Assembly: GCA_902524845.1 (NCBI GenBank)
Contig: CABZEW010000016.1
Coordinates: forward strand, 1 to 43,784
Length of the DNA: 43,784 bases
Direction of reading: 5' to 3'
From: an uncultured Alphaproteobacteria bacterium
GTDB lineage: Bacteria; Pseudomonadota; Alphaproteobacteria; Rhodobacterales; Rhodobacteraceae
A program made the translations under genes and the position numbers. Under the pieces are notes generated by a model, which saw only the letters and a program-made list of their open reading frames with translations, ran no database searches and was not told the DNA's origin. The stretch's first letter is position 1. Each line of letters begins with the position of its first letter. This document shows positions 1 to 43,784 of this stretch, one piece after another.

Positions 1-399
1 ACAAAGGCTCGTGCCATTACAGAAACAACTCTTCAACAGAATCCAGATCTATGTGGCATCGTTGGCTTTTGGGATGGAATGGATATAGGTACAGGAGCGG
101 CAGTTAAGGAAGCCGGAATGCATGAAAAAGTATTTCTTGCTACTTCAGGCGGCGGTGGAAAGAACGGTTGCGACAACCTGAAAAATGACATTTTTGATGT
201 TTTTGTGAGCTACGATGTTCCGGGCCAGGCTAGAGACCTTTCTAATGTTTTGAAGAGTCTGCTGCAGTCAGGCAATAAACCGGGGAAAGCTGGAAAAGTC
301 TCATTATTCACACAGCTTCAGACACTTACTAAAGAAAACATGGCTTCGTACATGGGATCCGGTGCCTGTTGGACAGTTGAAAGTTTAGCTTCTAATTAA
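1..399 (+). CDS. Sugar-type ABC transporter periplasmic binding protein (C-terminal part, cut by window edge)
   Basis: The reading frame is open from base 1 to the TAA at 397-399, so only the last ~132 residues are present and the real start lies to the left. The visible part resembles the C-terminal lobe of type 1 periplasmic binding proteins of the RbsB class: a 'GIVGFWDGMDIGTGAAVKEAG' stretch like the 'ndxxAxGaxxAlkeaG' turn of this family, then a 'GGGGKNGCDNL' loop and a 'SYDVPGQARDL' segment. It should capture a sugar or related small solute in the periplasm and deliver it to the permease encoded just downstream. An internal ATG at 79 is not a credible start because the homology runs through it. 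Substrate unknown. Confidence 0.8.
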   Translation, partial: TKARAITETTLQQNPDLCGIVGFWDGMDIGTGAAVKEAGMHEKVFLATSGGGGKNGCDNLKNDIFDVFVSYDVPGQARDLSNVLKSLLQSGNKPGKAGKVSLFTQLQTLTKENMASYMGSGACWTVESLASN

Positions 400-408
400 A
401 CCTAATTA

Positions 409-440
409 AACCAAGCTGGCAAAGTTTTGCCAGCTTGGTT
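409..440 (+). promoter_or_regulatory. Perfect intercistronic stem-loop between binding-protein and permease genes
   Basis: Arms 409-423 and 426-440 are exact 15-nt inverted repeats around a nominal 2-nt centre; the real loop would be a few bases larger. No T-run follows (ctcaataata), so it is a poor Rho-independent terminator. Such hairpins directly after a binding-protein gene usually protect the 3' end of its mRNA or allow partial read-through, giving much more binding protein than permease. That role is inferred; the structure itself is seen. Confidence 0.75.
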
Positions 441-457
441 CTCAATAATAGGAAAAT

Positions 458-2599
458 ATGAGTAATTTAAGAGATAAGTTTCTACAGATCAGGTACAATA
501 TTTTTCCTGATCATGTTTTGGGTGAGGTGCTTGCCAAAAGATGGGCTGACAACGCAATACCTTTTTTCACTCTTGCTATAGTGGCGATTGGTTTGCTTTT
601 GGTTCTGCCGGGGTTTTATACAAGTTACAACATAACTGAGTATGGTAGACAGTATGCTGAGCTTGGATTAGTGGTTCTTGGAATGACTATTGTTATGATG
701 GCTGGCGGGCTAGATCTTTCAGTTGGCTCAATGTTTGCCATTGCCAACCTTGTTGCACTATATTGTGTACACGTTCTGACTATAGATCCATTTTTAACTC
801 TACTATTGACAATCTCTATCGGTGCATTGTGTGGTGCATTTAATGGGTTTTTTATTGGTTTGATAGGAATGAGAGCTTTTTTGACAACTCTCGTTACTCT
901 GATAATTTTCCGCTCTGTTGTTGATCTATTGTTGTTAGAGTACGCTCTCGATATATCTTCTGTATTTCCGGACTCTGAGATCTGGGACTTAATCGGTGAC
1001 GGGGACTCCGTTGGTGTACCCTTTGTTTTAGTTGCAACTGCATTAATCTTTATTTTTTCTCATATTATTATTAGTAGAATGAAGCCTGGTTGGCATCTAA
1101 CAGCTGTTGGTGGCTCGAGAAGATCTGCTTACAATGCGGGTATAAAAGTTAAACAGACAATCTTTCTCTCATATGTAGTTTGTGGAATTTTATGTTCCAT
1201 TGCAGGTTTTATGTATGCTGCTCGAATGGCAAGTACTGGGGCTGATACTGGTAAAGGGCTTGAGTTGACTGTTTTAACAGCTGCGGTTCTAGGAGGAGTA
1301 AGTTTAGGTGGTGGAAGAGGTTCAGTCCCAAAAGCTATATTTGGTTCATTGATTGTCTTGCTATTACTGAACGGCCTTATTCAATTTGGAATACAAGGGG
1401 GCGCTATACAACTTGTTTTTGGAATAATTTTGCTTTTGACTATCTTGATTGATGTTAGATGGGTAAAGAATAGGTTCCGATTGCTAAACAAAGTGTACGT
1501 ATCCCCCTCATTTTTTAACTTACCTCGGTCCGCTGCTTTAATTAGTGAAGATAATGAAAAAGGTACGAAATCTCCTTATGTTTTCAATAATAAGCTAAAA
1601 GACGTTCGTGTTATAGGTTTGGGTAAGGTGGAAGGCCCAGAAGATGTACTTCTTGATGATGATGACAATCTATACGCAGGGAATAGGCATGGAGATATTG
1701 TTCGGTTCTATGGAAAAAATCATGAGAAGATGGAAGTTTTTGCACATGTTGGAGGTCATCCTTTAGGTCTGGCTTGGGATAAAGACTACAATCTGGTTAC
1801 ATGCGTACCCGACATGGGAGTGATATCTGTTTCTCAAAAGAGAGAAGTAACGAAAATTACAGATCAGACAAATAGAAGCTGGACCTCTGTTATCGATGAT
1901 AGGAGACTTAGTCTAGCAGATGACTTAGATATAGCCCCTGATGGGAAGATTTTTTTCTCGGAAGCAACCATTCGCTATAGACTAAAAGACTGGCCAATGG
2001 ATTGTGTTGAGAGTAGAGGCAATGGAAGAATTTGCTGTTATGACCCAAAAACCGGTAAAACAAATACGATAATCCATAATCTAAAATTTGCTAATGGCGT
2101 TTGTGTAGCTCAAGACTCACAGTCCATACTTTATGCTGAATCCTTCGGCTGCAGAGTGAATAGATACTGGTTCGATGGCCCAAATAAAGGAAAAACTAAG
2201 GTAATAATGGATGATATACCAGGATACCCGGATAACATAAATAGGGCTTCAGATGGCAACTATTGGCTTGCAATACTTGGAATGCGAGGACCCGCTCTTG
2301 ATTTAGCACTTACACTACCAGGGTTTAGAAAAAGAATGTCTAGGAGGATAAATACTTCTAATTGGCTTATGCCTAATATTAATACCGGGTGTGTAGTAAA
2401 AATTGATGAGAATGGAAACGTTCTTGATATCGTTTGGGATCTCGAGGCAAAAAACAACCCTATGGTAACATCAATGAAAGAGCATAAAGGATGCTTATAT
2501 TTAGGAGGTATCATGAATAATCGCATCAGCGAGTATAAAATTCCAGATGCGGATAGAACTTGGAGTGGTTATGCCGACTACTGGGCAAAATCAAAATGA
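458..2599 (+). CDS. ABC sugar permease (RbsC-like) fused to a PON/strictosidine-synthase-like beta-propeller
   Basis: 713 residues in two modules. Residues ~1-345 are a complete RbsC/BPD_transp_2-type permease: several hydrophobic segments, the 'MAGGLDLSVGS' motif, the cytoplasmic-loop sequence 'AVGGSRRSAYNAGI' and 'AAVLGGVSLGGGRGS'. After a short basic linker ('DVRWVKNRFRLLNK') residues ~385-705 form a beta-propeller of the SMP-30/paraoxonase/strictosidine-synthase-like group. Motifs like paraoxonase metal-site segments are present: 'GPED' (E395), 'ADDLDIAPDG', 'FANGV' (N546) and 'YPDN' (D592, N593). Family members are calcium-dependent lactonases or esterases. RbsC termini are cytoplasmic, so the propeller should face the cytoplasm and could act on the imported solute; that is inference. 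The start has AGGA just upstream. The stop overlaps the next ATG (ATGA), implying translational coupling. Confidence 0.85.
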   Translation: MSNLRDKFLQIRYNIFPDHVLGEVLAKRWADNAIPFFTLAIVAIGLLLVLPGFYTSYNITEYGRQYAELGLVVLGMTIVMMAGGLDLSVGSMFAIANLVALYCVHVLTIDPFLTLLLTISIGALCGAFNGFFIGLIGMRAFLTTLVTLIIFRSVVDLLLLEYALDISSVFPDSEIWDLIGDGDSVGVPFVLVATALIFIFSHIIISRMKPGWHLTAVGGSRRSAYNAGIKVKQTIFLSYVVCGILCSIAGFMYAARMASTGADTGKGLELTVLTAAVLGGVSLGGGRGSVPKAIFGSLIVLLLLNGLIQFGIQGGAIQLVFGIILLLTILIDVRWVKNRFRLLNKVYVSPSFFNLPRSAALISEDNEKGTKSPYVFNNKLKDVRVIGLGKVEGPEDVLLDDDDNLYAGNRHGDIVRFYGKNHEKMEVFAHVGGHPLGLAWDKDYNLVTCVPDMGVISVSQKREVTKITDQTNRSWTSVIDDRRLSLADDLDIAPDGKIFFSEATIRYRLKDWPMDCVESRGNGRICCYDPKTGKTNTIIHNLKFANGVCVAQDSQSILYAESFGCRVNRYWFDGPNKGKTKVIMDDIPGYPDNINRASDGNYWLAILGMRGPALDLALTLPGFRKRMSRRINTSNWLMPNINTGCVVKIDENGNVLDIVWDLEAKNNPMVTSMKEHKGCLYLGGIMNNRISEYKIPDADRTWSGYADYWAKSK

Positions 2600-3684
2600 T
2601 AATTGCCCCAATAAAAAATTTAATAGATTACTTTTTTGGCCGAGGCGAACATAGTGTCTTCGTTCCAGTAATGGATGGGCCTTTTAAGCCAAATGAGTTT
2701 TTGGACAATATTAAATTGTTTTCATCACTTGACTCAGTCGACAACCTTGAAAAATGTAAAACTGAAAATGTTTGTTCCTCTGGAAAAGACCTTTTCAGTT
2801 TCAAAGCTGGGGGGAAGCTTAGGAAAGTTCACGAATTTGATAGTGATATCACAGCTATAGCTTTTAATGAGGAAAGAGGCATTTTGGCAGTAGCGCTGGT
2901 TACAGGAGAAGTTTTCACTACGCCATTATCCAAAATAAAGTTAAACAAAGAATTTAGTGATGAATGCATAACATCAATGGCTTTTGTTGAGGACCTCTTG
3001 TTATACACCAAGGGCTCCACGAACTTTCAATCAAGCCAATGGAAGTATGACTTGATGTCTAAAGAACCAACGGGGTCGATATCAGTTAGTTCTCTGGATG
3101 GCAATAACCCTAAAGTTTTGGCATCAAATCTAGCTTGGCCAGCTGGGATTATTAACTTCATTGATGGTCAAATCTGTGTCTCCGAGGCTTGGGAACATAG
3201 GGTATGCTTTTATAAATTTAATAAGGATGAAATTACTCTAAGTTTATTACAACAAAGTTTAGATAAATTACCAGCATACCCTGGAAAACTCTTTTTTGAT
3301 TTAAGCAAGAATCAAATTTGGGTATCTTTCTTTGCTCCAAGAAACCAACTTGTAGAGTTCGTTCTTAAAGAGGATGAATACAGAAATAAAATGGTTGATC
3401 AGATTCCAGAAGATCTATGGATATCTCCAACTTATCGTAGCGGAAAATCCATGCAAGAACCTTTACAACATTCTGGAATAAAGACTATGGGTTACTTGAA
3501 ACCCTGGGCTCCGGCTTTTTCATATGGATTGTTTGTAAATTTCGATATTAACCTTAGGGCCCTGTCTAGTTTTCATAGTCGAACAAATGGAAGTTTTCAT
3601 GGAACTACCAGCCTTATTATAGATGAAAAAAATAATTTCTTCGTCTCCTCTAGGGGTGATAACAAGATAGGAATGTGGAAGTAA
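2596..3684 (+). CDS. Stand-alone SMP-30/strictosidine-synthase-like propeller, probably a degenerate paralogue
   Basis: 362 residues from an ATG that overlaps the upstream stop (ATGA). An in-frame ATG at 2560 would lie inside the previous gene and adds only out-of-frame sequence, so 2596 is preferred. Several segments align by eye with the propeller fused to the permease: 'LAWPAGI' against 'LKFANGV', 'PAYPGKLFF' against 'PGYPDNINR', and the last blade 'NFFVSSRGDNKIGMW' against 'GCLYLGGIMNNRISEY'. At the positions of the predicted metal ligands this protein has Ala instead of Asn, and Gly-Lys instead of Asp-Asn, and no GPE motif is seen. A non-catalytic binding or regulatory role is therefore possible. 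No signal peptide is evident. The next gene starts right after its stop. Family assignment is moderate; function unknown. Confidence 0.65.
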   Translation: MIIAPIKNLIDYFFGRGEHSVFVPVMDGPFKPNEFLDNIKLFSSLDSVDNLEKCKTENVCSSGKDLFSFKAGGKLRKVHEFDSDITAIAFNEERGILAVALVTGEVFTTPLSKIKLNKEFSDECITSMAFVEDLLLYTKGSTNFQSSQWKYDLMSKEPTGSISVSSLDGNNPKVLASNLAWPAGIINFIDGQICVSEAWEHRVCFYKFNKDEITLSLLQQSLDKLPAYPGKLFFDLSKNQIWVSFFAPRNQLVEFVLKEDEYRNKMVDQIPEDLWISPTYRSGKSMQEPLQHSGIKTMGYLKPWAPAFSYGLFVNFDINLRALSSFHSRTNGSFHGTTSLIIDEKNNFFVSSRGDNKIGMWK

Positions 3685-5187
3685 ATGAGTGAAGTTTTCA
3701 AAATAGTAAACGGCGCCAAAGATTTTCATGGGGTGCAAGCTATAAAGAATGTTAATTTCTCTTTGTTAAAAGGCGAAATACATTCTCTACTTGGAGAGAA
3801 TGGTGCTGGGAAATCTACCATGACTAAGGTGGTAGCGGGAGTATATCAATTATCATCTGGTGAGCTTTACTTTGAGTCAAAAAAAGCAACTTTCAACACC
3901 CCCTCGGAAGCGCTGAAAAATGGTATAGTAATGGTATTTCAAGAAAACAGCTTAGTACCCAACATGACAGTTTCGCAAAACTTGTACCTAGGAGCTGAAA
4001 AGTATTTTAATAGTCTAGCCAGGCTAAATATTAGAGCGAGTAGATTTTTACAATCACTTAACTTCAATGTAGACCCAAATCTGCTTGTGTCTCAATTAGG
4101 CGCAGCTCAAAAACAAATGGTTGAAATCGCTAGAGCAGTTCATCATAACGCCAAGGTCATAATCTTTGATGAACCAACAGCAACTCTCACACCAGAAGAA
4201 AAGCATCATTTTTTTAGTCTAATGCAAAGACTTAAGGTCCAAGGAGTTTCAATTGTTTTTATTTCCCATGCATTAGAAGAAGCACTCCAAAACTCTGATC
4301 GAATTACAGTCCTTAGAGATGGCGAAATAATAGTAACTGATTCAGCAAGTAAGTTCACTCGGGAACGTATAGTTAAGGCGATGATAGGTCGTGATTTATC
4401 TGACTCTGCTTATGCAGCATCAGGGGGCTCCAAGAGAAAATCTAGAGATAGAGGAGAAAAGGTTCTTGAAGTAGAGAATTTATCAATGGGCTCTATGGTT
4501 AAGAATTCTACTTTTTCGGCTTATTCTGGGCAAATAACCGGTGTATTTGGTTTGGTTGGTTCAGGGCGTACGGAGATGATGAAGGTAATATCTGGCGTAT
4601 ATAAAAGAAATATATTTCACGGAGGAAACATTTTACTGAACGGAAAATATGTTAGATACCTAGTTCCTAGAACAGCAGTTAATGATGGCATTATTTATGT
4701 AACCGAAGATAGAAAAAGTGAAGGTTTTTTTGAAAACTTTGGTATCAGTCAAAATATACAATTGGGCAAAATGGTAGCTGAAGATAAGCTTTGGAACACT
4801 GTAAACTTAACTGAGGCTAAAACCCTAGCAGAACACTGGATAAAGCGGCTAAGTATTAAAACGAAAGATATTAATTCACCGGTAGTTGAGCTTTCTGGGG
4901 GTAATCAGCAAAAGGTAGTGATTGCAAAAGGATTGGTTCAAAAACCTAAGGTCGTTATTTTTGATGAACCAACTCGCGGAGTTGACGTAGGTGCTATCAA
5001 GGAAATACATGATTTCATTAAGTCTTTAGCCGATGAGGGAATTACTGTTATCGTTGTTTCATCATATCTTCCTGAGGTAATGTCGATTTCAGATAGAATT
5101 TTAGTAGCTAGACTTGGCCAAATCGTTGAGGAGTTTGAAATAGAAGATGCATCAGAAGAGAAAATTATTTACGCAGCAGTACATTAA
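3685..5187 (+). CDS. Sugar ABC importer ATP-binding protein, two nucleotide-binding domains (RbsA/MglA/XylG-like)
   Basis: 500 residues, the usual size for the fused double ATPases of CUT2-type sugar importers. The first domain has a canonical Walker A (GENGAGKS, residues 37-44), a weak signature 'LGAAQKQMVEIARA' and Walker B 'VIIFDEPTATL'. The second has the degenerate Walker A 'GLVGSGRTE' normal for this class, a canonical signature 'LSGGNQQK' (403-409 region) and 'VVIFDEPTRGVD'. It should sit on the cytoplasmic face and energise the permease encoded two genes upstream. The ATG follows the TAA of the propeller gene with no gap, so the four transporter cistrons form one operon. Which sugar or sugar acid is carried cannot be told from the ATPase. 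Confidence 0.93.
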   Translation: MSEVFKIVNGAKDFHGVQAIKNVNFSLLKGEIHSLLGENGAGKSTMTKVVAGVYQLSSGELYFESKKATFNTPSEALKNGIVMVFQENSLVPNMTVSQNLYLGAEKYFNSLARLNIRASRFLQSLNFNVDPNLLVSQLGAAQKQMVEIARAVHHNAKVIIFDEPTATLTPEEKHHFFSLMQRLKVQGVSIVFISHALEEALQNSDRITVLRDGEIIVTDSASKFTRERIVKAMIGRDLSDSAYAASGGSKRKSRDRGEKVLEVENLSMGSMVKNSTFSAYSGQITGVFGLVGSGRTEMMKVISGVYKRNIFHGGNILLNGKYVRYLVPRTAVNDGIIYVTEDRKSEGFFENFGISQNIQLGKMVAEDKLWNTVNLTEAKTLAEHWIKRLSIKTKDINSPVVELSGGNQQKVVIAKGLVQKPKVVIFDEPTRGVDVGAIKEIHDFIKSLADEGITVIVVSSYLPEVMSISDRILVARLGQIVEEFEIEDASEEKIIYAAVH

Positions 5188-5208
5188 AAAACCTATGGTA
5201 GGCAAGCT

Positions 5209-6429
5209 ATGACCTCAACTGACTCTAAAGGCTTACCTCTGGAAGGTGTTGTTGTCCTCGATGTGACACGAGTAGTCGCTGGTCCCTACAGCGCAATGAT
5301 CCTTGCAGATTTAGGTGCCACAGTTATAAAAATCGAAAACCCCTACGATCCTGATTATACAAGAAACTTTCCGCCATTTACAAAAACAGATAAGGAAAGC
5401 GCTTTTTTTGCTCAGTACAATAGAAATAAATTGGGGATGACCCTAGATCTAAAAAATGAAGAAGGTAAAAAAACTCTAAAGCAATTAGCTAAAAAGGCGG
5501 ATATTTTGATTGAGAACTTTCGACCTGGTGCGATGAACGGTCTAGGTTTAGGATACAAGGATCTTAAAAAAGAAAATTCTGCACTTGTGTACACCTCAAT
5601 AAGTGGTTTTGGACAAACTGGGCCCAAATCATCAAGACCAAGCTTTGATAATACTGGACAGGCTGAAAGTGGTCTTTGGTCAATGAATGGTTATCCTGAC
5701 AGACCTCCCGTGAGAGTTGGTACAATCATTGGAGATTTAGCAGCATGCTTTTTTGGCACGATAGGGACCATTGTGGCTCTAAGAGAGGCAGAAAAAACAG
5801 GAATAGGCCAATTGGTTGATGTAGCTCAGGTAGACTCCACTTTATGCCTTACCGAAAGCGCACTCCTCCGTTACTCTGTAGATGGAGTAGAAGCCACTCC
5901 CACGGGAAATGATCACGCTTTTGTCCGTCCATATGAGCAATTTTCCTGCAAGGATGGGTTTGTATTTTTTGGGGGATATAATGACAAGCAGTGGCGAGAA
6001 ACTCTAAAAGTTTTTAATTGTGAAGACTTATCTTCAGACCCTGAAATTGATACAATGCATAAGCGTTTCAATAAGGAAGTTTATGATAGACGAATAAAGC
6101 CTCTTATAAATGGATGGTTTTCTAGATATACAAAGGCTGAGCTTGAAACTATGCTCTCAGATAAAGTTCCCTTAAGCCCAATCAAGGGAATTGGGGAGGT
6201 TGTTGCCGATCCTCAATTAATAGAACGCAAAATGATTCTAGATATGCCTGTGCTCAACGAGGTAGTAAAAGTCTTTGGGAATCCCATAAAGCTATCAAAT
6301 ATGGCTGAAACCAGTATTAGAAGAGCACCAAAACTGGGAGAAGATAATATCGTTATATTAAGAGAAATGCTTGGATTTAATGACAACCAGATTAAAGACT
6401 TAAAGGAGTCTGGCGCGATATCAGAGTAA
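5209..6429 (+). CDS. CaiB/BaiF family III CoA-transferase
   Basis: 406 residues, full length for formyl-CoA-transferase-like enzymes, which move CoA between acyl-CoA thioesters and carboxylic acids through an enzyme-bound aspartyl intermediate. Family sequence is clear throughout: 'LDVTRVVAGPYSAMILADLGA', 'KIENPYDPD', 'NRNKLGMTLDL', 'LIENFRPGAMNGLGLGY' and 'YTSISGFGQTGP'. The Asp in 'SFDNTGQAESG' (about D147) fits the catalytic residue. It begins 21 bp after the ATPase gene in the same direction, so it may be the last cistron of the importer operon and activate an acid derived from the imported compound; this is inference. It ends 6 bp before the convergent GST-like gene. The acyl substrate cannot be predicted. 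Confidence 0.9.
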   Translation: MTSTDSKGLPLEGVVVLDVTRVVAGPYSAMILADLGATVIKIENPYDPDYTRNFPPFTKTDKESAFFAQYNRNKLGMTLDLKNEEGKKTLKQLAKKADILIENFRPGAMNGLGLGYKDLKKENSALVYTSISGFGQTGPKSSRPSFDNTGQAESGLWSMNGYPDRPPVRVGTIIGDLAACFFGTIGTIVALREAEKTGIGQLVDVAQVDSTLCLTESALLRYSVDGVEATPTGNDHAFVRPYEQFSCKDGFVFFGGYNDKQWRETLKVFNCEDLSSDPEIDTMHKRFNKEVYDRRIKPLINGWFSRYTKAELETMLSDKVPLSPIKGIGEVVADPQLIERKMILDMPVLNEVVKVFGNPIKLSNMAETSIRRAPKLGEDNIVILREMLGFNDNQIKDLKESGAISE

Positions 6430-6435
6430 CTTTTT

Positions 6436-7473
6436 CTATATGATCAGCTTTTCACAGCCTGTCTCTTTTAATAGATTTAGTGCTTTTTGTTGTTCATTCG
6501 GCTTAAGAACTCCAAATTCTTCGCGAATCCACTGCAAACATTTTACTTGGTAGGGAAATGTTCTTTGCTCCCATTCACTGCCTAGAATTTCTGCATTCCA
6601 TTTTTCTTGGCCCTTACTAAAAGCTTCCTCATTCTTCAACATAGTTGGTACATATGTCTTTCCAATCTCGCTAAGAATGCTTTTGAGGGTCTGTGGAAGG
6701 TTCGAATCACTTATCCAATCTTTGCTGTCTGGTTCTAATCCAGATAAGTCTTCAGTTTTTCCTACCCACGCCACAGTGCGCATTGAGCTATTCTGTATGA
6801 TTGAACGAGGTGTTGGGTCAAAGCCTACAAGCTGACTTAATTGCCCAAAGAAAGAAAAATCTGCTGAGGCTGGACGGGATCCTAGTAAGTACGGATAGGT
6901 AATAAAGTGGTCCTCCAAAATACCTATGACCTTCTTGAAACTTTGATCTATAAGAGGGGCTGTTTTTTTGTTTGATCCTACAACCCAAACCCTTCCAAGC
7001 TGGCGGTTTGCTATTTTCTGTTTTTTCTGGCTAAGTTCCTCATTTGTTAGCGTGGTGTTTGCATAAAGAGGTAACAAAGTACCGGCATTATCTATGTCCT
7101 TGTCATCAAACCATCTGTAATGAAACATAAATTTTGTTCCCCATTCGTCCCCATAATCTTCAAGCAAGTAATTTAAAAATTTCAAAACAGGACTTGAAGG
7201 AATAGTGCTACGGCTAGCGAATTTTTTCTCAAGCTTTCTAATGATTGGGGTTGAGTCAGTAACCGCAATAATTTTCTTATCAGAGTTCTCAAACAAGAAT
7301 GTTGGATGTAAAACTGGCTTAGGTTTTTCAATATTGTGTTGGTCTAAGTATTCCTCTGGATCCCTCCAGATAATTTTGTATGGGATATGCTTATACCTAA
7401 GTAAGGACACCATTTTTCGGGTATATGGAGATCCGTTATTACCAATTAATTTTATGGGGGCTTCAATGATCAT
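6436..7473 (-). CDS. Glutathione S-transferase-like protein, long form
   Basis: 345 residues, clearly longer than the ~210-250 of classical GSTs. The N-terminus is thioredoxin-like ('IKLIGNNGSPYTRKMVSLLRY', then 'HPTFLFENSDKKIIAVTDSTPIIRKLE'), where 'DST' takes the place of the usual glutathione-binding 'ES' turn. A helical GST C-domain with 'YLLGSRPASADFSFFGQL' follows; this is the conserved N-capping/hydrophobic staple region. About 90 extra C-terminal residues are not explained by the GST fold. The ATG is preceded by a TGAGG-type ribosome site 8-10 nt away. It is cytosolic. It may conjugate or isomerise a substrate with glutathione, but no specific reaction can be claimed. It is one of three GST-fold genes in the window. 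Confidence 0.75.
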   Translation of the reverse strand: MIIEAPIKLIGNNGSPYTRKMVSLLRYKHIPYKIIWRDPEEYLDQHNIEKPKPVLHPTFLFENSDKKIIAVTDSTPIIRKLEKKFASRSTIPSSPVLKFLNYLLEDYGDEWGTKFMFHYRWFDDKDIDNAGTLLPLYANTTLTNEELSQKKQKIANRQLGRVWVVGSNKKTAPLIDQSFKKVIGILEDHFITYPYLLGSRPASADFSFFGQLSQLVGFDPTPRSIIQNSSMRTVAWVGKTEDLSGLEPDSKDWISDSNLPQTLKSILSEIGKTYVPTMLKNEEAFSKGQEKWNAEILGSEWEQRTFPYQVKCLQWIREEFGVLKPNEQQKALNLLKETGCEKLII

Positions 7474-7510
7474 AGCTTTTTTTCCTCATTAGTAACAAAT
7501 GGTTACTTCT

Positions 7511-9592
7511 CTAGCTTTGGTGAAATAGATTTTCATCAGCTGTTTCAATTTTTTTATTGAGGCTAGAATACCGCAAATTCAAAAAAACTTTTTTTAGTGC
7601 TTCTCGTAGAACTCTTTTACTTCCAATTAAACAGACATTCTGTTTGCCTCTTGTAATTGCGGTATATATCAATTTTCTTGTAAGCATTATTCGATGATCA
7701 TCTACTATTGGCATAATTACGTTTGAGTATTCAGAGCCTTGACTTTTATGAACTGTTATAGCGTACGCTAAGTCCAAATAATCAATTTTATTACTATGGA
7801 AAAGTTTCATTCCTCCATCAAACTCTACTCTAATATTTTTCCCTACTTTATTAACAACGTAACCAATATCACCATTCCTAACATCAATATCATAATCATT
7901 TTGGGTACAAATTACCTTATCTCCTGCAGAAAATTTTACTTCTCTATCACCGTCCATTTTTGAAAAGACTTTTTCTCCATAAGGGTTATATTTTTTTTGC
8001 ATGATAGAGTTTAAGTTTATGAGTCCACTTGGATAGCGGCGCATAGGGGATAGAATTTGGGTTCTATCAAAATCATTATTGCCATTTTTGTTCCAAGTAA
8101 AAAAATCAACTACTTCAATAATCTTATCGACGACTTGTCCTTTCTCAACTTCTAAGAATGAGAAACCTGAGTTTGCAAAGTCGGTAGGGAATTCTACTAT
8201 TTCGCCTTTATTTATTGCTCTCGCTACATTTGGGATCATACTGTCACTTCCTTGTCGGAATTGCTTTGTTAATCTACTAACAACAATTTTTTTTGATCTT
8301 ATTAAATCTAAAAATGGTTGCCCTGCACCTACAGGTGGAAGTTGATCCACATCTCCTATCAAGATTAGTTGAGATCCTAAAGGTAACATTTTCACTAAAT
8401 CTTTGAATAAATTTATATCAATCATAGAAGACTCATCGACAATCAATGCATCAAACACAACGTCCTCTGCTGCAGAATCGATCATCACTTTTAGCATGTG
8501 AATTGTCGAAGGTTGGAATTTTTTGAGCGCCTGATTTTCGGCTATGCGTTTTGCTGCTCTTCCAGTTGGGGCACAGATGCGAATTGTCTTTCCGAACCCA
8601 TTTACTAAAACTTGAGCTAGACCTTCTATAATTCTTGTTTTTCCTGTCCCAGGACCACCAGTAATAATGGAAACCCCTGCCTCTAACGAATTTTGGATAG
8701 CTAAAACTTGTTCCTCAGATAAAGGATTAGTGGCATTTTTATTAGCCGAAAACTTCTTACCCTTTATTGCCCTGAAATTATCCTTAATCAAAAAGATCTG
8801 TTGGGCAATGTCATTATCTCGTTCGCATGCTTCAATTGTTTCTAAAAACTCCTTATCCTTAACTTTAAAATTATTAAACAAATGGGCATGACTACTAATT
8901 GCCGTTTGAATCGTTTCAAAATCGTTTTTTGTTATTTCTTGAGCTCTCAATAAAACCCTCTCTAAGGGCCCACAAGTATTTCCGCGTTCTACTTCACTTT
9001 GCATCAGTGCATGTCTTGTAGCAGCAACTATTTTTTGTTCTAAAGTTACTTCAATTCCGAAATTAGAGATAATATCCTCTATCTTGTCGAAACTAAGTCT
9101 AGGAACTCTTTGGAGTAGCATGTAGGGATCTTTATGGATCTCAGCAAAGAATTTATTGCCAAACTCATCTTTGACAAATTTCTTTTGTGTGTAGGAAAAG
9201 CCAATTTGTGAAAATAAAATTTCAAAGCCTGAGTTTTCGTAATCTAAATCCCAGCCTCCTAACAAAGCTTCAGTAAGTTTTTTGGTCGTTTTCTCTTCTA
9301 GTGATTTTATGTTGCGTTGAAGAAGATATTTAATAACTTTTATCCCTAGCTTCTGCGCAATGCTATCGGCATTCTTAGGTCCAATACCCAGAAAATTTTT
9401 ATTTGACAAATATCTCTTCAAGCCGTCTATTGGTTCTTGATTTAAAATTATTTGAGTTCCAAGTGGTGCCCCGTCTTTATTAAGTGGAAAAAAATAAAAG
9501 CCATCCCGGGCAAATGCAAGATTATCAGATACAACTTCCTTACAGTTAATGAGCTCTGTACTACCATCAAAATAACGTATTATACCGATCAA
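7511..9592 (-). CDS. recD2: RecD2-like SF1B DNA helicase
   Basis: 693 residues. The N-terminal part carries helix-hairpin-helix-like sequence ('FLGIGPKNADSIAQKLG') typical of RecD2 rather than RecBCD RecD. The helicase core follows: Walker A 'GGPGTGKT' at 312-319, Walker B 'DALIVDESSMID', 'LILIGDVDQLPPVGAGQPF', 'LTKQFRQ' (motif IV region), and near the C-terminus 'YAITVHKSQGSEYSNV' and 'LIYTAITRGKQNV' (motifs V and VI). RecD2 enzymes are 5'-3' single-strand translocases acting in DNA repair. The start is TTG with a GGAG ribosome site 8 nt upstream; no in-frame ATG fits. It is somewhat divergent, and other SF1B helicases (TraA-like) are less likely because no relaxase domain is present. Confidence 0.85.
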   Translation of the reverse strand: MIGIIRYFDGSTELINCKEVVSDNLAFARDGFYFFPLNKDGAPLGTQIILNQEPIDGLKRYLSNKNFLGIGPKNADSIAQKLGIKVIKYLLQRNIKSLEEKTTKKLTEALLGGWDLDYENSGFEILFSQIGFSYTQKKFVKDEFGNKFFAEIHKDPYMLLQRVPRLSFDKIEDIISNFGIEVTLEQKIVAATRHALMQSEVERGNTCGPLERVLLRAQEITKNDFETIQTAISSHAHLFNNFKVKDKEFLETIEACERDNDIAQQIFLIKDNFRAIKGKKFSANKNATNPLSEEQVLAIQNSLEAGVSIITGGPGTGKTRIIEGLAQVLVNGFGKTIRICAPTGRAAKRIAENQALKKFQPSTIHMLKVMIDSAAEDVVFDALIVDESSMIDINLFKDLVKMLPLGSQLILIGDVDQLPPVGAGQPFLDLIRSKKIVVSRLTKQFRQGSDSMIPNVARAINKGEIVEFPTDFANSGFSFLEVEKGQVVDKIIEVVDFFTWNKNGNNDFDRTQILSPMRRYPSGLINLNSIMQKKYNPYGEKVFSKMDGDREVKFSAGDKVICTQNDYDIDVRNGDIGYVVNKVGKNIRVEFDGGMKLFHSNKIDYLDLAYAITVHKSQGSEYSNVIMPIVDDHRIMLTRKLIYTAITRGKQNVCLIGSKRVLREALKKVFLNLRYSSLNKKIETADENLFHQS

Positions 9593-9768
9593 AGAGCCTA
9601 CTCCATTTTTATCATTTGAGTATAATAAATCTCTTAATATAAAAGAACAAATAGCTTACGGTTAACTGGCAATAACTGCTTACCAAACAAATTTAATATA
9701 CACAATTTCCTAGCTTGGGATATATTTGATTGAGAGTTCTGAATATAAACTTTTATTAGAGAAAAACG

Positions 9769-11634
9769 ATAAGCACCATAACTCGAAAACTAACGGTCAT
9801 TTTTGCCACTGATGTGGTTGGTTATAGCAAGCACATGGAAAAAAATGAAAGTGAATCTGTTAGAACACTACGTGTCTGTGAAACTATTCTTAAAGATCTC
9901 TTTAAAAAATATGAGGGCCGTCTTTTTAATTCTGGCGGTGATTCTTTCTTTGCTGAATTTCCTAGTGCAGTTTCAGCTGTTGAATGCGCATCTGAATTTC
10001 AAAGACAACTTAGTGAATTTTACTCCCAGAACGATCTAGAAATTAAGCTAAAATTTCGCGTTGGAATACACTTGGGTGATGTAATAAAAGAGAAGCGAAA
10101 CCTTCTTGGAGATGGCGTTAACATCGCAGCTAGACTGGAGTCGTTGGCCCAACCTTCAGGGATAACGATTTCTAAATCAATTTTTGATTTAGTAAAAGGA
10201 AAAGTTAATTCATCCTTCAATGATCTTGGTTTACAAAAAGTGAAAGAAAATGAATTTCATGCGTATGATATTCTATTAAGCAAATCACAAAAGCGAAATC
10301 TCAGAAAATCCTCAAAGCCCACGTTACGTTATTTAGGATCTGCAGCAGCACTCTTCGTAGCTGCTTTTGTTGGAATATTTTTTTACTTCCAACCAGATTC
10401 AACACCAATTAGCAAAACTAAAATATTGCCGACGGATAAACCGTCAATTTTGGTAATGCCTTTTGAAAATCAAACCGGACAATCTAATCATGACTTTATA
10501 GGGTTTGGAATAACAAGTAATATTATTTCCAACTTATCAATAAATGACTCGATTTTGGTATCTTCTTCTAGCACCGCGAAATATGTTCGAGAAAAAAACT
10601 TCTCCGATGAAGAGATCAAAGCAAAATACGGCATTCAATATCTCTTAAGAGGAGATGTTCAAGGTGCTGAAGGAGCCTTTCGAGTTACCTTACAGATGAC
10701 TGATCTTAAAAAGAGTGAGGTTGTATGGTCAAAACTGTTCGATTTTAAGGAGTTAAAAGAACTTTTTCCTGTCCAAGAAAAAATAAGTCTAGCCATTTTG
10801 GAACAGATGAGGATTAAGACAAGCGGATCACAGTTGCCAAAAAAAAATTATTTCACTAGTCCAGAAGCCTATAAACATTTTCTTAATGCCTGGGCTGCTT
10901 TTGGCTTGAAGACTGTAGAAGGAAGTCAAAAAGCTGAAAATCTTTGGAAAAAAGCCATAGAATTAGATCCAAATCACCGCCGATTAAATTTTATGATGGC
11001 ATGGGTTCATTGGAGAAAGGTCACAATGAGAATGTCTGAGGACCCAAAAAAAGATATGGAAAAAGCCTACACCATTGCATTAAATACAATTGAAGAGTTT
11101 CCTGAATGGGCAACACCTAAAGCTTTAGCAGGCTTAATCGAATTATTTTTAAAAAAGTATGATGAAGCCTGTGGTAGGATCCCTACTTTAATTAAGGAAG
11201 CAAAAGACCATTCAGATTTAGGCACAGCCAACCTAGTGATCCACTCTTGTGGCAGTCTAGAAGAAGCGATAGAAAACTATGAGAAAATAATGTTGGCAAC
11301 TCCGCATCATGCGGCGTGGATAACTTATATGTACAATCACGCCTTAATTGAGAATAAACAATATGAAAAGGCCGAGAGCTTTGCCCTGTCAAAACTAAAT
11401 GAAAAGCTAAATTGGACTGGGGTTGATCAAACGTTATATTTGCAACTTGCTTATCTGTATGAACTAAGAGGGAGTAAAAAGAAGGCAAAGAAAATGTTCG
11501 AACTGCATAAATCCATTGATGGAAAAGGTAAAACGGGTGAAGTTATTCATAAAGAATATATTACCGCTCGCGATAAAACTTATCTTAATGAGTTAATATC
11601 TGCCTTAAAGCCATATGGATTGACTGAAAAATAA
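9769..11634 (+). CDS. Class III adenylate/guanylate cyclase with TM segment, TolB-like domain and TPRs; start codon anomalous
   Basis: Domains in order (numbered from 9769): cyclase catalytic domain ~5-165, one transmembrane helix ~187-207, a TolB/FlgO-like domain ~225-345 ('PSILVMPFENQTGQ', 'YLLRGDVQGAEGAFRVTLQM') and a TPR-rich tail to 621. This architecture is common in alphaproteobacteria. The cyclase would face the cytoplasm and make cAMP or cGMP. The two metal-binding Asp are in 'IFATDVVGYS' (D15) and 'NSGGDSFF' (D58). The first ordinary start in frame is GTG at 9814, which begins one codon after D15 and would delete the first catalytic strand. The open frame extends upstream to a stop at 9757, and the family-like sequence begins at an ATA at 9769. 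So the gene uses a rare start, or a start mutation or base error is present. Confidence 0.8.
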   Translation: MSTITRKLTVIFATDVVGYSKHMEKNESESVRTLRVCETILKDLFKKYEGRLFNSGGDSFFAEFPSAVSAVECASEFQRQLSEFYSQNDLEIKLKFRVGIHLGDVIKEKRNLLGDGVNIAARLESLAQPSGITISKSIFDLVKGKVNSSFNDLGLQKVKENEFHAYDILLSKSQKRNLRKSSKPTLRYLGSAAALFVAAFVGIFFYFQPDSTPISKTKILPTDKPSILVMPFENQTGQSNHDFIGFGITSNIISNLSINDSILVSSSSTAKYVREKNFSDEEIKAKYGIQYLLRGDVQGAEGAFRVTLQMTDLKKSEVVWSKLFDFKELKELFPVQEKISLAILEQMRIKTSGSQLPKKNYFTSPEAYKHFLNAWAAFGLKTVEGSQKAENLWKKAIELDPNHRRLNFMMAWVHWRKVTMRMSEDPKKDMEKAYTIALNTIEEFPEWATPKALAGLIELFLKKYDEACGRIPTLIKEAKDHSDLGTANLVIHSCGSLEEAIENYEKIMLATPHHAAWITYMYNHALIENKQYEKAESFALSKLNEKLNWTGVDQTLYLQLAYLYELRGSKKKAKKMFELHKSIDGKGKTGEVIHKEYITARDKTYLNELISALKPYGLTEK

Positions 11635-11645
11635 CAACCCAACTT

Positions 11646-11676
11646 TTACAAGCCTTAATCTTGTAATATTTTTTTT
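11646..11676 (+). terminator. Rho-independent terminator of the cyclase gene
   Basis: A 7-bp stem (11646-11652 pairs with 11660-11666) around a 7-nt loop is followed by TA and eight T residues. It starts 11 nt after the cyclase stop. The stem is AT-rich, so efficiency may be moderate. Its right arm coincides with the proposed -35 box of the heat-shock promoter of the next gene. Confidence 0.6.
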
Positions 11677-11687
11677 AGAACCCATAT
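11660..11687 (+). promoter_or_regulatory. Sigma-32 (RpoH)-type heat-shock promoter for hsp20
   Basis: CTTGTAA at 11660-11666 matches the CTTGAAA -35 consensus in 6 of 7 positions. After a 13-nt spacer, ACCCATAT at 11680-11687 matches CCCCATNT in all but the first position. It lies about 60 nt before the ATG of the small heat-shock gene, the right place for RpoH control. The match is read by eye and not experimentally supported here. Confidence 0.6.
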
Positions 11688-11748
11688 AAAAATTCAGGCG
11701 CCTAATAGGGCCTACTTATATAAATCTTGCTTAATAAAGGAGATAAAC

Positions 11749-12198
11749 ATGAATAGTTTAAGCACACTGAGAAATGCTTTGCAGGCATTTGATACAAATA
11801 CATTTTCACCTTTTGCTGTAGGCTTTGATAAAACTTTTGATCGACTTTGGGACTACGCAGCGCATCAAAGTGATACGAATGTAGGTTTTCCACACTATAA
11901 CATCGTGCAAAACGATAACTATAAATATACCATCGAAATGGCATTAGCCGGCTACAGCAAATCCGATATTGACGTCGAGGTCGCAGATGGTGTCTTGACG
12001 ATAAAGTCGATGAAAACAATTGAAGACAGCGACAATAAAGTTTACCGAGGCATTGCTTCAAGAAACTTTACGAGGAAGTTTACAATAGCCGACGACATCG
12101 TCGTTAAAGATGGGTCCTTGAAAGATGGGATGCTTTCAATAGAATTAGAGAGAGTGGTGCCAGAAGAAAAAAAGCCACGTCTCGTGAAGATAAAATAA
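11749..12198 (+). CDS. Small heat-shock protein Hsp20, IbpA-like
   Basis: 149 residues. An alpha-crystallin domain (about 35-130) contains 'YTIEMALAGYSKSDIDVEVADG', 'LTIKS', 'IASRNFTRKFTIADDI' and 'KDGMLSIELERVVPEEKKPR', a pattern shared with E. coli IbpA/IbpB. The tail 'VKIK' keeps a V-x-I version of the C-terminal IxI motif used for oligomer assembly. It is an ATP-independent cytoplasmic holdase that keeps aggregating proteins accessible to DnaK/ClpB. A strong AAGGAG ribosome site lies 6-7 nt before the ATG. A sigma-32-like promoter is visible upstream, so heat induction is expected. It is monocistronic: a terminator precedes the promoter and a strong hairpin follows the gene. Confidence 0.93.
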   Translation: MNSLSTLRNALQAFDTNTFSPFAVGFDKTFDRLWDYAAHQSDTNVGFPHYNIVQNDNYKYTIEMALAGYSKSDIDVEVADGVLTIKSMKTIEDSDNKVYRGIASRNFTRKFTIADDIVVKDGSLKDGMLSIELERVVPEEKKPRLVKIK

Positions 12199-12206
12199 TT
12201 TTATAT

Positions 12207-12230
12207 GGGAGAGGGTAAACACCCTCTCCC
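12207..12230. terminator. GC-rich hairpin between convergent hsp20 and hemG-like genes
   Basis: A perfect 10-bp stem (12207-12216 with 12221-12230) around an AAAC loop lies in the 41-bp gap between two converging genes. No long T-run follows on the plus strand. On the minus strand it is followed by an AT-rich stretch. It probably works as a shared, bidirectional terminator. Confidence 0.65.
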
Positions 12231-12239
12231 GATTTCAGA

Positions 12240-12758
12240 CTAAAAAATTTCTTTCGCAAACTGGTTCACTTTTTTCCAATCTGTAAACTCATAAGTTTTC
12301 GTGGTATCGGTAGGACCGTTTGTAATCAACATGATAAATCTAATAATTAATCGATCAAAAAATCGATAACTGGGGTAGTCAATCCTTCCCGCGAAAACTG
12401 CTAATTTATTGGGTCGCCAACCCGATAGCTCCAAGAATTTTTTCATGTAGGGATTAGTATCAGGTTTATTTTTTCCTTTTTTTCTGGCAACTACATTTAC
12501 CGTGAAAAAAGCTGTTTGTTTTTTTTCTAGCTCCTCTTTATTTACTTTAACGAACTTGTAAACTAATGGATTATGTTTTCCATATCTAATACTGGCTCCA
12601 ATCACTATTTTTGTGTATTGGGCTAAATCAACCTCAAGAGAATTTTCTATTTTACACAGAGTTACTTCCAATTTTTTATCAGAAGACTCTATTATTCGAT
12701 CACAAATTCTTTTTGTTTGCCCATCTGTCGTGGAATATATAATTAGAGTTTTTTTCAT
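12240..12758 (-). CDS. hemG: HemG-like flavodoxin-fold protoporphyrinogen IX dehydrogenase
   Basis: 172 residues, close to the ~180 of E. coli HemG, which oxidises protoporphyrinogen IX to protoporphyrin IX and passes electrons to quinones. The flavodoxin phosphate loop 'IIYSTTDGQTKRI' is at the N-terminus. HemG-specific segments then follow: 'IVIGASIRYGKHNPLV', 'AFFTVNVVARKKGK', 'TNPYMKKFL', 'WRPNKLAVFAGRIDYPSYRFFDR' and the C-terminal 'TDTTKTYEFTDW'. The long insert loop that separates HemG from plain flavodoxins is therefore present. HemG is mainly a gammaproteobacterial solution while most alphaproteobacteria use HemJ, so it is phylogenetically odd here. The ribosome site is weak. No other haem gene is nearby. 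Confidence 0.8.
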   Translation of the reverse strand: MKKTLIIYSTTDGQTKRICDRIIESSDKKLEVTLCKIENSLEVDLAQYTKIVIGASIRYGKHNPLVYKFVKVNKEELEKKQTAFFTVNVVARKKGKNKPDTNPYMKKFLELSGWRPNKLAVFAGRIDYPSYRFFDRLIIRFIMLITNGPTDTTKTYEFTDWKKVNQFAKEIF

Positions 12759-12873
12759 ATCTGATAAAGTTTTACCAAGGTTAGAAATAACGTATCATCT
12801 TTAATTTTCTAGTAAAAAGTTTTTATATATTTATTAAAAATACTTGATACGATAGTACACTATATGAACTTAA

Positions 12874-12883
12874 CAAAAGGGGG
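12874..12883 (+). promoter_or_regulatory. Unusual G5 ribosome-binding site
   Basis: CAAAAGGGGG lies exactly 6 nt before the ATG at 12890. The same 10-mer occurs at the same spacing before the next gene (13573-13582). Five Gs are not the usual GGAGG complement of 16S rRNA, so pairing would include G-U or a mismatch. Confidence 0.5.
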
Positions 12884-12889
12884 TCCATT

Positions 12890-13510
12890 ATGAAAATAGT
12901 ATCAGTTAGACAGATGTCTCCATCAGCTGGAAAAGAAATGCTTATGGAAGAACGCATTAGAAGAGCATCCGGTGTGATGGCGAGGCATGGAGCAGCATCG
13001 CGTATTTTTAAAATTCAAGGAGGAGATAGCGCAGGCGACTATCTTTTGATGAACCTATTCAATAGCTTTTCTGCAGCGAGTACAACATTTCAGAAGATGT
13101 CTGCAGATCCGGAGATAGCAAAATTATTCATGGAGCGAGCACTAAATCCTGCTGGTGATATAACAGGTCCTGATTTATTCAGGTCTGTGTATGGCGAACC
13201 ACCTGAAAAACCATCGCCAATTTTGATTGGTAGAGGGTATCAAGTACCAAGAGGAAAAGTAAAAGATATGCTTTCTATGGCACCGGAACTAGAAGCTCTT
13301 TTTAAGAAAGTGGACTCGTCGATTGGTGTGGTAATGCCAGTTATCGCTGCAGACCACGAAATGATGTATATCACGTATAGATTTACTTCATGGGATCACA
13401 TGGGGAGTGCTCTGGACACAATGGTTGAAAACCAAGATTTTCAGAACCTCATCACAAAAGCGAATGAGCTAGGCACTCTTAAAATGTCGCGCATGATGAG
13501 CTTGATGTAA
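12890..13510 (+). CDS. Uncharacterised protein, probably a tandem dimeric alpha/beta-barrel (ferredoxin-like) repeat
   Basis: 206 residues, no signal peptide or membrane segment. Two halves look similar in layout. Residues ~1-100 run strand, helix ('MLMEERIRRASGVMARHG'), strand, 'DYLLMNLFNSFSAASTTFQKM' and a closing strand. Residues ~110-206 run 'GRGYQVPRGKVKDML', 'YITYRFTSWDHMGSAL' and 'LGTLKMSRMMSL'. This is how tandem ABM/NIPSNAP-like domains look, often small-molecule or haem-handling proteins, but no named family is recognised. Ribosome site G5 (12874-12883). A strong terminator follows immediately, so it is probably its own transcription unit. The nearby small membrane-protein gene shares the same unusual leader. 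Confidence 0.7.
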   Translation: MKIVSVRQMSPSAGKEMLMEERIRRASGVMARHGAASRIFKIQGGDSAGDYLLMNLFNSFSAASTTFQKMSADPEIAKLFMERALNPAGDITGPDLFRSVYGEPPEKPSPILIGRGYQVPRGKVKDMLSMAPELEALFKKVDSSIGVVMPVIAADHEMMYITYRFTSWDHMGSALDTMVENQDFQNLITKANELGTLKMSRMMSLM

Positions 13511-13518
13511 ATAATGCT

Positions 13519-13552
13519 AAGGCGTCTAATATTCTTTGGACGCCTTTTTTTT
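13519..13552 (+). terminator. Rho-independent terminator
   Basis: An 8-bp stem with AAGGCGTC (13519-13526) and GACGCCTT (13539-13546) is closed by a 12-nt loop and runs into eight consecutive T residues (13545-13552). It starts 8 nt after the stop of the tandem-domain gene. This is one of the clearest terminators in the window. Confidence 0.85.
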
Positions 13553-13572
13553 ATCTTAACTGAGAGCTAATT

Positions 13573-13582
13573 CAAAAGGGGG
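13573..13582 (+). promoter_or_regulatory. Unusual G5 ribosome-binding site (second copy)
   Basis: The sequence CAAAAGGGGG is identical to 12874-12883 and again stands 6 nt before the ATG, here at 13589. No comparable G5 element was noticed before other genes in the window. Confidence 0.5.
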
Positions 13583-13588
13583 ATTTTA

Positions 13589-13879
13589 ATGACTGAATCC
13601 CAAATATATAGCTTGCAAGCTAGTAATTTTATTAACCATGTGATGTTTCAAGTATGTGTGGTCATATCTATGTTCATAGCGTTCAGGCTCTCTAGAGTTA
13701 CAAATGAAATGGGTGCAGGAATAGCAATGAAAGGGCTCGCTACTCTTTTTGGTTTGGGTGTAGTCTATTTCAATTTAGATATGGGTGCGTGGCGAGTAGA
13801 TATTTTTCAAGGTACGGCAGCAAGGCTTGCTGCATTAAGGGACTCCAGTGTCGAAATTTCCCAGGGCTCAGCTAATTAG
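13589..13879 (+). CDS. Small two-TM membrane protein of unknown function
   Basis: 96 residues. Two hydrophobic segments are visible: about 16-36 ('NHVMFQVCVVISMFIAF') and about 52-68 ('GLATLFGLGVVYFNL'). A short amphipathic N-terminus and a polar tail with an Arg/Ala-rich helix flank them. No family recognised. It starts after a terminator, so it needs its own promoter or read-through. Its CAAAAGGGGG leader matches that of the preceding gene, hinting at co-regulation at translation. Confidence 0.65.
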   Translation: MTESQIYSLQASNFINHVMFQVCVVISMFIAFRLSRVTNEMGAGIAMKGLATLFGLGVVYFNLDMGAWRVDIFQGTAARLAALRDSSVEISQGSAN

Positions 13880-13884
13880 CTTGA

Positions 13885-14013
13885 GCAATCTGGCATGCAA
13901 CAGATTTTCCTACACACAACCTCTTCGCAGATGTAGGTAATGTTATATGTTCCCTAGTTATTTTGGCAATCATTCTACTAGGCATTTGGGGTCCAAAGAT
14001 GAAAGCTTCATAA
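13885..14013 (+). pseudogene. Possible remnant of a small membrane protein
   Basis: An open frame of 42 codons lies between a TGA at 13882 and a TAA at 14011. It contains a clear hydrophobic helix ('SLVILAIILLGIWGPK') after a polar stretch. No ATG or GTG precedes the helix. It could be a decayed copy of a short membrane protein like its upstream neighbour, or chance. The rest of the 13880-14089 gap holds only the hairpin listed next. Confidence 0.2.
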
Positions 14014-14025
14014 GAATAGATAATT

Positions 14026-14062
14026 GAGGTTAGGGGCTTAAAAAGCCTATCCCTATTACCTC
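14026..14062. terminator. Imperfect hairpin before the quinone-oxidoreductase 3' end
   Basis: GAGGT (14026-14030) pairs with ACCTC (14058-14062), and the inner AGG-GGCTT pairs with AAGCC-CCT with small bulges. On the plus strand only a broken A/T-rich tail follows. It sits between a plus-strand small-protein region and the stop of the minus-strand oxidoreductase, so it may terminate either. Confidence 0.4.
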
Positions 14063-14089
14063 GAAAAATCTTTTGTTTAACTAATATTT

Positions 14090-15088
14090 TTAGATCTTAA
14101 TTAATACGCTGCCTTTTCTACCGGGTATCAATGTAGCGTCATGAGACTGTGCAAAATCAGTAAAATCAAAAACATGACCTATAGCCATCTTTAGTGCCCC
14201 ATCGAAGTGTGCATCGTGAAGAGCTTTTATTGCTCGGTCTCTATCGTCTTTTGGCAATATATAAATTAATGCGATGTTTATTTTTAAAGCTTTGAAAAGA
14301 TAGGGACCAAAAGGGAATGTTGGGTTCATGTTCTTTGCACCACCATAGAGAGAAATTTCTCCATTTTGCCTTACAATTTTATGTAAAAGATTTACATTTT
14401 CCCCAAACTCCACCTCTATTGCTCTGTCAACTCCATTTGGATATATATCTAAAATCTTTTTGGATATATCGGGATCTCTATAATCAAATACATGATCTGC
14501 ACCGGCTTCTCGCATATGTTGAAACCCATTTTCTGATCCAGAGGCAATTACTGAAGCGCCAGACCACTTTGCCAACTGTATGCAGGTGTGTCCTACCGCT
14601 CCTGCTCCCCCTGATACAAATACTGTTTTTCCGCCAAGCTCTCCATCACCTAAAGTACAATAGGACGCGGTAAGTCCAGGAATTCCTAAACATGCTCCAG
14701 TTTCAAATGACATACTCTCTGGCATTTCAACAGCTTGAGCACTTGGAAGGGCAATATACTCTGCAGCGGTTCCATTTGGTCTTTGCCATTGACCATTCCA
14801 TATCCATACTCTTTGACCAATTCTATTTTCATTAACACTTTCGCCTACAGCTGTGATGGTTCCAGATCCATCAGAGTTTGGTACTATTTGCTCAAACTGA
14901 GGTTTTGTGACTCCAGGGCGATTCCCGGCTCTTGACTTTGCATCAGATGGATTAGATCCAGAAAATTCAAGAGAGACTAACACCTCACCCTTACCTGGTT
15001 TTGGTATAGGCAGTTCCCTAAATTTCAGAACATCGGTCGAAACACCAAAATCGCTATAGGTTATAGCTTTCATCATACTCGCATCCAT
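14090..15088 (-). CDS. Zinc-independent MDR oxidoreductase, quinone-reductase-like (NADPH)
   Basis: 332 residues, the normal length for quinone oxidoreductase-type medium-chain reductases. The N-terminal GroES-like domain has 'MKAITYSDFG', 'PIPKPGKGEVLVSLEFSGSN' and 'PSDAKSRAG'. The cofactor domain has 'FVSGGAGAVGHTCIQLAKW' as dinucleotide-binding motif and 'GADHVFDYRD'. The structural and catalytic zinc cysteines of alcohol dehydrogenases are absent. It probably reduces quinones or activated enones in the cytosol; the substrate is unknown. The start at 15088 is supported by AGGA 9 nt upstream; an ATG five codons downstream is a weaker alternative. It is transcribed alone, divergently from the methyltransferase gene. 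Confidence 0.88.
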   Translation of the reverse strand: MDASMMKAITYSDFGVSTDVLKFRELPIPKPGKGEVLVSLEFSGSNPSDAKSRAGNRPGVTKPQFEQIVPNSDGSGTITAVGESVNENRIGQRVWIWNGQWQRPNGTAAEYIALPSAQAVEMPESMSFETGACLGIPGLTASYCTLGDGELGGKTVFVSGGAGAVGHTCIQLAKWSGASVIASGSENGFQHMREAGADHVFDYRDPDISKKILDIYPNGVDRAIEVEFGENVNLLHKIVRQNGEISLYGGAKNMNPTFPFGPYLFKALKINIALIYILPKDDRDRAIKALHDAHFDGALKMAIGHVFDFTDFAQSHDATLIPGRKGSVLIKI

Positions 15089-15195
15089 CTTAAATTTTCC
15101 TATTCTTTAATTTTTTTTTATTATTAGACAACTTGCCTTAGGCGATTAGAATATACTACACGAATGTATGAATTGTAATTTTATTGTTTTAGAAG

Positions 15196-15834
15196 ATGAA
15201 AAATAGAGCGTCATTAGAAGCTGCGATTAATACTCAATATTCAAAAAGATTTAAGAAGTTTGGAGCCACACCTAAAGGAGTCTTTTGGGTTTCAACCGAG
15301 CGACAGCAAACACGATTTGATCTAATACTACAAGAAATTAAAAAAATTTCTTCAGAGCAGATTGTCTTAGACATTGCTGATATTGGTTGTGGATACGGTT
15401 CCTTTGCTGACTATCTTCTCAGAAAAATAAATGGGAGTAAGTTTAAATATGAGGGTTTTGATATTAATACGGACTTGATAAAGCACTGTCGCAGTAAATT
15501 CTCTGGGTCCAATCTCAGGTTTTCGGTTGGTGGAAGCCCCTTATCAAACAAAGACTTTATAATAATGTCTGGGACTTATAATCTTGCGACCACAAAGGAC
15601 GTTTCATTATGGGAGCAATATTTATTTGGTTGTCTTTCCGAATGTTGGGCTTGCACAAAGTCAGCAATGATTTTTAATTTGCAGACGTCTAATACAAAAA
15701 AAATTGCTTCGCAAAACATTTACTATGCAAAAACATCAGATATCATAGATTTTTGTGTTGCGAAGTTAGGACCAACACGCATCACAAGAAATGCTAGCCT
15801 AGAAAATGATGTAACCTTTACAATAGTAAGATAA
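15196..15834 (+). CDS. SAM-dependent methyltransferase, class I
   Basis: 212 residues. Motif I 'DIGCGYGS' is at about 62-69, followed by 'EGFDINTDLIKHCRSKF' with an acidic residue at the end of strand 2 for the SAM ribose. The C-terminal half is less conserved. The substrate cannot be told. The gene ends 8 bp from the convergent purF stop, with no obvious terminator between them. The ribosome site is poor (AGAAG almost touching the ATG), so the true start could be a later codon, though homology-like sequence begins soon after this ATG. Confidence 0.75.
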   Translation: MKNRASLEAAINTQYSKRFKKFGATPKGVFWVSTERQQTRFDLILQEIKKISSEQIVLDIADIGCGYGSFADYLLRKINGSKFKYEGFDINTDLIKHCRSKFSGSNLRFSVGGSPLSNKDFIIMSGTYNLATTKDVSLWEQYLFGCLSECWACTKSAMIFNLQTSNTKKIASQNIYYAKTSDIIDFCVAKLGPTRITRNASLENDVTFTIVR

Positions 15835-15842
15835 AAAATGGT

Positions 15843-17300
15843 TCACTCTTTTTCAGTTTCAAAAAGAAGCGATAGTTGTCTAATATTTTCTTCTCCACTT
15901 TGGTCCATTAGCGTCGTTGGATAATCTCCTGTGAAACAATGGTCTGTATAAATTGGGTTTTTGGGATCTCTTCCCTCTTTGTGACCCATAGCTCGGTAAA
16001 GCCCATCGATCGATAAGTAAGCTATGCTATCCACGTCTAAGAAATCCTTTATCTCATTGAGACTATGGTTGGCAGCTAGTAAGTTTTCTTTTACCGGAGT
16101 ATCGATTCCGTAATAATCAGGATACTTTATAGGTGGTGCAGCGATACGCATATGTACTTCCTTAGCTCCAGCATCCCTCATCATTCTAACAATTTTAATA
16201 GAGGTAGTACCTCTAACCAGAGAGTCATCGACTAATATTACCTTCTTTCCGTCAACCAAAATATTGTTAGCATTATGCTTAAGCTTTACTGAGAACGCTC
16301 TTATTGATTGCTGAGGTTCGATAAACGTGCGGCCAACATAGTGGTTCCTGATGATTCCAGTTTCAAAAGGGATCTCTGATTTTTCTGCATAACCTATCGC
16401 AGCTGGAACTCCACTGTCTGGAACAGGAATGACCATGTCAGCCTGTACAAAAGACTCCTTAGCCAATTCTTTACCAAAAGCTTTCCGACATTGGTAAACA
16501 CTTAAGCCACCTACAATACTGTCAGGTCTGGAAAAATAGATGTATTCAAAAATGCATGGTCTTGCTTTGATCTGTGGAAAAGGCTTAATACTCTCTATTG
16601 TATTATCGGTTATCACCACTATCTCACCATTTTCAACCTCTCTAATAAACTTTGCACCAATTATATCCAATGCGCATGTCTCTGAAGTAAGGATATAATT
16701 GCCATCTAATTGACCAAGTACTAGCGGTCTTATTCCAAGTGGATCCCGTACTCCAATTAATTTTTTGTTTGTTAATGCGACTAATGCATAGGCGCCTTCG
16801 ATCTGGGATAGTGCATCAATAAATCTTGAAATTGTATTACCTTTTTTTGATCGAGCGACTAGTTGGAGAATAGTTTCTGTATCCGATGTGGATTGGAAGA
16901 TTGCGCCTTCTTTTTTTAGCTCATGCCGTAATGTGAGGCCGTTTGTGAGGTTTCCATTATGGGCTATTGCAAAGCCCCCAACGGTAAGGTCGGCAAAGAG
17001 TGGCTGGACGTTCCTCAAAACCGTTCCACCAGTAGTTGAGTACCGAACATGCCCAATTGCCGTATTTCCAGAAAGTCTATCTATAATATTCTGTTTAGTA
17101 AAATGTTCACTAACTAAACCAATTCTTCTTTCGGCATGGAAATGATTCTTATCGAACGTAACTATGCCAGCGGACTCCTGACCTCGATGCTGAAGTGCGT
17201 GTAGTCCAAGAGTGGTTATAGCTGCAGCGTCATCATGCCCATATATTCCGAAGACACCACACTCATCTTTTGGCCTATCATCGTACAGCTTATGGAACAC
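15843..17300 (-). CDS. purF: Amidophosphoribosyltransferase
   Basis: 485 residues. It makes phosphoribosylamine from PRPP and glutamine, the first committed step of de novo purine synthesis. The N-terminal Ntn glutaminase domain has 'DECGVFGIYGHDDA' (Cys14 would become the N-terminal nucleophile after propeptide removal), 'LHALQHRGQESAGI', 'IGHVRYSTTG' and 'IAHNGNLTNG'. The PRTase domain has the PRPP loop 'ILVDDSLVRGTT' and 'FSRPDSIVGGLSVY'. Of the four Fe-S ligands of the Bacillus enzyme, two positions are changed ('YPDYYGID' and 'YTDHCFTGDYPT'), as commonly seen in alphaproteobacterial PurF. GTG start with GGAGG a few nt upstream. It is not next to cvpA or other pur genes here. Confidence 0.95.
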   Translation of the reverse strand: MFHKLYDDRPKDECGVFGIYGHDDAAAITTLGLHALQHRGQESAGIVTFDKNHFHAERRIGLVSEHFTKQNIIDRLSGNTAIGHVRYSTTGGTVLRNVQPLFADLTVGGFAIAHNGNLTNGLTLRHELKKEGAIFQSTSDTETILQLVARSKKGNTISRFIDALSQIEGAYALVALTNKKLIGVRDPLGIRPLVLGQLDGNYILTSETCALDIIGAKFIREVENGEIVVITDNTIESIKPFPQIKARPCIFEYIYFSRPDSIVGGLSVYQCRKAFGKELAKESFVQADMVIPVPDSGVPAAIGYAEKSEIPFETGIIRNHYVGRTFIEPQQSIRAFSVKLKHNANNILVDGKKVILVDDSLVRGTTSIKIVRMMRDAGAKEVHMRIAAPPIKYPDYYGIDTPVKENLLAANHSLNEIKDFLDVDSIAYLSIDGLYRAMGHKEGRDPKNPIYTDHCFTGDYPTTLMDQSGEENIRQLSLLFETEKE

Positions 17301-17438
17301 AGATCCTCCATTTTTATATCCCTATCCACATTATCACATCGGCGCTAAAGAAAAATCACTTAAATTGAAGGGATAATTAATTTTCCTTTACAATACACTT
17401 TTTTAGTTCTAATCGAGAGCTTAAAGAAGAAACTTATC

Positions 17439-18665
17439 ATGTCATCATTAAGCACCTCAAAAAAGCAAAGTACGGACCAAAAATATTTGCTAATTGTTTT
17501 AGCAGCCTCCTGTATTGTAGCTGCGGTGTTTGGGAGCCGTAACACCATTCCCCTTACTATTGAAGGTATCAACCGATCTGAAACATTGGATTACCTACAA
17601 ATCAGTTTTGCCTTCGCTCTCGGCCAACTACTTATGGGTGCAATATCACCTTTTGGAGGAATGATTGCGGATAAATATGGTTCTGGGAAAACTTTAATAG
17701 TCGGTATTTTGCTCATTCTTTTAGGCACCCTCCTAATTCCTTATTCAACTACGGCATTCACTCTGTCAATATCCTTGGGAGTTATTGCCTCTATTGGACT
17801 TGGGATTGCTGGTCTTCCAGTGGTGCTTGCGTCAGTAAATAAGCTTTTACCACAGGAGAAAGTTGGAATGGCTTTTGGTTTTGTAAATGCTGGCTCATCC
17901 TTGGGGCAATTAATATTAGCGCCGATTGCAGGGTTTGTAATTGTAACTTTAGGTTGGGTTTATTGTATTTTATTCTTATCTTTAATTTTATTACTGGTAT
18001 TGCCCCTTCCTATTCTACTCAGGTCTAGGACGGAGGAAAAGACGCTTAATACTGTTGCTGACAGAACCTTGTCAGATACCCTCAATATTGCTTTTAAAAC
18101 GCCAAGCTACATTTACTTGGTAGCTGGTTTCTTCGTTTGCGGATTTCATGTAGCCTTTATAGCTACCCACATGCCAGGTGTAATCCAGGTATGTGGTTTT
18201 TCACCTACCGTCTCAGGATGGTCCTTAGGGCTTATAGGCCTTTTTAATATTGTAGGAAGTATATTTGCTGGTTGGTATATATCAAAAAGGAGTATGCGGA
18301 TTTTTCTAGCTTATACGTACTTTGCGCGATGTATAATTGTGCTCCTTTTTCTTGTCTCACCTAAGGACCTATTATCTGTTATGCTATTTTCTATTGCGTT
18401 AGGACTAACCTATTTTTCCGTTATTCCGGCAACTGCTGGGCTGGTAGGAAAAATGTTTGGTCCACAGTTCATGGCAACTCTTTTCGGCTTCGCACTTTTT
18501 TCGCATCAAATCGGTGGCTTTCTTGGGGCATATCTAGGTGGCTTCTTTTTCAGTATATCTGGAGACTATACTACGGTTTGGCTTCTTGATGCCGCCCTTG
18601 CCGTTTTCGCAGCCCTTATTCACCTACCTATCAAGGAAAGGCTTGTCTATTCAGAAGCGGCTTAG
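17439..18665 (+). CDS. Major facilitator superfamily transporter
   Basis: 408 residues with about twelve hydrophobic helices, the usual MFS size. The loop between helices 2 and 3 carries 'GMIADKYGSGKTLIVG', the MFS signature G-x-x-x-D-(K/R)-x-G. Helix 5 contains 'FVNAGSSLGQLILAP', and a central cytoplasmic loop (about 195-215) separates the two six-helix halves. It is an inner-membrane secondary transporter; organic acid or monocarboxylate carriers share this general look, but no substrate can be given. It is divergent from purF with a 138-bp gap, and converges on a GST-like gene 15 bp away. Confidence 0.88.
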   Translation: MSSLSTSKKQSTDQKYLLIVLAASCIVAAVFGSRNTIPLTIEGINRSETLDYLQISFAFALGQLLMGAISPFGGMIADKYGSGKTLIVGILLILLGTLLIPYSTTAFTLSISLGVIASIGLGIAGLPVVLASVNKLLPQEKVGMAFGFVNAGSSLGQLILAPIAGFVIVTLGWVYCILFLSLILLLVLPLPILLRSRTEEKTLNTVADRTLSDTLNIAFKTPSYIYLVAGFFVCGFHVAFIATHMPGVIQVCGFSPTVSGWSLGLIGLFNIVGSIFAGWYISKRSMRIFLAYTYFARCIIVLLFLVSPKDLLSVMLFSIALGLTYFSVIPATAGLVGKMFGPQFMATLFGFALFSHQIGGFLGAYLGGFFFSISGDYTTVWLLDAALAVFAALIHLPIKERLVYSEAA

Positions 18666-18680
18666 CGTAGATTTAAGCTT

Positions 18681-19463
18681 TCAAGATAAAATCCCATCGA
18701 GAAAACCTTTCATGAACTCTTGAAACTCATCTTTCTTGTATAGCTTTAACAAGTGTTCGCATGATCTGGGAAAATCTTCCTCGAAATTTTTTGACACAAT
18801 ATCGTAACCCTTTTCCTTGATTAAGACCTGTCGATCTCTTTCTCTCAAAAATTGTGCTACGTCACAAGCAAATGAGACATCAGCTATTGTCAAATGTGGT
18901 CCGGAAATGAACTCATCTTTCGAAAGAGCATTTTCTATACCACCCATATAAAATGAGTAAGCTGCTTTCATTCTGTCATAAAACTGATCATTTAATGACT
19001 TTAATTCTAAGACATAGACCTGAAACTCTCTTGAAAATACGAGATTTGCATCCAAAAAACTGTCTATCCGGGATTGTAAATAGAGATCATTATCTCCGTA
19101 AAGTGTGGCGTCAGTCGAATTACGGGCCACGGCACGCATTATGCTATTTGACTCAAATATGCCAATTGACCCATCATTATTAAAACCAGCTGGCACCGTG
19201 CCAAATGGTTGTGTTTTCAGAAATTTATCTGTTTTGTAAAGGCTCCCCTCAAAGCCCCTTTTCCCCTGTCTTTCAAAATGCTTCAAATTATCTTTATCTT
19301 GATTGCTTAACTTCTTCGCATCAAAGTCCCATAACCAATCAACAAGATTTTTCGGTTTGTCTCCCAATACCTTCACTTCGACATTACCAAGTTTAGCTGT
19401 AATTAAAGATTTCCATACTCTCGGGCTCGGTAAATAAGCGAATATTCTGACTTTTTCATCCAT
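18681..19463 (-). CDS. Glutathione S-transferase-like protein
   Basis: 260 residues. A thioredoxin-like N-domain ('RIFAYLPSPRVWKSLITAKLGNVEVKVLG') is interrupted by an insert of about 40 residues, then 'PFGTVPAGFNNDGSIGIFESNSIMRAVAR' supplies the cis-Pro-like and 'ES' glutathione-binding elements. The C-terminal helical domain contains 'LSKDEFISGPHLTIADVSFACDVAQFL'. The layout resembles the GST module of elongation factor 1B-gamma and its bacterial relatives. Cytosolic; substrate unknown. It converges on the MFS gene and follows coq9 in the same direction with a 46-bp gap, so the two could be co-transcribed. Confidence 0.8.
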   Translation of the reverse strand: MDEKVRIFAYLPSPRVWKSLITAKLGNVEVKVLGDKPKNLVDWLWDFDAKKLSNQDKDNLKHFERQGKRGFEGSLYKTDKFLKTQPFGTVPAGFNNDGSIGIFESNSIMRAVARNSTDATLYGDNDLYLQSRIDSFLDANLVFSREFQVYVLELKSLNDQFYDRMKAAYSFYMGGIENALSKDEFISGPHLTIADVSFACDVAQFLRERDRQVLIKEKGYDIVSKNFEEDFPRSCEHLLKLYKKDEFQEFMKGFLDGILS

Positions 19464-19509
19464 TCTATTATCTAACTTAATTGGTTGTTAAACTTGGAAA
19501 TATTTTTTC

Positions 19510-20151
19510 CTATATGTTTTTTCTTAGCATTGAACGCAGCTCCTGTTTTGTCCTCTCAAAGACTTCAATAGACTGTTTGGATATTTTGCCAAAGTTTTTG
19601 ACATCATCAAGCCTTTTGTCGAGAAAATCTTCAGACTCATCAATGCTTCGGGTCTCTTTTGCAAGCCAGTAGGCCAGGGTTGATGAATATACTCCTGCCA
19701 AAATTAATCTTTTTGAATAAAAGTTTCTTCCCCTTGAAGTATCACCTGCAATTTCCCAAATTTTATTAGATGTTTTCATCAATTGGTTAAAAGCCTCATA
19801 TGCGTTTCTTGGCTGTGCCATGAAAAATAAAGATGTCTTTATTATGCTCTTGTAATTTTCAGATGCTCTTAACCTCGATAAAACAAGAGCCTTCACGGTT
19901 TGGGTCACTCCCAAGTTTTCATTGTCTTCGGAGTTAAATATTATATACATTTTGTCATCTAATTTATCATTGAATATACCAATGATGTTTGAGATTTTAT
20001 TATCAAAAAGAGTTTGTAATTCTTCTTCACTAAGGCTCTTTGGTTTTTTTGAGTTTAATTCAGCCTTGTACAAAGCGTCCCAGGTCCAACCTAAGTCTGG
20101 TACACAGCTAAGCATTTTTGTCACTAAAGCTACTTTATAACTATATTTCAT
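19510..20151 (-). CDS. coq9: COQ9-family ubiquinone-biosynthesis protein
   Basis: 213 residues from the ATG at 20151; a TTG at 20169 would add six residues, and neither has a clear ribosome site. The C-terminal half carries the COQ9 signature: 'IWEIAGDTSRGRNFYSKR', 'LILAGVYSSTLAYWL', 'DESEDFLDKRLDDVKNFGKI'. COQ9 has a TetR-like fold with a lipid-binding pocket and helps the hydroxylase COQ7 in ubiquinone synthesis. It occurs in mitochondria and alphaproteobacteria, making it the best lineage marker in this window. The N-terminal part is more divergent, and the usual family 'aL..vpFDGW' stretch is reduced to 'MLSCVPDLGWTWDAL'. The preceding EamA gene runs in the same direction with an 87-bp gap. 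Confidence 0.85.
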   Translation of the reverse strand: MKYSYKVALVTKMLSCVPDLGWTWDALYKAELNSKKPKSLSEEELQTLFDNKISNIIGIFNDKLDDKMYIIFNSEDNENLGVTQTVKALVLSRLRASENYKSIIKTSLFFMAQPRNAYEAFNQLMKTSNKIWEIAGDTSRGRNFYSKRLILAGVYSSTLAYWLAKETRSIDESEDFLDKRLDDVKNFGKISKQSIEVFERTKQELRSMLRKNI

Positions 20152-20238
20152 GATAGGTTGACTGATCAAACTGAATTTTGTTTCTTATTATTGTATGATC
20201 TAGTTCTTTTCAGATAAAATTAAATAAATTTTTTTTAT

Positions 20239-21117
20239 TCACCTTTTTGGAAATATCAAGAAAAGAGATAGAAAACAAATCGTTACAAAAAAGCCTGAGA
20301 ATTCCTGTAGCGACAAATACTGGTTGAGAATAAATAGTGCCACAATGGTTGCGAAAAGAGGCTCTGTTAAAGCTAAAACAGAGGCTGTAGTTATGCCCAC
20401 AGCCTTTGAGCCGATGAAAAAGAGAACATAGCTTAAGACGTAAAATACTCCGTTACCTATTATACCAAACCAGCCAATGCTATTGTCAGGCAGTGAAAGT
20501 TCCGCAGGTACGAAAGAGATATATATTATTAGAACGATTATACTAAAAAAACTTAAGTGTAGATTTATTGTAGCTGAGCCTATCTCGTCTACTAGCTTCC
20601 CAGTGAAATATATGAATGTAATAAATAATAAAAGGCCTATCACACTAATAGATATTCCGTAAAGGCCAGTTTTAGAGGGTTCGTCTAAAATTAGAATTCC
20701 AAGGCCTAATAAAACGCCTATGATACAAAACCACTGGGTTCGTCCTAACTTTTCTTCTCCTCTAATCGTTGTGATAAGAGCTACCCCGATGGGAAACAGA
20801 TAAATGATCATTAACACGAGAGCGATGCTAATGTATTCAATAGCGTGGTATGTTGACGCAATTAAGCAGACAGAGATGATGCTCACAAAAATTAATGGAA
20901 GAACTTTGCCTCTATCCACAAGGATTTGGTGCCCCAAACTTTTGGTCAACGGTGCTAGAATTATTAGACCTATAAGACATCTGGACATTAGCAACGCCAT
21001 AAGAGATACGCCACTATCCAAAGCAAGTTTTGCTGATGTCGGAACAAAGGCAAAAAAGAATGACGATAACAACACAATCGCTATACCATTCCATCTCTTG
21101 TTGAGTAATTTAGTCAT
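20239..21117 (-). CDS. EamA/DMT-family transporter
   Basis: 292 residues with ten predicted hydrophobic helices in two EamA repeats (~10-140 and ~150-290). Typical family features are 'SSFFFAFVPTSAKLAL' in helix 1, 'ALLMSRCLIGLIILAPL' and the C-terminal 'ASVLALTEPLFATIVALFILNQYLS', in which 'EP' in helix 9 is characteristic. Inner-membrane exporter of metabolites or amino acids; substrate unknown. It is divergent from the lipid-kinase gene with a 126-bp gap and precedes coq9 on the same strand. Confidence 0.88.
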   Translation of the reverse strand: MTKLLNKRWNGIAIVLLSSFFFAFVPTSAKLALDSGVSLMALLMSRCLIGLIILAPLTKSLGHQILVDRGKVLPLIFVSIISVCLIASTYHAIEYISIALVLMIIYLFPIGVALITTIRGEEKLGRTQWFCIIGVLLGLGILILDEPSKTGLYGISISVIGLLLFITFIYFTGKLVDEIGSATINLHLSFFSIIVLIIYISFVPAELSLPDNSIGWFGIIGNGVFYVLSYVLFFIGSKAVGITTASVLALTEPLFATIVALFILNQYLSLQEFSGFFVTICFLSLFLIFPKR

Positions 21118-21243
21118 TATAATTTTTAAAGATAAGGTTAACTATCATTAGAATAAAAATCTTGCTTTGTATAATTGTTTGTCGTTTAGGCCCGCTCTGA
21201 TTAAACTCAAAGCTAACCCGTTATTGTGGACTTCTGAAATTAC

Positions 21244-22128
21244 ATGAAGAAAAAAATTGTTTACATGGTTAACCCAGCAGCCGGAAAGCTGTCTCAAAAA
21301 AATAAAAAGCGCGTAATCAACAGTATAGATCCAAGCTATAAACCAGAAATAGTTTTTTCAAAGTCGGCAGAGGATGCAGGAAAAAGAGCTCAAGAGTTCA
21401 TGTCGAAGAGATACTTGGTGGTGGCCTGCGGAGGAGACGGTTTCATTAATTTAATTGCTCAAAAGGCAATAGAATGCTCCTGTAAAATGGCTATCCTTCC
21501 GTTTGGTAGAGGTAATGACTTTGCCAGATCACTGAATCTCCATTCGCTTGATAAAGCAATTGATGCGATTAGGAAGGGTAGTTTTAAGTCAGTTAGTTAT
21601 TTGAACGTAGTATTTTTAAATAATAGCCGAATTTCCCTTACGAATGCAGGGGTTGGATTATTAAGTGAGGCATCATTTCGTGCCTCAAAGATTCCAATAC
21701 TTAAAGGTTCTCTATTATATGCATTCGCTGCATTAATTAGTTTTATTAATTTAAAATCACACAGATATGTTGTAATCACCGAAGTACAAAAAATGGAGAT
21801 GGAAATCTTGATATTAGCAGGAGCTGCTTCACACTATACTGGTGGTGGAATGTATATTGCGCCTGATGCGAAAAAGTTCCGGAACAAACTAAACTTATTG
21901 TTTGCAAAGAAACTAAGTCGGATCCAAACCCTAATCTTATTAATAAAGGTTTTTTCTGGTAGACATATTTTTCATAGGTCGGTCACAAACACTCACGTTG
22001 AGAGCGTAAAAATAGAAAGTCACTCTTCAGATCAATGGAGCTCTATTGTCTCTGGGGATGGAGAATATCTTGGGGATTTACCTGTAACGATTCATTTAGG
22101 TAGAAAGCCACTCAAAATAGCACATTAA
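21244..22128 (+). CDS. Diacylglycerol/lipid kinase family protein (YegS-like)
   Basis: 294 residues. The N-terminal DAGK catalytic domain has 'VYMVNPAAGKLSQKNKK' at the start, the nucleotide-binding 'GGDG' at 63-66 (followed by Phe, where most relatives have Thr), and 'AILPFGRGNDFARSL'. The C-terminal domain contains 'GAASHYTGGGMYIAPDA' and ends with 'VSGDGEYLG', matching the conserved D-G-E that helps catalysis. It should phosphorylate a lipid at the inner membrane face using ATP. It could act on diacylglycerol, sphingoid or phosphatidylglycerol substrates; the sequence does not decide. Confidence 0.85.
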   Translation: MKKKIVYMVNPAAGKLSQKNKKRVINSIDPSYKPEIVFSKSAEDAGKRAQEFMSKRYLVVACGGDGFINLIAQKAIECSCKMAILPFGRGNDFARSLNLHSLDKAIDAIRKGSFKSVSYLNVVFLNNSRISLTNAGVGLLSEASFRASKIPILKGSLLYAFAALISFINLKSHRYVVITEVQKMEMEILILAGAASHYTGGGMYIAPDAKKFRNKLNLLFAKKLSRIQTLILLIKVFSGRHIFHRSVTNTHVESVKIESHSSDQWSSIVSGDGEYLGDLPVTIHLGRKPLKIAH

Positions 22129-22145
22129 ATAAGCATTAATTTTAT

Positions 22146-22166
22146 TTAGTATCTATTTTATACTAA
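22146..22166. terminator. AT-rich hairpin between convergent genes
   Basis: TTAGTAT (22146-22152) and ATACTAA (22160-22166) are exact inverted repeats around a 7-nt loop. The right arm runs into the stop codon of the minus-strand gene. It could be a weak bidirectional terminator between the lipid-kinase gene and the hypothetical gene; its low GC makes this uncertain. Confidence 0.3.
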
Positions 22167-22567
22167 CTATCAAAATCACCTGTTTTTTCACTATTTTCAA
22201 TAGCTAAAAAGCTATTGTTTATAGTTGGTTGAAAGATAGTCCCAGAAGCTCCATAAATGTATACGTTTCCACTTTGCAAATTTGGCTCTATTGGTTTTGC
22301 GCGATTTGGATCCAAAACATCAATTACCACTTTTTTAATAATATTTTTAGCTCTGAATACCATGCAAATATAAATATCTCCGCTATCTTCCACAAAAATG
22401 ACATTTGAGTCGATCCCCTCTTTTTTAATTTCTTTCTCCATTAACGATACAAATTTTCGTCGTTCTGAGCTAGTAGCCATTCTTTTTGTTGCCATGAAAT
22501 ACCAGCTTATTTCTACTATTCGGTTGAAGAGATTAATGCGCTCAATAAATGGTTCATTCATTGACAT
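22163..22567 (-). CDS. Uncharacterised cytosolic protein, coupled to PqiA-like gene
   Basis: 134 residues from the ATG at 22567. An ATG six bases further in (22561) is as good, since the sequence GGTAGAG serves either. A TTG at 22585 is less likely. No signal or membrane segment. The N-terminal half is helical ('EPFIERINLFNRIVEISWYFMATKR'). Then come beta-rich sequence ('SNVIFVEDSGDIYICMVFRA') and a Pro/Asn-rich tail. No family recognised. The start lies inside the end of the upstream PqiA-like gene, so the two are translationally coupled and probably act together. Confidence 0.6.
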   Translation of the reverse strand: MSMNEPFIERINLFNRIVEISWYFMATKRMATSSERRKFVSLMEKEIKKEGIDSNVIFVEDSGDIYICMVFRAKNIIKKVVIDVLDPNRAKPIEPNLQSGNVYIYGASGTIFQPTINNSFLAIENSEKTGDFDS

Positions 22568-22979
22568 TATCTCTACCTTTAGCAATCCAATGGTTTAAGA
22601 AGCTTACAACTAGAGATCCAAATAAAAAATAAAAGCCCTGCAAGAGATTGATCTCAAAGAAAAAGGACGCTTGAGAAGAGAAAATAAGGAAACTTATAAG
22701 AAAAATGTCTATCATAGCTAGCTTATGTAAATTTAAATTTTTGAGTTTATCGCTTGGAATCCAGTTAGTACATAGCCTTATAAAAGGGATTAAAACACCA
22801 AAGGCCAAAATTGTTCCGCCGAGCAAAAAGTTTTGCTGATCGAGTAACGAAAGGAGTAGGCTGAATATTGAAAACTCCTCTTCAAAAATCCAGAATTCTT
22901 GTATTCTTGCAAATGGAGAAAATATTCCCAAAAAAAGCAGAATTGCCTCAGTAGCTGTAAAAATAGTTGTTATCAACAA
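22554..22979 (-). CDS. PqiA-like four-TM inner-membrane protein
   Basis: 141 residues with four hydrophobic helices. Sequence 'LGIFSPFARIQEFWIFEEEFSIFSLL' at the first periplasmic loop and 'LNLHKLAMIDIFLISFLIFS' near the third helix match the PqiA domain, where 'KWSMLDVFVVALLV' is typical. Canonical PqiA has two such domains and works with the MCE protein PqiB in envelope lipid transport or paraquat response. Here there is a single domain and no MCE partner next door. The start is TTG (22979 or the next codon); the frame is closed by a stop just upstream and contains no earlier ATG. Confidence 0.65.
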   Translation of the reverse strand: MLITTIFTATEAILLFLGIFSPFARIQEFWIFEEEFSIFSLLLSLLDQQNFLLGGTILAFGVLIPFIRLCTNWIPSDKLKNLNLHKLAMIDIFLISFLIFSSQASFFFEINLLQGFYFLFGSLVVSFLNHWIAKGRDNVNE

Positions 22980-22992
22980 ATAGGGCCAATCC

Positions 22993-23017
22993 TGAGATTA
23001 TTTATGGTATAATCTCA
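22993..23017. promoter_or_regulatory. Operator-like palindrome overlapping a consensus -10 box
   Basis: TGAGATTAT (22993-23001) and ATAATCTCA (23009-23017) are exact 9-nt inverted repeats spaced by 7 nt. TATAAT at 23008-23013 is a perfect sigma-70 -10 hexamer inside the right half, pointing toward the GST gene at 23095. No good -35 is seen 16-18 nt upstream, as expected if an activator or repressor binds here. The element lies in the divergent gap between the PqiA-like and GST genes. Confidence 0.45.
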
Positions 23018-23094
23018 ATGAATAAATTAACTTTATTAGTAATGCAACAGCTTCGTTGGCAGTTTGCAATAAGCTTAATCTTAGGAGAATACCT

Positions 23095-23793
23095 ATGGAA
23101 AAGTCTTTCCCGAAATTGGATCTAGTATATTTCAAAATGAGAGCGTTTACAGAAGCTATCCAAATGCAATTATGCTACGGCAAAGTTCCCTATACCTATC
23201 ATATGGCTTGGGAATATTTTGAAAAATCATGGCCGGAAATAAAAAAAGAAACCGGGTTTGGCCAGCTACCTGTTCTCATTGTAGACAATAAAACACATAT
23301 TTGGCAGAGTGGCTCAATAATGAGGTATACAGCCAATTTCGCAAATACCTTTCCCACCAATGAAGAAGATAGAGGAATAGCCGATGCTATATTTGAGTCT
23401 AGTCAAGAACTATTCCAACCACTAAATGCAACTATAAACTTTAAAGTCGAAGAGGAATATGAGGCTCTAAAGAAAACGATACTATCTGGGTTTGAACCAA
23501 AGATATTTTATTTCAATAAATATCTAGAGAGAGTTAAGAATGGTCCATTTTTTCTAGGAAAAAGCCCTTCATATTGCGATTTCGGAACATATCATCAATT
23601 ATCAATGATTAGAGTTCTAGAGCCCACTATTTTTAATGATTGGCCCTCTATAGACGGCTTTCTTAGTGCAATTGAAAATCTAAAAGGCGTTTCCGAATAT
23701 CTGGATACTAGACCCGAACTTGTTGGAATAAAAAAAGAACCAAAACTAATTATCAAAGGGAAAGCAGTACCAACAGGAATGACACCCGATTAG
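23095..23793 (+). CDS. Glutathione S-transferase, sigma-like
   Basis: 232 residues from the ATG at 23095, which has AGGAG 7 nt upstream; an in-frame TTG at 23056 has no support. The N-domain 'LDLVYFKMRAFTEAIQMQLCYGKVPY' keeps the Tyr and basic residues of sigma/alpha-class GSTs. 'GFGQLPVLIVD' supplies the cis-Pro loop and 'IWQSGSIMRYTA' the QS glutathione-binding pair. The C-domain has 'FFLGKSPSYCDFGTYHQLSMI'. It is a cytosolic glutathione-dependent enzyme. A palindrome overlapping the likely promoter suggests local control. Specific substrate unknown. Confidence 0.88.
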   Translation: MEKSFPKLDLVYFKMRAFTEAIQMQLCYGKVPYTYHMAWEYFEKSWPEIKKETGFGQLPVLIVDNKTHIWQSGSIMRYTANFANTFPTNEEDRGIADAIFESSQELFQPLNATINFKVEEEYEALKKTILSGFEPKIFYFNKYLERVKNGPFFLGKSPSYCDFGTYHQLSMIRVLEPTIFNDWPSIDGFLSAIENLKGVSEYLDTRPELVGIKKEPKLIIKGKAVPTGMTPD

Positions 23794-23820
23794 TGGGTTT
23801 GAGTTGAAGGATGCTAAAAA

Positions 23821-25101
23821 CTAAATTTTTTCCAATTTACACCAATCGGCTATGAATAATGCTATAGTCTTTGTGATTTTCCTTACGGAACTCAAACTCA
23901 CTCTTTCATCAAAACCGTGAATATTTTCTGAATATGGACCATATACCAAGCAGGGGCAATCGCCATACACCATAAACACTCTCGCATCGAGGTATGCTGG
24001 GCTGATAAAACTCTTCATATCACCTTCGTAGGCGAGAAAGTGAGCCTCCCCTAATACCTTCTCAGCATCTGTACCCTCCTCTAAAACATACCCTTTAGCA
24101 AAAAATCCATTCCACTCAATTTGGGGTGGGTTATTTGAGAGAAAAGCATCATTTAGAGAAGTTTCTCTAATACAACTTTCTATTTCCAACGATTTTTCCT
24201 TAGGGTCCCAGTCAGGAAAAATTGCAATTCGGCAGTCAAATTCACACCATGAGGGAACAGAGGAAGCCCAATCACCTCCCTTAATTTTTCCGACATTAAA
24301 ATTTATAGGGTGTTCAGTGTCCTTATAGTATTTAAAATTAGTCTTCTCTGCGTTCCAAGCCTCTTCAAGTTTTCTAAGTGCTTTAATTATAGGGAAGCAC
24401 GCTTCAATTGCATTTTGACCAGCTCCCGCTTCTCTTACGTGTACGGGCAATCCTTTTACACTTACTTTAAACCATAAAACGCCAACATTCCCTCTAACTA
24501 ATTTATCATCGACAGGTTCTGGGATAATTGCAGCTTCAGCATTATAGCCTCTAACCAAGCATGCTAGAGCGCCATTCCCAGTACATTCTTCCTCTACCAC
24601 TGATTGAATATGAACACGCGCAGCTGGTTGATAGCCTAGGTTTCTTATCGCATCCATAGCAAATATGTTTGCAACAATGCCCGCCTTCATATCTGCCCCT
24701 CCCCTCCCATACATCCAATCACCTTCAATTGCTGGGTCAAAGGGGTTGCGCGACCACATTTCATAAGGACCTTCAGGAACGACATCAATGTGTCCGTTAA
24801 GTATTAGAGATCTGCCTATCTCTTTTTTTGGTCTATGGGTGGCAACCACATTGATTGCATTTGAATAATCTACCTTTACTGGTGAAAAACCTGGATGATC
24901 CTTAATATCTTCGACATTTACCGTCCACCGATCAAGTGCGTAGTTTCGCTTCGTCAATTCATCAAAAAGAAAGTCTTGGGCTGTATGTTCCTGGCCGCGT
25001 AAAGACGGAAATTTAGTAAGCTTTTGTGTGAACCTTATTTGATCGTCAAACAGTTTATCAACTTCGGTATTAATTTTTTCTGAAAGTTCTGCTTCGATCA
25101 T
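23821..25101 (-). CDS. M20 family metallo-hydrolase (ArgE/DapE/ACY1-like)
   Basis: 426 residues. The di-zinc ligand set of M20 amidohydrolases is visible: H104 and D106 in 'NGHIDVVPE', D137 in 'YGRGGADMKAG', the catalytic/bridging pair E170-E171 in 'VVEEECTGNG', an acidic ligand in 'IIPEPVDD', and a C-terminal His in 'IHGFDERV'. A dimerisation insert lies between, as in acetylornithine deacetylase and succinyl-diaminopimelate desuccinylase. The annotation 'ArgE/DapE family deacylase' is safe; whether it serves biosynthesis or degrades N-acyl amino acids cannot be said. It stands alone, divergent from ung and converging on the GST gene. Confidence 0.9.
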   Translation of the reverse strand: MIEAELSEKINTEVDKLFDDQIRFTQKLTKFPSLRGQEHTAQDFLFDELTKRNYALDRWTVNVEDIKDHPGFSPVKVDYSNAINVVATHRPKKEIGRSLILNGHIDVVPEGPYEMWSRNPFDPAIEGDWMYGRGGADMKAGIVANIFAMDAIRNLGYQPAARVHIQSVVEEECTGNGALACLVRGYNAEAAIIPEPVDDKLVRGNVGVLWFKVSVKGLPVHVREAGAGQNAIEACFPIIKALRKLEEAWNAEKTNFKYYKDTEHPINFNVGKIKGGDWASSVPSWCEFDCRIAIFPDWDPKEKSLEIESCIRETSLNDAFLSNNPPQIEWNGFFAKGYVLEEGTDAEKVLGEAHFLAYEGDMKSFISPAYLDARVFMVYGDCPCLVYGPYSENIHGFDERVSLSSVRKITKTIALFIADWCKLEKI

Positions 25102-25154
25102 TCAAATAAGCTATTCCTGTAAATTGTTTATATAATAAACTATTAAATAAACAA

Positions 25155-25859
25155 ATGCATCTCAGTTTTAGTAAGGAGCCCAAGTTGCCGAGTATTAATA
25201 TTGAAGAAAGTTGGAGAAAGAGGCTTATCAAAGAATTCGAAAAACCTTATATGCGAGAGTTAAGTGCCTTTTTGAAAATGGAAAAAAAAGAGGGAAAGGA
25301 GATTTTTCCAATAGGCTCTGAGATCTTCTCGGCATTTAATTTTACTCCTTTTGAAAAAGTAAAAGTAGTGATCTTAGGCCAGGACCCCTATCATGGAAGA
25401 GGACAAGCGCATGGACTAAGCTTTTCTGTAAAGGAAGGAGTTCAGCCGCCTCCATCCCTTGAAAATATCTTCAAGGAATTAAAATCAGACATCGAATTGG
25501 CGCGGCCTAAATCAGGAAGTCTTGAAAAGTGGGCAGAGGAAGGCGTTCTTTTGTTAAATACCGTATTGACCGTTGAAAAGAGCAAACCGGCATCCCATCA
25601 GAGTAAGGGCTGGGAAACCTTTACTGACAAAGTGCTCTCGCTTTTAAATGAAGAAAAGTCACATTTAGTTTATATTTTATGGGGAAAAAAAGCGCAGGAA
25701 AAGGGAATGTTTTTAGACGGAGATGCAAATCTGATTATTAAAAGCGCTCATCCATCGCCGTACTCAGCTGCTAACGGCTTTTTTGATTCAAAACCATTTT
25801 CAAAAACAAATGAATATTTAAATGAGAATGGTATAGCCTCTATTAATTGGAAACTATGA
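25155..25859 (+). CDS. ung: Uracil-DNA glycosylase
   Basis: 234 residues, family 1 UDG length. It removes uracil from DNA to start base-excision repair. The water-activating loop 'GQDPYHG' (catalytic D77) is followed by 'QAHGLSFSV' and 'PPPSLENIFKEL'. The uracil-recognition and Pro-rich loops are 'GVLLLNTVLTVE' and 'VYILWGKKAQEKG'. The Leu-loop region 'SAHPSPYSAANGFFDSKPFSKTN' carries the conserved His. All key elements are present, so it should be active. The start codon has no strong ribosome site; a start a few codons later is possible. Confidence 0.96.
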   Translation: MHLSFSKEPKLPSINIEESWRKRLIKEFEKPYMRELSAFLKMEKKEGKEIFPIGSEIFSAFNFTPFEKVKVVILGQDPYHGRGQAHGLSFSVKEGVQPPPSLENIFKELKSDIELARPKSGSLEKWAEEGVLLLNTVLTVEKSKPASHQSKGWETFTDKVLSLLNEEKSHLVYILWGKKAQEKGMFLDGDANLIIKSAHPSPYSAANGFFDSKPFSKTNEYLNENGIASINWKL

Positions 25860-25920
25860 ATAAGAATTTAGATTTTTATCAACAAATGGTACTATGACTG
25901 AAAAAAAATAGGAGATAAAA

Positions 25921-26244
25921 ATGAAAATAATAGCCTTAGCAAAATATAATGAGTCAGCATGGAAAGGTATGATCGGAAGCAATTATGCAGAAAGAAGGAA
26001 AGTAATGGAAGCCGTTGTTAGTAGTGCTGGCGCAACACTTACAGATATGATGTTCACTCGCGGTCAATACGATATAGTAGTTACCTTCGAAGTTCCATCC
26101 GAAGATGTTGCTTTAGGTGCGGCCATTGCCGTTAATGCTAGCGGAGCAATCAAAGATCTAGTTACCCTTAGCGAAATTGATATAGATAGTGCTCTAAAAA
26201 CGGCAAAGAGTGTGGCTAGTGCCTATTCTCCTCCAGGAACCTGA
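25921..26244 (+). CDS. GYD domain protein
   Basis: 107 residues. The defining stretch is 'GQYDIVVTFEVPSEDVALGAAIAVNASG', with Gly-Gln-Tyr-Asp in place of the usual Gly-x-Tyr-Asp, followed by 'GAIKDLVTLSEID'. It is a small dimeric alpha/beta-barrel-type protein of unknown biochemical role. The ribosome site AGGAG is 6-7 nt upstream. It is a single-gene unit between ung and the convergent alkB gene, whose stop codon is only one base away. Confidence 0.85.
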   Translation: MKIIALAKYNESAWKGMIGSNYAERRKVMEAVVSSAGATLTDMMFTRGQYDIVVTFEVPSEDVALGAAIAVNASGAIKDLVTLSEIDIDSALKTAKSVASAYSPPGT

Positions 26245-26245
26245 T

Positions 26246-27361
26246 TTAAAGGCTTTCTGACCACTCTTGTAATTCTGGATAAAATCGTTTTCTCCACTCT
26301 AAGACCTTTGGATTCATAACTTTCATCCAAAATTGTGGTATTAAACTCAAGAGTACCATCAAAGGGTAGCCAAAAGGTAACTGAGGCGCATCATCTACAC
26401 CATATGATCGAAGGTGTTGATATTTTTTATTTGGCCTTGCGTGATGATCTGAATGCTTCTGAAGATTGATTAACAGCAGGTTACTTGCGTGGTCATTAGC
26501 ATTCCAACTGTGGTGTGGCCGAGTAGGCTCGAATTTTCCATTGTCTAATTTCTGTCTGACAAGACCGTAATGCTCGATGTAATTTACGACCTCCAAATGT
26601 AGTACAGCGACCAAAGCTTGTACGAAGAAACAGAGAGCGCCGAGTAACCCTCCGATTGTGATAGCTAAAAATAAAAAGAAAAACATAAGACCAAAGTAGA
26701 TAAAAAAAGGATTTTGAAAGTCCCAGAATGGTAAATTTTTCTTCTGTAAAAGCTCCTTTTCTGTGTTCCAAGAGGACAAAAAACATTCGGGTATAACACG
26801 GATAAAAAATCGATAAAAGTTTTCTCCATATCTTGCGGTGACCGCGTCGTTGCGTGTTCCAACATACCTATGATGAACGAGAACGTGTTCAGTTCTAAAG
26901 TGACCATACAGCGCCATGCCCATCAGGAGATCGGATAAAAATCTCTCAAACCTTGTTTTTTGATGCATAAGCTCATGTGCAAAGACAATTCCAACTGCAC
27001 CTGATATTATGCCTTGAACTATCATAAGGAAAAATGCTTCGAGACCACTGAGATGGTCAAACATAAATATTGTAATCAAACTGCCAAATATCAAAAAGAA
27101 TTGAATGGGAACCCAACCATAAATAATATATTTATAGCGATTCTCCGATACACCGCTACCCTCAATGGGCTTTATTAGCTTCTTTCCTATTAACGCATCA
27201 AAAAATGTGATAACGACATACCCAAATATTGGCACAAGAAGTATTGTCCAACCTCCAAATATCCAGGAGATCATCATTAATGGCGCAAAAATATAAGGAA
27301 GACCAAACTGGAATGCTGGCGTTATCTCACTTGTAAAATTTTCTGTAGCTGCTTTATTCAT
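26246..27361 (-). CDS. alkB: AlkB-type membrane di-iron alkane monooxygenase
   Basis: 371 residues with about six transmembrane helices. All histidine clusters of the AlkB family are present: 'HELMHQ' (129-134), 'EHVLVHHRYVGTRNDA' (158-173), 'VNYIEHYGL' and 'LQKHSDHHA'. These bind the di-iron centre that hydroxylates the terminal carbon of medium-chain alkanes with O2 and electrons from rubredoxin. No rubredoxin or rubredoxin reductase gene is in the window, so redox partners must be elsewhere. Related enzymes (xylene monooxygenase, other hydrophobic hydroxylases) cannot be fully excluded, but the 'NYIEHYGL' and 'LQKHSDHHA' motifs favour AlkB. Transcribed alone. Confidence 0.9.
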   Translation of the reverse strand: MNKAATENFTSEITPAFQFGLPYIFAPLMMISWIFGGWTILLVPIFGYVVITFFDALIGKKLIKPIEGSGVSENRYKYIIYGWVPIQFFLIFGSLITIFMFDHLSGLEAFFLMIVQGIISGAVGIVFAHELMHQKTRFERFLSDLLMGMALYGHFRTEHVLVHHRYVGTRNDAVTARYGENFYRFFIRVIPECFLSSWNTEKELLQKKNLPFWDFQNPFFIYFGLMFFFLFLAITIGGLLGALCFFVQALVAVLHLEVVNYIEHYGLVRQKLDNGKFEPTRPHHSWNANDHASNLLLINLQKHSDHHARPNKKYQHLRSYGVDDAPQLPFGYPLMVLLSLIPQFWMKVMNPKVLEWRKRFYPELQEWSESL

Positions 27362-27389
27362 CTTTCCCCTACGTAGAGATAAAAACTAT

Positions 27390-27419
27390 TTGGTTAATTT
27401 CAAGGAAAACACTTATACT
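27390..27419 (+). promoter_or_regulatory. Candidate sigma-70 promoter of the cupin gene
   Basis: TTGGTT at 27390-27395 as -35 (weak) and TATACT at 27414-27419 as -10 (one mismatch) are spaced by 18 nt. They lie about 57 nt before the cupin ATG in the divergent alkB/cupin gap. Confidence 0.35.
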
Positions 27420-27475
27420 ACAGTTTAACAAAAATCACTATTAAGTTTTGCATCTGAACTAAAAAAGGAGAAACC

Positions 27476-27841
27476 ATGAGTACAGTAATGAAGAAATCAT
27501 TTGATAATCCAGATGAAGTGCGCGCGCCTGATAAGGCTAAGGTATCTGTTTGTGATCTAGGAGGAATAGCTGCGGCAAAGCTCGTTCTTCAGCCAGGATG
27601 GAGTTGGGAAACGTGTGTCAAACCGATGGTTGGAGGGGAAAGTTGTCAAGCAAAACACGTTGGTACTGTTATATCTGGCCAAATGGCGGCCAAACACAAT
27701 GACGGAACAGAACAGGTTTTTGGGCCTGGTGACGTTTATATCATTGAACCTGGTCACAATGGTTGGGTAGTAGGTGACGAAGAAGTAGTAGCGTTCGAAT
27801 TTAACTCAACCGCAGCACAAACATACGCGAAGACCGATTAA
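27476..27841 (+). CDS. Small single-domain cupin
   Basis: 121 residues. One cupin barrel: 'KLVLQPGWSWETCV', then 'CQAKHVGTVISGQMAAKHNDGTEQVFGPGDVYIIEPGHNGWVVGDE'. The first cupin motif has a single His (in 'AKHVG') instead of the usual His-x-His, and the second motif ends in 'PGHNGWVV'. Metal binding may therefore be reduced. AAGGAG lies 6 nt before the ATG. Function unknown; such cupins are often stress or small-molecule-sensing proteins. An imperfect stem-loop follows its stop codon. Confidence 0.8.
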   Translation: MSTVMKKSFDNPDEVRAPDKAKVSVCDLGGIAAAKLVLQPGWSWETCVKPMVGGESCQAKHVGTVISGQMAAKHNDGTEQVFGPGDVYIIEPGHNGWVVGDEEVVAFEFNSTAAQTYAKTD

Positions 27842-27879
27842 GCGACTTATAATTTTTAATAAATCTGGGCAGAGTCGCT
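27841..27879. repeat. Hairpin after the cupin gene
   Basis: AGCGACT (27841-27847) and AGTCGCT (27873-27879) are exact inverted repeats with a 25-nt AT-rich loop. A run of A, not T, follows on the plus strand, so it is not a standard terminator. It may stabilise the cupin mRNA end. Confidence 0.3.
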
Positions 27880-27905
27880 AAAAAATCATTTAAGTTGAGT
27901 TTTAT

Positions 27906-28544
27906 ATGTCTAATAATCCAATTGATTTTTACGTCGATATAAAAAGTCCTTATGCTTACTTGGCTTTAGACCCTGCAATTAAAATATTTGATCAATTAAG
28001 CTTAAAGTGGAATTTATGGCCCTACACACTCGATATTGCGGACTATCTAGGAAGTGCGACAGTCAACAGTGAGGGGAAAATAATGTCTTCAGATAGAACA
28101 CCTCATCAGTGGCGGAGAGTAAAGTATTCCTACATGGATTGCAGAAGGATGGCTAATCTACAAGGGAAGACAATTTTAGGAACTCAAAAAATTTGGGATA
28201 GCTCCTTATTTTCTATGGCTCATTTGTGGATCAAAGAAAAATCGGAAAAAACTTTGTTGCCTTTTTTGCGCGAGTCTTTTCAACTTTTTTGGAAAAGAGA
28301 GCTAGACATAGAAAATGAAAGGGTAATTTTAAATTTAATCGACAAATTTCAACTTGATAGCGCTGATTTCACATCTTGGAAGAGCAATAATCAAAATTGC
28401 GTGACCTCTTTAATGGATAGCGCACTATCTATGGGAATATTTGGAGTTCCAACCTTTGTCTTTGAAAAAGAAATATTTTGGGGAAGTGAAAAATTAGCTC
28501 TTATAAGTGCGAGAGTTACGGGAGATTACTCAGCTTTAACTTGA
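27906..28544 (+). CDS. DsbA-fold 2-hydroxychromene-2-carboxylate isomerase-like protein (kappa-GST family)
   Basis: 212 residues. 'IDFYVDIKSPYAYLALDPA' at the N-terminus is the HCCA-isomerase/kappa-GST signature: Ser-Pro-Tyr-x-Tyr replaces the Cys-x-x-Cys of DsbA. Near the C-terminus 'SMGIFGVPTFVFEKEIFWGSEKL' is the conserved cis-Pro loop. Characterised relatives isomerise aromatic ring-cleavage products with glutathione. Without other aromatic-degradation genes nearby, the substrate is open. Cytosolic. It follows the cupin gene by 64 bp on the same strand. Confidence 0.85.
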   Translation: MSNNPIDFYVDIKSPYAYLALDPAIKIFDQLSLKWNLWPYTLDIADYLGSATVNSEGKIMSSDRTPHQWRRVKYSYMDCRRMANLQGKTILGTQKIWDSSLFSMAHLWIKEKSEKTLLPFLRESFQLFWKRELDIENERVILNLIDKFQLDSADFTSWKSNNQNCVTSLMDSALSMGIFGVPTFVFEKEIFWGSEKLALISARVTGDYSALT

Positions 28545-28707
28545 GTTTTTTCAACCCTTTTTTAGTGGCCAAAGTCCCTTATTGATGCGAAAAAGACAAA
28601 CCAGTAAAATCTAAGCTTTGCGTACACCCCTTTTTGTGATTTGAGTAATTCGTACTTTTCTAACCCACATTTTGTTTTTATAAAATAATTCATAAAAGTC
28701 TCATTCA

Positions 28708-29313
28708 TTATCTATTTTGGTAAAGTTCACGTTCGTACATTTCTATAATGTCATTTTCTTGTTTTATTTCACAATTTAATCCAGTTTGGTCTTCAATCAT
28801 TTCATAAAGCGTTGGTATGGGTCTTTTGTCAGGCCAGCTTTCAGGTTTCCAAAGACTTGATCGAAGCAGTGCCTTGCCGCAATGCAGAAATACTTTCGTT
28901 GGCTTGATTACAGTAACTGTCTTTGGGAGGTTAGATTTCAATTGATGCTTTTCAAGGACTTTCGGGTCTTTTGATATAGTTGCCTTTCCTTGCACCCTAA
29001 GTGTTTCACTAACTTTTGGAATGAAAAATATTAGAGATACAATTAAGTTTTTGGAAATGTTTAAAAGCCCATCAATCCTATTATTTCCAGGTCTATCTGC
29101 TATTTCGATACGATCCTCAGATAAAACTTTTACAAAACCTTTGGGATCGCCTTTGGGAGAGAGATCTATATCCTCACCATCAAAAGTCCCCATGACCAGA
29201 AAATTAGACGCTTTTATGAAGCTGACACTGTGTTGATCCAAGCTTTTCATAACCTTTGCAGACGCTTTTTCGGTGGCAGGACCATAAAGATTTCTTAATT
29301 GACTTTCATCCAT
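28708..29313 (-). CDS. PPOX-type FMN-dependent flavoprotein
   Basis: 201 residues from the ATG at 29313. A GTG at 29379 would add 22 residues with no ribosome site. The split-barrel pyridoxamine-phosphate-oxidase-like core is clear: 'FIKASNFLVMGTFDGEDIDLSPKGDPKGFVKVL', 'ADRPGNNRIDGLLNI' and 'LRVQGKATISKDP'. The C-terminal 'LHCGKALLRSSLWKPESW' is characteristic of the MSMEG_1061-like subgroup. Such proteins bind FMN or F420 and reduce small molecules. True PdxH is excluded by sequence outside the core. It is divergent from the MAPEG gene. The 163-bp gap after its stop (28545-28707) shows no gene or clear hairpin. Confidence 0.8.
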   Translation of the reverse strand: MDESQLRNLYGPATEKASAKVMKSLDQHSVSFIKASNFLVMGTFDGEDIDLSPKGDPKGFVKVLSEDRIEIADRPGNNRIDGLLNISKNLIVSLIFFIPKVSETLRVQGKATISKDPKVLEKHQLKSNLPKTVTVIKPTKVFLHCGKALLRSSLWKPESWPDKRPIPTLYEMIEDQTGLNCEIKQENDIIEMYERELYQNR

Positions 29314-29392
29314 AGTAAATTTTTTGTAGTTGAAACCGTTTTGTAATAAGCTATTTTCAAACAAGTAATGGAAAAACACAAGAGGTAAGAAA

Positions 29393-29785
29393 ATGAGCGT
29401 TGAATTATACTATATGTGTCTCTACGGACTTTTGATCATAGCAACTACCCTTGTCCAACAGCTTACTAGCATGGTAAACGTTGGAATTATGCCCGTGTTT
29501 AGCAGTCGGGAAGGCGTAAAATTTTCAGGTATGACTGCACGATTAGAGCGGGCAATTCTAAATTGCGTGATTGCATTAGCGATGATAGCTCCAGCAATCC
29601 TAGTACTTATGATGACCGAAACCAGTAATGTGAATACTGTACTAGCCGTTCAAGTTTTCTTTTGGGCCCGTCTTGTTTACGTGATTGCATACGGTTTGAA
29701 TATTATCGGCGTAAGGTCTGGGGGTTGGGTTACAAGTTTGCTGAGCATCTTATATTTGTATTGGTCAGCGATGTCGATCAGCTAA
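29393..29785 (+). CDS. MAPEG-family membrane protein
   Basis: 130 residues with four hydrophobic helices. 'GMTARLERAILNCVIALAMIAPAILVLM' is the MAPEG signature region, in which the Arg-x-x-Arg-Ala and Asn are conserved. 'FFWARLVYVIAYGLNI' in helix 3-4 also fits ('ARxxY..aY'). Eukaryotic MAPEG members are glutathione transferases or leukotriene synthases; bacterial ones are mostly uncharacterised. Its presence with several soluble GSTs suggests glutathione-linked detoxification. AGAGG-type ribosome site close to the ATG. It lies 37 bp before the M32 carboxypeptidase gene. Confidence 0.82.
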   Translation: MSVELYYMCLYGLLIIATTLVQQLTSMVNVGIMPVFSSREGVKFSGMTARLERAILNCVIALAMIAPAILVLMMTETSNVNTVLAVQVFFWARLVYVIAYGLNIIGVRSGGWVTSLLSILYLYWSAMSIS

Positions 29786-29822
29786 CTTTTTGAAAATAGC
29801 CAATTAGAGAACAGAGAGCTTT

Positions 29823-31295
29823 ATGGAAGCCATAGATAAGCTGATCAGTTATAATAAAACGACTGGTTTACTTCAATCCGTAGCTGGTAGAAATGCCTGG
29901 GATCAGGAGACCATGATGCCATCTAAGAGTGGCGGCTCTCGGGCGATGGAGATGGGTGCACTTGAAGAAGTTATTCACGATAGAAAAAAAAATTCGAAAG
30001 TGGGAAAATTATTGGAAGAAGCCGAACCTAAAACTCCCTTCCAAAAAAGAGCTTACACGCTAATAAAAAGAGACTTTGATAGAGCGGTAGCTATACCGAG
30101 CAAACTCGCTTCTAATTTAGCAACAACCACATCCTTAGCTCAAATGGCCTGGCAAAAAGCTAGACTAAATAGTGATTTTTCTGAGTTTTCACCGCATTTG
30201 AAGAAGGTAATTGATTTAAAGAGAGAAGAGGCATCCCTTCTGTCTCCAAGTGGAGATTTATATGATGGGTTAATAAATGATTACGAATTTGGAATGACAA
30301 AAAAAGAGACCGCCAGTATTTTTGAAGAAATGAAGCCAAGACTTATAGATTTGCGGCAGAGAATAAGCGAGGCAAAACTTTCTAAACCTGTATTAGAAGG
30401 CGACTTTAATACTGAAAAACAATTAAAACTCGCCCATGAAATAGCAAAGACATTCTTCTATGACTTTGATAGAGGAAGGATTGATATCGTAGCGCATCCT
30501 TTTTGTTCAGGTGGTGGAGATGATGTGCGCATTACTACCCGAGTCGATAGGAAGGACCCATTTAACTGTTTATATAGTACTATTCACGAAGTAGGGCACG
30601 CATGCTATGAGCAAAACGTATCCTCAGACTTTTTACACTCGCCTCTCGGTTCTGGCGTATCTTTAGGCATTCACGAGAGTCAGTCTAGGATATTTGAGAA
30701 CCAAATAGGAAGGTCTAGGCAATTCACTAGGTGGCTGTTCAAAAAAATGAAAAGCTATTTTGGAGAATTTGGTATTAAAGATGAGGAAGAATTCTACCGT
30801 TTAGTTAATAAGGTTGAAACTGGTTTTATTAGAACTGAGGCAGACGAAGTACACTATAATCTACATATTATGCTTCGCTTTGAGCTCGAAGTAGAGGTAA
30901 TTGGAAAAAATTTGGAAGTTCCGGATTTGCCGGAAGCCTGGAATTCAAAATTCAAGGAATATTTTGACCGTGACGTTGAAAAATCCTCTGATGGTATTCT
31001 CCAGGACGTTCATTGGTCGATCGGTGCATTTGGATATTTTCCAACCTATACTTTAGGTAACTTAAATGCCGGTTGTTTATTTGAAAAGATGCAAAAAGAT
31101 ATCCCTGGTCTTGCAGACAGATTTGAGAAAGGTGACGTGTCATTAGCAACCACTTGGTTAACAGAGAACATACATCAGCATGGGAGCCTATACGAACCGG
31201 CTGACCTAATCAAAAAAGCTACAGGAAAGGCTTTTACCCCTGAGCCCTTTTTAAATTATTTAGACGAAAAGTTTTCTGATATCTACGGGATCTAA
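29823..31295 (+). CDS. M32 metallocarboxypeptidase (Taq-type)
   Basis: 490 residues, full length for the M32 family. Zinc site 'HEVGH' at 255-259 in 'TIHEVGHACYEQN'. Family-specific segments are 'HPFCSGGGDDVRITTRVD', 'GSGVSLGIHESQSRIFENQIGRS', 'EADEVHYNLHIMLRFELE' and 'DVHWSIGAFGYFPTYTLGNLNA'. It removes C-terminal amino acids from peptides in the cytoplasm. All catalytic elements are intact. The gene may be co-transcribed with MAPEG. Its stop overlaps the convergent yajQ stop by 4 nt. Confidence 0.95.
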   Translation: MEAIDKLISYNKTTGLLQSVAGRNAWDQETMMPSKSGGSRAMEMGALEEVIHDRKKNSKVGKLLEEAEPKTPFQKRAYTLIKRDFDRAVAIPSKLASNLATTTSLAQMAWQKARLNSDFSEFSPHLKKVIDLKREEASLLSPSGDLYDGLINDYEFGMTKKETASIFEEMKPRLIDLRQRISEAKLSKPVLEGDFNTEKQLKLAHEIAKTFFYDFDRGRIDIVAHPFCSGGGDDVRITTRVDRKDPFNCLYSTIHEVGHACYEQNVSSDFLHSPLGSGVSLGIHESQSRIFENQIGRSRQFTRWLFKKMKSYFGEFGIKDEEEFYRLVNKVETGFIRTEADEVHYNLHIMLRFELEVEVIGKNLEVPDLPEAWNSKFKEYFDRDVEKSSDGILQDVHWSIGAFGYFPTYTLGNLNAGCLFEKMQKDIPGLADRFEKGDVSLATTWLTENIHQHGSLYEPADLIKKATGKAFTPEPFLNYLDEKFSDIYGI

Positions 31296-31777
31296 TCTCT
31301 AAAATTTATAAATTGTAAAGGAAGAGGTAAATCAAGCTTTTTTGCTAACGAAATAACTTCCTGAAGACTATCTTTCTTTTGCCCTGAAACCCTAAGCTCA
31401 TTACCTTGTATTTTTACCTGAACTTTTAGCTTACTCTGCTTGACAGAAGAAATAATTTTCTTTGATGTGTCTTGTTCAATCCCCTCCAGCAAATCATAGT
31501 TTTGCCTCACTCGATTACCTGAAGCGCTTTCCGTAGATTTAACTTTGAGGGCCTTAGGGTCTATACCCCTTTTAACAAAATGACCTATTAAAAGTTCATT
31601 AACTTGCTTTGCTTTCAAGTCATCTTCTGTTTCTACAGTTAACGAGTTTTCATTTCTCTCAATATCAGTCTTCGAACCTTTAAAATCATATCGCTGGTTG
31701 ATCTCTTTACTAGCATTAAAAATCGCATTCTCAACTTCCTGCATATCCAATTTACTTACAATATCAAAACTAGGCAT
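31292..31777 (-). CDS. yajQ: YajQ-family nucleotide-binding protein
   Basis: 161 residues, near-universal family length. It begins 'MPSFDIVSKLDMQEVENAI' and continues 'EINQRYDFKGSKTDIE', 'KGIDPKALKV'-like sequence ('RGIDPKALKV'), 'RQNYDLLEGIEQDTSKKI' and 'VQIQGNELRVSG'-like sequence. YajQ homologues bind nucleotides; in Xanthomonas a relative binds cyclic di-GMP and acts as a transcription co-regulator. Which applies here is unknown. It ends inside the stop of the M32 gene on the other strand. Confidence 0.95.
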   Translation of the reverse strand: MPSFDIVSKLDMQEVENAIFNASKEINQRYDFKGSKTDIERNENSLTVETEDDLKAKQVNELLIGHFVKRGIDPKALKVKSTESASGNRVRQNYDLLEGIEQDTSKKIISSVKQSKLKVQVKIQGNELRVSGQKKDSLQEVISLAKKLDLPLPLQFINFRD

Positions 31778-31938
31778 TTCCTCTTAACTCCCTTGACCAC
31801 AAAATAAATTGCTTTGTTGTTATTTTACAATAAATGAACCCTAAATTTAACTCATATTTAGATTCGGAAAAAATTACAATATTTTTAAGTTTCACAATGA
31901 TGTATGATACAAACTTCGAGTAGAGCCGGATAATAATA

Positions 31939-33357
31939 ATGGAAAAGCAAAATAAACAATCAGAGCCTAGCTTTTATATAAATTTTGAGAAAGTTTTAGC
32001 GCGTAATATCGACAGCAATATAAGTTTGCTAAACTTTTTGAGGCATAATTGTAAATTTACTGGAACAAAAGAGGGATGCTCAGAGGGAGACTGTGGTGCA
32101 TGCTCTGTATTGATTTTTGATGAAACGGGATCCTTAGCACCAGTAAACTCTTGTATTTTAAAGGTGGGACAAATACTCGATAAGAATATAGTAACGATTG
32201 AAGGTGCTAGCAAATTAAGCTCTGCTAAACCTTTAATTGAAGCACTAAATTCCAAGGCGGCGTCACAATGTGGGTTTTGCACACCTGGCTTTGTAATGGC
32301 AGCTCTTGCGTTAAAAGAAAAACATAAGAACCCTTCTGAAAGCGTTATCCATGACACTATATCTGGAAATTTGTGTCGCTGTACCGGGTATAGACCAATT
32401 GTGGATGGGATCCTATCTCTCGAAGAAAAAATTAAGTTTCCAACCCCCATTAGTTGTGGAGGCTCAAAATTAAAAACCGCGGTTTTTGGAAATACAACAT
32501 ACATCTATCCAAAGTCTAAAAAAGAACTGATTGAATTTATATCAAAAGAAAAAAATTATACTATTTTATCTGGAGGCACAGACTGGAACCTCGAGGCAGA
32601 AGACTCGAATTTTAAAAAACAGAAAATTTTATTTCTGAACAATATTAAAGAAATGTCTACAATTAAGACCTTGGCTTCGTCTTTTGAAATAGGGGCTTGT
32701 GTTACACTATCAAAATTCGAAAAGTTATGTCGTGAATTTTTCCACCCCTTTTTGGACACAATTATCAGGTTTGGTTCTCCACAAATAAGAACAGCCGCAA
32801 CGGTTGGAGGAAATCTTGGGACATCGAGCCCCATTGGTGACCTAGCCCCCCTATTTTTAGTACTAGAAGCCAAATTGTCTCTACTCGGTCCAAGAGGAGA
32901 AAGAACTATTCCGATTAAAGATTTTTTTAAGGGCTACAGAAAAAACTCTCTTAAAAGAAATGAGCTTATAGTCAAGGTTATGGTACCAAAAACAAAAAAG
33001 GGAGATTCAATTTTTTCTTGGAAGCTATCAAAGAGGTATGATCAAGATATATCAACTTTATCGCTAGCAGCTAAATTAAAGATGGATAAAAACCAGGCTA
33101 TAGAAAATATTATTTTATCTGCAGGGGGCGTAGGACCCACGCCTTTGTTTTTGGATAAAACGGGCAAACTATTAAAGGATAGTAATCTACTCTTTAGCCA
33201 AAACGCTCTGCTAACTGCTTTAAGTCATGATATTTCCCCAATAAGCGATCTTAGAGGGACAGCAACATATCGATCGGCTGCAATGGTTGGATTGATAAGG
33301 AAAATGCAAAGATCAGTCATTAGTGGTGAAAAACAACATTCGATAATGAGTATTTAA
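31939..33357 (+). CDS. xdhA: Xanthine dehydrogenase small subunit (2Fe-2S and FAD)
   Basis: 472 residues. Residues 1-165 hold two [2Fe-2S] domains: plant-type cluster C47, C52, C55, C72, then C111, C114, C146, C148 in the helical domain ('CGFCTPGF', 'CRCTGYRPI'). Residues ~180-460 are the FAD domain with 'YTILSGGTDWNLE' and 'FGSPQIRTAATVGGNLGTSSPIGD'. It carries electrons from the molybdenum subunit to NAD+ while hypoxanthine or xanthine is oxidised to urate. It is the size of Rhodobacter XdhA. Its TAA overlaps the xdhB ATG (TAATG), so the subunits are translationally coupled. No xdhC Moco-insertion gene follows. Confidence 0.96.
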   Translation: MEKQNKQSEPSFYINFEKVLARNIDSNISLLNFLRHNCKFTGTKEGCSEGDCGACSVLIFDETGSLAPVNSCILKVGQILDKNIVTIEGASKLSSAKPLIEALNSKAASQCGFCTPGFVMAALALKEKHKNPSESVIHDTISGNLCRCTGYRPIVDGILSLEEKIKFPTPISCGGSKLKTAVFGNTTYIYPKSKKELIEFISKEKNYTILSGGTDWNLEAEDSNFKKQKILFLNNIKEMSTIKTLASSFEIGACVTLSKFEKLCREFFHPFLDTIIRFGSPQIRTAATVGGNLGTSSPIGDLAPLFLVLEAKLSLLGPRGERTIPIKDFFKGYRKNSLKRNELIVKVMVPKTKKGDSIFSWKLSKRYDQDISTLSLAAKLKMDKNQAIENIILSAGGVGPTPLFLDKTGKLLKDSNLLFSQNALLTALSHDISPISDLRGTATYRSAAMVGLIRKMQRSVISGEKQHSIMSI

Positions 33358-35681
33358 TGGCATTAGACAGCAAAAATAATATTTCAGTTGGAAAGTCTCA
33401 CTACCAAGACTCGTCTTTTAGACAACTTACAGGAAGAGCCGAGTATATAGACGATATTCCATTGTCAGAAAATGCACTGCATGGGGCTCTCATACTTTCA
33501 GAGATACCATATGGTATGATTATTTCTATAGATACCAAAAAAGCGAAAAAATTCGATCCAAGTATTACAGTTATTACGGCAAAAGACATACCAGGCAAGA
33601 ATGATATAGCACCTATTTTTGAAGATGAGCCCATTTTTGCAGAAAAAGAAGTGACTTATGTAGGCCAACCTATCGGGCTTATTGTTGCTTCTTCAATGGA
33701 GAAAGCAAGGGCAGCCGTAAATGAAGTAGAGATTGTTTACAAAAAAGATAAGACACCGATATTAGACTTGGATTTAGCATTCAAGAAAAAAAGCTTTTTT
33801 TTAAAGCCAATTCACTTTGAGAGGGGTAAGGCAAACGAACAGATTAAGCAGGCGCCCCATAAACTTAAGGGTTCATTTTCTATAGGTGGTCAAGATCACT
33901 TTTATTTGGAGACGCATATTGCTCTTGCCATTCCGCATGAAAACTCTGAGTTGACAATCTGGTCAAGCACACAACACCCAACTGAAGTCCAGCATGGAGT
34001 ATCCAATGTTTTAAATATTCCAGCGGCCAAGATTTCTAGCAAGGTCAGGAGGCTTGGTGGTGGCTTTGGAGGTAAAGAAAGCCAGTCAACAATATACGCC
34101 GCCATGGCAGCTCTAGGGGCATACATTTTGGATAAACCGGTTAAGCTTCGTCTTAATCGCAAAGATGACATGGCATCATCTGGGAAACGTCATGACTTTG
34201 AAGTGAAATATTCTGTAGGTTTCAACAAAAAAGGAAAAATTAAGGGATTAGATATAACATTGCTCAGCAATGCAGGTAATGTCTGCGACCTATCCGCTCC
34301 TGTAATGTCGAGAGCATTGACCCATTTAGATAATTGTTACTCTTTTAAAGATTTTACCGCACGCGGCTATATATGTAAAACGAACACCGTTTCTAACACG
34401 GCATTTAGAGGCTTTGGTGGCCCTCAAGGAATGCTTGCTATTGAGACTATCCTTGAAAGAATCTCTAGATTTCTCAGAATCGATTTAGATGCGCTTAGAC
34501 GTGAAAATTATTATTCCCAAAAAAATGGAATTAAAACACCCTATGGGCAAATAGTTAAAAATATTAAAATTGAAAAAATAATAAATGAGATGGAAACCTT
34601 CGCAGGTTTAAAAAAGAGAAAGATCCTCGTAGAAAAGTTTAATACGTCACAAATTAATAATAATCAGCCTTACAGAAAAGGAATTGCCTTCATGCCTGCC
34701 AAGTTTGGGATATCCTTTAATAAAGTATCCTTAAATCAAGCAGGTGCTTTAGTCCATGTATACACAGATGGTTCGGTGAGACTTAATCATGGTGGGACAG
34801 AGATGGGACAAGGACTATTTACAAAAGTGGCTCAGGTTGTCTCAGAATGTTTCAACATCCCTATCGACTATGTACATATTTCCGGGACGAATACCGATGA
34901 GGTCCCGAACACCTCAGCAACCGCCGCATCATCCGGCTCCGATATTAATGGTATGGCTGCGTGGAAAGCCGCTACTGTTATTAAACAGAGAATGCTGAAA
35001 CACGCTAGCAAAATTTTTCAAAAACCACCCTCATCGATCGAATTTAAGAACGGTCTAATACTGAGCGGAAATAAAAGCATGACGTTTAAGGAACTAGCGT
35101 TTTCCTGCTGGGAAAACCGAATATCTCTTTCATCAACAGGTTTTTATAAAACACCAAAAATATCTTGGGATCAGGAAAAGTTTAAGGGAAGCCCCTATTT
35201 TTATTTCACATGGGGGGCAGCCGTATCGGAAGCAATTATAGATATTGATACTGGAGAAAGTCGAATACTTAGAGCAGACATCGTTCAAGACTGTGGGAGC
35301 TCTCTCAACCCGCTAATTGATAGAGGGCAGATAGAAGGAGGTTTTATCCAGGGTATCGGATGGCTAACGTGTGAAGAACTATATTTTAATCCGGACGGCA
35401 AACTTTTAACTCTTGGCCCCTCAACATATAAAATACCTGGAAGTCGTGATGTACCGCCTGAATTTAATATTAAGCTATTAGAAAATACTCCTAATGAAGA
35501 GAAGACTATATTTAGATCTAAGGCAGTTGGTGAGCCACCTTTATTGCTATCTATTTCTCACTTTTTGGCTTTGAAAAATGCCATATCGATGGCTAGTGAA
35601 AAGTCAAATGCAGATTTATTAAATGCTCCCGCAACGCCGTCAAAAATTCTTGCCGCAGTTTATAATGATCACTCTATGTAA
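33357..35681 (+). CDS. xdhB: Xanthine dehydrogenase molybdenum-cofactor subunit
   Basis: 774 residues. Mo active-site residues of xanthine dehydrogenase are in place: E241 in 'GGGFGGKE', R351 in 'AFRGFGGPQG', and the catalytic base E726 in 'KAVGEPPLLL'. Other cofactor loops are 'GGTEMGQGLFTKVAQ', 'NTSATAASSGSDINGMAA' and 'GQIEGGFIQGIGWL'. The 'YRCSFR' loop of CO dehydrogenase is absent. It hydroxylates hypoxanthine and xanthine to urate, feeding PuuD. Its last 13 nt overlap the end of the convergent ureidoglycolate lyase gene. Confidence 0.96.
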   Translation: MALDSKNNISVGKSHYQDSSFRQLTGRAEYIDDIPLSENALHGALILSEIPYGMIISIDTKKAKKFDPSITVITAKDIPGKNDIAPIFEDEPIFAEKEVTYVGQPIGLIVASSMEKARAAVNEVEIVYKKDKTPILDLDLAFKKKSFFLKPIHFERGKANEQIKQAPHKLKGSFSIGGQDHFYLETHIALAIPHENSELTIWSSTQHPTEVQHGVSNVLNIPAAKISSKVRRLGGGFGGKESQSTIYAAMAALGAYILDKPVKLRLNRKDDMASSGKRHDFEVKYSVGFNKKGKIKGLDITLLSNAGNVCDLSAPVMSRALTHLDNCYSFKDFTARGYICKTNTVSNTAFRGFGGPQGMLAIETILERISRFLRIDLDALRRENYYSQKNGIKTPYGQIVKNIKIEKIINEMETFAGLKKRKILVEKFNTSQINNNQPYRKGIAFMPAKFGISFNKVSLNQAGALVHVYTDGSVRLNHGGTEMGQGLFTKVAQVVSECFNIPIDYVHISGTNTDEVPNTSATAASSGSDINGMAAWKAATVIKQRMLKHASKIFQKPPSSIEFKNGLILSGNKSMTFKELAFSCWENRISLSSTGFYKTPKISWDQEKFKGSPYFYFTWGAAVSEAIIDIDTGESRILRADIVQDCGSSLNPLIDRGQIEGGFIQGIGWLTCEELYFNPDGKLLTLGPSTYKIPGSRDVPPEFNIKLLENTPNEEKTIFRSKAVGEPPLLLSISHFLALKNAISMASEKSNADLLNAPATPSKILAAVYNDHSM

Positions 35682-36184
35682 ATCTTCTTATCATTGCTTT
35701 GAAAGAAATACTCTCTTAAATTTTCTCTGTTCTCATCCAATGCTGATGATCTATCGACAACCAAAAAATCTTGGACTGTATTAACGAGGAGTGGAAAATG
35801 CCAAACTTTCGGATTGTAATTTATACCTACATCACCTGGTACATCGAAACATTTGATTGAAGAAAGATCTGGAGATCCGTCATTATCATTTGCCACGACT
35901 ACTTGCCAATCAATTTTTTGTATTGGCATAAAAGCTTGAGAAGCTAGCGGGTGCATCTCCATATAATCAATTTTTATCGGTCTTTTTCTAGGAGTAGCGG
36001 AAAATATCGAAATAATGGGTTTGGCTTTTTTGTCCAGTACCTTTACCGACGTTACCTCATCAAATCTTTCACAATATCCATGATTTATCAAAAACTTATT
36101 ATTTTCCATTCCTTTTGAAATTATATCACCAAAAGCTTCGAATAATTTACTGCTTAAGTCTAGCTTTTCTAAATTTAAATCCAT
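35669..36184 (-). CDS. allA: Ureidoglycolate lyase
   Basis: 171 residues. It splits ureidoglycolate to glyoxylate and urea, the last step of this purine route. Family marks: 'FSATPRKRPIKIDYMEMHPLASQAFMPI', where the metal-site histidine is in 'EMHPL', and 'GDVGINYNPKVWHFPLL', with the second His in 'VWHFPLL'. Last gene of the minus-strand cluster uraH-puuD-puuE-alc-allA. It starts one base after the allantoicase stop, and its 3' end overlaps xdhB by 13 nt. No terminator is seen, so the transcripts of the two strands must run into each other. Confidence 0.94.
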   Translation of the reverse strand: MDLNLEKLDLSSKLFEAFGDIISKGMENNKFLINHGYCERFDEVTSVKVLDKKAKPIISIFSATPRKRPIKIDYMEMHPLASQAFMPIQKIDWQVVVANDNDGSPDLSSIKCFDVPGDVGINYNPKVWHFPLLVNTVQDFLVVDRSSALDENRENLREYFFQSNDKKIYIE

Positions 36185-36185
36185 T

Positions 36186-37181
36186 TTAGCTTACTGGTTG
36201 ACCAAATATTCGAAATCTCGAAACTCCCCCATCGGGATAGATATTTAATCTTATGTGGGAGACTATTTTTTCATGTAAAAAATCATTCTTTTCAAATTTA
36301 TGAATAGTGTCTGCTTTGCACTTTTTCTCGCCTAAAAATAATTCCCAATTGTTAGATGCTTCGAATGCTTTCATTTTGTCTTTTTCATTATTTAAATCAA
36401 TTGTTTGAATTGAAGCTCTATCCGGAAAATTACCTTTAAAGTGACAGGTATCTATCTCTACATTCGAAATAAGCCCAGGTGTTCCTAACTCAATGATTAT
36501 AAAATCATTTCCAGGGACACGTCTACGTCGAGTTTCCCACCCATCACCCATCGTAGTTCCTCTTCCTTCAGACAGCAGAGCGTTTACGTTGCCATAATGT
36601 GCGTTATTATACCCTACGATTTTTCCCCCATTTTTTAGAGCGGATAATTCAATTGCTTTAGACAGATCCTGAGAAAAGGGAATAAGATCACCAAAAAGTC
36701 TAAGCCGAGCTACGCCTCCATCTGGAAAAATATTTAATCTTACATAAGTTACATTTTCATTTTTTAAGAGCTGAAATTCATTTACGTGATCGCCTTTCAA
36801 AATCTGTTTTTCAAGAAGTGGGTGCCAGTCTAGAGATCCTGCTTCATAACTATGGTTAGATGAGAAATCTAGCGAGGCTGCAGGCGGATAGTTCCCTGTA
36901 AAGTGACTAGTGTCAATTATCACATCCTTTATAGAACACCTGCCTCCTAAGCCAATTATAGCCCAGTCGTTTCCCTCTACTCTTTTTCTACGGCTTTCCC
37001 AACCATCCATCCATTTCCCATGGTCATCATATTTATCATCTATGAAAATAGGATCCGTATCATTTAACATTCGATCACATTTTGCAAAAAAGTCGTCAGA
37101 CACATCAATGATTTTTGCCCCTGCTTTCGGTGATGCCAAGTTTACCTTTTTTGACATTACTAATTTGTCTTCATTTTTCAT
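36186..37181 (-). CDS. alc: Allantoicase
   Basis: 331 residues from the ATG at 37181, whose AAGG ribosome site lies 9 nt upstream. A TTG at 37211 would sit well inside the preceding gene. It hydrolyses allantoate to ureidoglycolate and urea. The two-fold repeat of the family is obvious: 'GKWMDGWESRRKRVEGNDW' with 'IDTSHFTGNYPP' in the first half, and 'TMGDGWETRRRRVPGND' with 'IDTCHFKGNFPDRASIQ' in the second. Each half ends in 'RLNIFPDGGVARLRLFG' or 'RLNIYPDGGVSRFRIFG'. It overlaps puuE by 11 nt and should be translationally coupled to it. Confidence 0.95.
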   Translation of the reverse strand: MKNEDKLVMSKKVNLASPKAGAKIIDVSDDFFAKCDRMLNDTDPIFIDDKYDDHGKWMDGWESRRKRVEGNDWAIIGLGGRCSIKDVIIDTSHFTGNYPPAASLDFSSNHSYEAGSLDWHPLLEKQILKGDHVNEFQLLKNENVTYVRLNIFPDGGVARLRLFGDLIPFSQDLSKAIELSALKNGGKIVGYNNAHYGNVNALLSEGRGTTMGDGWETRRRRVPGNDFIIIELGTPGLISNVEIDTCHFKGNFPDRASIQTIDLNNEKDKMKAFEASNNWELFLGEKKCKADTIHKFEKNDFLHEKIVSHIRLNIYPDGGVSRFRIFGQPVS

Positions 37182-38079
37182 GTGGTAGCACCTTTCTCCA
37201 ATGCCTCGCAATTTCTATTCTGGTTGTAAACCAGACATCGCTGAATGACTGAACGTAATCAACAAACTTTTTTAGCGCCGAAAACCTGCCCGGTTTTCCA
37301 ATAATACGGCAATGAAGTCCAATATTCATAATCTTAGAGCCCTCATGTCTTTCCTGATATAGGCAGTCAAAACTATCCTTGAGATAATTGAAAAAATGCT
37401 CGCTATTATGAAATCCTTGCGGTGTAAGAAATCTCATATCATTGGTATCAAGAGTATATGGAATAATTAGGTGCGGTTTTTTTGTAATATTAGACCAAAA
37501 TGGTAGGTCATCACTATAATCGTCTGAGTCGTAAAGAAAGCCCCCTTCTTCACAGACCAAATCCCTTGTATTCTCCGAAGTGCGACCCGTGTACCAACCC
37601 CTAGGTCTTTCTCCACAAATTCTTTTTTGTATCTCTATTGCTTTTTGCATGTGCTCTTTTTCAATAGCTTTGGGAACATCTTTGTAATTTATCCATCTTA
37701 GTCCGTGTGAACAAATCTCATGATTGTCCTTTAATATTTGATCTACAATTTTTGGATTTTTTTCCAAAGCCTGCGCTACTGCAAAAATTGTTATCGGGAT
37801 TTGTCTTTCTCTGAAGAGCTTTAAAATTCGCCAAACTCCAGCTCTTGTGCCGTATTCGTATAAACTTTCCATAGACATGTGTCGTTGACCAAAAAAAGGC
37901 TCAGCACCTATGATCTCTGAAAGGAAAGTCTCAGAATGCTTATCTCCATAAATGATTGAATTCTCACCACCTTCTTCTAAGTTTAAAACGAATTGAACCG
38001 CCAACTTTCTTCCCCCTGGCCATTCAAAGTGGGGTATTTCGCCATGGTAACCCTCTAGATCTCTAAGCTTTGTATCCAT
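37171..38079 (-). CDS. puuE: Allantoinase of the PuuE (polysaccharide-deacetylase-like) type
   Basis: 302 residues from the ATG at 38079. A TTG at 38088 overlapping the puuD stop (TTGA) is an alternative. PuuE opens the allantoin ring to allantoate and is unrelated to the classical zinc allantoinase. Diagnostic sequence: 'AVQFVLNLEEGGENSI', 'YEYGTRAGVWRILKLF', 'PITIFAVAQALEKNP', 'EICSHGLRWINY' (His motif) and 'PRGWYTGRTSENTRDL'. All are typical of the Pseudomonas and alphaproteobacterial enzyme. It sits between puuD and alc in one operon. It is cytosolic. Confidence 0.94.
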   Translation of the reverse strand: MDTKLRDLEGYHGEIPHFEWPGGRKLAVQFVLNLEEGGENSIIYGDKHSETFLSEIIGAEPFFGQRHMSMESLYEYGTRAGVWRILKLFRERQIPITIFAVAQALEKNPKIVDQILKDNHEICSHGLRWINYKDVPKAIEKEHMQKAIEIQKRICGERPRGWYTGRTSENTRDLVCEEGGFLYDSDDYSDDLPFWSNITKKPHLIIPYTLDTNDMRFLTPQGFHNSEHFFNYLKDSFDCLYQERHEGSKIMNIGLHCRIIGKPGRFSALKKFVDYVQSFSDVWFTTRIEIARHWRKVLPHEK

Positions 38080-38084
38080 TCTGC

Positions 38085-39320
38085 TCAATTCTCTTCTATT
38101 AATATTTCCTCAATCTTGTGAAAAAGTTTTGCGTACAATAACCGCTCTTCGTCTTCTAAAAAAGTAATATTGCCAGGTGGCATCGCCCTTGACGCCGCAA
38201 CCTGCTTATAAATAGTTTCGTAATTATTAATCAAGTGACTGAATTCGCTCAAATAAATCCCTTTAGGAGGATTTTCCATTCCTTCCCAAGATGGCTCCTT
38301 CATATGGCATGTGGAACATTTATAAGCCGTCACTTCCAATATATTATCTTTGAATTCTTGAGAAAATGATCCTTCGATTAGACTTAGTTTTTCTGGTGAT
38401 AATTGATCCAACCTTGGTTTGTCAACTTCAGACAACATTAGAGAACCCCACGATAGGATGACAATTGGAACTGCGACCCAATATGGAGTCTTGTTACCAG
38501 CATGTCTTTCATTAAAAAAATGTCTAACAAGCCCTCCTATCATAATGGTCAATACAATTATCACCCAAGAGTAGGATGTAGCGTAGGCAGTAGGATAATG
38601 ATTGCCAATCATTATAAATATTACAGGAAGTGTCAAATAGTTGTTATGAAGCGATCTCTGTTTTGCACGGATTCCAAATTCAGGGCTGGGTGTCTTTTTG
38701 GCGATTAATTGTGCTACAACTTTTTTCTGACCTGGAATAATTACCATCAGAACATTTGCTACCATTATCGTGCCAAGAGTTACTCCCATCTGCATAAACG
38801 CTCCTCTAGAACTCAGAATTGAATAGGATGCCCAAGACAAAAATGTAAAAAATACTAGAAGTGCAATTGATAATACGAAATCAGATTTTCCTACAAGTAA
38901 TCTACATATTAGATCATATATCACCCATCCAAATATAACGCCGCCTATTGATACCAAAACAGCAGCAGCTATAGATAGTTCTATTTTTTCATAATCAATG
39001 AGATATAATTCAGCGCCGAGATAGTAAACGAGTATGAATAGCGCTGCGCCCGTTATCCATGTCGCATAAGCCTCCCACTTAAACCAAGTTAAGTGATCAG
39101 GTAGGTGATTTGGAGCCACAAGATATTTTACTAAATTATAAAAACCACCTCCATGAACTTGCCAAGCTTCCCCATGTGCTTCCTTTGGTAAAGAGGTTGA
39201 TTTTCTTAAGCTCAAGTCGAGAGCAATAAAATAAAAGCTGGATCCTATCCATGCAATTCCAGCAATTACATGAAACCATCGAACCATAAATTCTATCCAC
39301 TCAAGGTAATCAAAATCCAT
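38085..39320 (-). CDS. puuD: Membrane urate oxidase PuuD with C-terminal cytochrome c domain
   Basis: 411 residues. About eight transmembrane helices (1-300) begin with 'RWFHVIAGIAWIGSSFYFIALD', containing the conserved His. Then 'KYLVAPNHLPDHLTWFKWEAY' and 'RSLHNNYLTLPVIFIM' follow. Residues ~310-411 are a cytochrome c domain with haem motif C335-S-T-C338-H339 and a distal Met in 'SRAMPPGN'. PuuD oxidises urate to 5-hydroxyisourate, and the haem should pass electrons to the respiratory chain instead of O2 to peroxide. The gene starts 2 nt after uraH, whose end provides the GGGGAAG ribosome site. Confidence 0.95.
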   Translation of the reverse strand: MDFDYLEWIEFMVRWFHVIAGIAWIGSSFYFIALDLSLRKSTSLPKEAHGEAWQVHGGGFYNLVKYLVAPNHLPDHLTWFKWEAYATWITGAALFILVYYLGAELYLIDYEKIELSIAAAVLVSIGGVIFGWVIYDLICRLLVGKSDFVLSIALLVFFTFLSWASYSILSSRGAFMQMGVTLGTIMVANVLMVIIPGQKKVVAQLIAKKTPSPEFGIRAKQRSLHNNYLTLPVIFIMIGNHYPTAYATSYSWVIIVLTIMIGGLVRHFFNERHAGNKTPYWVAVPIVILSWGSLMLSEVDKPRLDQLSPEKLSLIEGSFSQEFKDNILEVTAYKCSTCHMKEPSWEGMENPPKGIYLSEFSHLINNYETIYKQVAASRAMPPGNITFLEDEERLLYAKLFHKIEEILIEEN

Positions 39321-39322
39321 AC

Positions 39323-39676
39323 TTAACTTCCCCGATAGGTACTATAACCGAATTTGGAGAGTAAAAGAGGGACATGGTAATGTTGCTTTAGATCATTAAT
39401 TTGGAAGGAAATAGAAATGTTGTCAAAAAATAAATCCGTTACTTTCATTTTATGTTTTACACTCAAATATTTTCCAGCGTGGAAAACCATTTCATACCAT
39501 CCTACCTGAATATTATACTTATCAAATATAGGTTTATCTAACCTTCCATCAGAATTGGTTACGAAGTTAGCAATTAGCTCTTTCCCGGATAGCTGTGTAC
39601 TATAAAAGCTAATTTCAAATTCATCAGCCGGTTTCCCTTGCGTCAAATCTAAAACATGTGTGGTAAGCCCTGTCAT
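39323..39676 (-). CDS. uraH: 5-Hydroxyisourate hydrolase (transthyretin-like)
   Basis: 117 residues. It hydrolyses 5-hydroxyisourate to OHCU. The N-terminal 'LTTHVLDLTQGKPADE' contains the active-site His, 'TNSDGRLDKP' follows, and the C-terminus is 'YHVPLLLSKFGYSTYRGS', the family-defining Tyr-Arg-Gly-Ser end. The usual His in the 'HYHVPLL' region is kept. Tetrameric, no signal peptide, so cytosolic. It is the first gene of the minus-strand purine operon and divergent from uraD, its pathway partner, across a 79-bp gap containing a candidate promoter. Confidence 0.96.
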   Translation of the reverse strand: MTGLTTHVLDLTQGKPADEFEISFYSTQLSGKELIANFVTNSDGRLDKPIFDKYNIQVGWYEMVFHAGKYLSVKHKMKVTDLFFDNISISFQINDLKQHYHVPLLLSKFGYSTYRGS

Positions 39677-39699
39677 TTATTAAAAGCTCTTTTTTTTTG

Positions 39700-39727
39700 T
39701 TATTACATGGTAACTATAAAGAGACAA
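39700..39727 (-). promoter_or_regulatory. Candidate promoter of the uraH-puuD-puuE-alc-allA operon
   Basis: Read on the minus strand, TTGTCT (39722-39727) is a fair -35 and TAATAA (39700-39705) a fair -10, with a 16-nt spacer. The site lies 24 nt before the uraH ATG. The gap also has a run of 12 A (39726-39737). No operator palindrome is evident. Confidence 0.35.
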
Positions 39728-39755
39728 AAAAAAAAAACCAAAGAAAAGGTATGAA

Positions 39756-40235
39756 TTGGAGCGAGAAAAATTCATTCAGTATTATGGTAGTTTGTATGAA
39801 AATTCATCTCATATAGCGCTTGCGATATACGAGGCCTATAGTTGGGATAATTTGTCACCCTTGGAAATACTGAGCTTAATGAAGGATTACGTAAACACGA
39901 TGGATCGTGAATCCAAAATGAAACTTATTTTAGAACATCCAGAATTAGGTATTAAGAAGGGACAACAAAAAAACCTAACAGCCCATTCAAAGAGAGAGCA
40001 GAACCGAGCTGGTCTGGATAATCTTTCTGATAGTGAATATACTCTATTAAGGGGGTTAAATAAGGAATACACGAATAAATTCAAGTTTCCTTTTATTATT
40101 GCTGTATCAGGCCTAAACAAAGAAGAAGTTTTTAAAAACATTCGAGTGAGGCTGAAAAATAGTGTTGAAATAGAGTTCAATACCGCTGTGGAGGAGATAC
40201 ACAAAATTGCAGAAATAAGAATGAAAAATCTGTAG
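39756..40235 (+). CDS. uraD: OHCU decarboxylase
   Basis: 159 residues. It decarboxylates 2-oxo-4-hydroxy-4-carboxy-5-ureidoimidazoline to S-allantoin. Diagnostic sequence: 'HPELGIKKG' (catalytic His in 'HPELG'), 'SKREQNRAGLDNLS' and 'YTNKFKFPFIIAVSG'. The TTG start at 39756 has AAAAGG 6 nt upstream; the nearby ATG at 39751 is out of frame and leads to a short unrelated peptide. It is transcribed opposite to uraH, so steps 2 and 3 of urate breakdown are made from a shared intergenic region. It ends 5 bp before the convergent guaD stop. Confidence 0.95.
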   Translation: MEREKFIQYYGSLYENSSHIALAIYEAYSWDNLSPLEILSLMKDYVNTMDRESKMKLILEHPELGIKKGQQKNLTAHSKREQNRAGLDNLSDSEYTLLRGLNKEYTNKFKFPFIIAVSGLNKEEVFKNIRVRLKNSVEIEFNTAVEEIHKIAEIRMKNL

Positions 40236-40240
40236 TAAGT

Positions 40241-41527
40241 TTATTTAATTTTTTTACCCGCAATAAAAACTGAGTCTATCGCTCTATCATCTCCTAGGGT
40301 TTGAAGAATGAATAATTCTTCTTTAATTGTTTTACATTTTTCCATTCTATGTTTCATTAAAGAAGTGCTTTTACTATTTAAAACTATCAAGTCAGCATAG
40401 TTTCCAGTCTTTATCGTTCCGATTTGGTGCTGAAGTCCTAGACACTCTGCATTACCCATGGTTGACCAAAAGAATGAAGCTAGTGGGTTTAGGCTATAGT
40501 TCTCTAATTGCTGAATTTTGTAAGCTTCGTCAAGCGTTCTTAACATTGAGAAGGAAGTCCCACCGCCTACATCTGTTGCTATGGCTGTTCTTACTCCTTT
40601 TTCTTCTAGCTCTCTAAATTTAAATAGCCCGCTTCCTAGAAATAGATTTGATGTTGGGCAATGAACAGCAATAGACTTTGTTTCTTTCATTCTTTCAACC
40701 TCGTTCTTTTCCAAGTGTATAGAATGAGCTAATAATGTCTTATTCGAGAGAAGATTATATTTGTCGTAAATAGATAAGTAGTCTTTTTGATCTGGGAATA
40801 GTTCCAATGTTGTTTTAATTTCGTCTATATTTTCAGAAAGATGAGTTTGAACGTAACAGGAGTTATTTTCGGCATATAAACTTTGAGAAACTTCCATTAG
40901 TGCAGGAGTAGAAGTAATCGCAAATCTTGGTGTTATGGCATATTTGCAACGGCTGACATTATGCCACTTACCAATTATCTCTTTGCTGCCTAAATAGCTT
41001 TTATCTGGTTTTTCTAGAACTGTGTCTGGCGCATTTCTATCCATCAATACATTACCAGCAATAAGGCACATGTTTCTTCTATGCGCTTCCTGAAATAGAT
41101 ACTCGACTGAACTGGGATGCACTGACCCAAATGAAACAGAAGTTGTAATTCCGTTATCATTTAATACATCGAGAAATATTTTCGACTCTCGTTCACAATG
41201 CTTATTGTCAACAAATAGGCTTTCATTTGGAAAAGTATATTTATTCAGCCATTCCAGTAATTTAGTCCCATATGATGCTATTACCTGTGTTTGAGGGAAA
41301 TGATTGTGTAGATCTATAAATCCAGGAAGGATTATTTTAGATCCAAAATCTATTATTTCAGTATTCTCATATTTCTTAATAAGTTCGAAATAATCGTCAA
41401 CTTCAATGATAATTCCCTTATCGTCAAATGCTACTCCTCCTTTTTCTAAATAGATGTAGCTGCCATTATCATTAATATTTTCTGGTTTCCTCAAAAACGA
41501 AAAAATTCTTCCTTTTAATATTTTCAT
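40241..41527 (-). CDS. guaD: Guanine deaminase
   Basis: 428 residues of the amidohydrolase superfamily. It converts guanine to xanthine for xanthine dehydrogenase. The zinc site H74-x-H76 is in 'GFIDLHNHFPQTQVIASYG'. 'LLEWLNKYTFPNE' is specific to guanine deaminase; it is followed by 'VQTHLSENIDEI', 'LLAHSIHLE', 'VHCPTSNLFLGSGLF' and 'AIATDVGGGTSFSML' carrying the catalytic Asp. It is downstream of the BMP binding-protein gene on the same strand, separated by a strong terminator. A GGAG ribosome site lies about 11 nt before the ATG. Confidence 0.95.
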   Translation of the reverse strand: MKILKGRIFSFLRKPENINDNGSYIYLEKGGVAFDDKGIIIEVDDYFELIKKYENTEIIDFGSKIILPGFIDLHNHFPQTQVIASYGTKLLEWLNKYTFPNESLFVDNKHCERESKIFLDVLNDNGITTSVSFGSVHPSSVEYLFQEAHRRNMCLIAGNVLMDRNAPDTVLEKPDKSYLGSKEIIGKWHNVSRCKYAITPRFAITSTPALMEVSQSLYAENNSCYVQTHLSENIDEIKTTLELFPDQKDYLSIYDKYNLLSNKTLLAHSIHLEKNEVERMKETKSIAVHCPTSNLFLGSGLFKFRELEEKGVRTAIATDVGGGTSFSMLRTLDEAYKIQQLENYSLNPLASFFWSTMGNAECLGLQHQIGTIKTGNYADLIVLNSKSTSLMKHRMEKCKTIKEELFILQTLGDDRAIDSVFIAGKKIK

Positions 41528-41547
41528 TCTTTAAAAAGTCTCCAAAA

Positions 41548-41573
41548 AAAAAGGCCCTTTATAGGGCCTTTTT
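41548..41573 (-). terminator. Strong Rho-independent terminator or attenuator between BMP gene and guaD
   Basis: Arms 41548-41558 and 41563-41573 form a perfect 11-bp stem around TTAT. Read on the minus strand, the GGCCCT stem is followed by a run of T. It stands about 18 nt after the binding-protein stop and 21 nt before guaD. It probably ends most importer transcripts while letting some read through into guaD. Confidence 0.85.
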
Positions 41574-41590
41574 CCACTATCGAATTTATC

Positions 41591-42673
41591 TCATTGCGGG
41601 ATGTCACCTTGAATACCTTCAACATAAAAATTCATGCCAAGTAAAGTACCCATGTCGGCTGTTTCCCCAGCTTTTAGCCATGGAGATCCATCCTGCTTAT
41701 TAATTGGACCGGTAAAAGAATGAAGCGTTCCAGAAGCAATACCATCTCTGATTGCCATTGCCTCTTTCTTTACATTGTCCGGAATCTTATCGGAAAGAGG
41801 TCCGATAATGACCATGCCAGCGTTAATTCCATCAAAAGTTTGCTCAGCACCCTTCCAAGTTCCGTCCATACCCTGTTTAACCTTTTTGACATAGTATGGA
41901 GCCCATCCATTAATTATAGCTGTTAAATGGGCATTGGGACCAAAAGCACTCATATCGGAGGCTTGACCAAAGGCATAGACACCCGCTTCTTCAGCAACCG
42001 TCATTATAGCGGAACTGTCCACATGCTGTAATATCACGTCCGCACCCTGGGATATTAAGGTTTTAGCGGCATCAGCCTCCTTGGCAGGATCATACCAAGT
42101 GAAGATCCAGATCACTTTAAATTCCACATTTGGATTGGCTTTCTTTGCGGCAAGATAAGCAGAGTTTATTCCTCGAACGACCTCTGGAATAGGGTATGAA
42201 GCAACGTATCCAATTGTATTGGATTTAGTCATTTTTCCTGCAATGTGGCCTGCCACTGTTCTGCCTTCATAAAACCTTGCACTATAAGTTGAAACATTAT
42301 CAGCTGTCATATAGCCGGTAGCGTGTTCAAATTTTACCTTTGGAAACTTTTTTGCAACATTTAACACAGGTTCCATGTAACCGAAAGAAGTGGCAAAAAT
42401 CATATCGGCCCCAGAGAGAGCCATTTGGGTCATAACACGTTCAGCATCTGCACTTTCTGGAACATTTTCTTGAAAGACTGTCTCTACCTTATCTCCAAAA
42501 GCCTCATCTACAGCTTTTCTCCCAACATCATGTTGATAATTCCAACCATGATCCCCCGGAGGACCAATATAAATAAAGCCTACCTTGTAATCCGCGGCAA
42601 TAGCTATACTTGAAGTAATCACCATTGATATAAGTAAAAAAGAGGCCGAAAAAAATTTTATTAATTGTCTCAT
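41591..42673 (-). CDS. BMP-family ABC transporter substrate-binding protein (purine/nucleoside type)
   Basis: 360 residues. Residues 1-27 are a signal peptide ('FFSASFLLISMVITSSIAIA') with no lipobox, so it is a soluble periplasmic protein. The mature protein starts with 'YKVGFIYIGPPGDHGWNY', the BMP/PnrA hallmark. It continues 'MALSGADMIFATSFGYMEPV', 'VGYVASYPIPEVVRGIN'-type sequence, 'ADVILQHVDSSAIM' and 'GINAGMVIIGPLSD'. Family members bind nucleosides or purine bases. The catabolic genes next door make purine bases or urate the likely ligand; this is inference. GGAG ribosome site close to the ATG. A terminator follows. Confidence 0.92.
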   Translation of the reverse strand: MRQLIKFFSASFLLISMVITSSIAIAADYKVGFIYIGPPGDHGWNYQHDVGRKAVDEAFGDKVETVFQENVPESADAERVMTQMALSGADMIFATSFGYMEPVLNVAKKFPKVKFEHATGYMTADNVSTYSARFYEGRTVAGHIAGKMTKSNTIGYVASYPIPEVVRGINSAYLAAKKANPNVEFKVIWIFTWYDPAKEADAAKTLISQGADVILQHVDSSAIMTVAEEAGVYAFGQASDMSAFGPNAHLTAIINGWAPYYVKKVKQGMDGTWKGAEQTFDGINAGMVIIGPLSDKIPDNVKKEAMAIRDGIASGTLHSFTGPINKQDGSPWLKAGETADMGTLLGMNFYVEGIQGDIPQ

Positions 42674-42698
42674 ATTTTCTCCATTTTTTAATTAAGTC

Positions 42699-43631
42699 TT
42701 ATGTTGTTTTCACAAACGATCTACCTAAACATCCCGGAGCTCCCCTATTCCCTCGGAATCGACTCATCGATATTACCACTAAAGCTAATATCGTTGCAAG
42801 ATATGGAGCCATAGATAATACAGCTATGTTTATATTTACTCCGATTGCCTGTAAATTGAGCTGAAGAATTGTTATACCGCCAAAAATATAGGCACCTATA
42901 AGTAATCTAAGAGGCCTCCATCCTGAAAAAACCACGAGAGCGAGGGCAATCCAGCCTGCTCCAGCCGTCATTCCCTCTGTCCATTGAGGAACTCTAACAA
43001 GTGATAGATATCCCCCTCCTACTCCAGCCATAGCTCCACCAAAAACAATAGCCAAAAACCTTATAGTTATTACTCCGTATCCCAAGGAATGTGCGACATC
43101 ATGATCCTCCCCTACTGATTTAAGGATGAGACCTGCTCTCGTATAACTCATAAAATACCAGATCGCTACCACAGATATTAACGACAGATAAACAATCAAG
43201 TCATGTTGAAAAAACATCGTTCCAAGTATCGGAACATCAGTAATTATTGGAATTGCAATCGTTGAAATTTGTGGTGATTTTATACCAGTATATGGGTGAC
43301 CTAACAGAGCTGCTATTCCTAGACCGAAAATAGTTAAAGCAAGGCCAGAGGCGACCTGATTAGCTTGCATTATCAAAATTATAAAAGCAAAGAGAAGAGA
43401 AAGTAATGCCCCTGCCACCGCTGCCGCTAGCATCCCTATATAGGCGGACCCAGTTTCCACTCCAACTATAAAACCAGAAACAGCACCTATTATCATCATA
43501 CCCTCAACACCAAGGTTCAAGACACCAGATTTTTCAACAACCAACTCGCCAAGAGCAGCTAATACAAGTGGTGTTGAGGCTACAATTAGACTAGCAACCA
43601 AAACAGCAAAATTAATTTCAGAAAAGCCCAT
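42699..43631 (-). CDS. BMP-associated ABC permease (second permease)
   Basis: 310 residues and about nine hydrophobic helices. 'TPLVLAALGELVVEKSGVLNLGVEGMM' is the signature of the NupQ/YufQ-type permease paired with BMP binding proteins, and 'GAGWIALALVVFSGWRPLRLLIGAYIFGG' is the conserved cytoplasmic-loop region. Together with the partial permease upstream it would form the heterodimeric channel for purine uptake. Its ATG follows the upstream TGA with no gap, and the binding-protein gene starts 25 bp after its stop, so the three genes are one operon. Confidence 0.93.
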   Translation of the reverse strand: MGFSEINFAVLVASLIVASTPLVLAALGELVVEKSGVLNLGVEGMMIIGAVSGFIVGVETGSAYIGMLAAAVAGALLSLLFAFIILIMQANQVASGLALTIFGLGIAALLGHPYTGIKSPQISTIAIPIITDVPILGTMFFQHDLIVYLSLISVVAIWYFMSYTRAGLILKSVGEDHDVAHSLGYGVITIRFLAIVFGGAMAGVGGGYLSLVRVPQWTEGMTAGAGWIALALVVFSGWRPLRLLIGAYIFGGITILQLNLQAIGVNINIAVLSMAPYLATILALVVISMSRFRGNRGAPGCLGRSFVKTT

Positions 43632-43784
43632 TCACTTATTTCCTTTCAGCTTAATTTTGTAATGAACAAAAAGATCAAATGAGAGTAAGAAAAACAGAAG
43701 CATTCCCTGGAAGACTTGTATAGCGGCAGCAGGTAAATTAAGCATAAATTGCGTAAGCTCTCCCCCTACGTAGGTTAGCGCCAT
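43632..43784 (-). CDS. BMP-associated ABC permease (first permease), C-terminal fragment cut by window edge
   Basis: The minus-strand frame is open from the window end to a TGA at 43632-43634, giving the last 50 residues. The segment 'NLPAAAIQVFQGMLLFFLLS' followed by 'FDLFVHYKIKLKGNK' matches the last helix and tail of the NupP/YufP-type permease, where 'VxxFQGxxLFFxLa.D' is typical. The ATG at the very edge is internal. The gene ends immediately before the ATG of the second permease. The ATPase gene is expected further right. Confidence 0.8.
   Translation of the reverse strand: MALTYVGGELTQFMLNLPAAAIQVFQGMLLFFLLSFDLFVHYKIKLKGNK

Follow-up and report, generated by a model that had tools for sequence, protein, structure and literature searches.

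An ABC importer normally hands over its cargo unaltered. The propeller lactonase Drp35 of S. aureus is reported to open mevalonolactone at 478 umol/min/mg (PMC6052127), and true strictosidine synthase is described as having a metal-independent site from which the ligands have been lost (PMC4215206). In DrSOD of Deinococcus, a propeller lactonase that binds Ca is naturally fused to an unrelated module (PMC12362111). Here, the window (the whole analyzed stretch of 43,784 nucleotides, G000:C16:1-43784) encodes an importer channel joined to a putative lactone- or ester-cutting enzyme, accompanied by a second, apparently dead copy, and many proteobacteria carry the same arrangement.

The fusion gene and its importer cassette

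The fusion gene (positions 458-2599, forward strand) opens with ATG, contains no internal stop, and encodes 713 residues that combine an RbsC-type permease with a strictosidine-synthase-like six-bladed propeller. The permease half (residues 1-346, positions 458-1495, forward strand, bounded by Pfam limits and model helices) contains BPD_transp_2 at residues 66-328 (100.2 bits, cutoff 26.8); a single-sequence search returned no solved structure matching the permease at E up to 1. The propeller half (residues 372-713, positions 1571-2596, forward strand), placed by its metal-ligand positions E395, D488, N546, and D592 and by a Foldseek match, starts as a domain at about residue 376 and contains the Pfam families SSL_N at residues 376-417 (44.2 bits, cutoff 18.9), SGL at 432-608 (43.1 bits, cutoff 26.3), and Str_synth at 488-574 (66.6 bits, cutoff 25). 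The two-domain architecture proposed in the first-pass annotation is thus borne out as a single intact frame, and a stop or frameshift between the modules was looked for and not found, either here or in the five other genomes of the same genus that carry the whole fusion at 83% identity. Because the gene is whole in those genomes and is matched over at least 80% of the query in 15 plasmid records (14 of which form the plasmid locus set counted below), a frameshift or assembly artifact is ruled out as its origin. Synonymous change is saturated in both the fusion and the second propeller, so no dN/dS is given for either.

All of the best 80 genome loci encode the fusion. With the propeller half as query, 16 places score at least 441 bits in 385 genomes and 17 score at least 529 bits in 398 genomes; their frames are at least 707 aa long, save one of 559 aa (G392, C256), and the top unfused propeller relative in the same genome samples scores 266.4 bits. 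The permease half, searched in 16 fusion-bearing genomes, gives 27 listed places of at least 293 bits, each in a frame of at least 707 aa, and the next listed match scores 186.5. We note that some unfused matches listed in the permease-half search lie in frames of over 600 aa. Unfused copies of either half of the subfamily were not found at comparable score in the genomes sampled (for the permease half, among the matches listed), and those genomes gave no separate genes for this subfamily's permease and propeller. Databases label the family only as gluconolactonase, ABC permease, or ribose permease, in line with the earlier remark that such fusions may exist elsewhere under generic names. No published description of such a fusion was found in the literature searched, namely openly licensed PMC papers.

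The gene order is fixed as permease 1, binding protein, fusion, second propeller, and ATPase. Among loci with enough flanking sequence, permease 1 is present in 74/74, the binding protein in 77/77, the second propeller in 73/73, and the ATPase in 72/72. The window opens within a sugar-type substrate-binding protein gene, of which the 3′ end remains (Peripla_BP_4 by Pfam, positions 1-399, forward strand); the 5′ part and permease 1 lie past the contig edge, and the complete order was taken from genomes of the same genus. Beyond the second propeller, on the same forward strand, lie the gene for an RbsA/XylG-like ATPase with two ABC_tran stretches (positions 3685-5187, from Pfam and model matches) and that for a family-III CoA-transferase (positions 5209-6429), which Pfam and orthologue clustering assign to a clade linked to degradative HMG-CoA reductase. 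With a BPD_transp_2 permease, a tandem-ABC ATPase, and a sugar-type binding protein in one operon, the system has the components of a CUT2/RbsC-type importer. The CoA-transferase, earlier taken as the end of the operon, does not necessarily close it, since in three stretches from the same genus (L197-L199) it is followed by two further same-strand genes, of which those tested are PhyH and Gfo/Idh.

A cytoplasmic position for the hydrolase, as first proposed, is supported by the charge of permease loop 203-239 (on average 6.1 K+R and 0 D+E), by the four helices that come after it, and by near-invariant positive residues at the end of the last permease helix; the topology count is weaker because TM8 is short in the structure model (268-278). 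In that model, the last permease helix (315-346) is long and may extend into a stalk.

Metal-ligand residues of the two propellers

The structure model of the fusion (mean pLDDT 84.9) and Foldseek together give the propeller half a six-bladed fold, with 8kg3 matched at TMt 0.82 and resemblance to TGW6, strictosidine synthases, lactonase RPA3624, DFPase, and PON1. The four-ligand Glu-Asn/Asp-Asn-Asp pattern of the N6P superfamily is present and near-invariant: E395, D/N488, and N546 each occur in 102/102 fused proteins and D592 in 100/102, the two exceptions being Acidisoma members. Three of these ligands align with the invariant N104, N151, and D203 of 12 gluconolactonase-type proteins; E395 lies just beyond that alignment block and is aligned to the plant SSL 8kg3 only, via a low-scoring segment. 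This ligand set upholds the claim of a hydrolase-like propeller, and the residues suggest that the fused domain would catalyze metal-dependent hydrolysis. A true strictosidine synthase is ruled out for the fused propeller, as the ligand residues are kept.

The second, free propeller (362 aa, positions 2596-3684, forward strand) has no signal segment, and its ATG at 2596 overlaps the stop codon of the fusion (ATGA). It matches Str_synth weakly (22.4 bits against the Pfam cutoff of 25, and 25.4 bits in the genome search); by profile it is clearly homologous to the fused propeller (hhalign 99.9%, E 3.8e-34). The description of the next gene as a similar propeller therefore stands, but its reading as another hydrolase is rejected, because three of the four metal ligands are lost in the second propellers: Asn is found at the N546 position in 9/92 and Asp at the D592 position in 0/92. 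In the window's copy, profile alignments place Thr at the D488 position and Asp at the E395 position, outside the N6P ligand pattern. The second propeller of G024 is split over two frames. With three of four ligands gone, this protein is probably noncatalytic, a degenerate paralogue whose role beside the fused propeller would be structural or regulatory.

Neighboring genes and candidate cargo

Neighbor clustering drew on genes called with a codon model. CoA ligases, CoA-transferases, and degradative HMG-CoA reductase are commoner near fused loci than at control loci. CoA-activating genes lie near 43/80, 6/20, and, on plasmids, 3/14 fused loci versus 0/40 controls, an enrichment that is overstated because the probes for CoA and sugar neighbors were picked from the fused loci themselves, and because one genome or more apparently occurs in two case sets. 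These genes are absent from 37/80, 14/20, and 11/14 fused loci. A blind Pfam tally of the fused loci gives small counts, with AMP-binding at 4/110 and with CoA_transf_3 and ECH_1 absent among the 25 families listed. The neighborhood bias lends support to the acid product that had been proposed. Sugar-type probes, by comparison, hit 1/80, 0/20, and 2/14 fused loci versus 5/40 controls, and sugar-catabolism families are present in the control-locus Pfam tally. A sugar lactone, the earlier proposal for growth or uptake assays, is accordingly less likely as substrate, and the neighboring genes argue against ordinary sugars as cargo.

The subtype of fused loci that carries HMG-CoA reductase is seen in clades other than that of the window. 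For the clade in which HMG-CoA reductase, CoA-transferase, crotonase, and HMG-CoA lyase occur together, the substrate is probably mevalonolactone. Orthologues of the window's CoA-transferase occur in 4/397 other genomes, and 4/4 are clustered with HMG-CoA reductase. The window itself lacks the degradative HMG-CoA reductase of a mevalonate catabolic operon, and the enzyme was found in 0/22 genomes of its genus, its own included, with just 2 of the 22 reaching 90% completeness. Mevalonate is thereby weakened as the window's own substrate and becomes doubtful; the operon probably serves an acid or lactone of related branched C6 structure.

Proposed mechanism and comparison with known systems

Taken as a whole, the data are best explained, with some confidence, by an importer bearing a fused cytoplasmic lactone/ester hydrolase and a degenerate partner, its acid product passing to CoA. 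In such a five-part CUT2/RbsC-type ABC importer, one of two unlike permeases would bear the N6P hydrolase on its cytoplasmic side, a putative metal-dependent, strictosidine-synthase-like relative of paraoxonase, DFPase, and lactonases. A small lactone or ester would be handed over by the binding protein and carried inward by the two permeases and double ATPase. The fused propeller would hydrolyze this cargo at the channel exit or close to it, thereby trapping it as a (hydroxy) acid that local enzymes could oxidize or load onto CoA; the substrate may vary by clade. We advance more tentatively, as an idea that may well be wrong, that import and ring-opening form one group-translocation-like step with the dead paralogue as docking partner. 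If this is true, soil and marine bacteria would take up mevalonolactone or related branched lactones through such a transport-coupled lactonase.

The mixed model confidence of linker residues 340-380 would suit a real hydrolase whose tether serves just co-expression and recruitment to the membrane, with cargo diffusing freely and no vectorial coupling; we consider this unlikely, because no break in the fusion was found in the genomes sampled (the one 559-aa frame apart) and co-expression alone would not require that. Propellers are common binding platforms, and retention of the degenerate paralogue at every locus scored fits a structural or regulatory assembly, so the fused propeller might instead be a ligand sensor or gate that binds cargo or Ca2+ and regulates the transporter, by trans-inhibition or coupling, without hydrolysis and with the second propeller as its partner. 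Near-invariant hydrolase-type ligands in the fused proteins, lost in the paralogue, and CoA-acid neighbors that fit a hydrolysis product make such a role improbable. A plain sugar importer on which the propeller rides as an irrelevant or decaying passenger would agree with the permease and ATPase, whose best matches are sugar importer models (at scores below the curated cut-offs), but is very hard to reconcile with a conserved propeller half (72% mean column identity), a fixed cassette, and the rarity of sugar-type probe hits.

The importer with a fused hydrolase thus remains our preferred reading, and together with the inactive paralogue it makes cargo modification at the exit of an ABC importer a directly testable question. 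It also yields specific substrate predictions for a family with generic database labels, such as mevalonolactone in the HMG-CoA reductase clade. Among the systems compared, DrSOD joins its propeller to Cu/Zn-SOD, is reported only in Deinococcus, and has no part in transport (PMC12362111). Drp35 is likewise a propeller lactonase and matches the fused propeller marginally in sequence (2dg0 and 2dso, E 0.81-0.85, or 0.08-0.10 by profile), but it is free of a transporter and is reported in a biosynthetic context (PMC6052127). The SSL subgroup of the N6P superfamily shares the six-bladed propeller, the metal-ligand pattern, and the best fold matches (TGW6 8kg3 and plant strictosidine synthases, TMt about 0.8), but here the propeller is joined to a transporter and, unlike true strictosidine synthase, keeps its metal-ligand residues (PMC4215206). 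CUT2/RbsABC-type importers have the same BPD_transp_2 permease, double-domain ATPase, and Peripla_BP_4 binding protein, whereas the present system pairs two unlike permeases, one of them carrying a hydrolase-type propeller at its C-terminus, and adds a free propeller, and acid/CoA genes are commoner nearby than at control loci.

The fusion and its cassette

The source genome measures 1.9 Mb and is 74% complete. The window runs from base 1 of its contig 16 and opens inside the gene for a binding protein, whose 3′ part occupies positions 1-399 of the forward strand. On the same strand follow the 713-residue fusion (458-2599), a free propeller (2596-3684) that shares an ATGA overlap with it, an RbsA/XylG-like ATPase (3685-5187), and a family-III CoA-transferase (5209-6429). 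Four stretches from same-genus genomes supply the absent 5′ part, an unfused permease (permease 1) and the binding protein, and then run in the same order; three carry a 143-aa gene upstream of permease 1, one copy of which gave no match in a Pfam search. At the window's far end (31939-43631), we noted by eye a cluster, its last permease alone matched, that we take to be purine/urate catabolic, with a xanthine-dehydrogenase-like pair, ureidoglycolate lyase, allantoicase, a deacetylase, membrane urate oxidase-like, transthyretin-like, and guanine-deaminase-like proteins, and a BMP-type transporter.

The first-pass annotation joined the permease to the propeller in one protein, and this fusion is real: it is intact in five congeners, in plasmid records, and in the best 80 loci of a profile scan. 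A whole-protein search of 41 genomes, the source genome counted, returned the congeners at 83% identity, one genome of another genus in the same family at 49%, and two further matches at contig ends. Matches on 15 plasmid records span at least 80% of the query (45-52% identity), and we inspected 14 of these loci, two of them without annotation. All 12 annotated records (from Celeribacter, Salipiger, Sulfitobacter, Paracoccus, another Paracoccaceae strain, Rhizobium, Shinella, Paraburkholderia, and Pantoea) show the order permease, binding protein, fusion, second propeller; the ATPase comes next in 11, and the twelfth record stops inside the ATPase frame. The profile scan of a species-genome collection gave at least 572 stretches encoding a relative of the query, not all of which need be fusions, and in each of the best 80 a single frame spans query residues 12-700 or more (81 such frames). 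No partner is missing from any of these 80 loci whose flank is long enough: the second propeller is present in 73/73, the ATPase in 72/72, the binding protein in 77/77, and permease 1 in 74/74. Carriers number 10 of 385 genomes of the class if a 559-aa case is included, and 11 of 398 of the phylum, the source genome included in both. One genome (G364) has five fusion places, three of them within ∼18 kb (contig C25, 37348-55571), and a Dongia genome (L059) has two cassettes near each other.

With the propeller half as the profile, the 385 class genomes gave 32 places: 16 score at least 441 bits, 15 in frames of at least 710 aa and one in the 559-aa frame, and the remaining 16 score at most 240.2 bits in frames of 358-417 aa. 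The 398 phylum genomes, an overlapping sample (G000, the source genome, G061, and G090 are counted in both), gave 17 places of at least 529 bits, all in frames of at least 707 aa, and 21 of at most 266.4 bits. With the permease half, among the matches listed for 16 fusion-bearing genomes, all 27 places of at least 293 bits lie in frames of at least 707 aa, and the next-best score is 186.5 bits. Separated halves of this subfamily were not found in the 385 and 398 genomes (propeller half) or among the matches listed for the 16 genomes (permease half).

The two propellers

In the N6P superfamily, according to one paper (PMC4215206), a catalytic metal is held by four conserved ligands, which most strictosidine-synthase-like proteins keep and true strictosidine synthases do not; another (PMC12362111) gives Glu, Asn, Asn, and Asp for the DrSOD propeller lactonase. 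Titles of DFPase mutant structure entries name E21, N120, N175, and D229. Across 102 fused proteins, E395 and N546 are invariant, position 488 is D in 96 and N in 6, and D592 is kept in 100. The two others, with Ala and Ser, belong to Acidisoma (L065 and L091), whose fused propellers are possibly inactive. In a profile alignment with 12 gluconolactonase-type proteins, D488, N546, and D592 align with invariant N104, N151, and D203; E395 lies just beyond the alignment block and was assigned through an alignment with the plant protein 8kg3 that scores low. A structure model of the fusion (47 sequences, mean pLDDT 84.9, pTM 0.70) shows a bundle of helices, the last of them long (315-346), then the propeller. 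In structure it comes closest to TGW6 (8kg3, TMt 0.82) and strictosidine synthases, with lactonase RPA3624, DFPase, and paraoxonase 1 further down. The fused propeller resembles a hydrolase.

The conserved loop 203-239 averages 6.1 Lys+Arg with no Asp+Glu; in this permease family it is cytoplasmic and touches the ATPase. Four helices follow in the model (231-257, 268-278, 290-309, and 315-346), and near-invariant R334, K337, and R339 stand at the end of the last. Because of this succession the fused propeller should lie in the cytoplasm, the short helix 268-278 being the weak point; this placement presumably matches the published RbsC topology.

The second propeller is homologous to the fused one by profile comparison, in line with the similarity noted in the first-pass annotation. 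A reading of it as another hydrolase is not supported, as its metal site is lost, judged from 92 sequences, a set that excludes copies not spanning query residues 16-340 (71 frames from the best 80 loci passed) and one broken copy. Asn occupies the N546 position in 9 of 92; at the D592 position Asp is never found (Gly 38, Ser 32, Ala 21, Cys 1), and Arg or Lys follows it in 87. In the window's own copy, profile alignments place Asp, Thr, Ala, and Gly at E395, D488, N546, and D592. None of the 92 second propellers has a strongly hydrophobic stretch near its N terminus (9-residue mean >2.2 within 40 residues), versus 77/94 binding proteins. The protein also changes fast: between window and congener its identity is 50%; the fusion, ATPase, and CoA-transferase keep 83.5%, 89%, and 95%. 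It is probably a non-catalytic partner. The broken copy, in a one-contig genome (G024; L200, 11950-13001), is split into two overlapping frames of 196 and 172 aa; the cassette can perhaps do without it in that genome, or the split may be a sequence error.

Neighboring genes and candidate substrates

For comparison with the 80 best loci, 14 plasmid loci, and 20 fused places from the fusion-bearing genomes of the permease search, we chose 40 controls, all of them ordinary RbsC-type permease loci in 12 of these 16 genomes. Probes for CoA activation (AMP-forming ligase, family-III CoA-transferase, and HMG-CoA reductase) matched at 43/80, 3/14, and 6/20 fused loci versus 0/40 controls, a contrast that is biased because the probes were taken from fused loci; a Fisher test of 6/20 versus 0/40 gives p = 7.7e-4. 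Sugar-type probes matched at 1/80, 2/14, and 0/20 versus 5/40. A blind Pfam tally (25 rows each) covered 110 of 135 fused-locus neighbors and 110 of 296 control genes. The fused side held five acid-type families, carboxymuconolactone decarboxylase (6), AMP-binding (4), aldehyde dehydrogenase (3), SGL (3), and HMGL (2), none of which is in the control rows (lowest count 2), as well as epimerase (3) and other transporters (BPD_transp_1, 8); CoA_transf_3 and ECH_1 are absent from its 25 families. The controls listed aldolase II (4), AP_endonuc_2 (3), DeoR (3), FGGY (2), and DeoC (2). Neighbor type tracks a quick fusion tree (12 changes versus a mean of 24 for shuffled labels, 0/200), with 58 of 102 rows labeled and near-copies inflating the result. 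A carboxymuconolactone-decarboxylase-family gene (106-137 aa) lies near the cassette in L041, L043, L051, and L044. One 895-aa gene (L067, 11678-14362) fuses an AMP-forming acyl-CoA ligase to an enoyl-CoA hydratase; L176 has a similar 885-aa gene, and L069 has the two as separate genes.

Five loci (L056, L060, L076, L084, and L090) carry HMG-CoA reductase, CoA-transferase, and crotonase in a run upstream of permease 1 and also hold HMG-CoA lyase; L042 has only the reductase of this set. The L060 reductase scores 427.6 bits against the degradative model TIGR00532 (cutoff 260), and the L056 lyase scores 397.8 bits against its own (cutoff 246). The S. aureus propeller lactonase Drp35 reportedly (PMC6052127) opens mevalonolactone at 478 μmol/min/mg and the other lactones tested at least 100-fold more slowly. 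By analogy with this activity, mevalonolactone is the natural prediction for the reductase subtype; the fused-propeller profile matches Drp35 only marginally (E 0.08-0.10).

The window's CoA-transferase is 95% identical to that of a congener (L053), 52-61% to those of the five reductase operons, and at most 36% to others matched near fusions. Its orthologues (E ≤1e-110) occur in 4 further genomes among the 398, all with HMG-CoA reductase in the same cluster, one with the fused importer (L179) and three without. A query for HMG-CoA reductase that matches other genomes gave no hit in the 22 genomes available for the window's genus; just 2 of these are 90% complete or better, and an empty result in such a search carries little weight unless a positive control accompanies it. 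The window's substrate is therefore probably a relative rather than mevalonate itself, such as an HMG-type or unsaturated C6 acid or lactone. Against congener L196, the CoA-transferase gene (5209-6426) has pS 0.35, the adjoining ATPase 0.70, and the fusion gene is saturated; in the comparison with L197 the two values lie closer together (0.55 and 0.73). The lower divergence suggests recombination or transfer of this gene.

The proposed import and hydrolysis of a lactone or ester to an acid, now with a second propeller that is probably non-catalytic, is plausible and better supported than before. Our literature search found no description of a permease-propeller fusion, and annotated plasmid records give these proteins generic names. 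The system joins a known importer type to a known hydrolase superfamily in a union that is widespread and apparently obligate.
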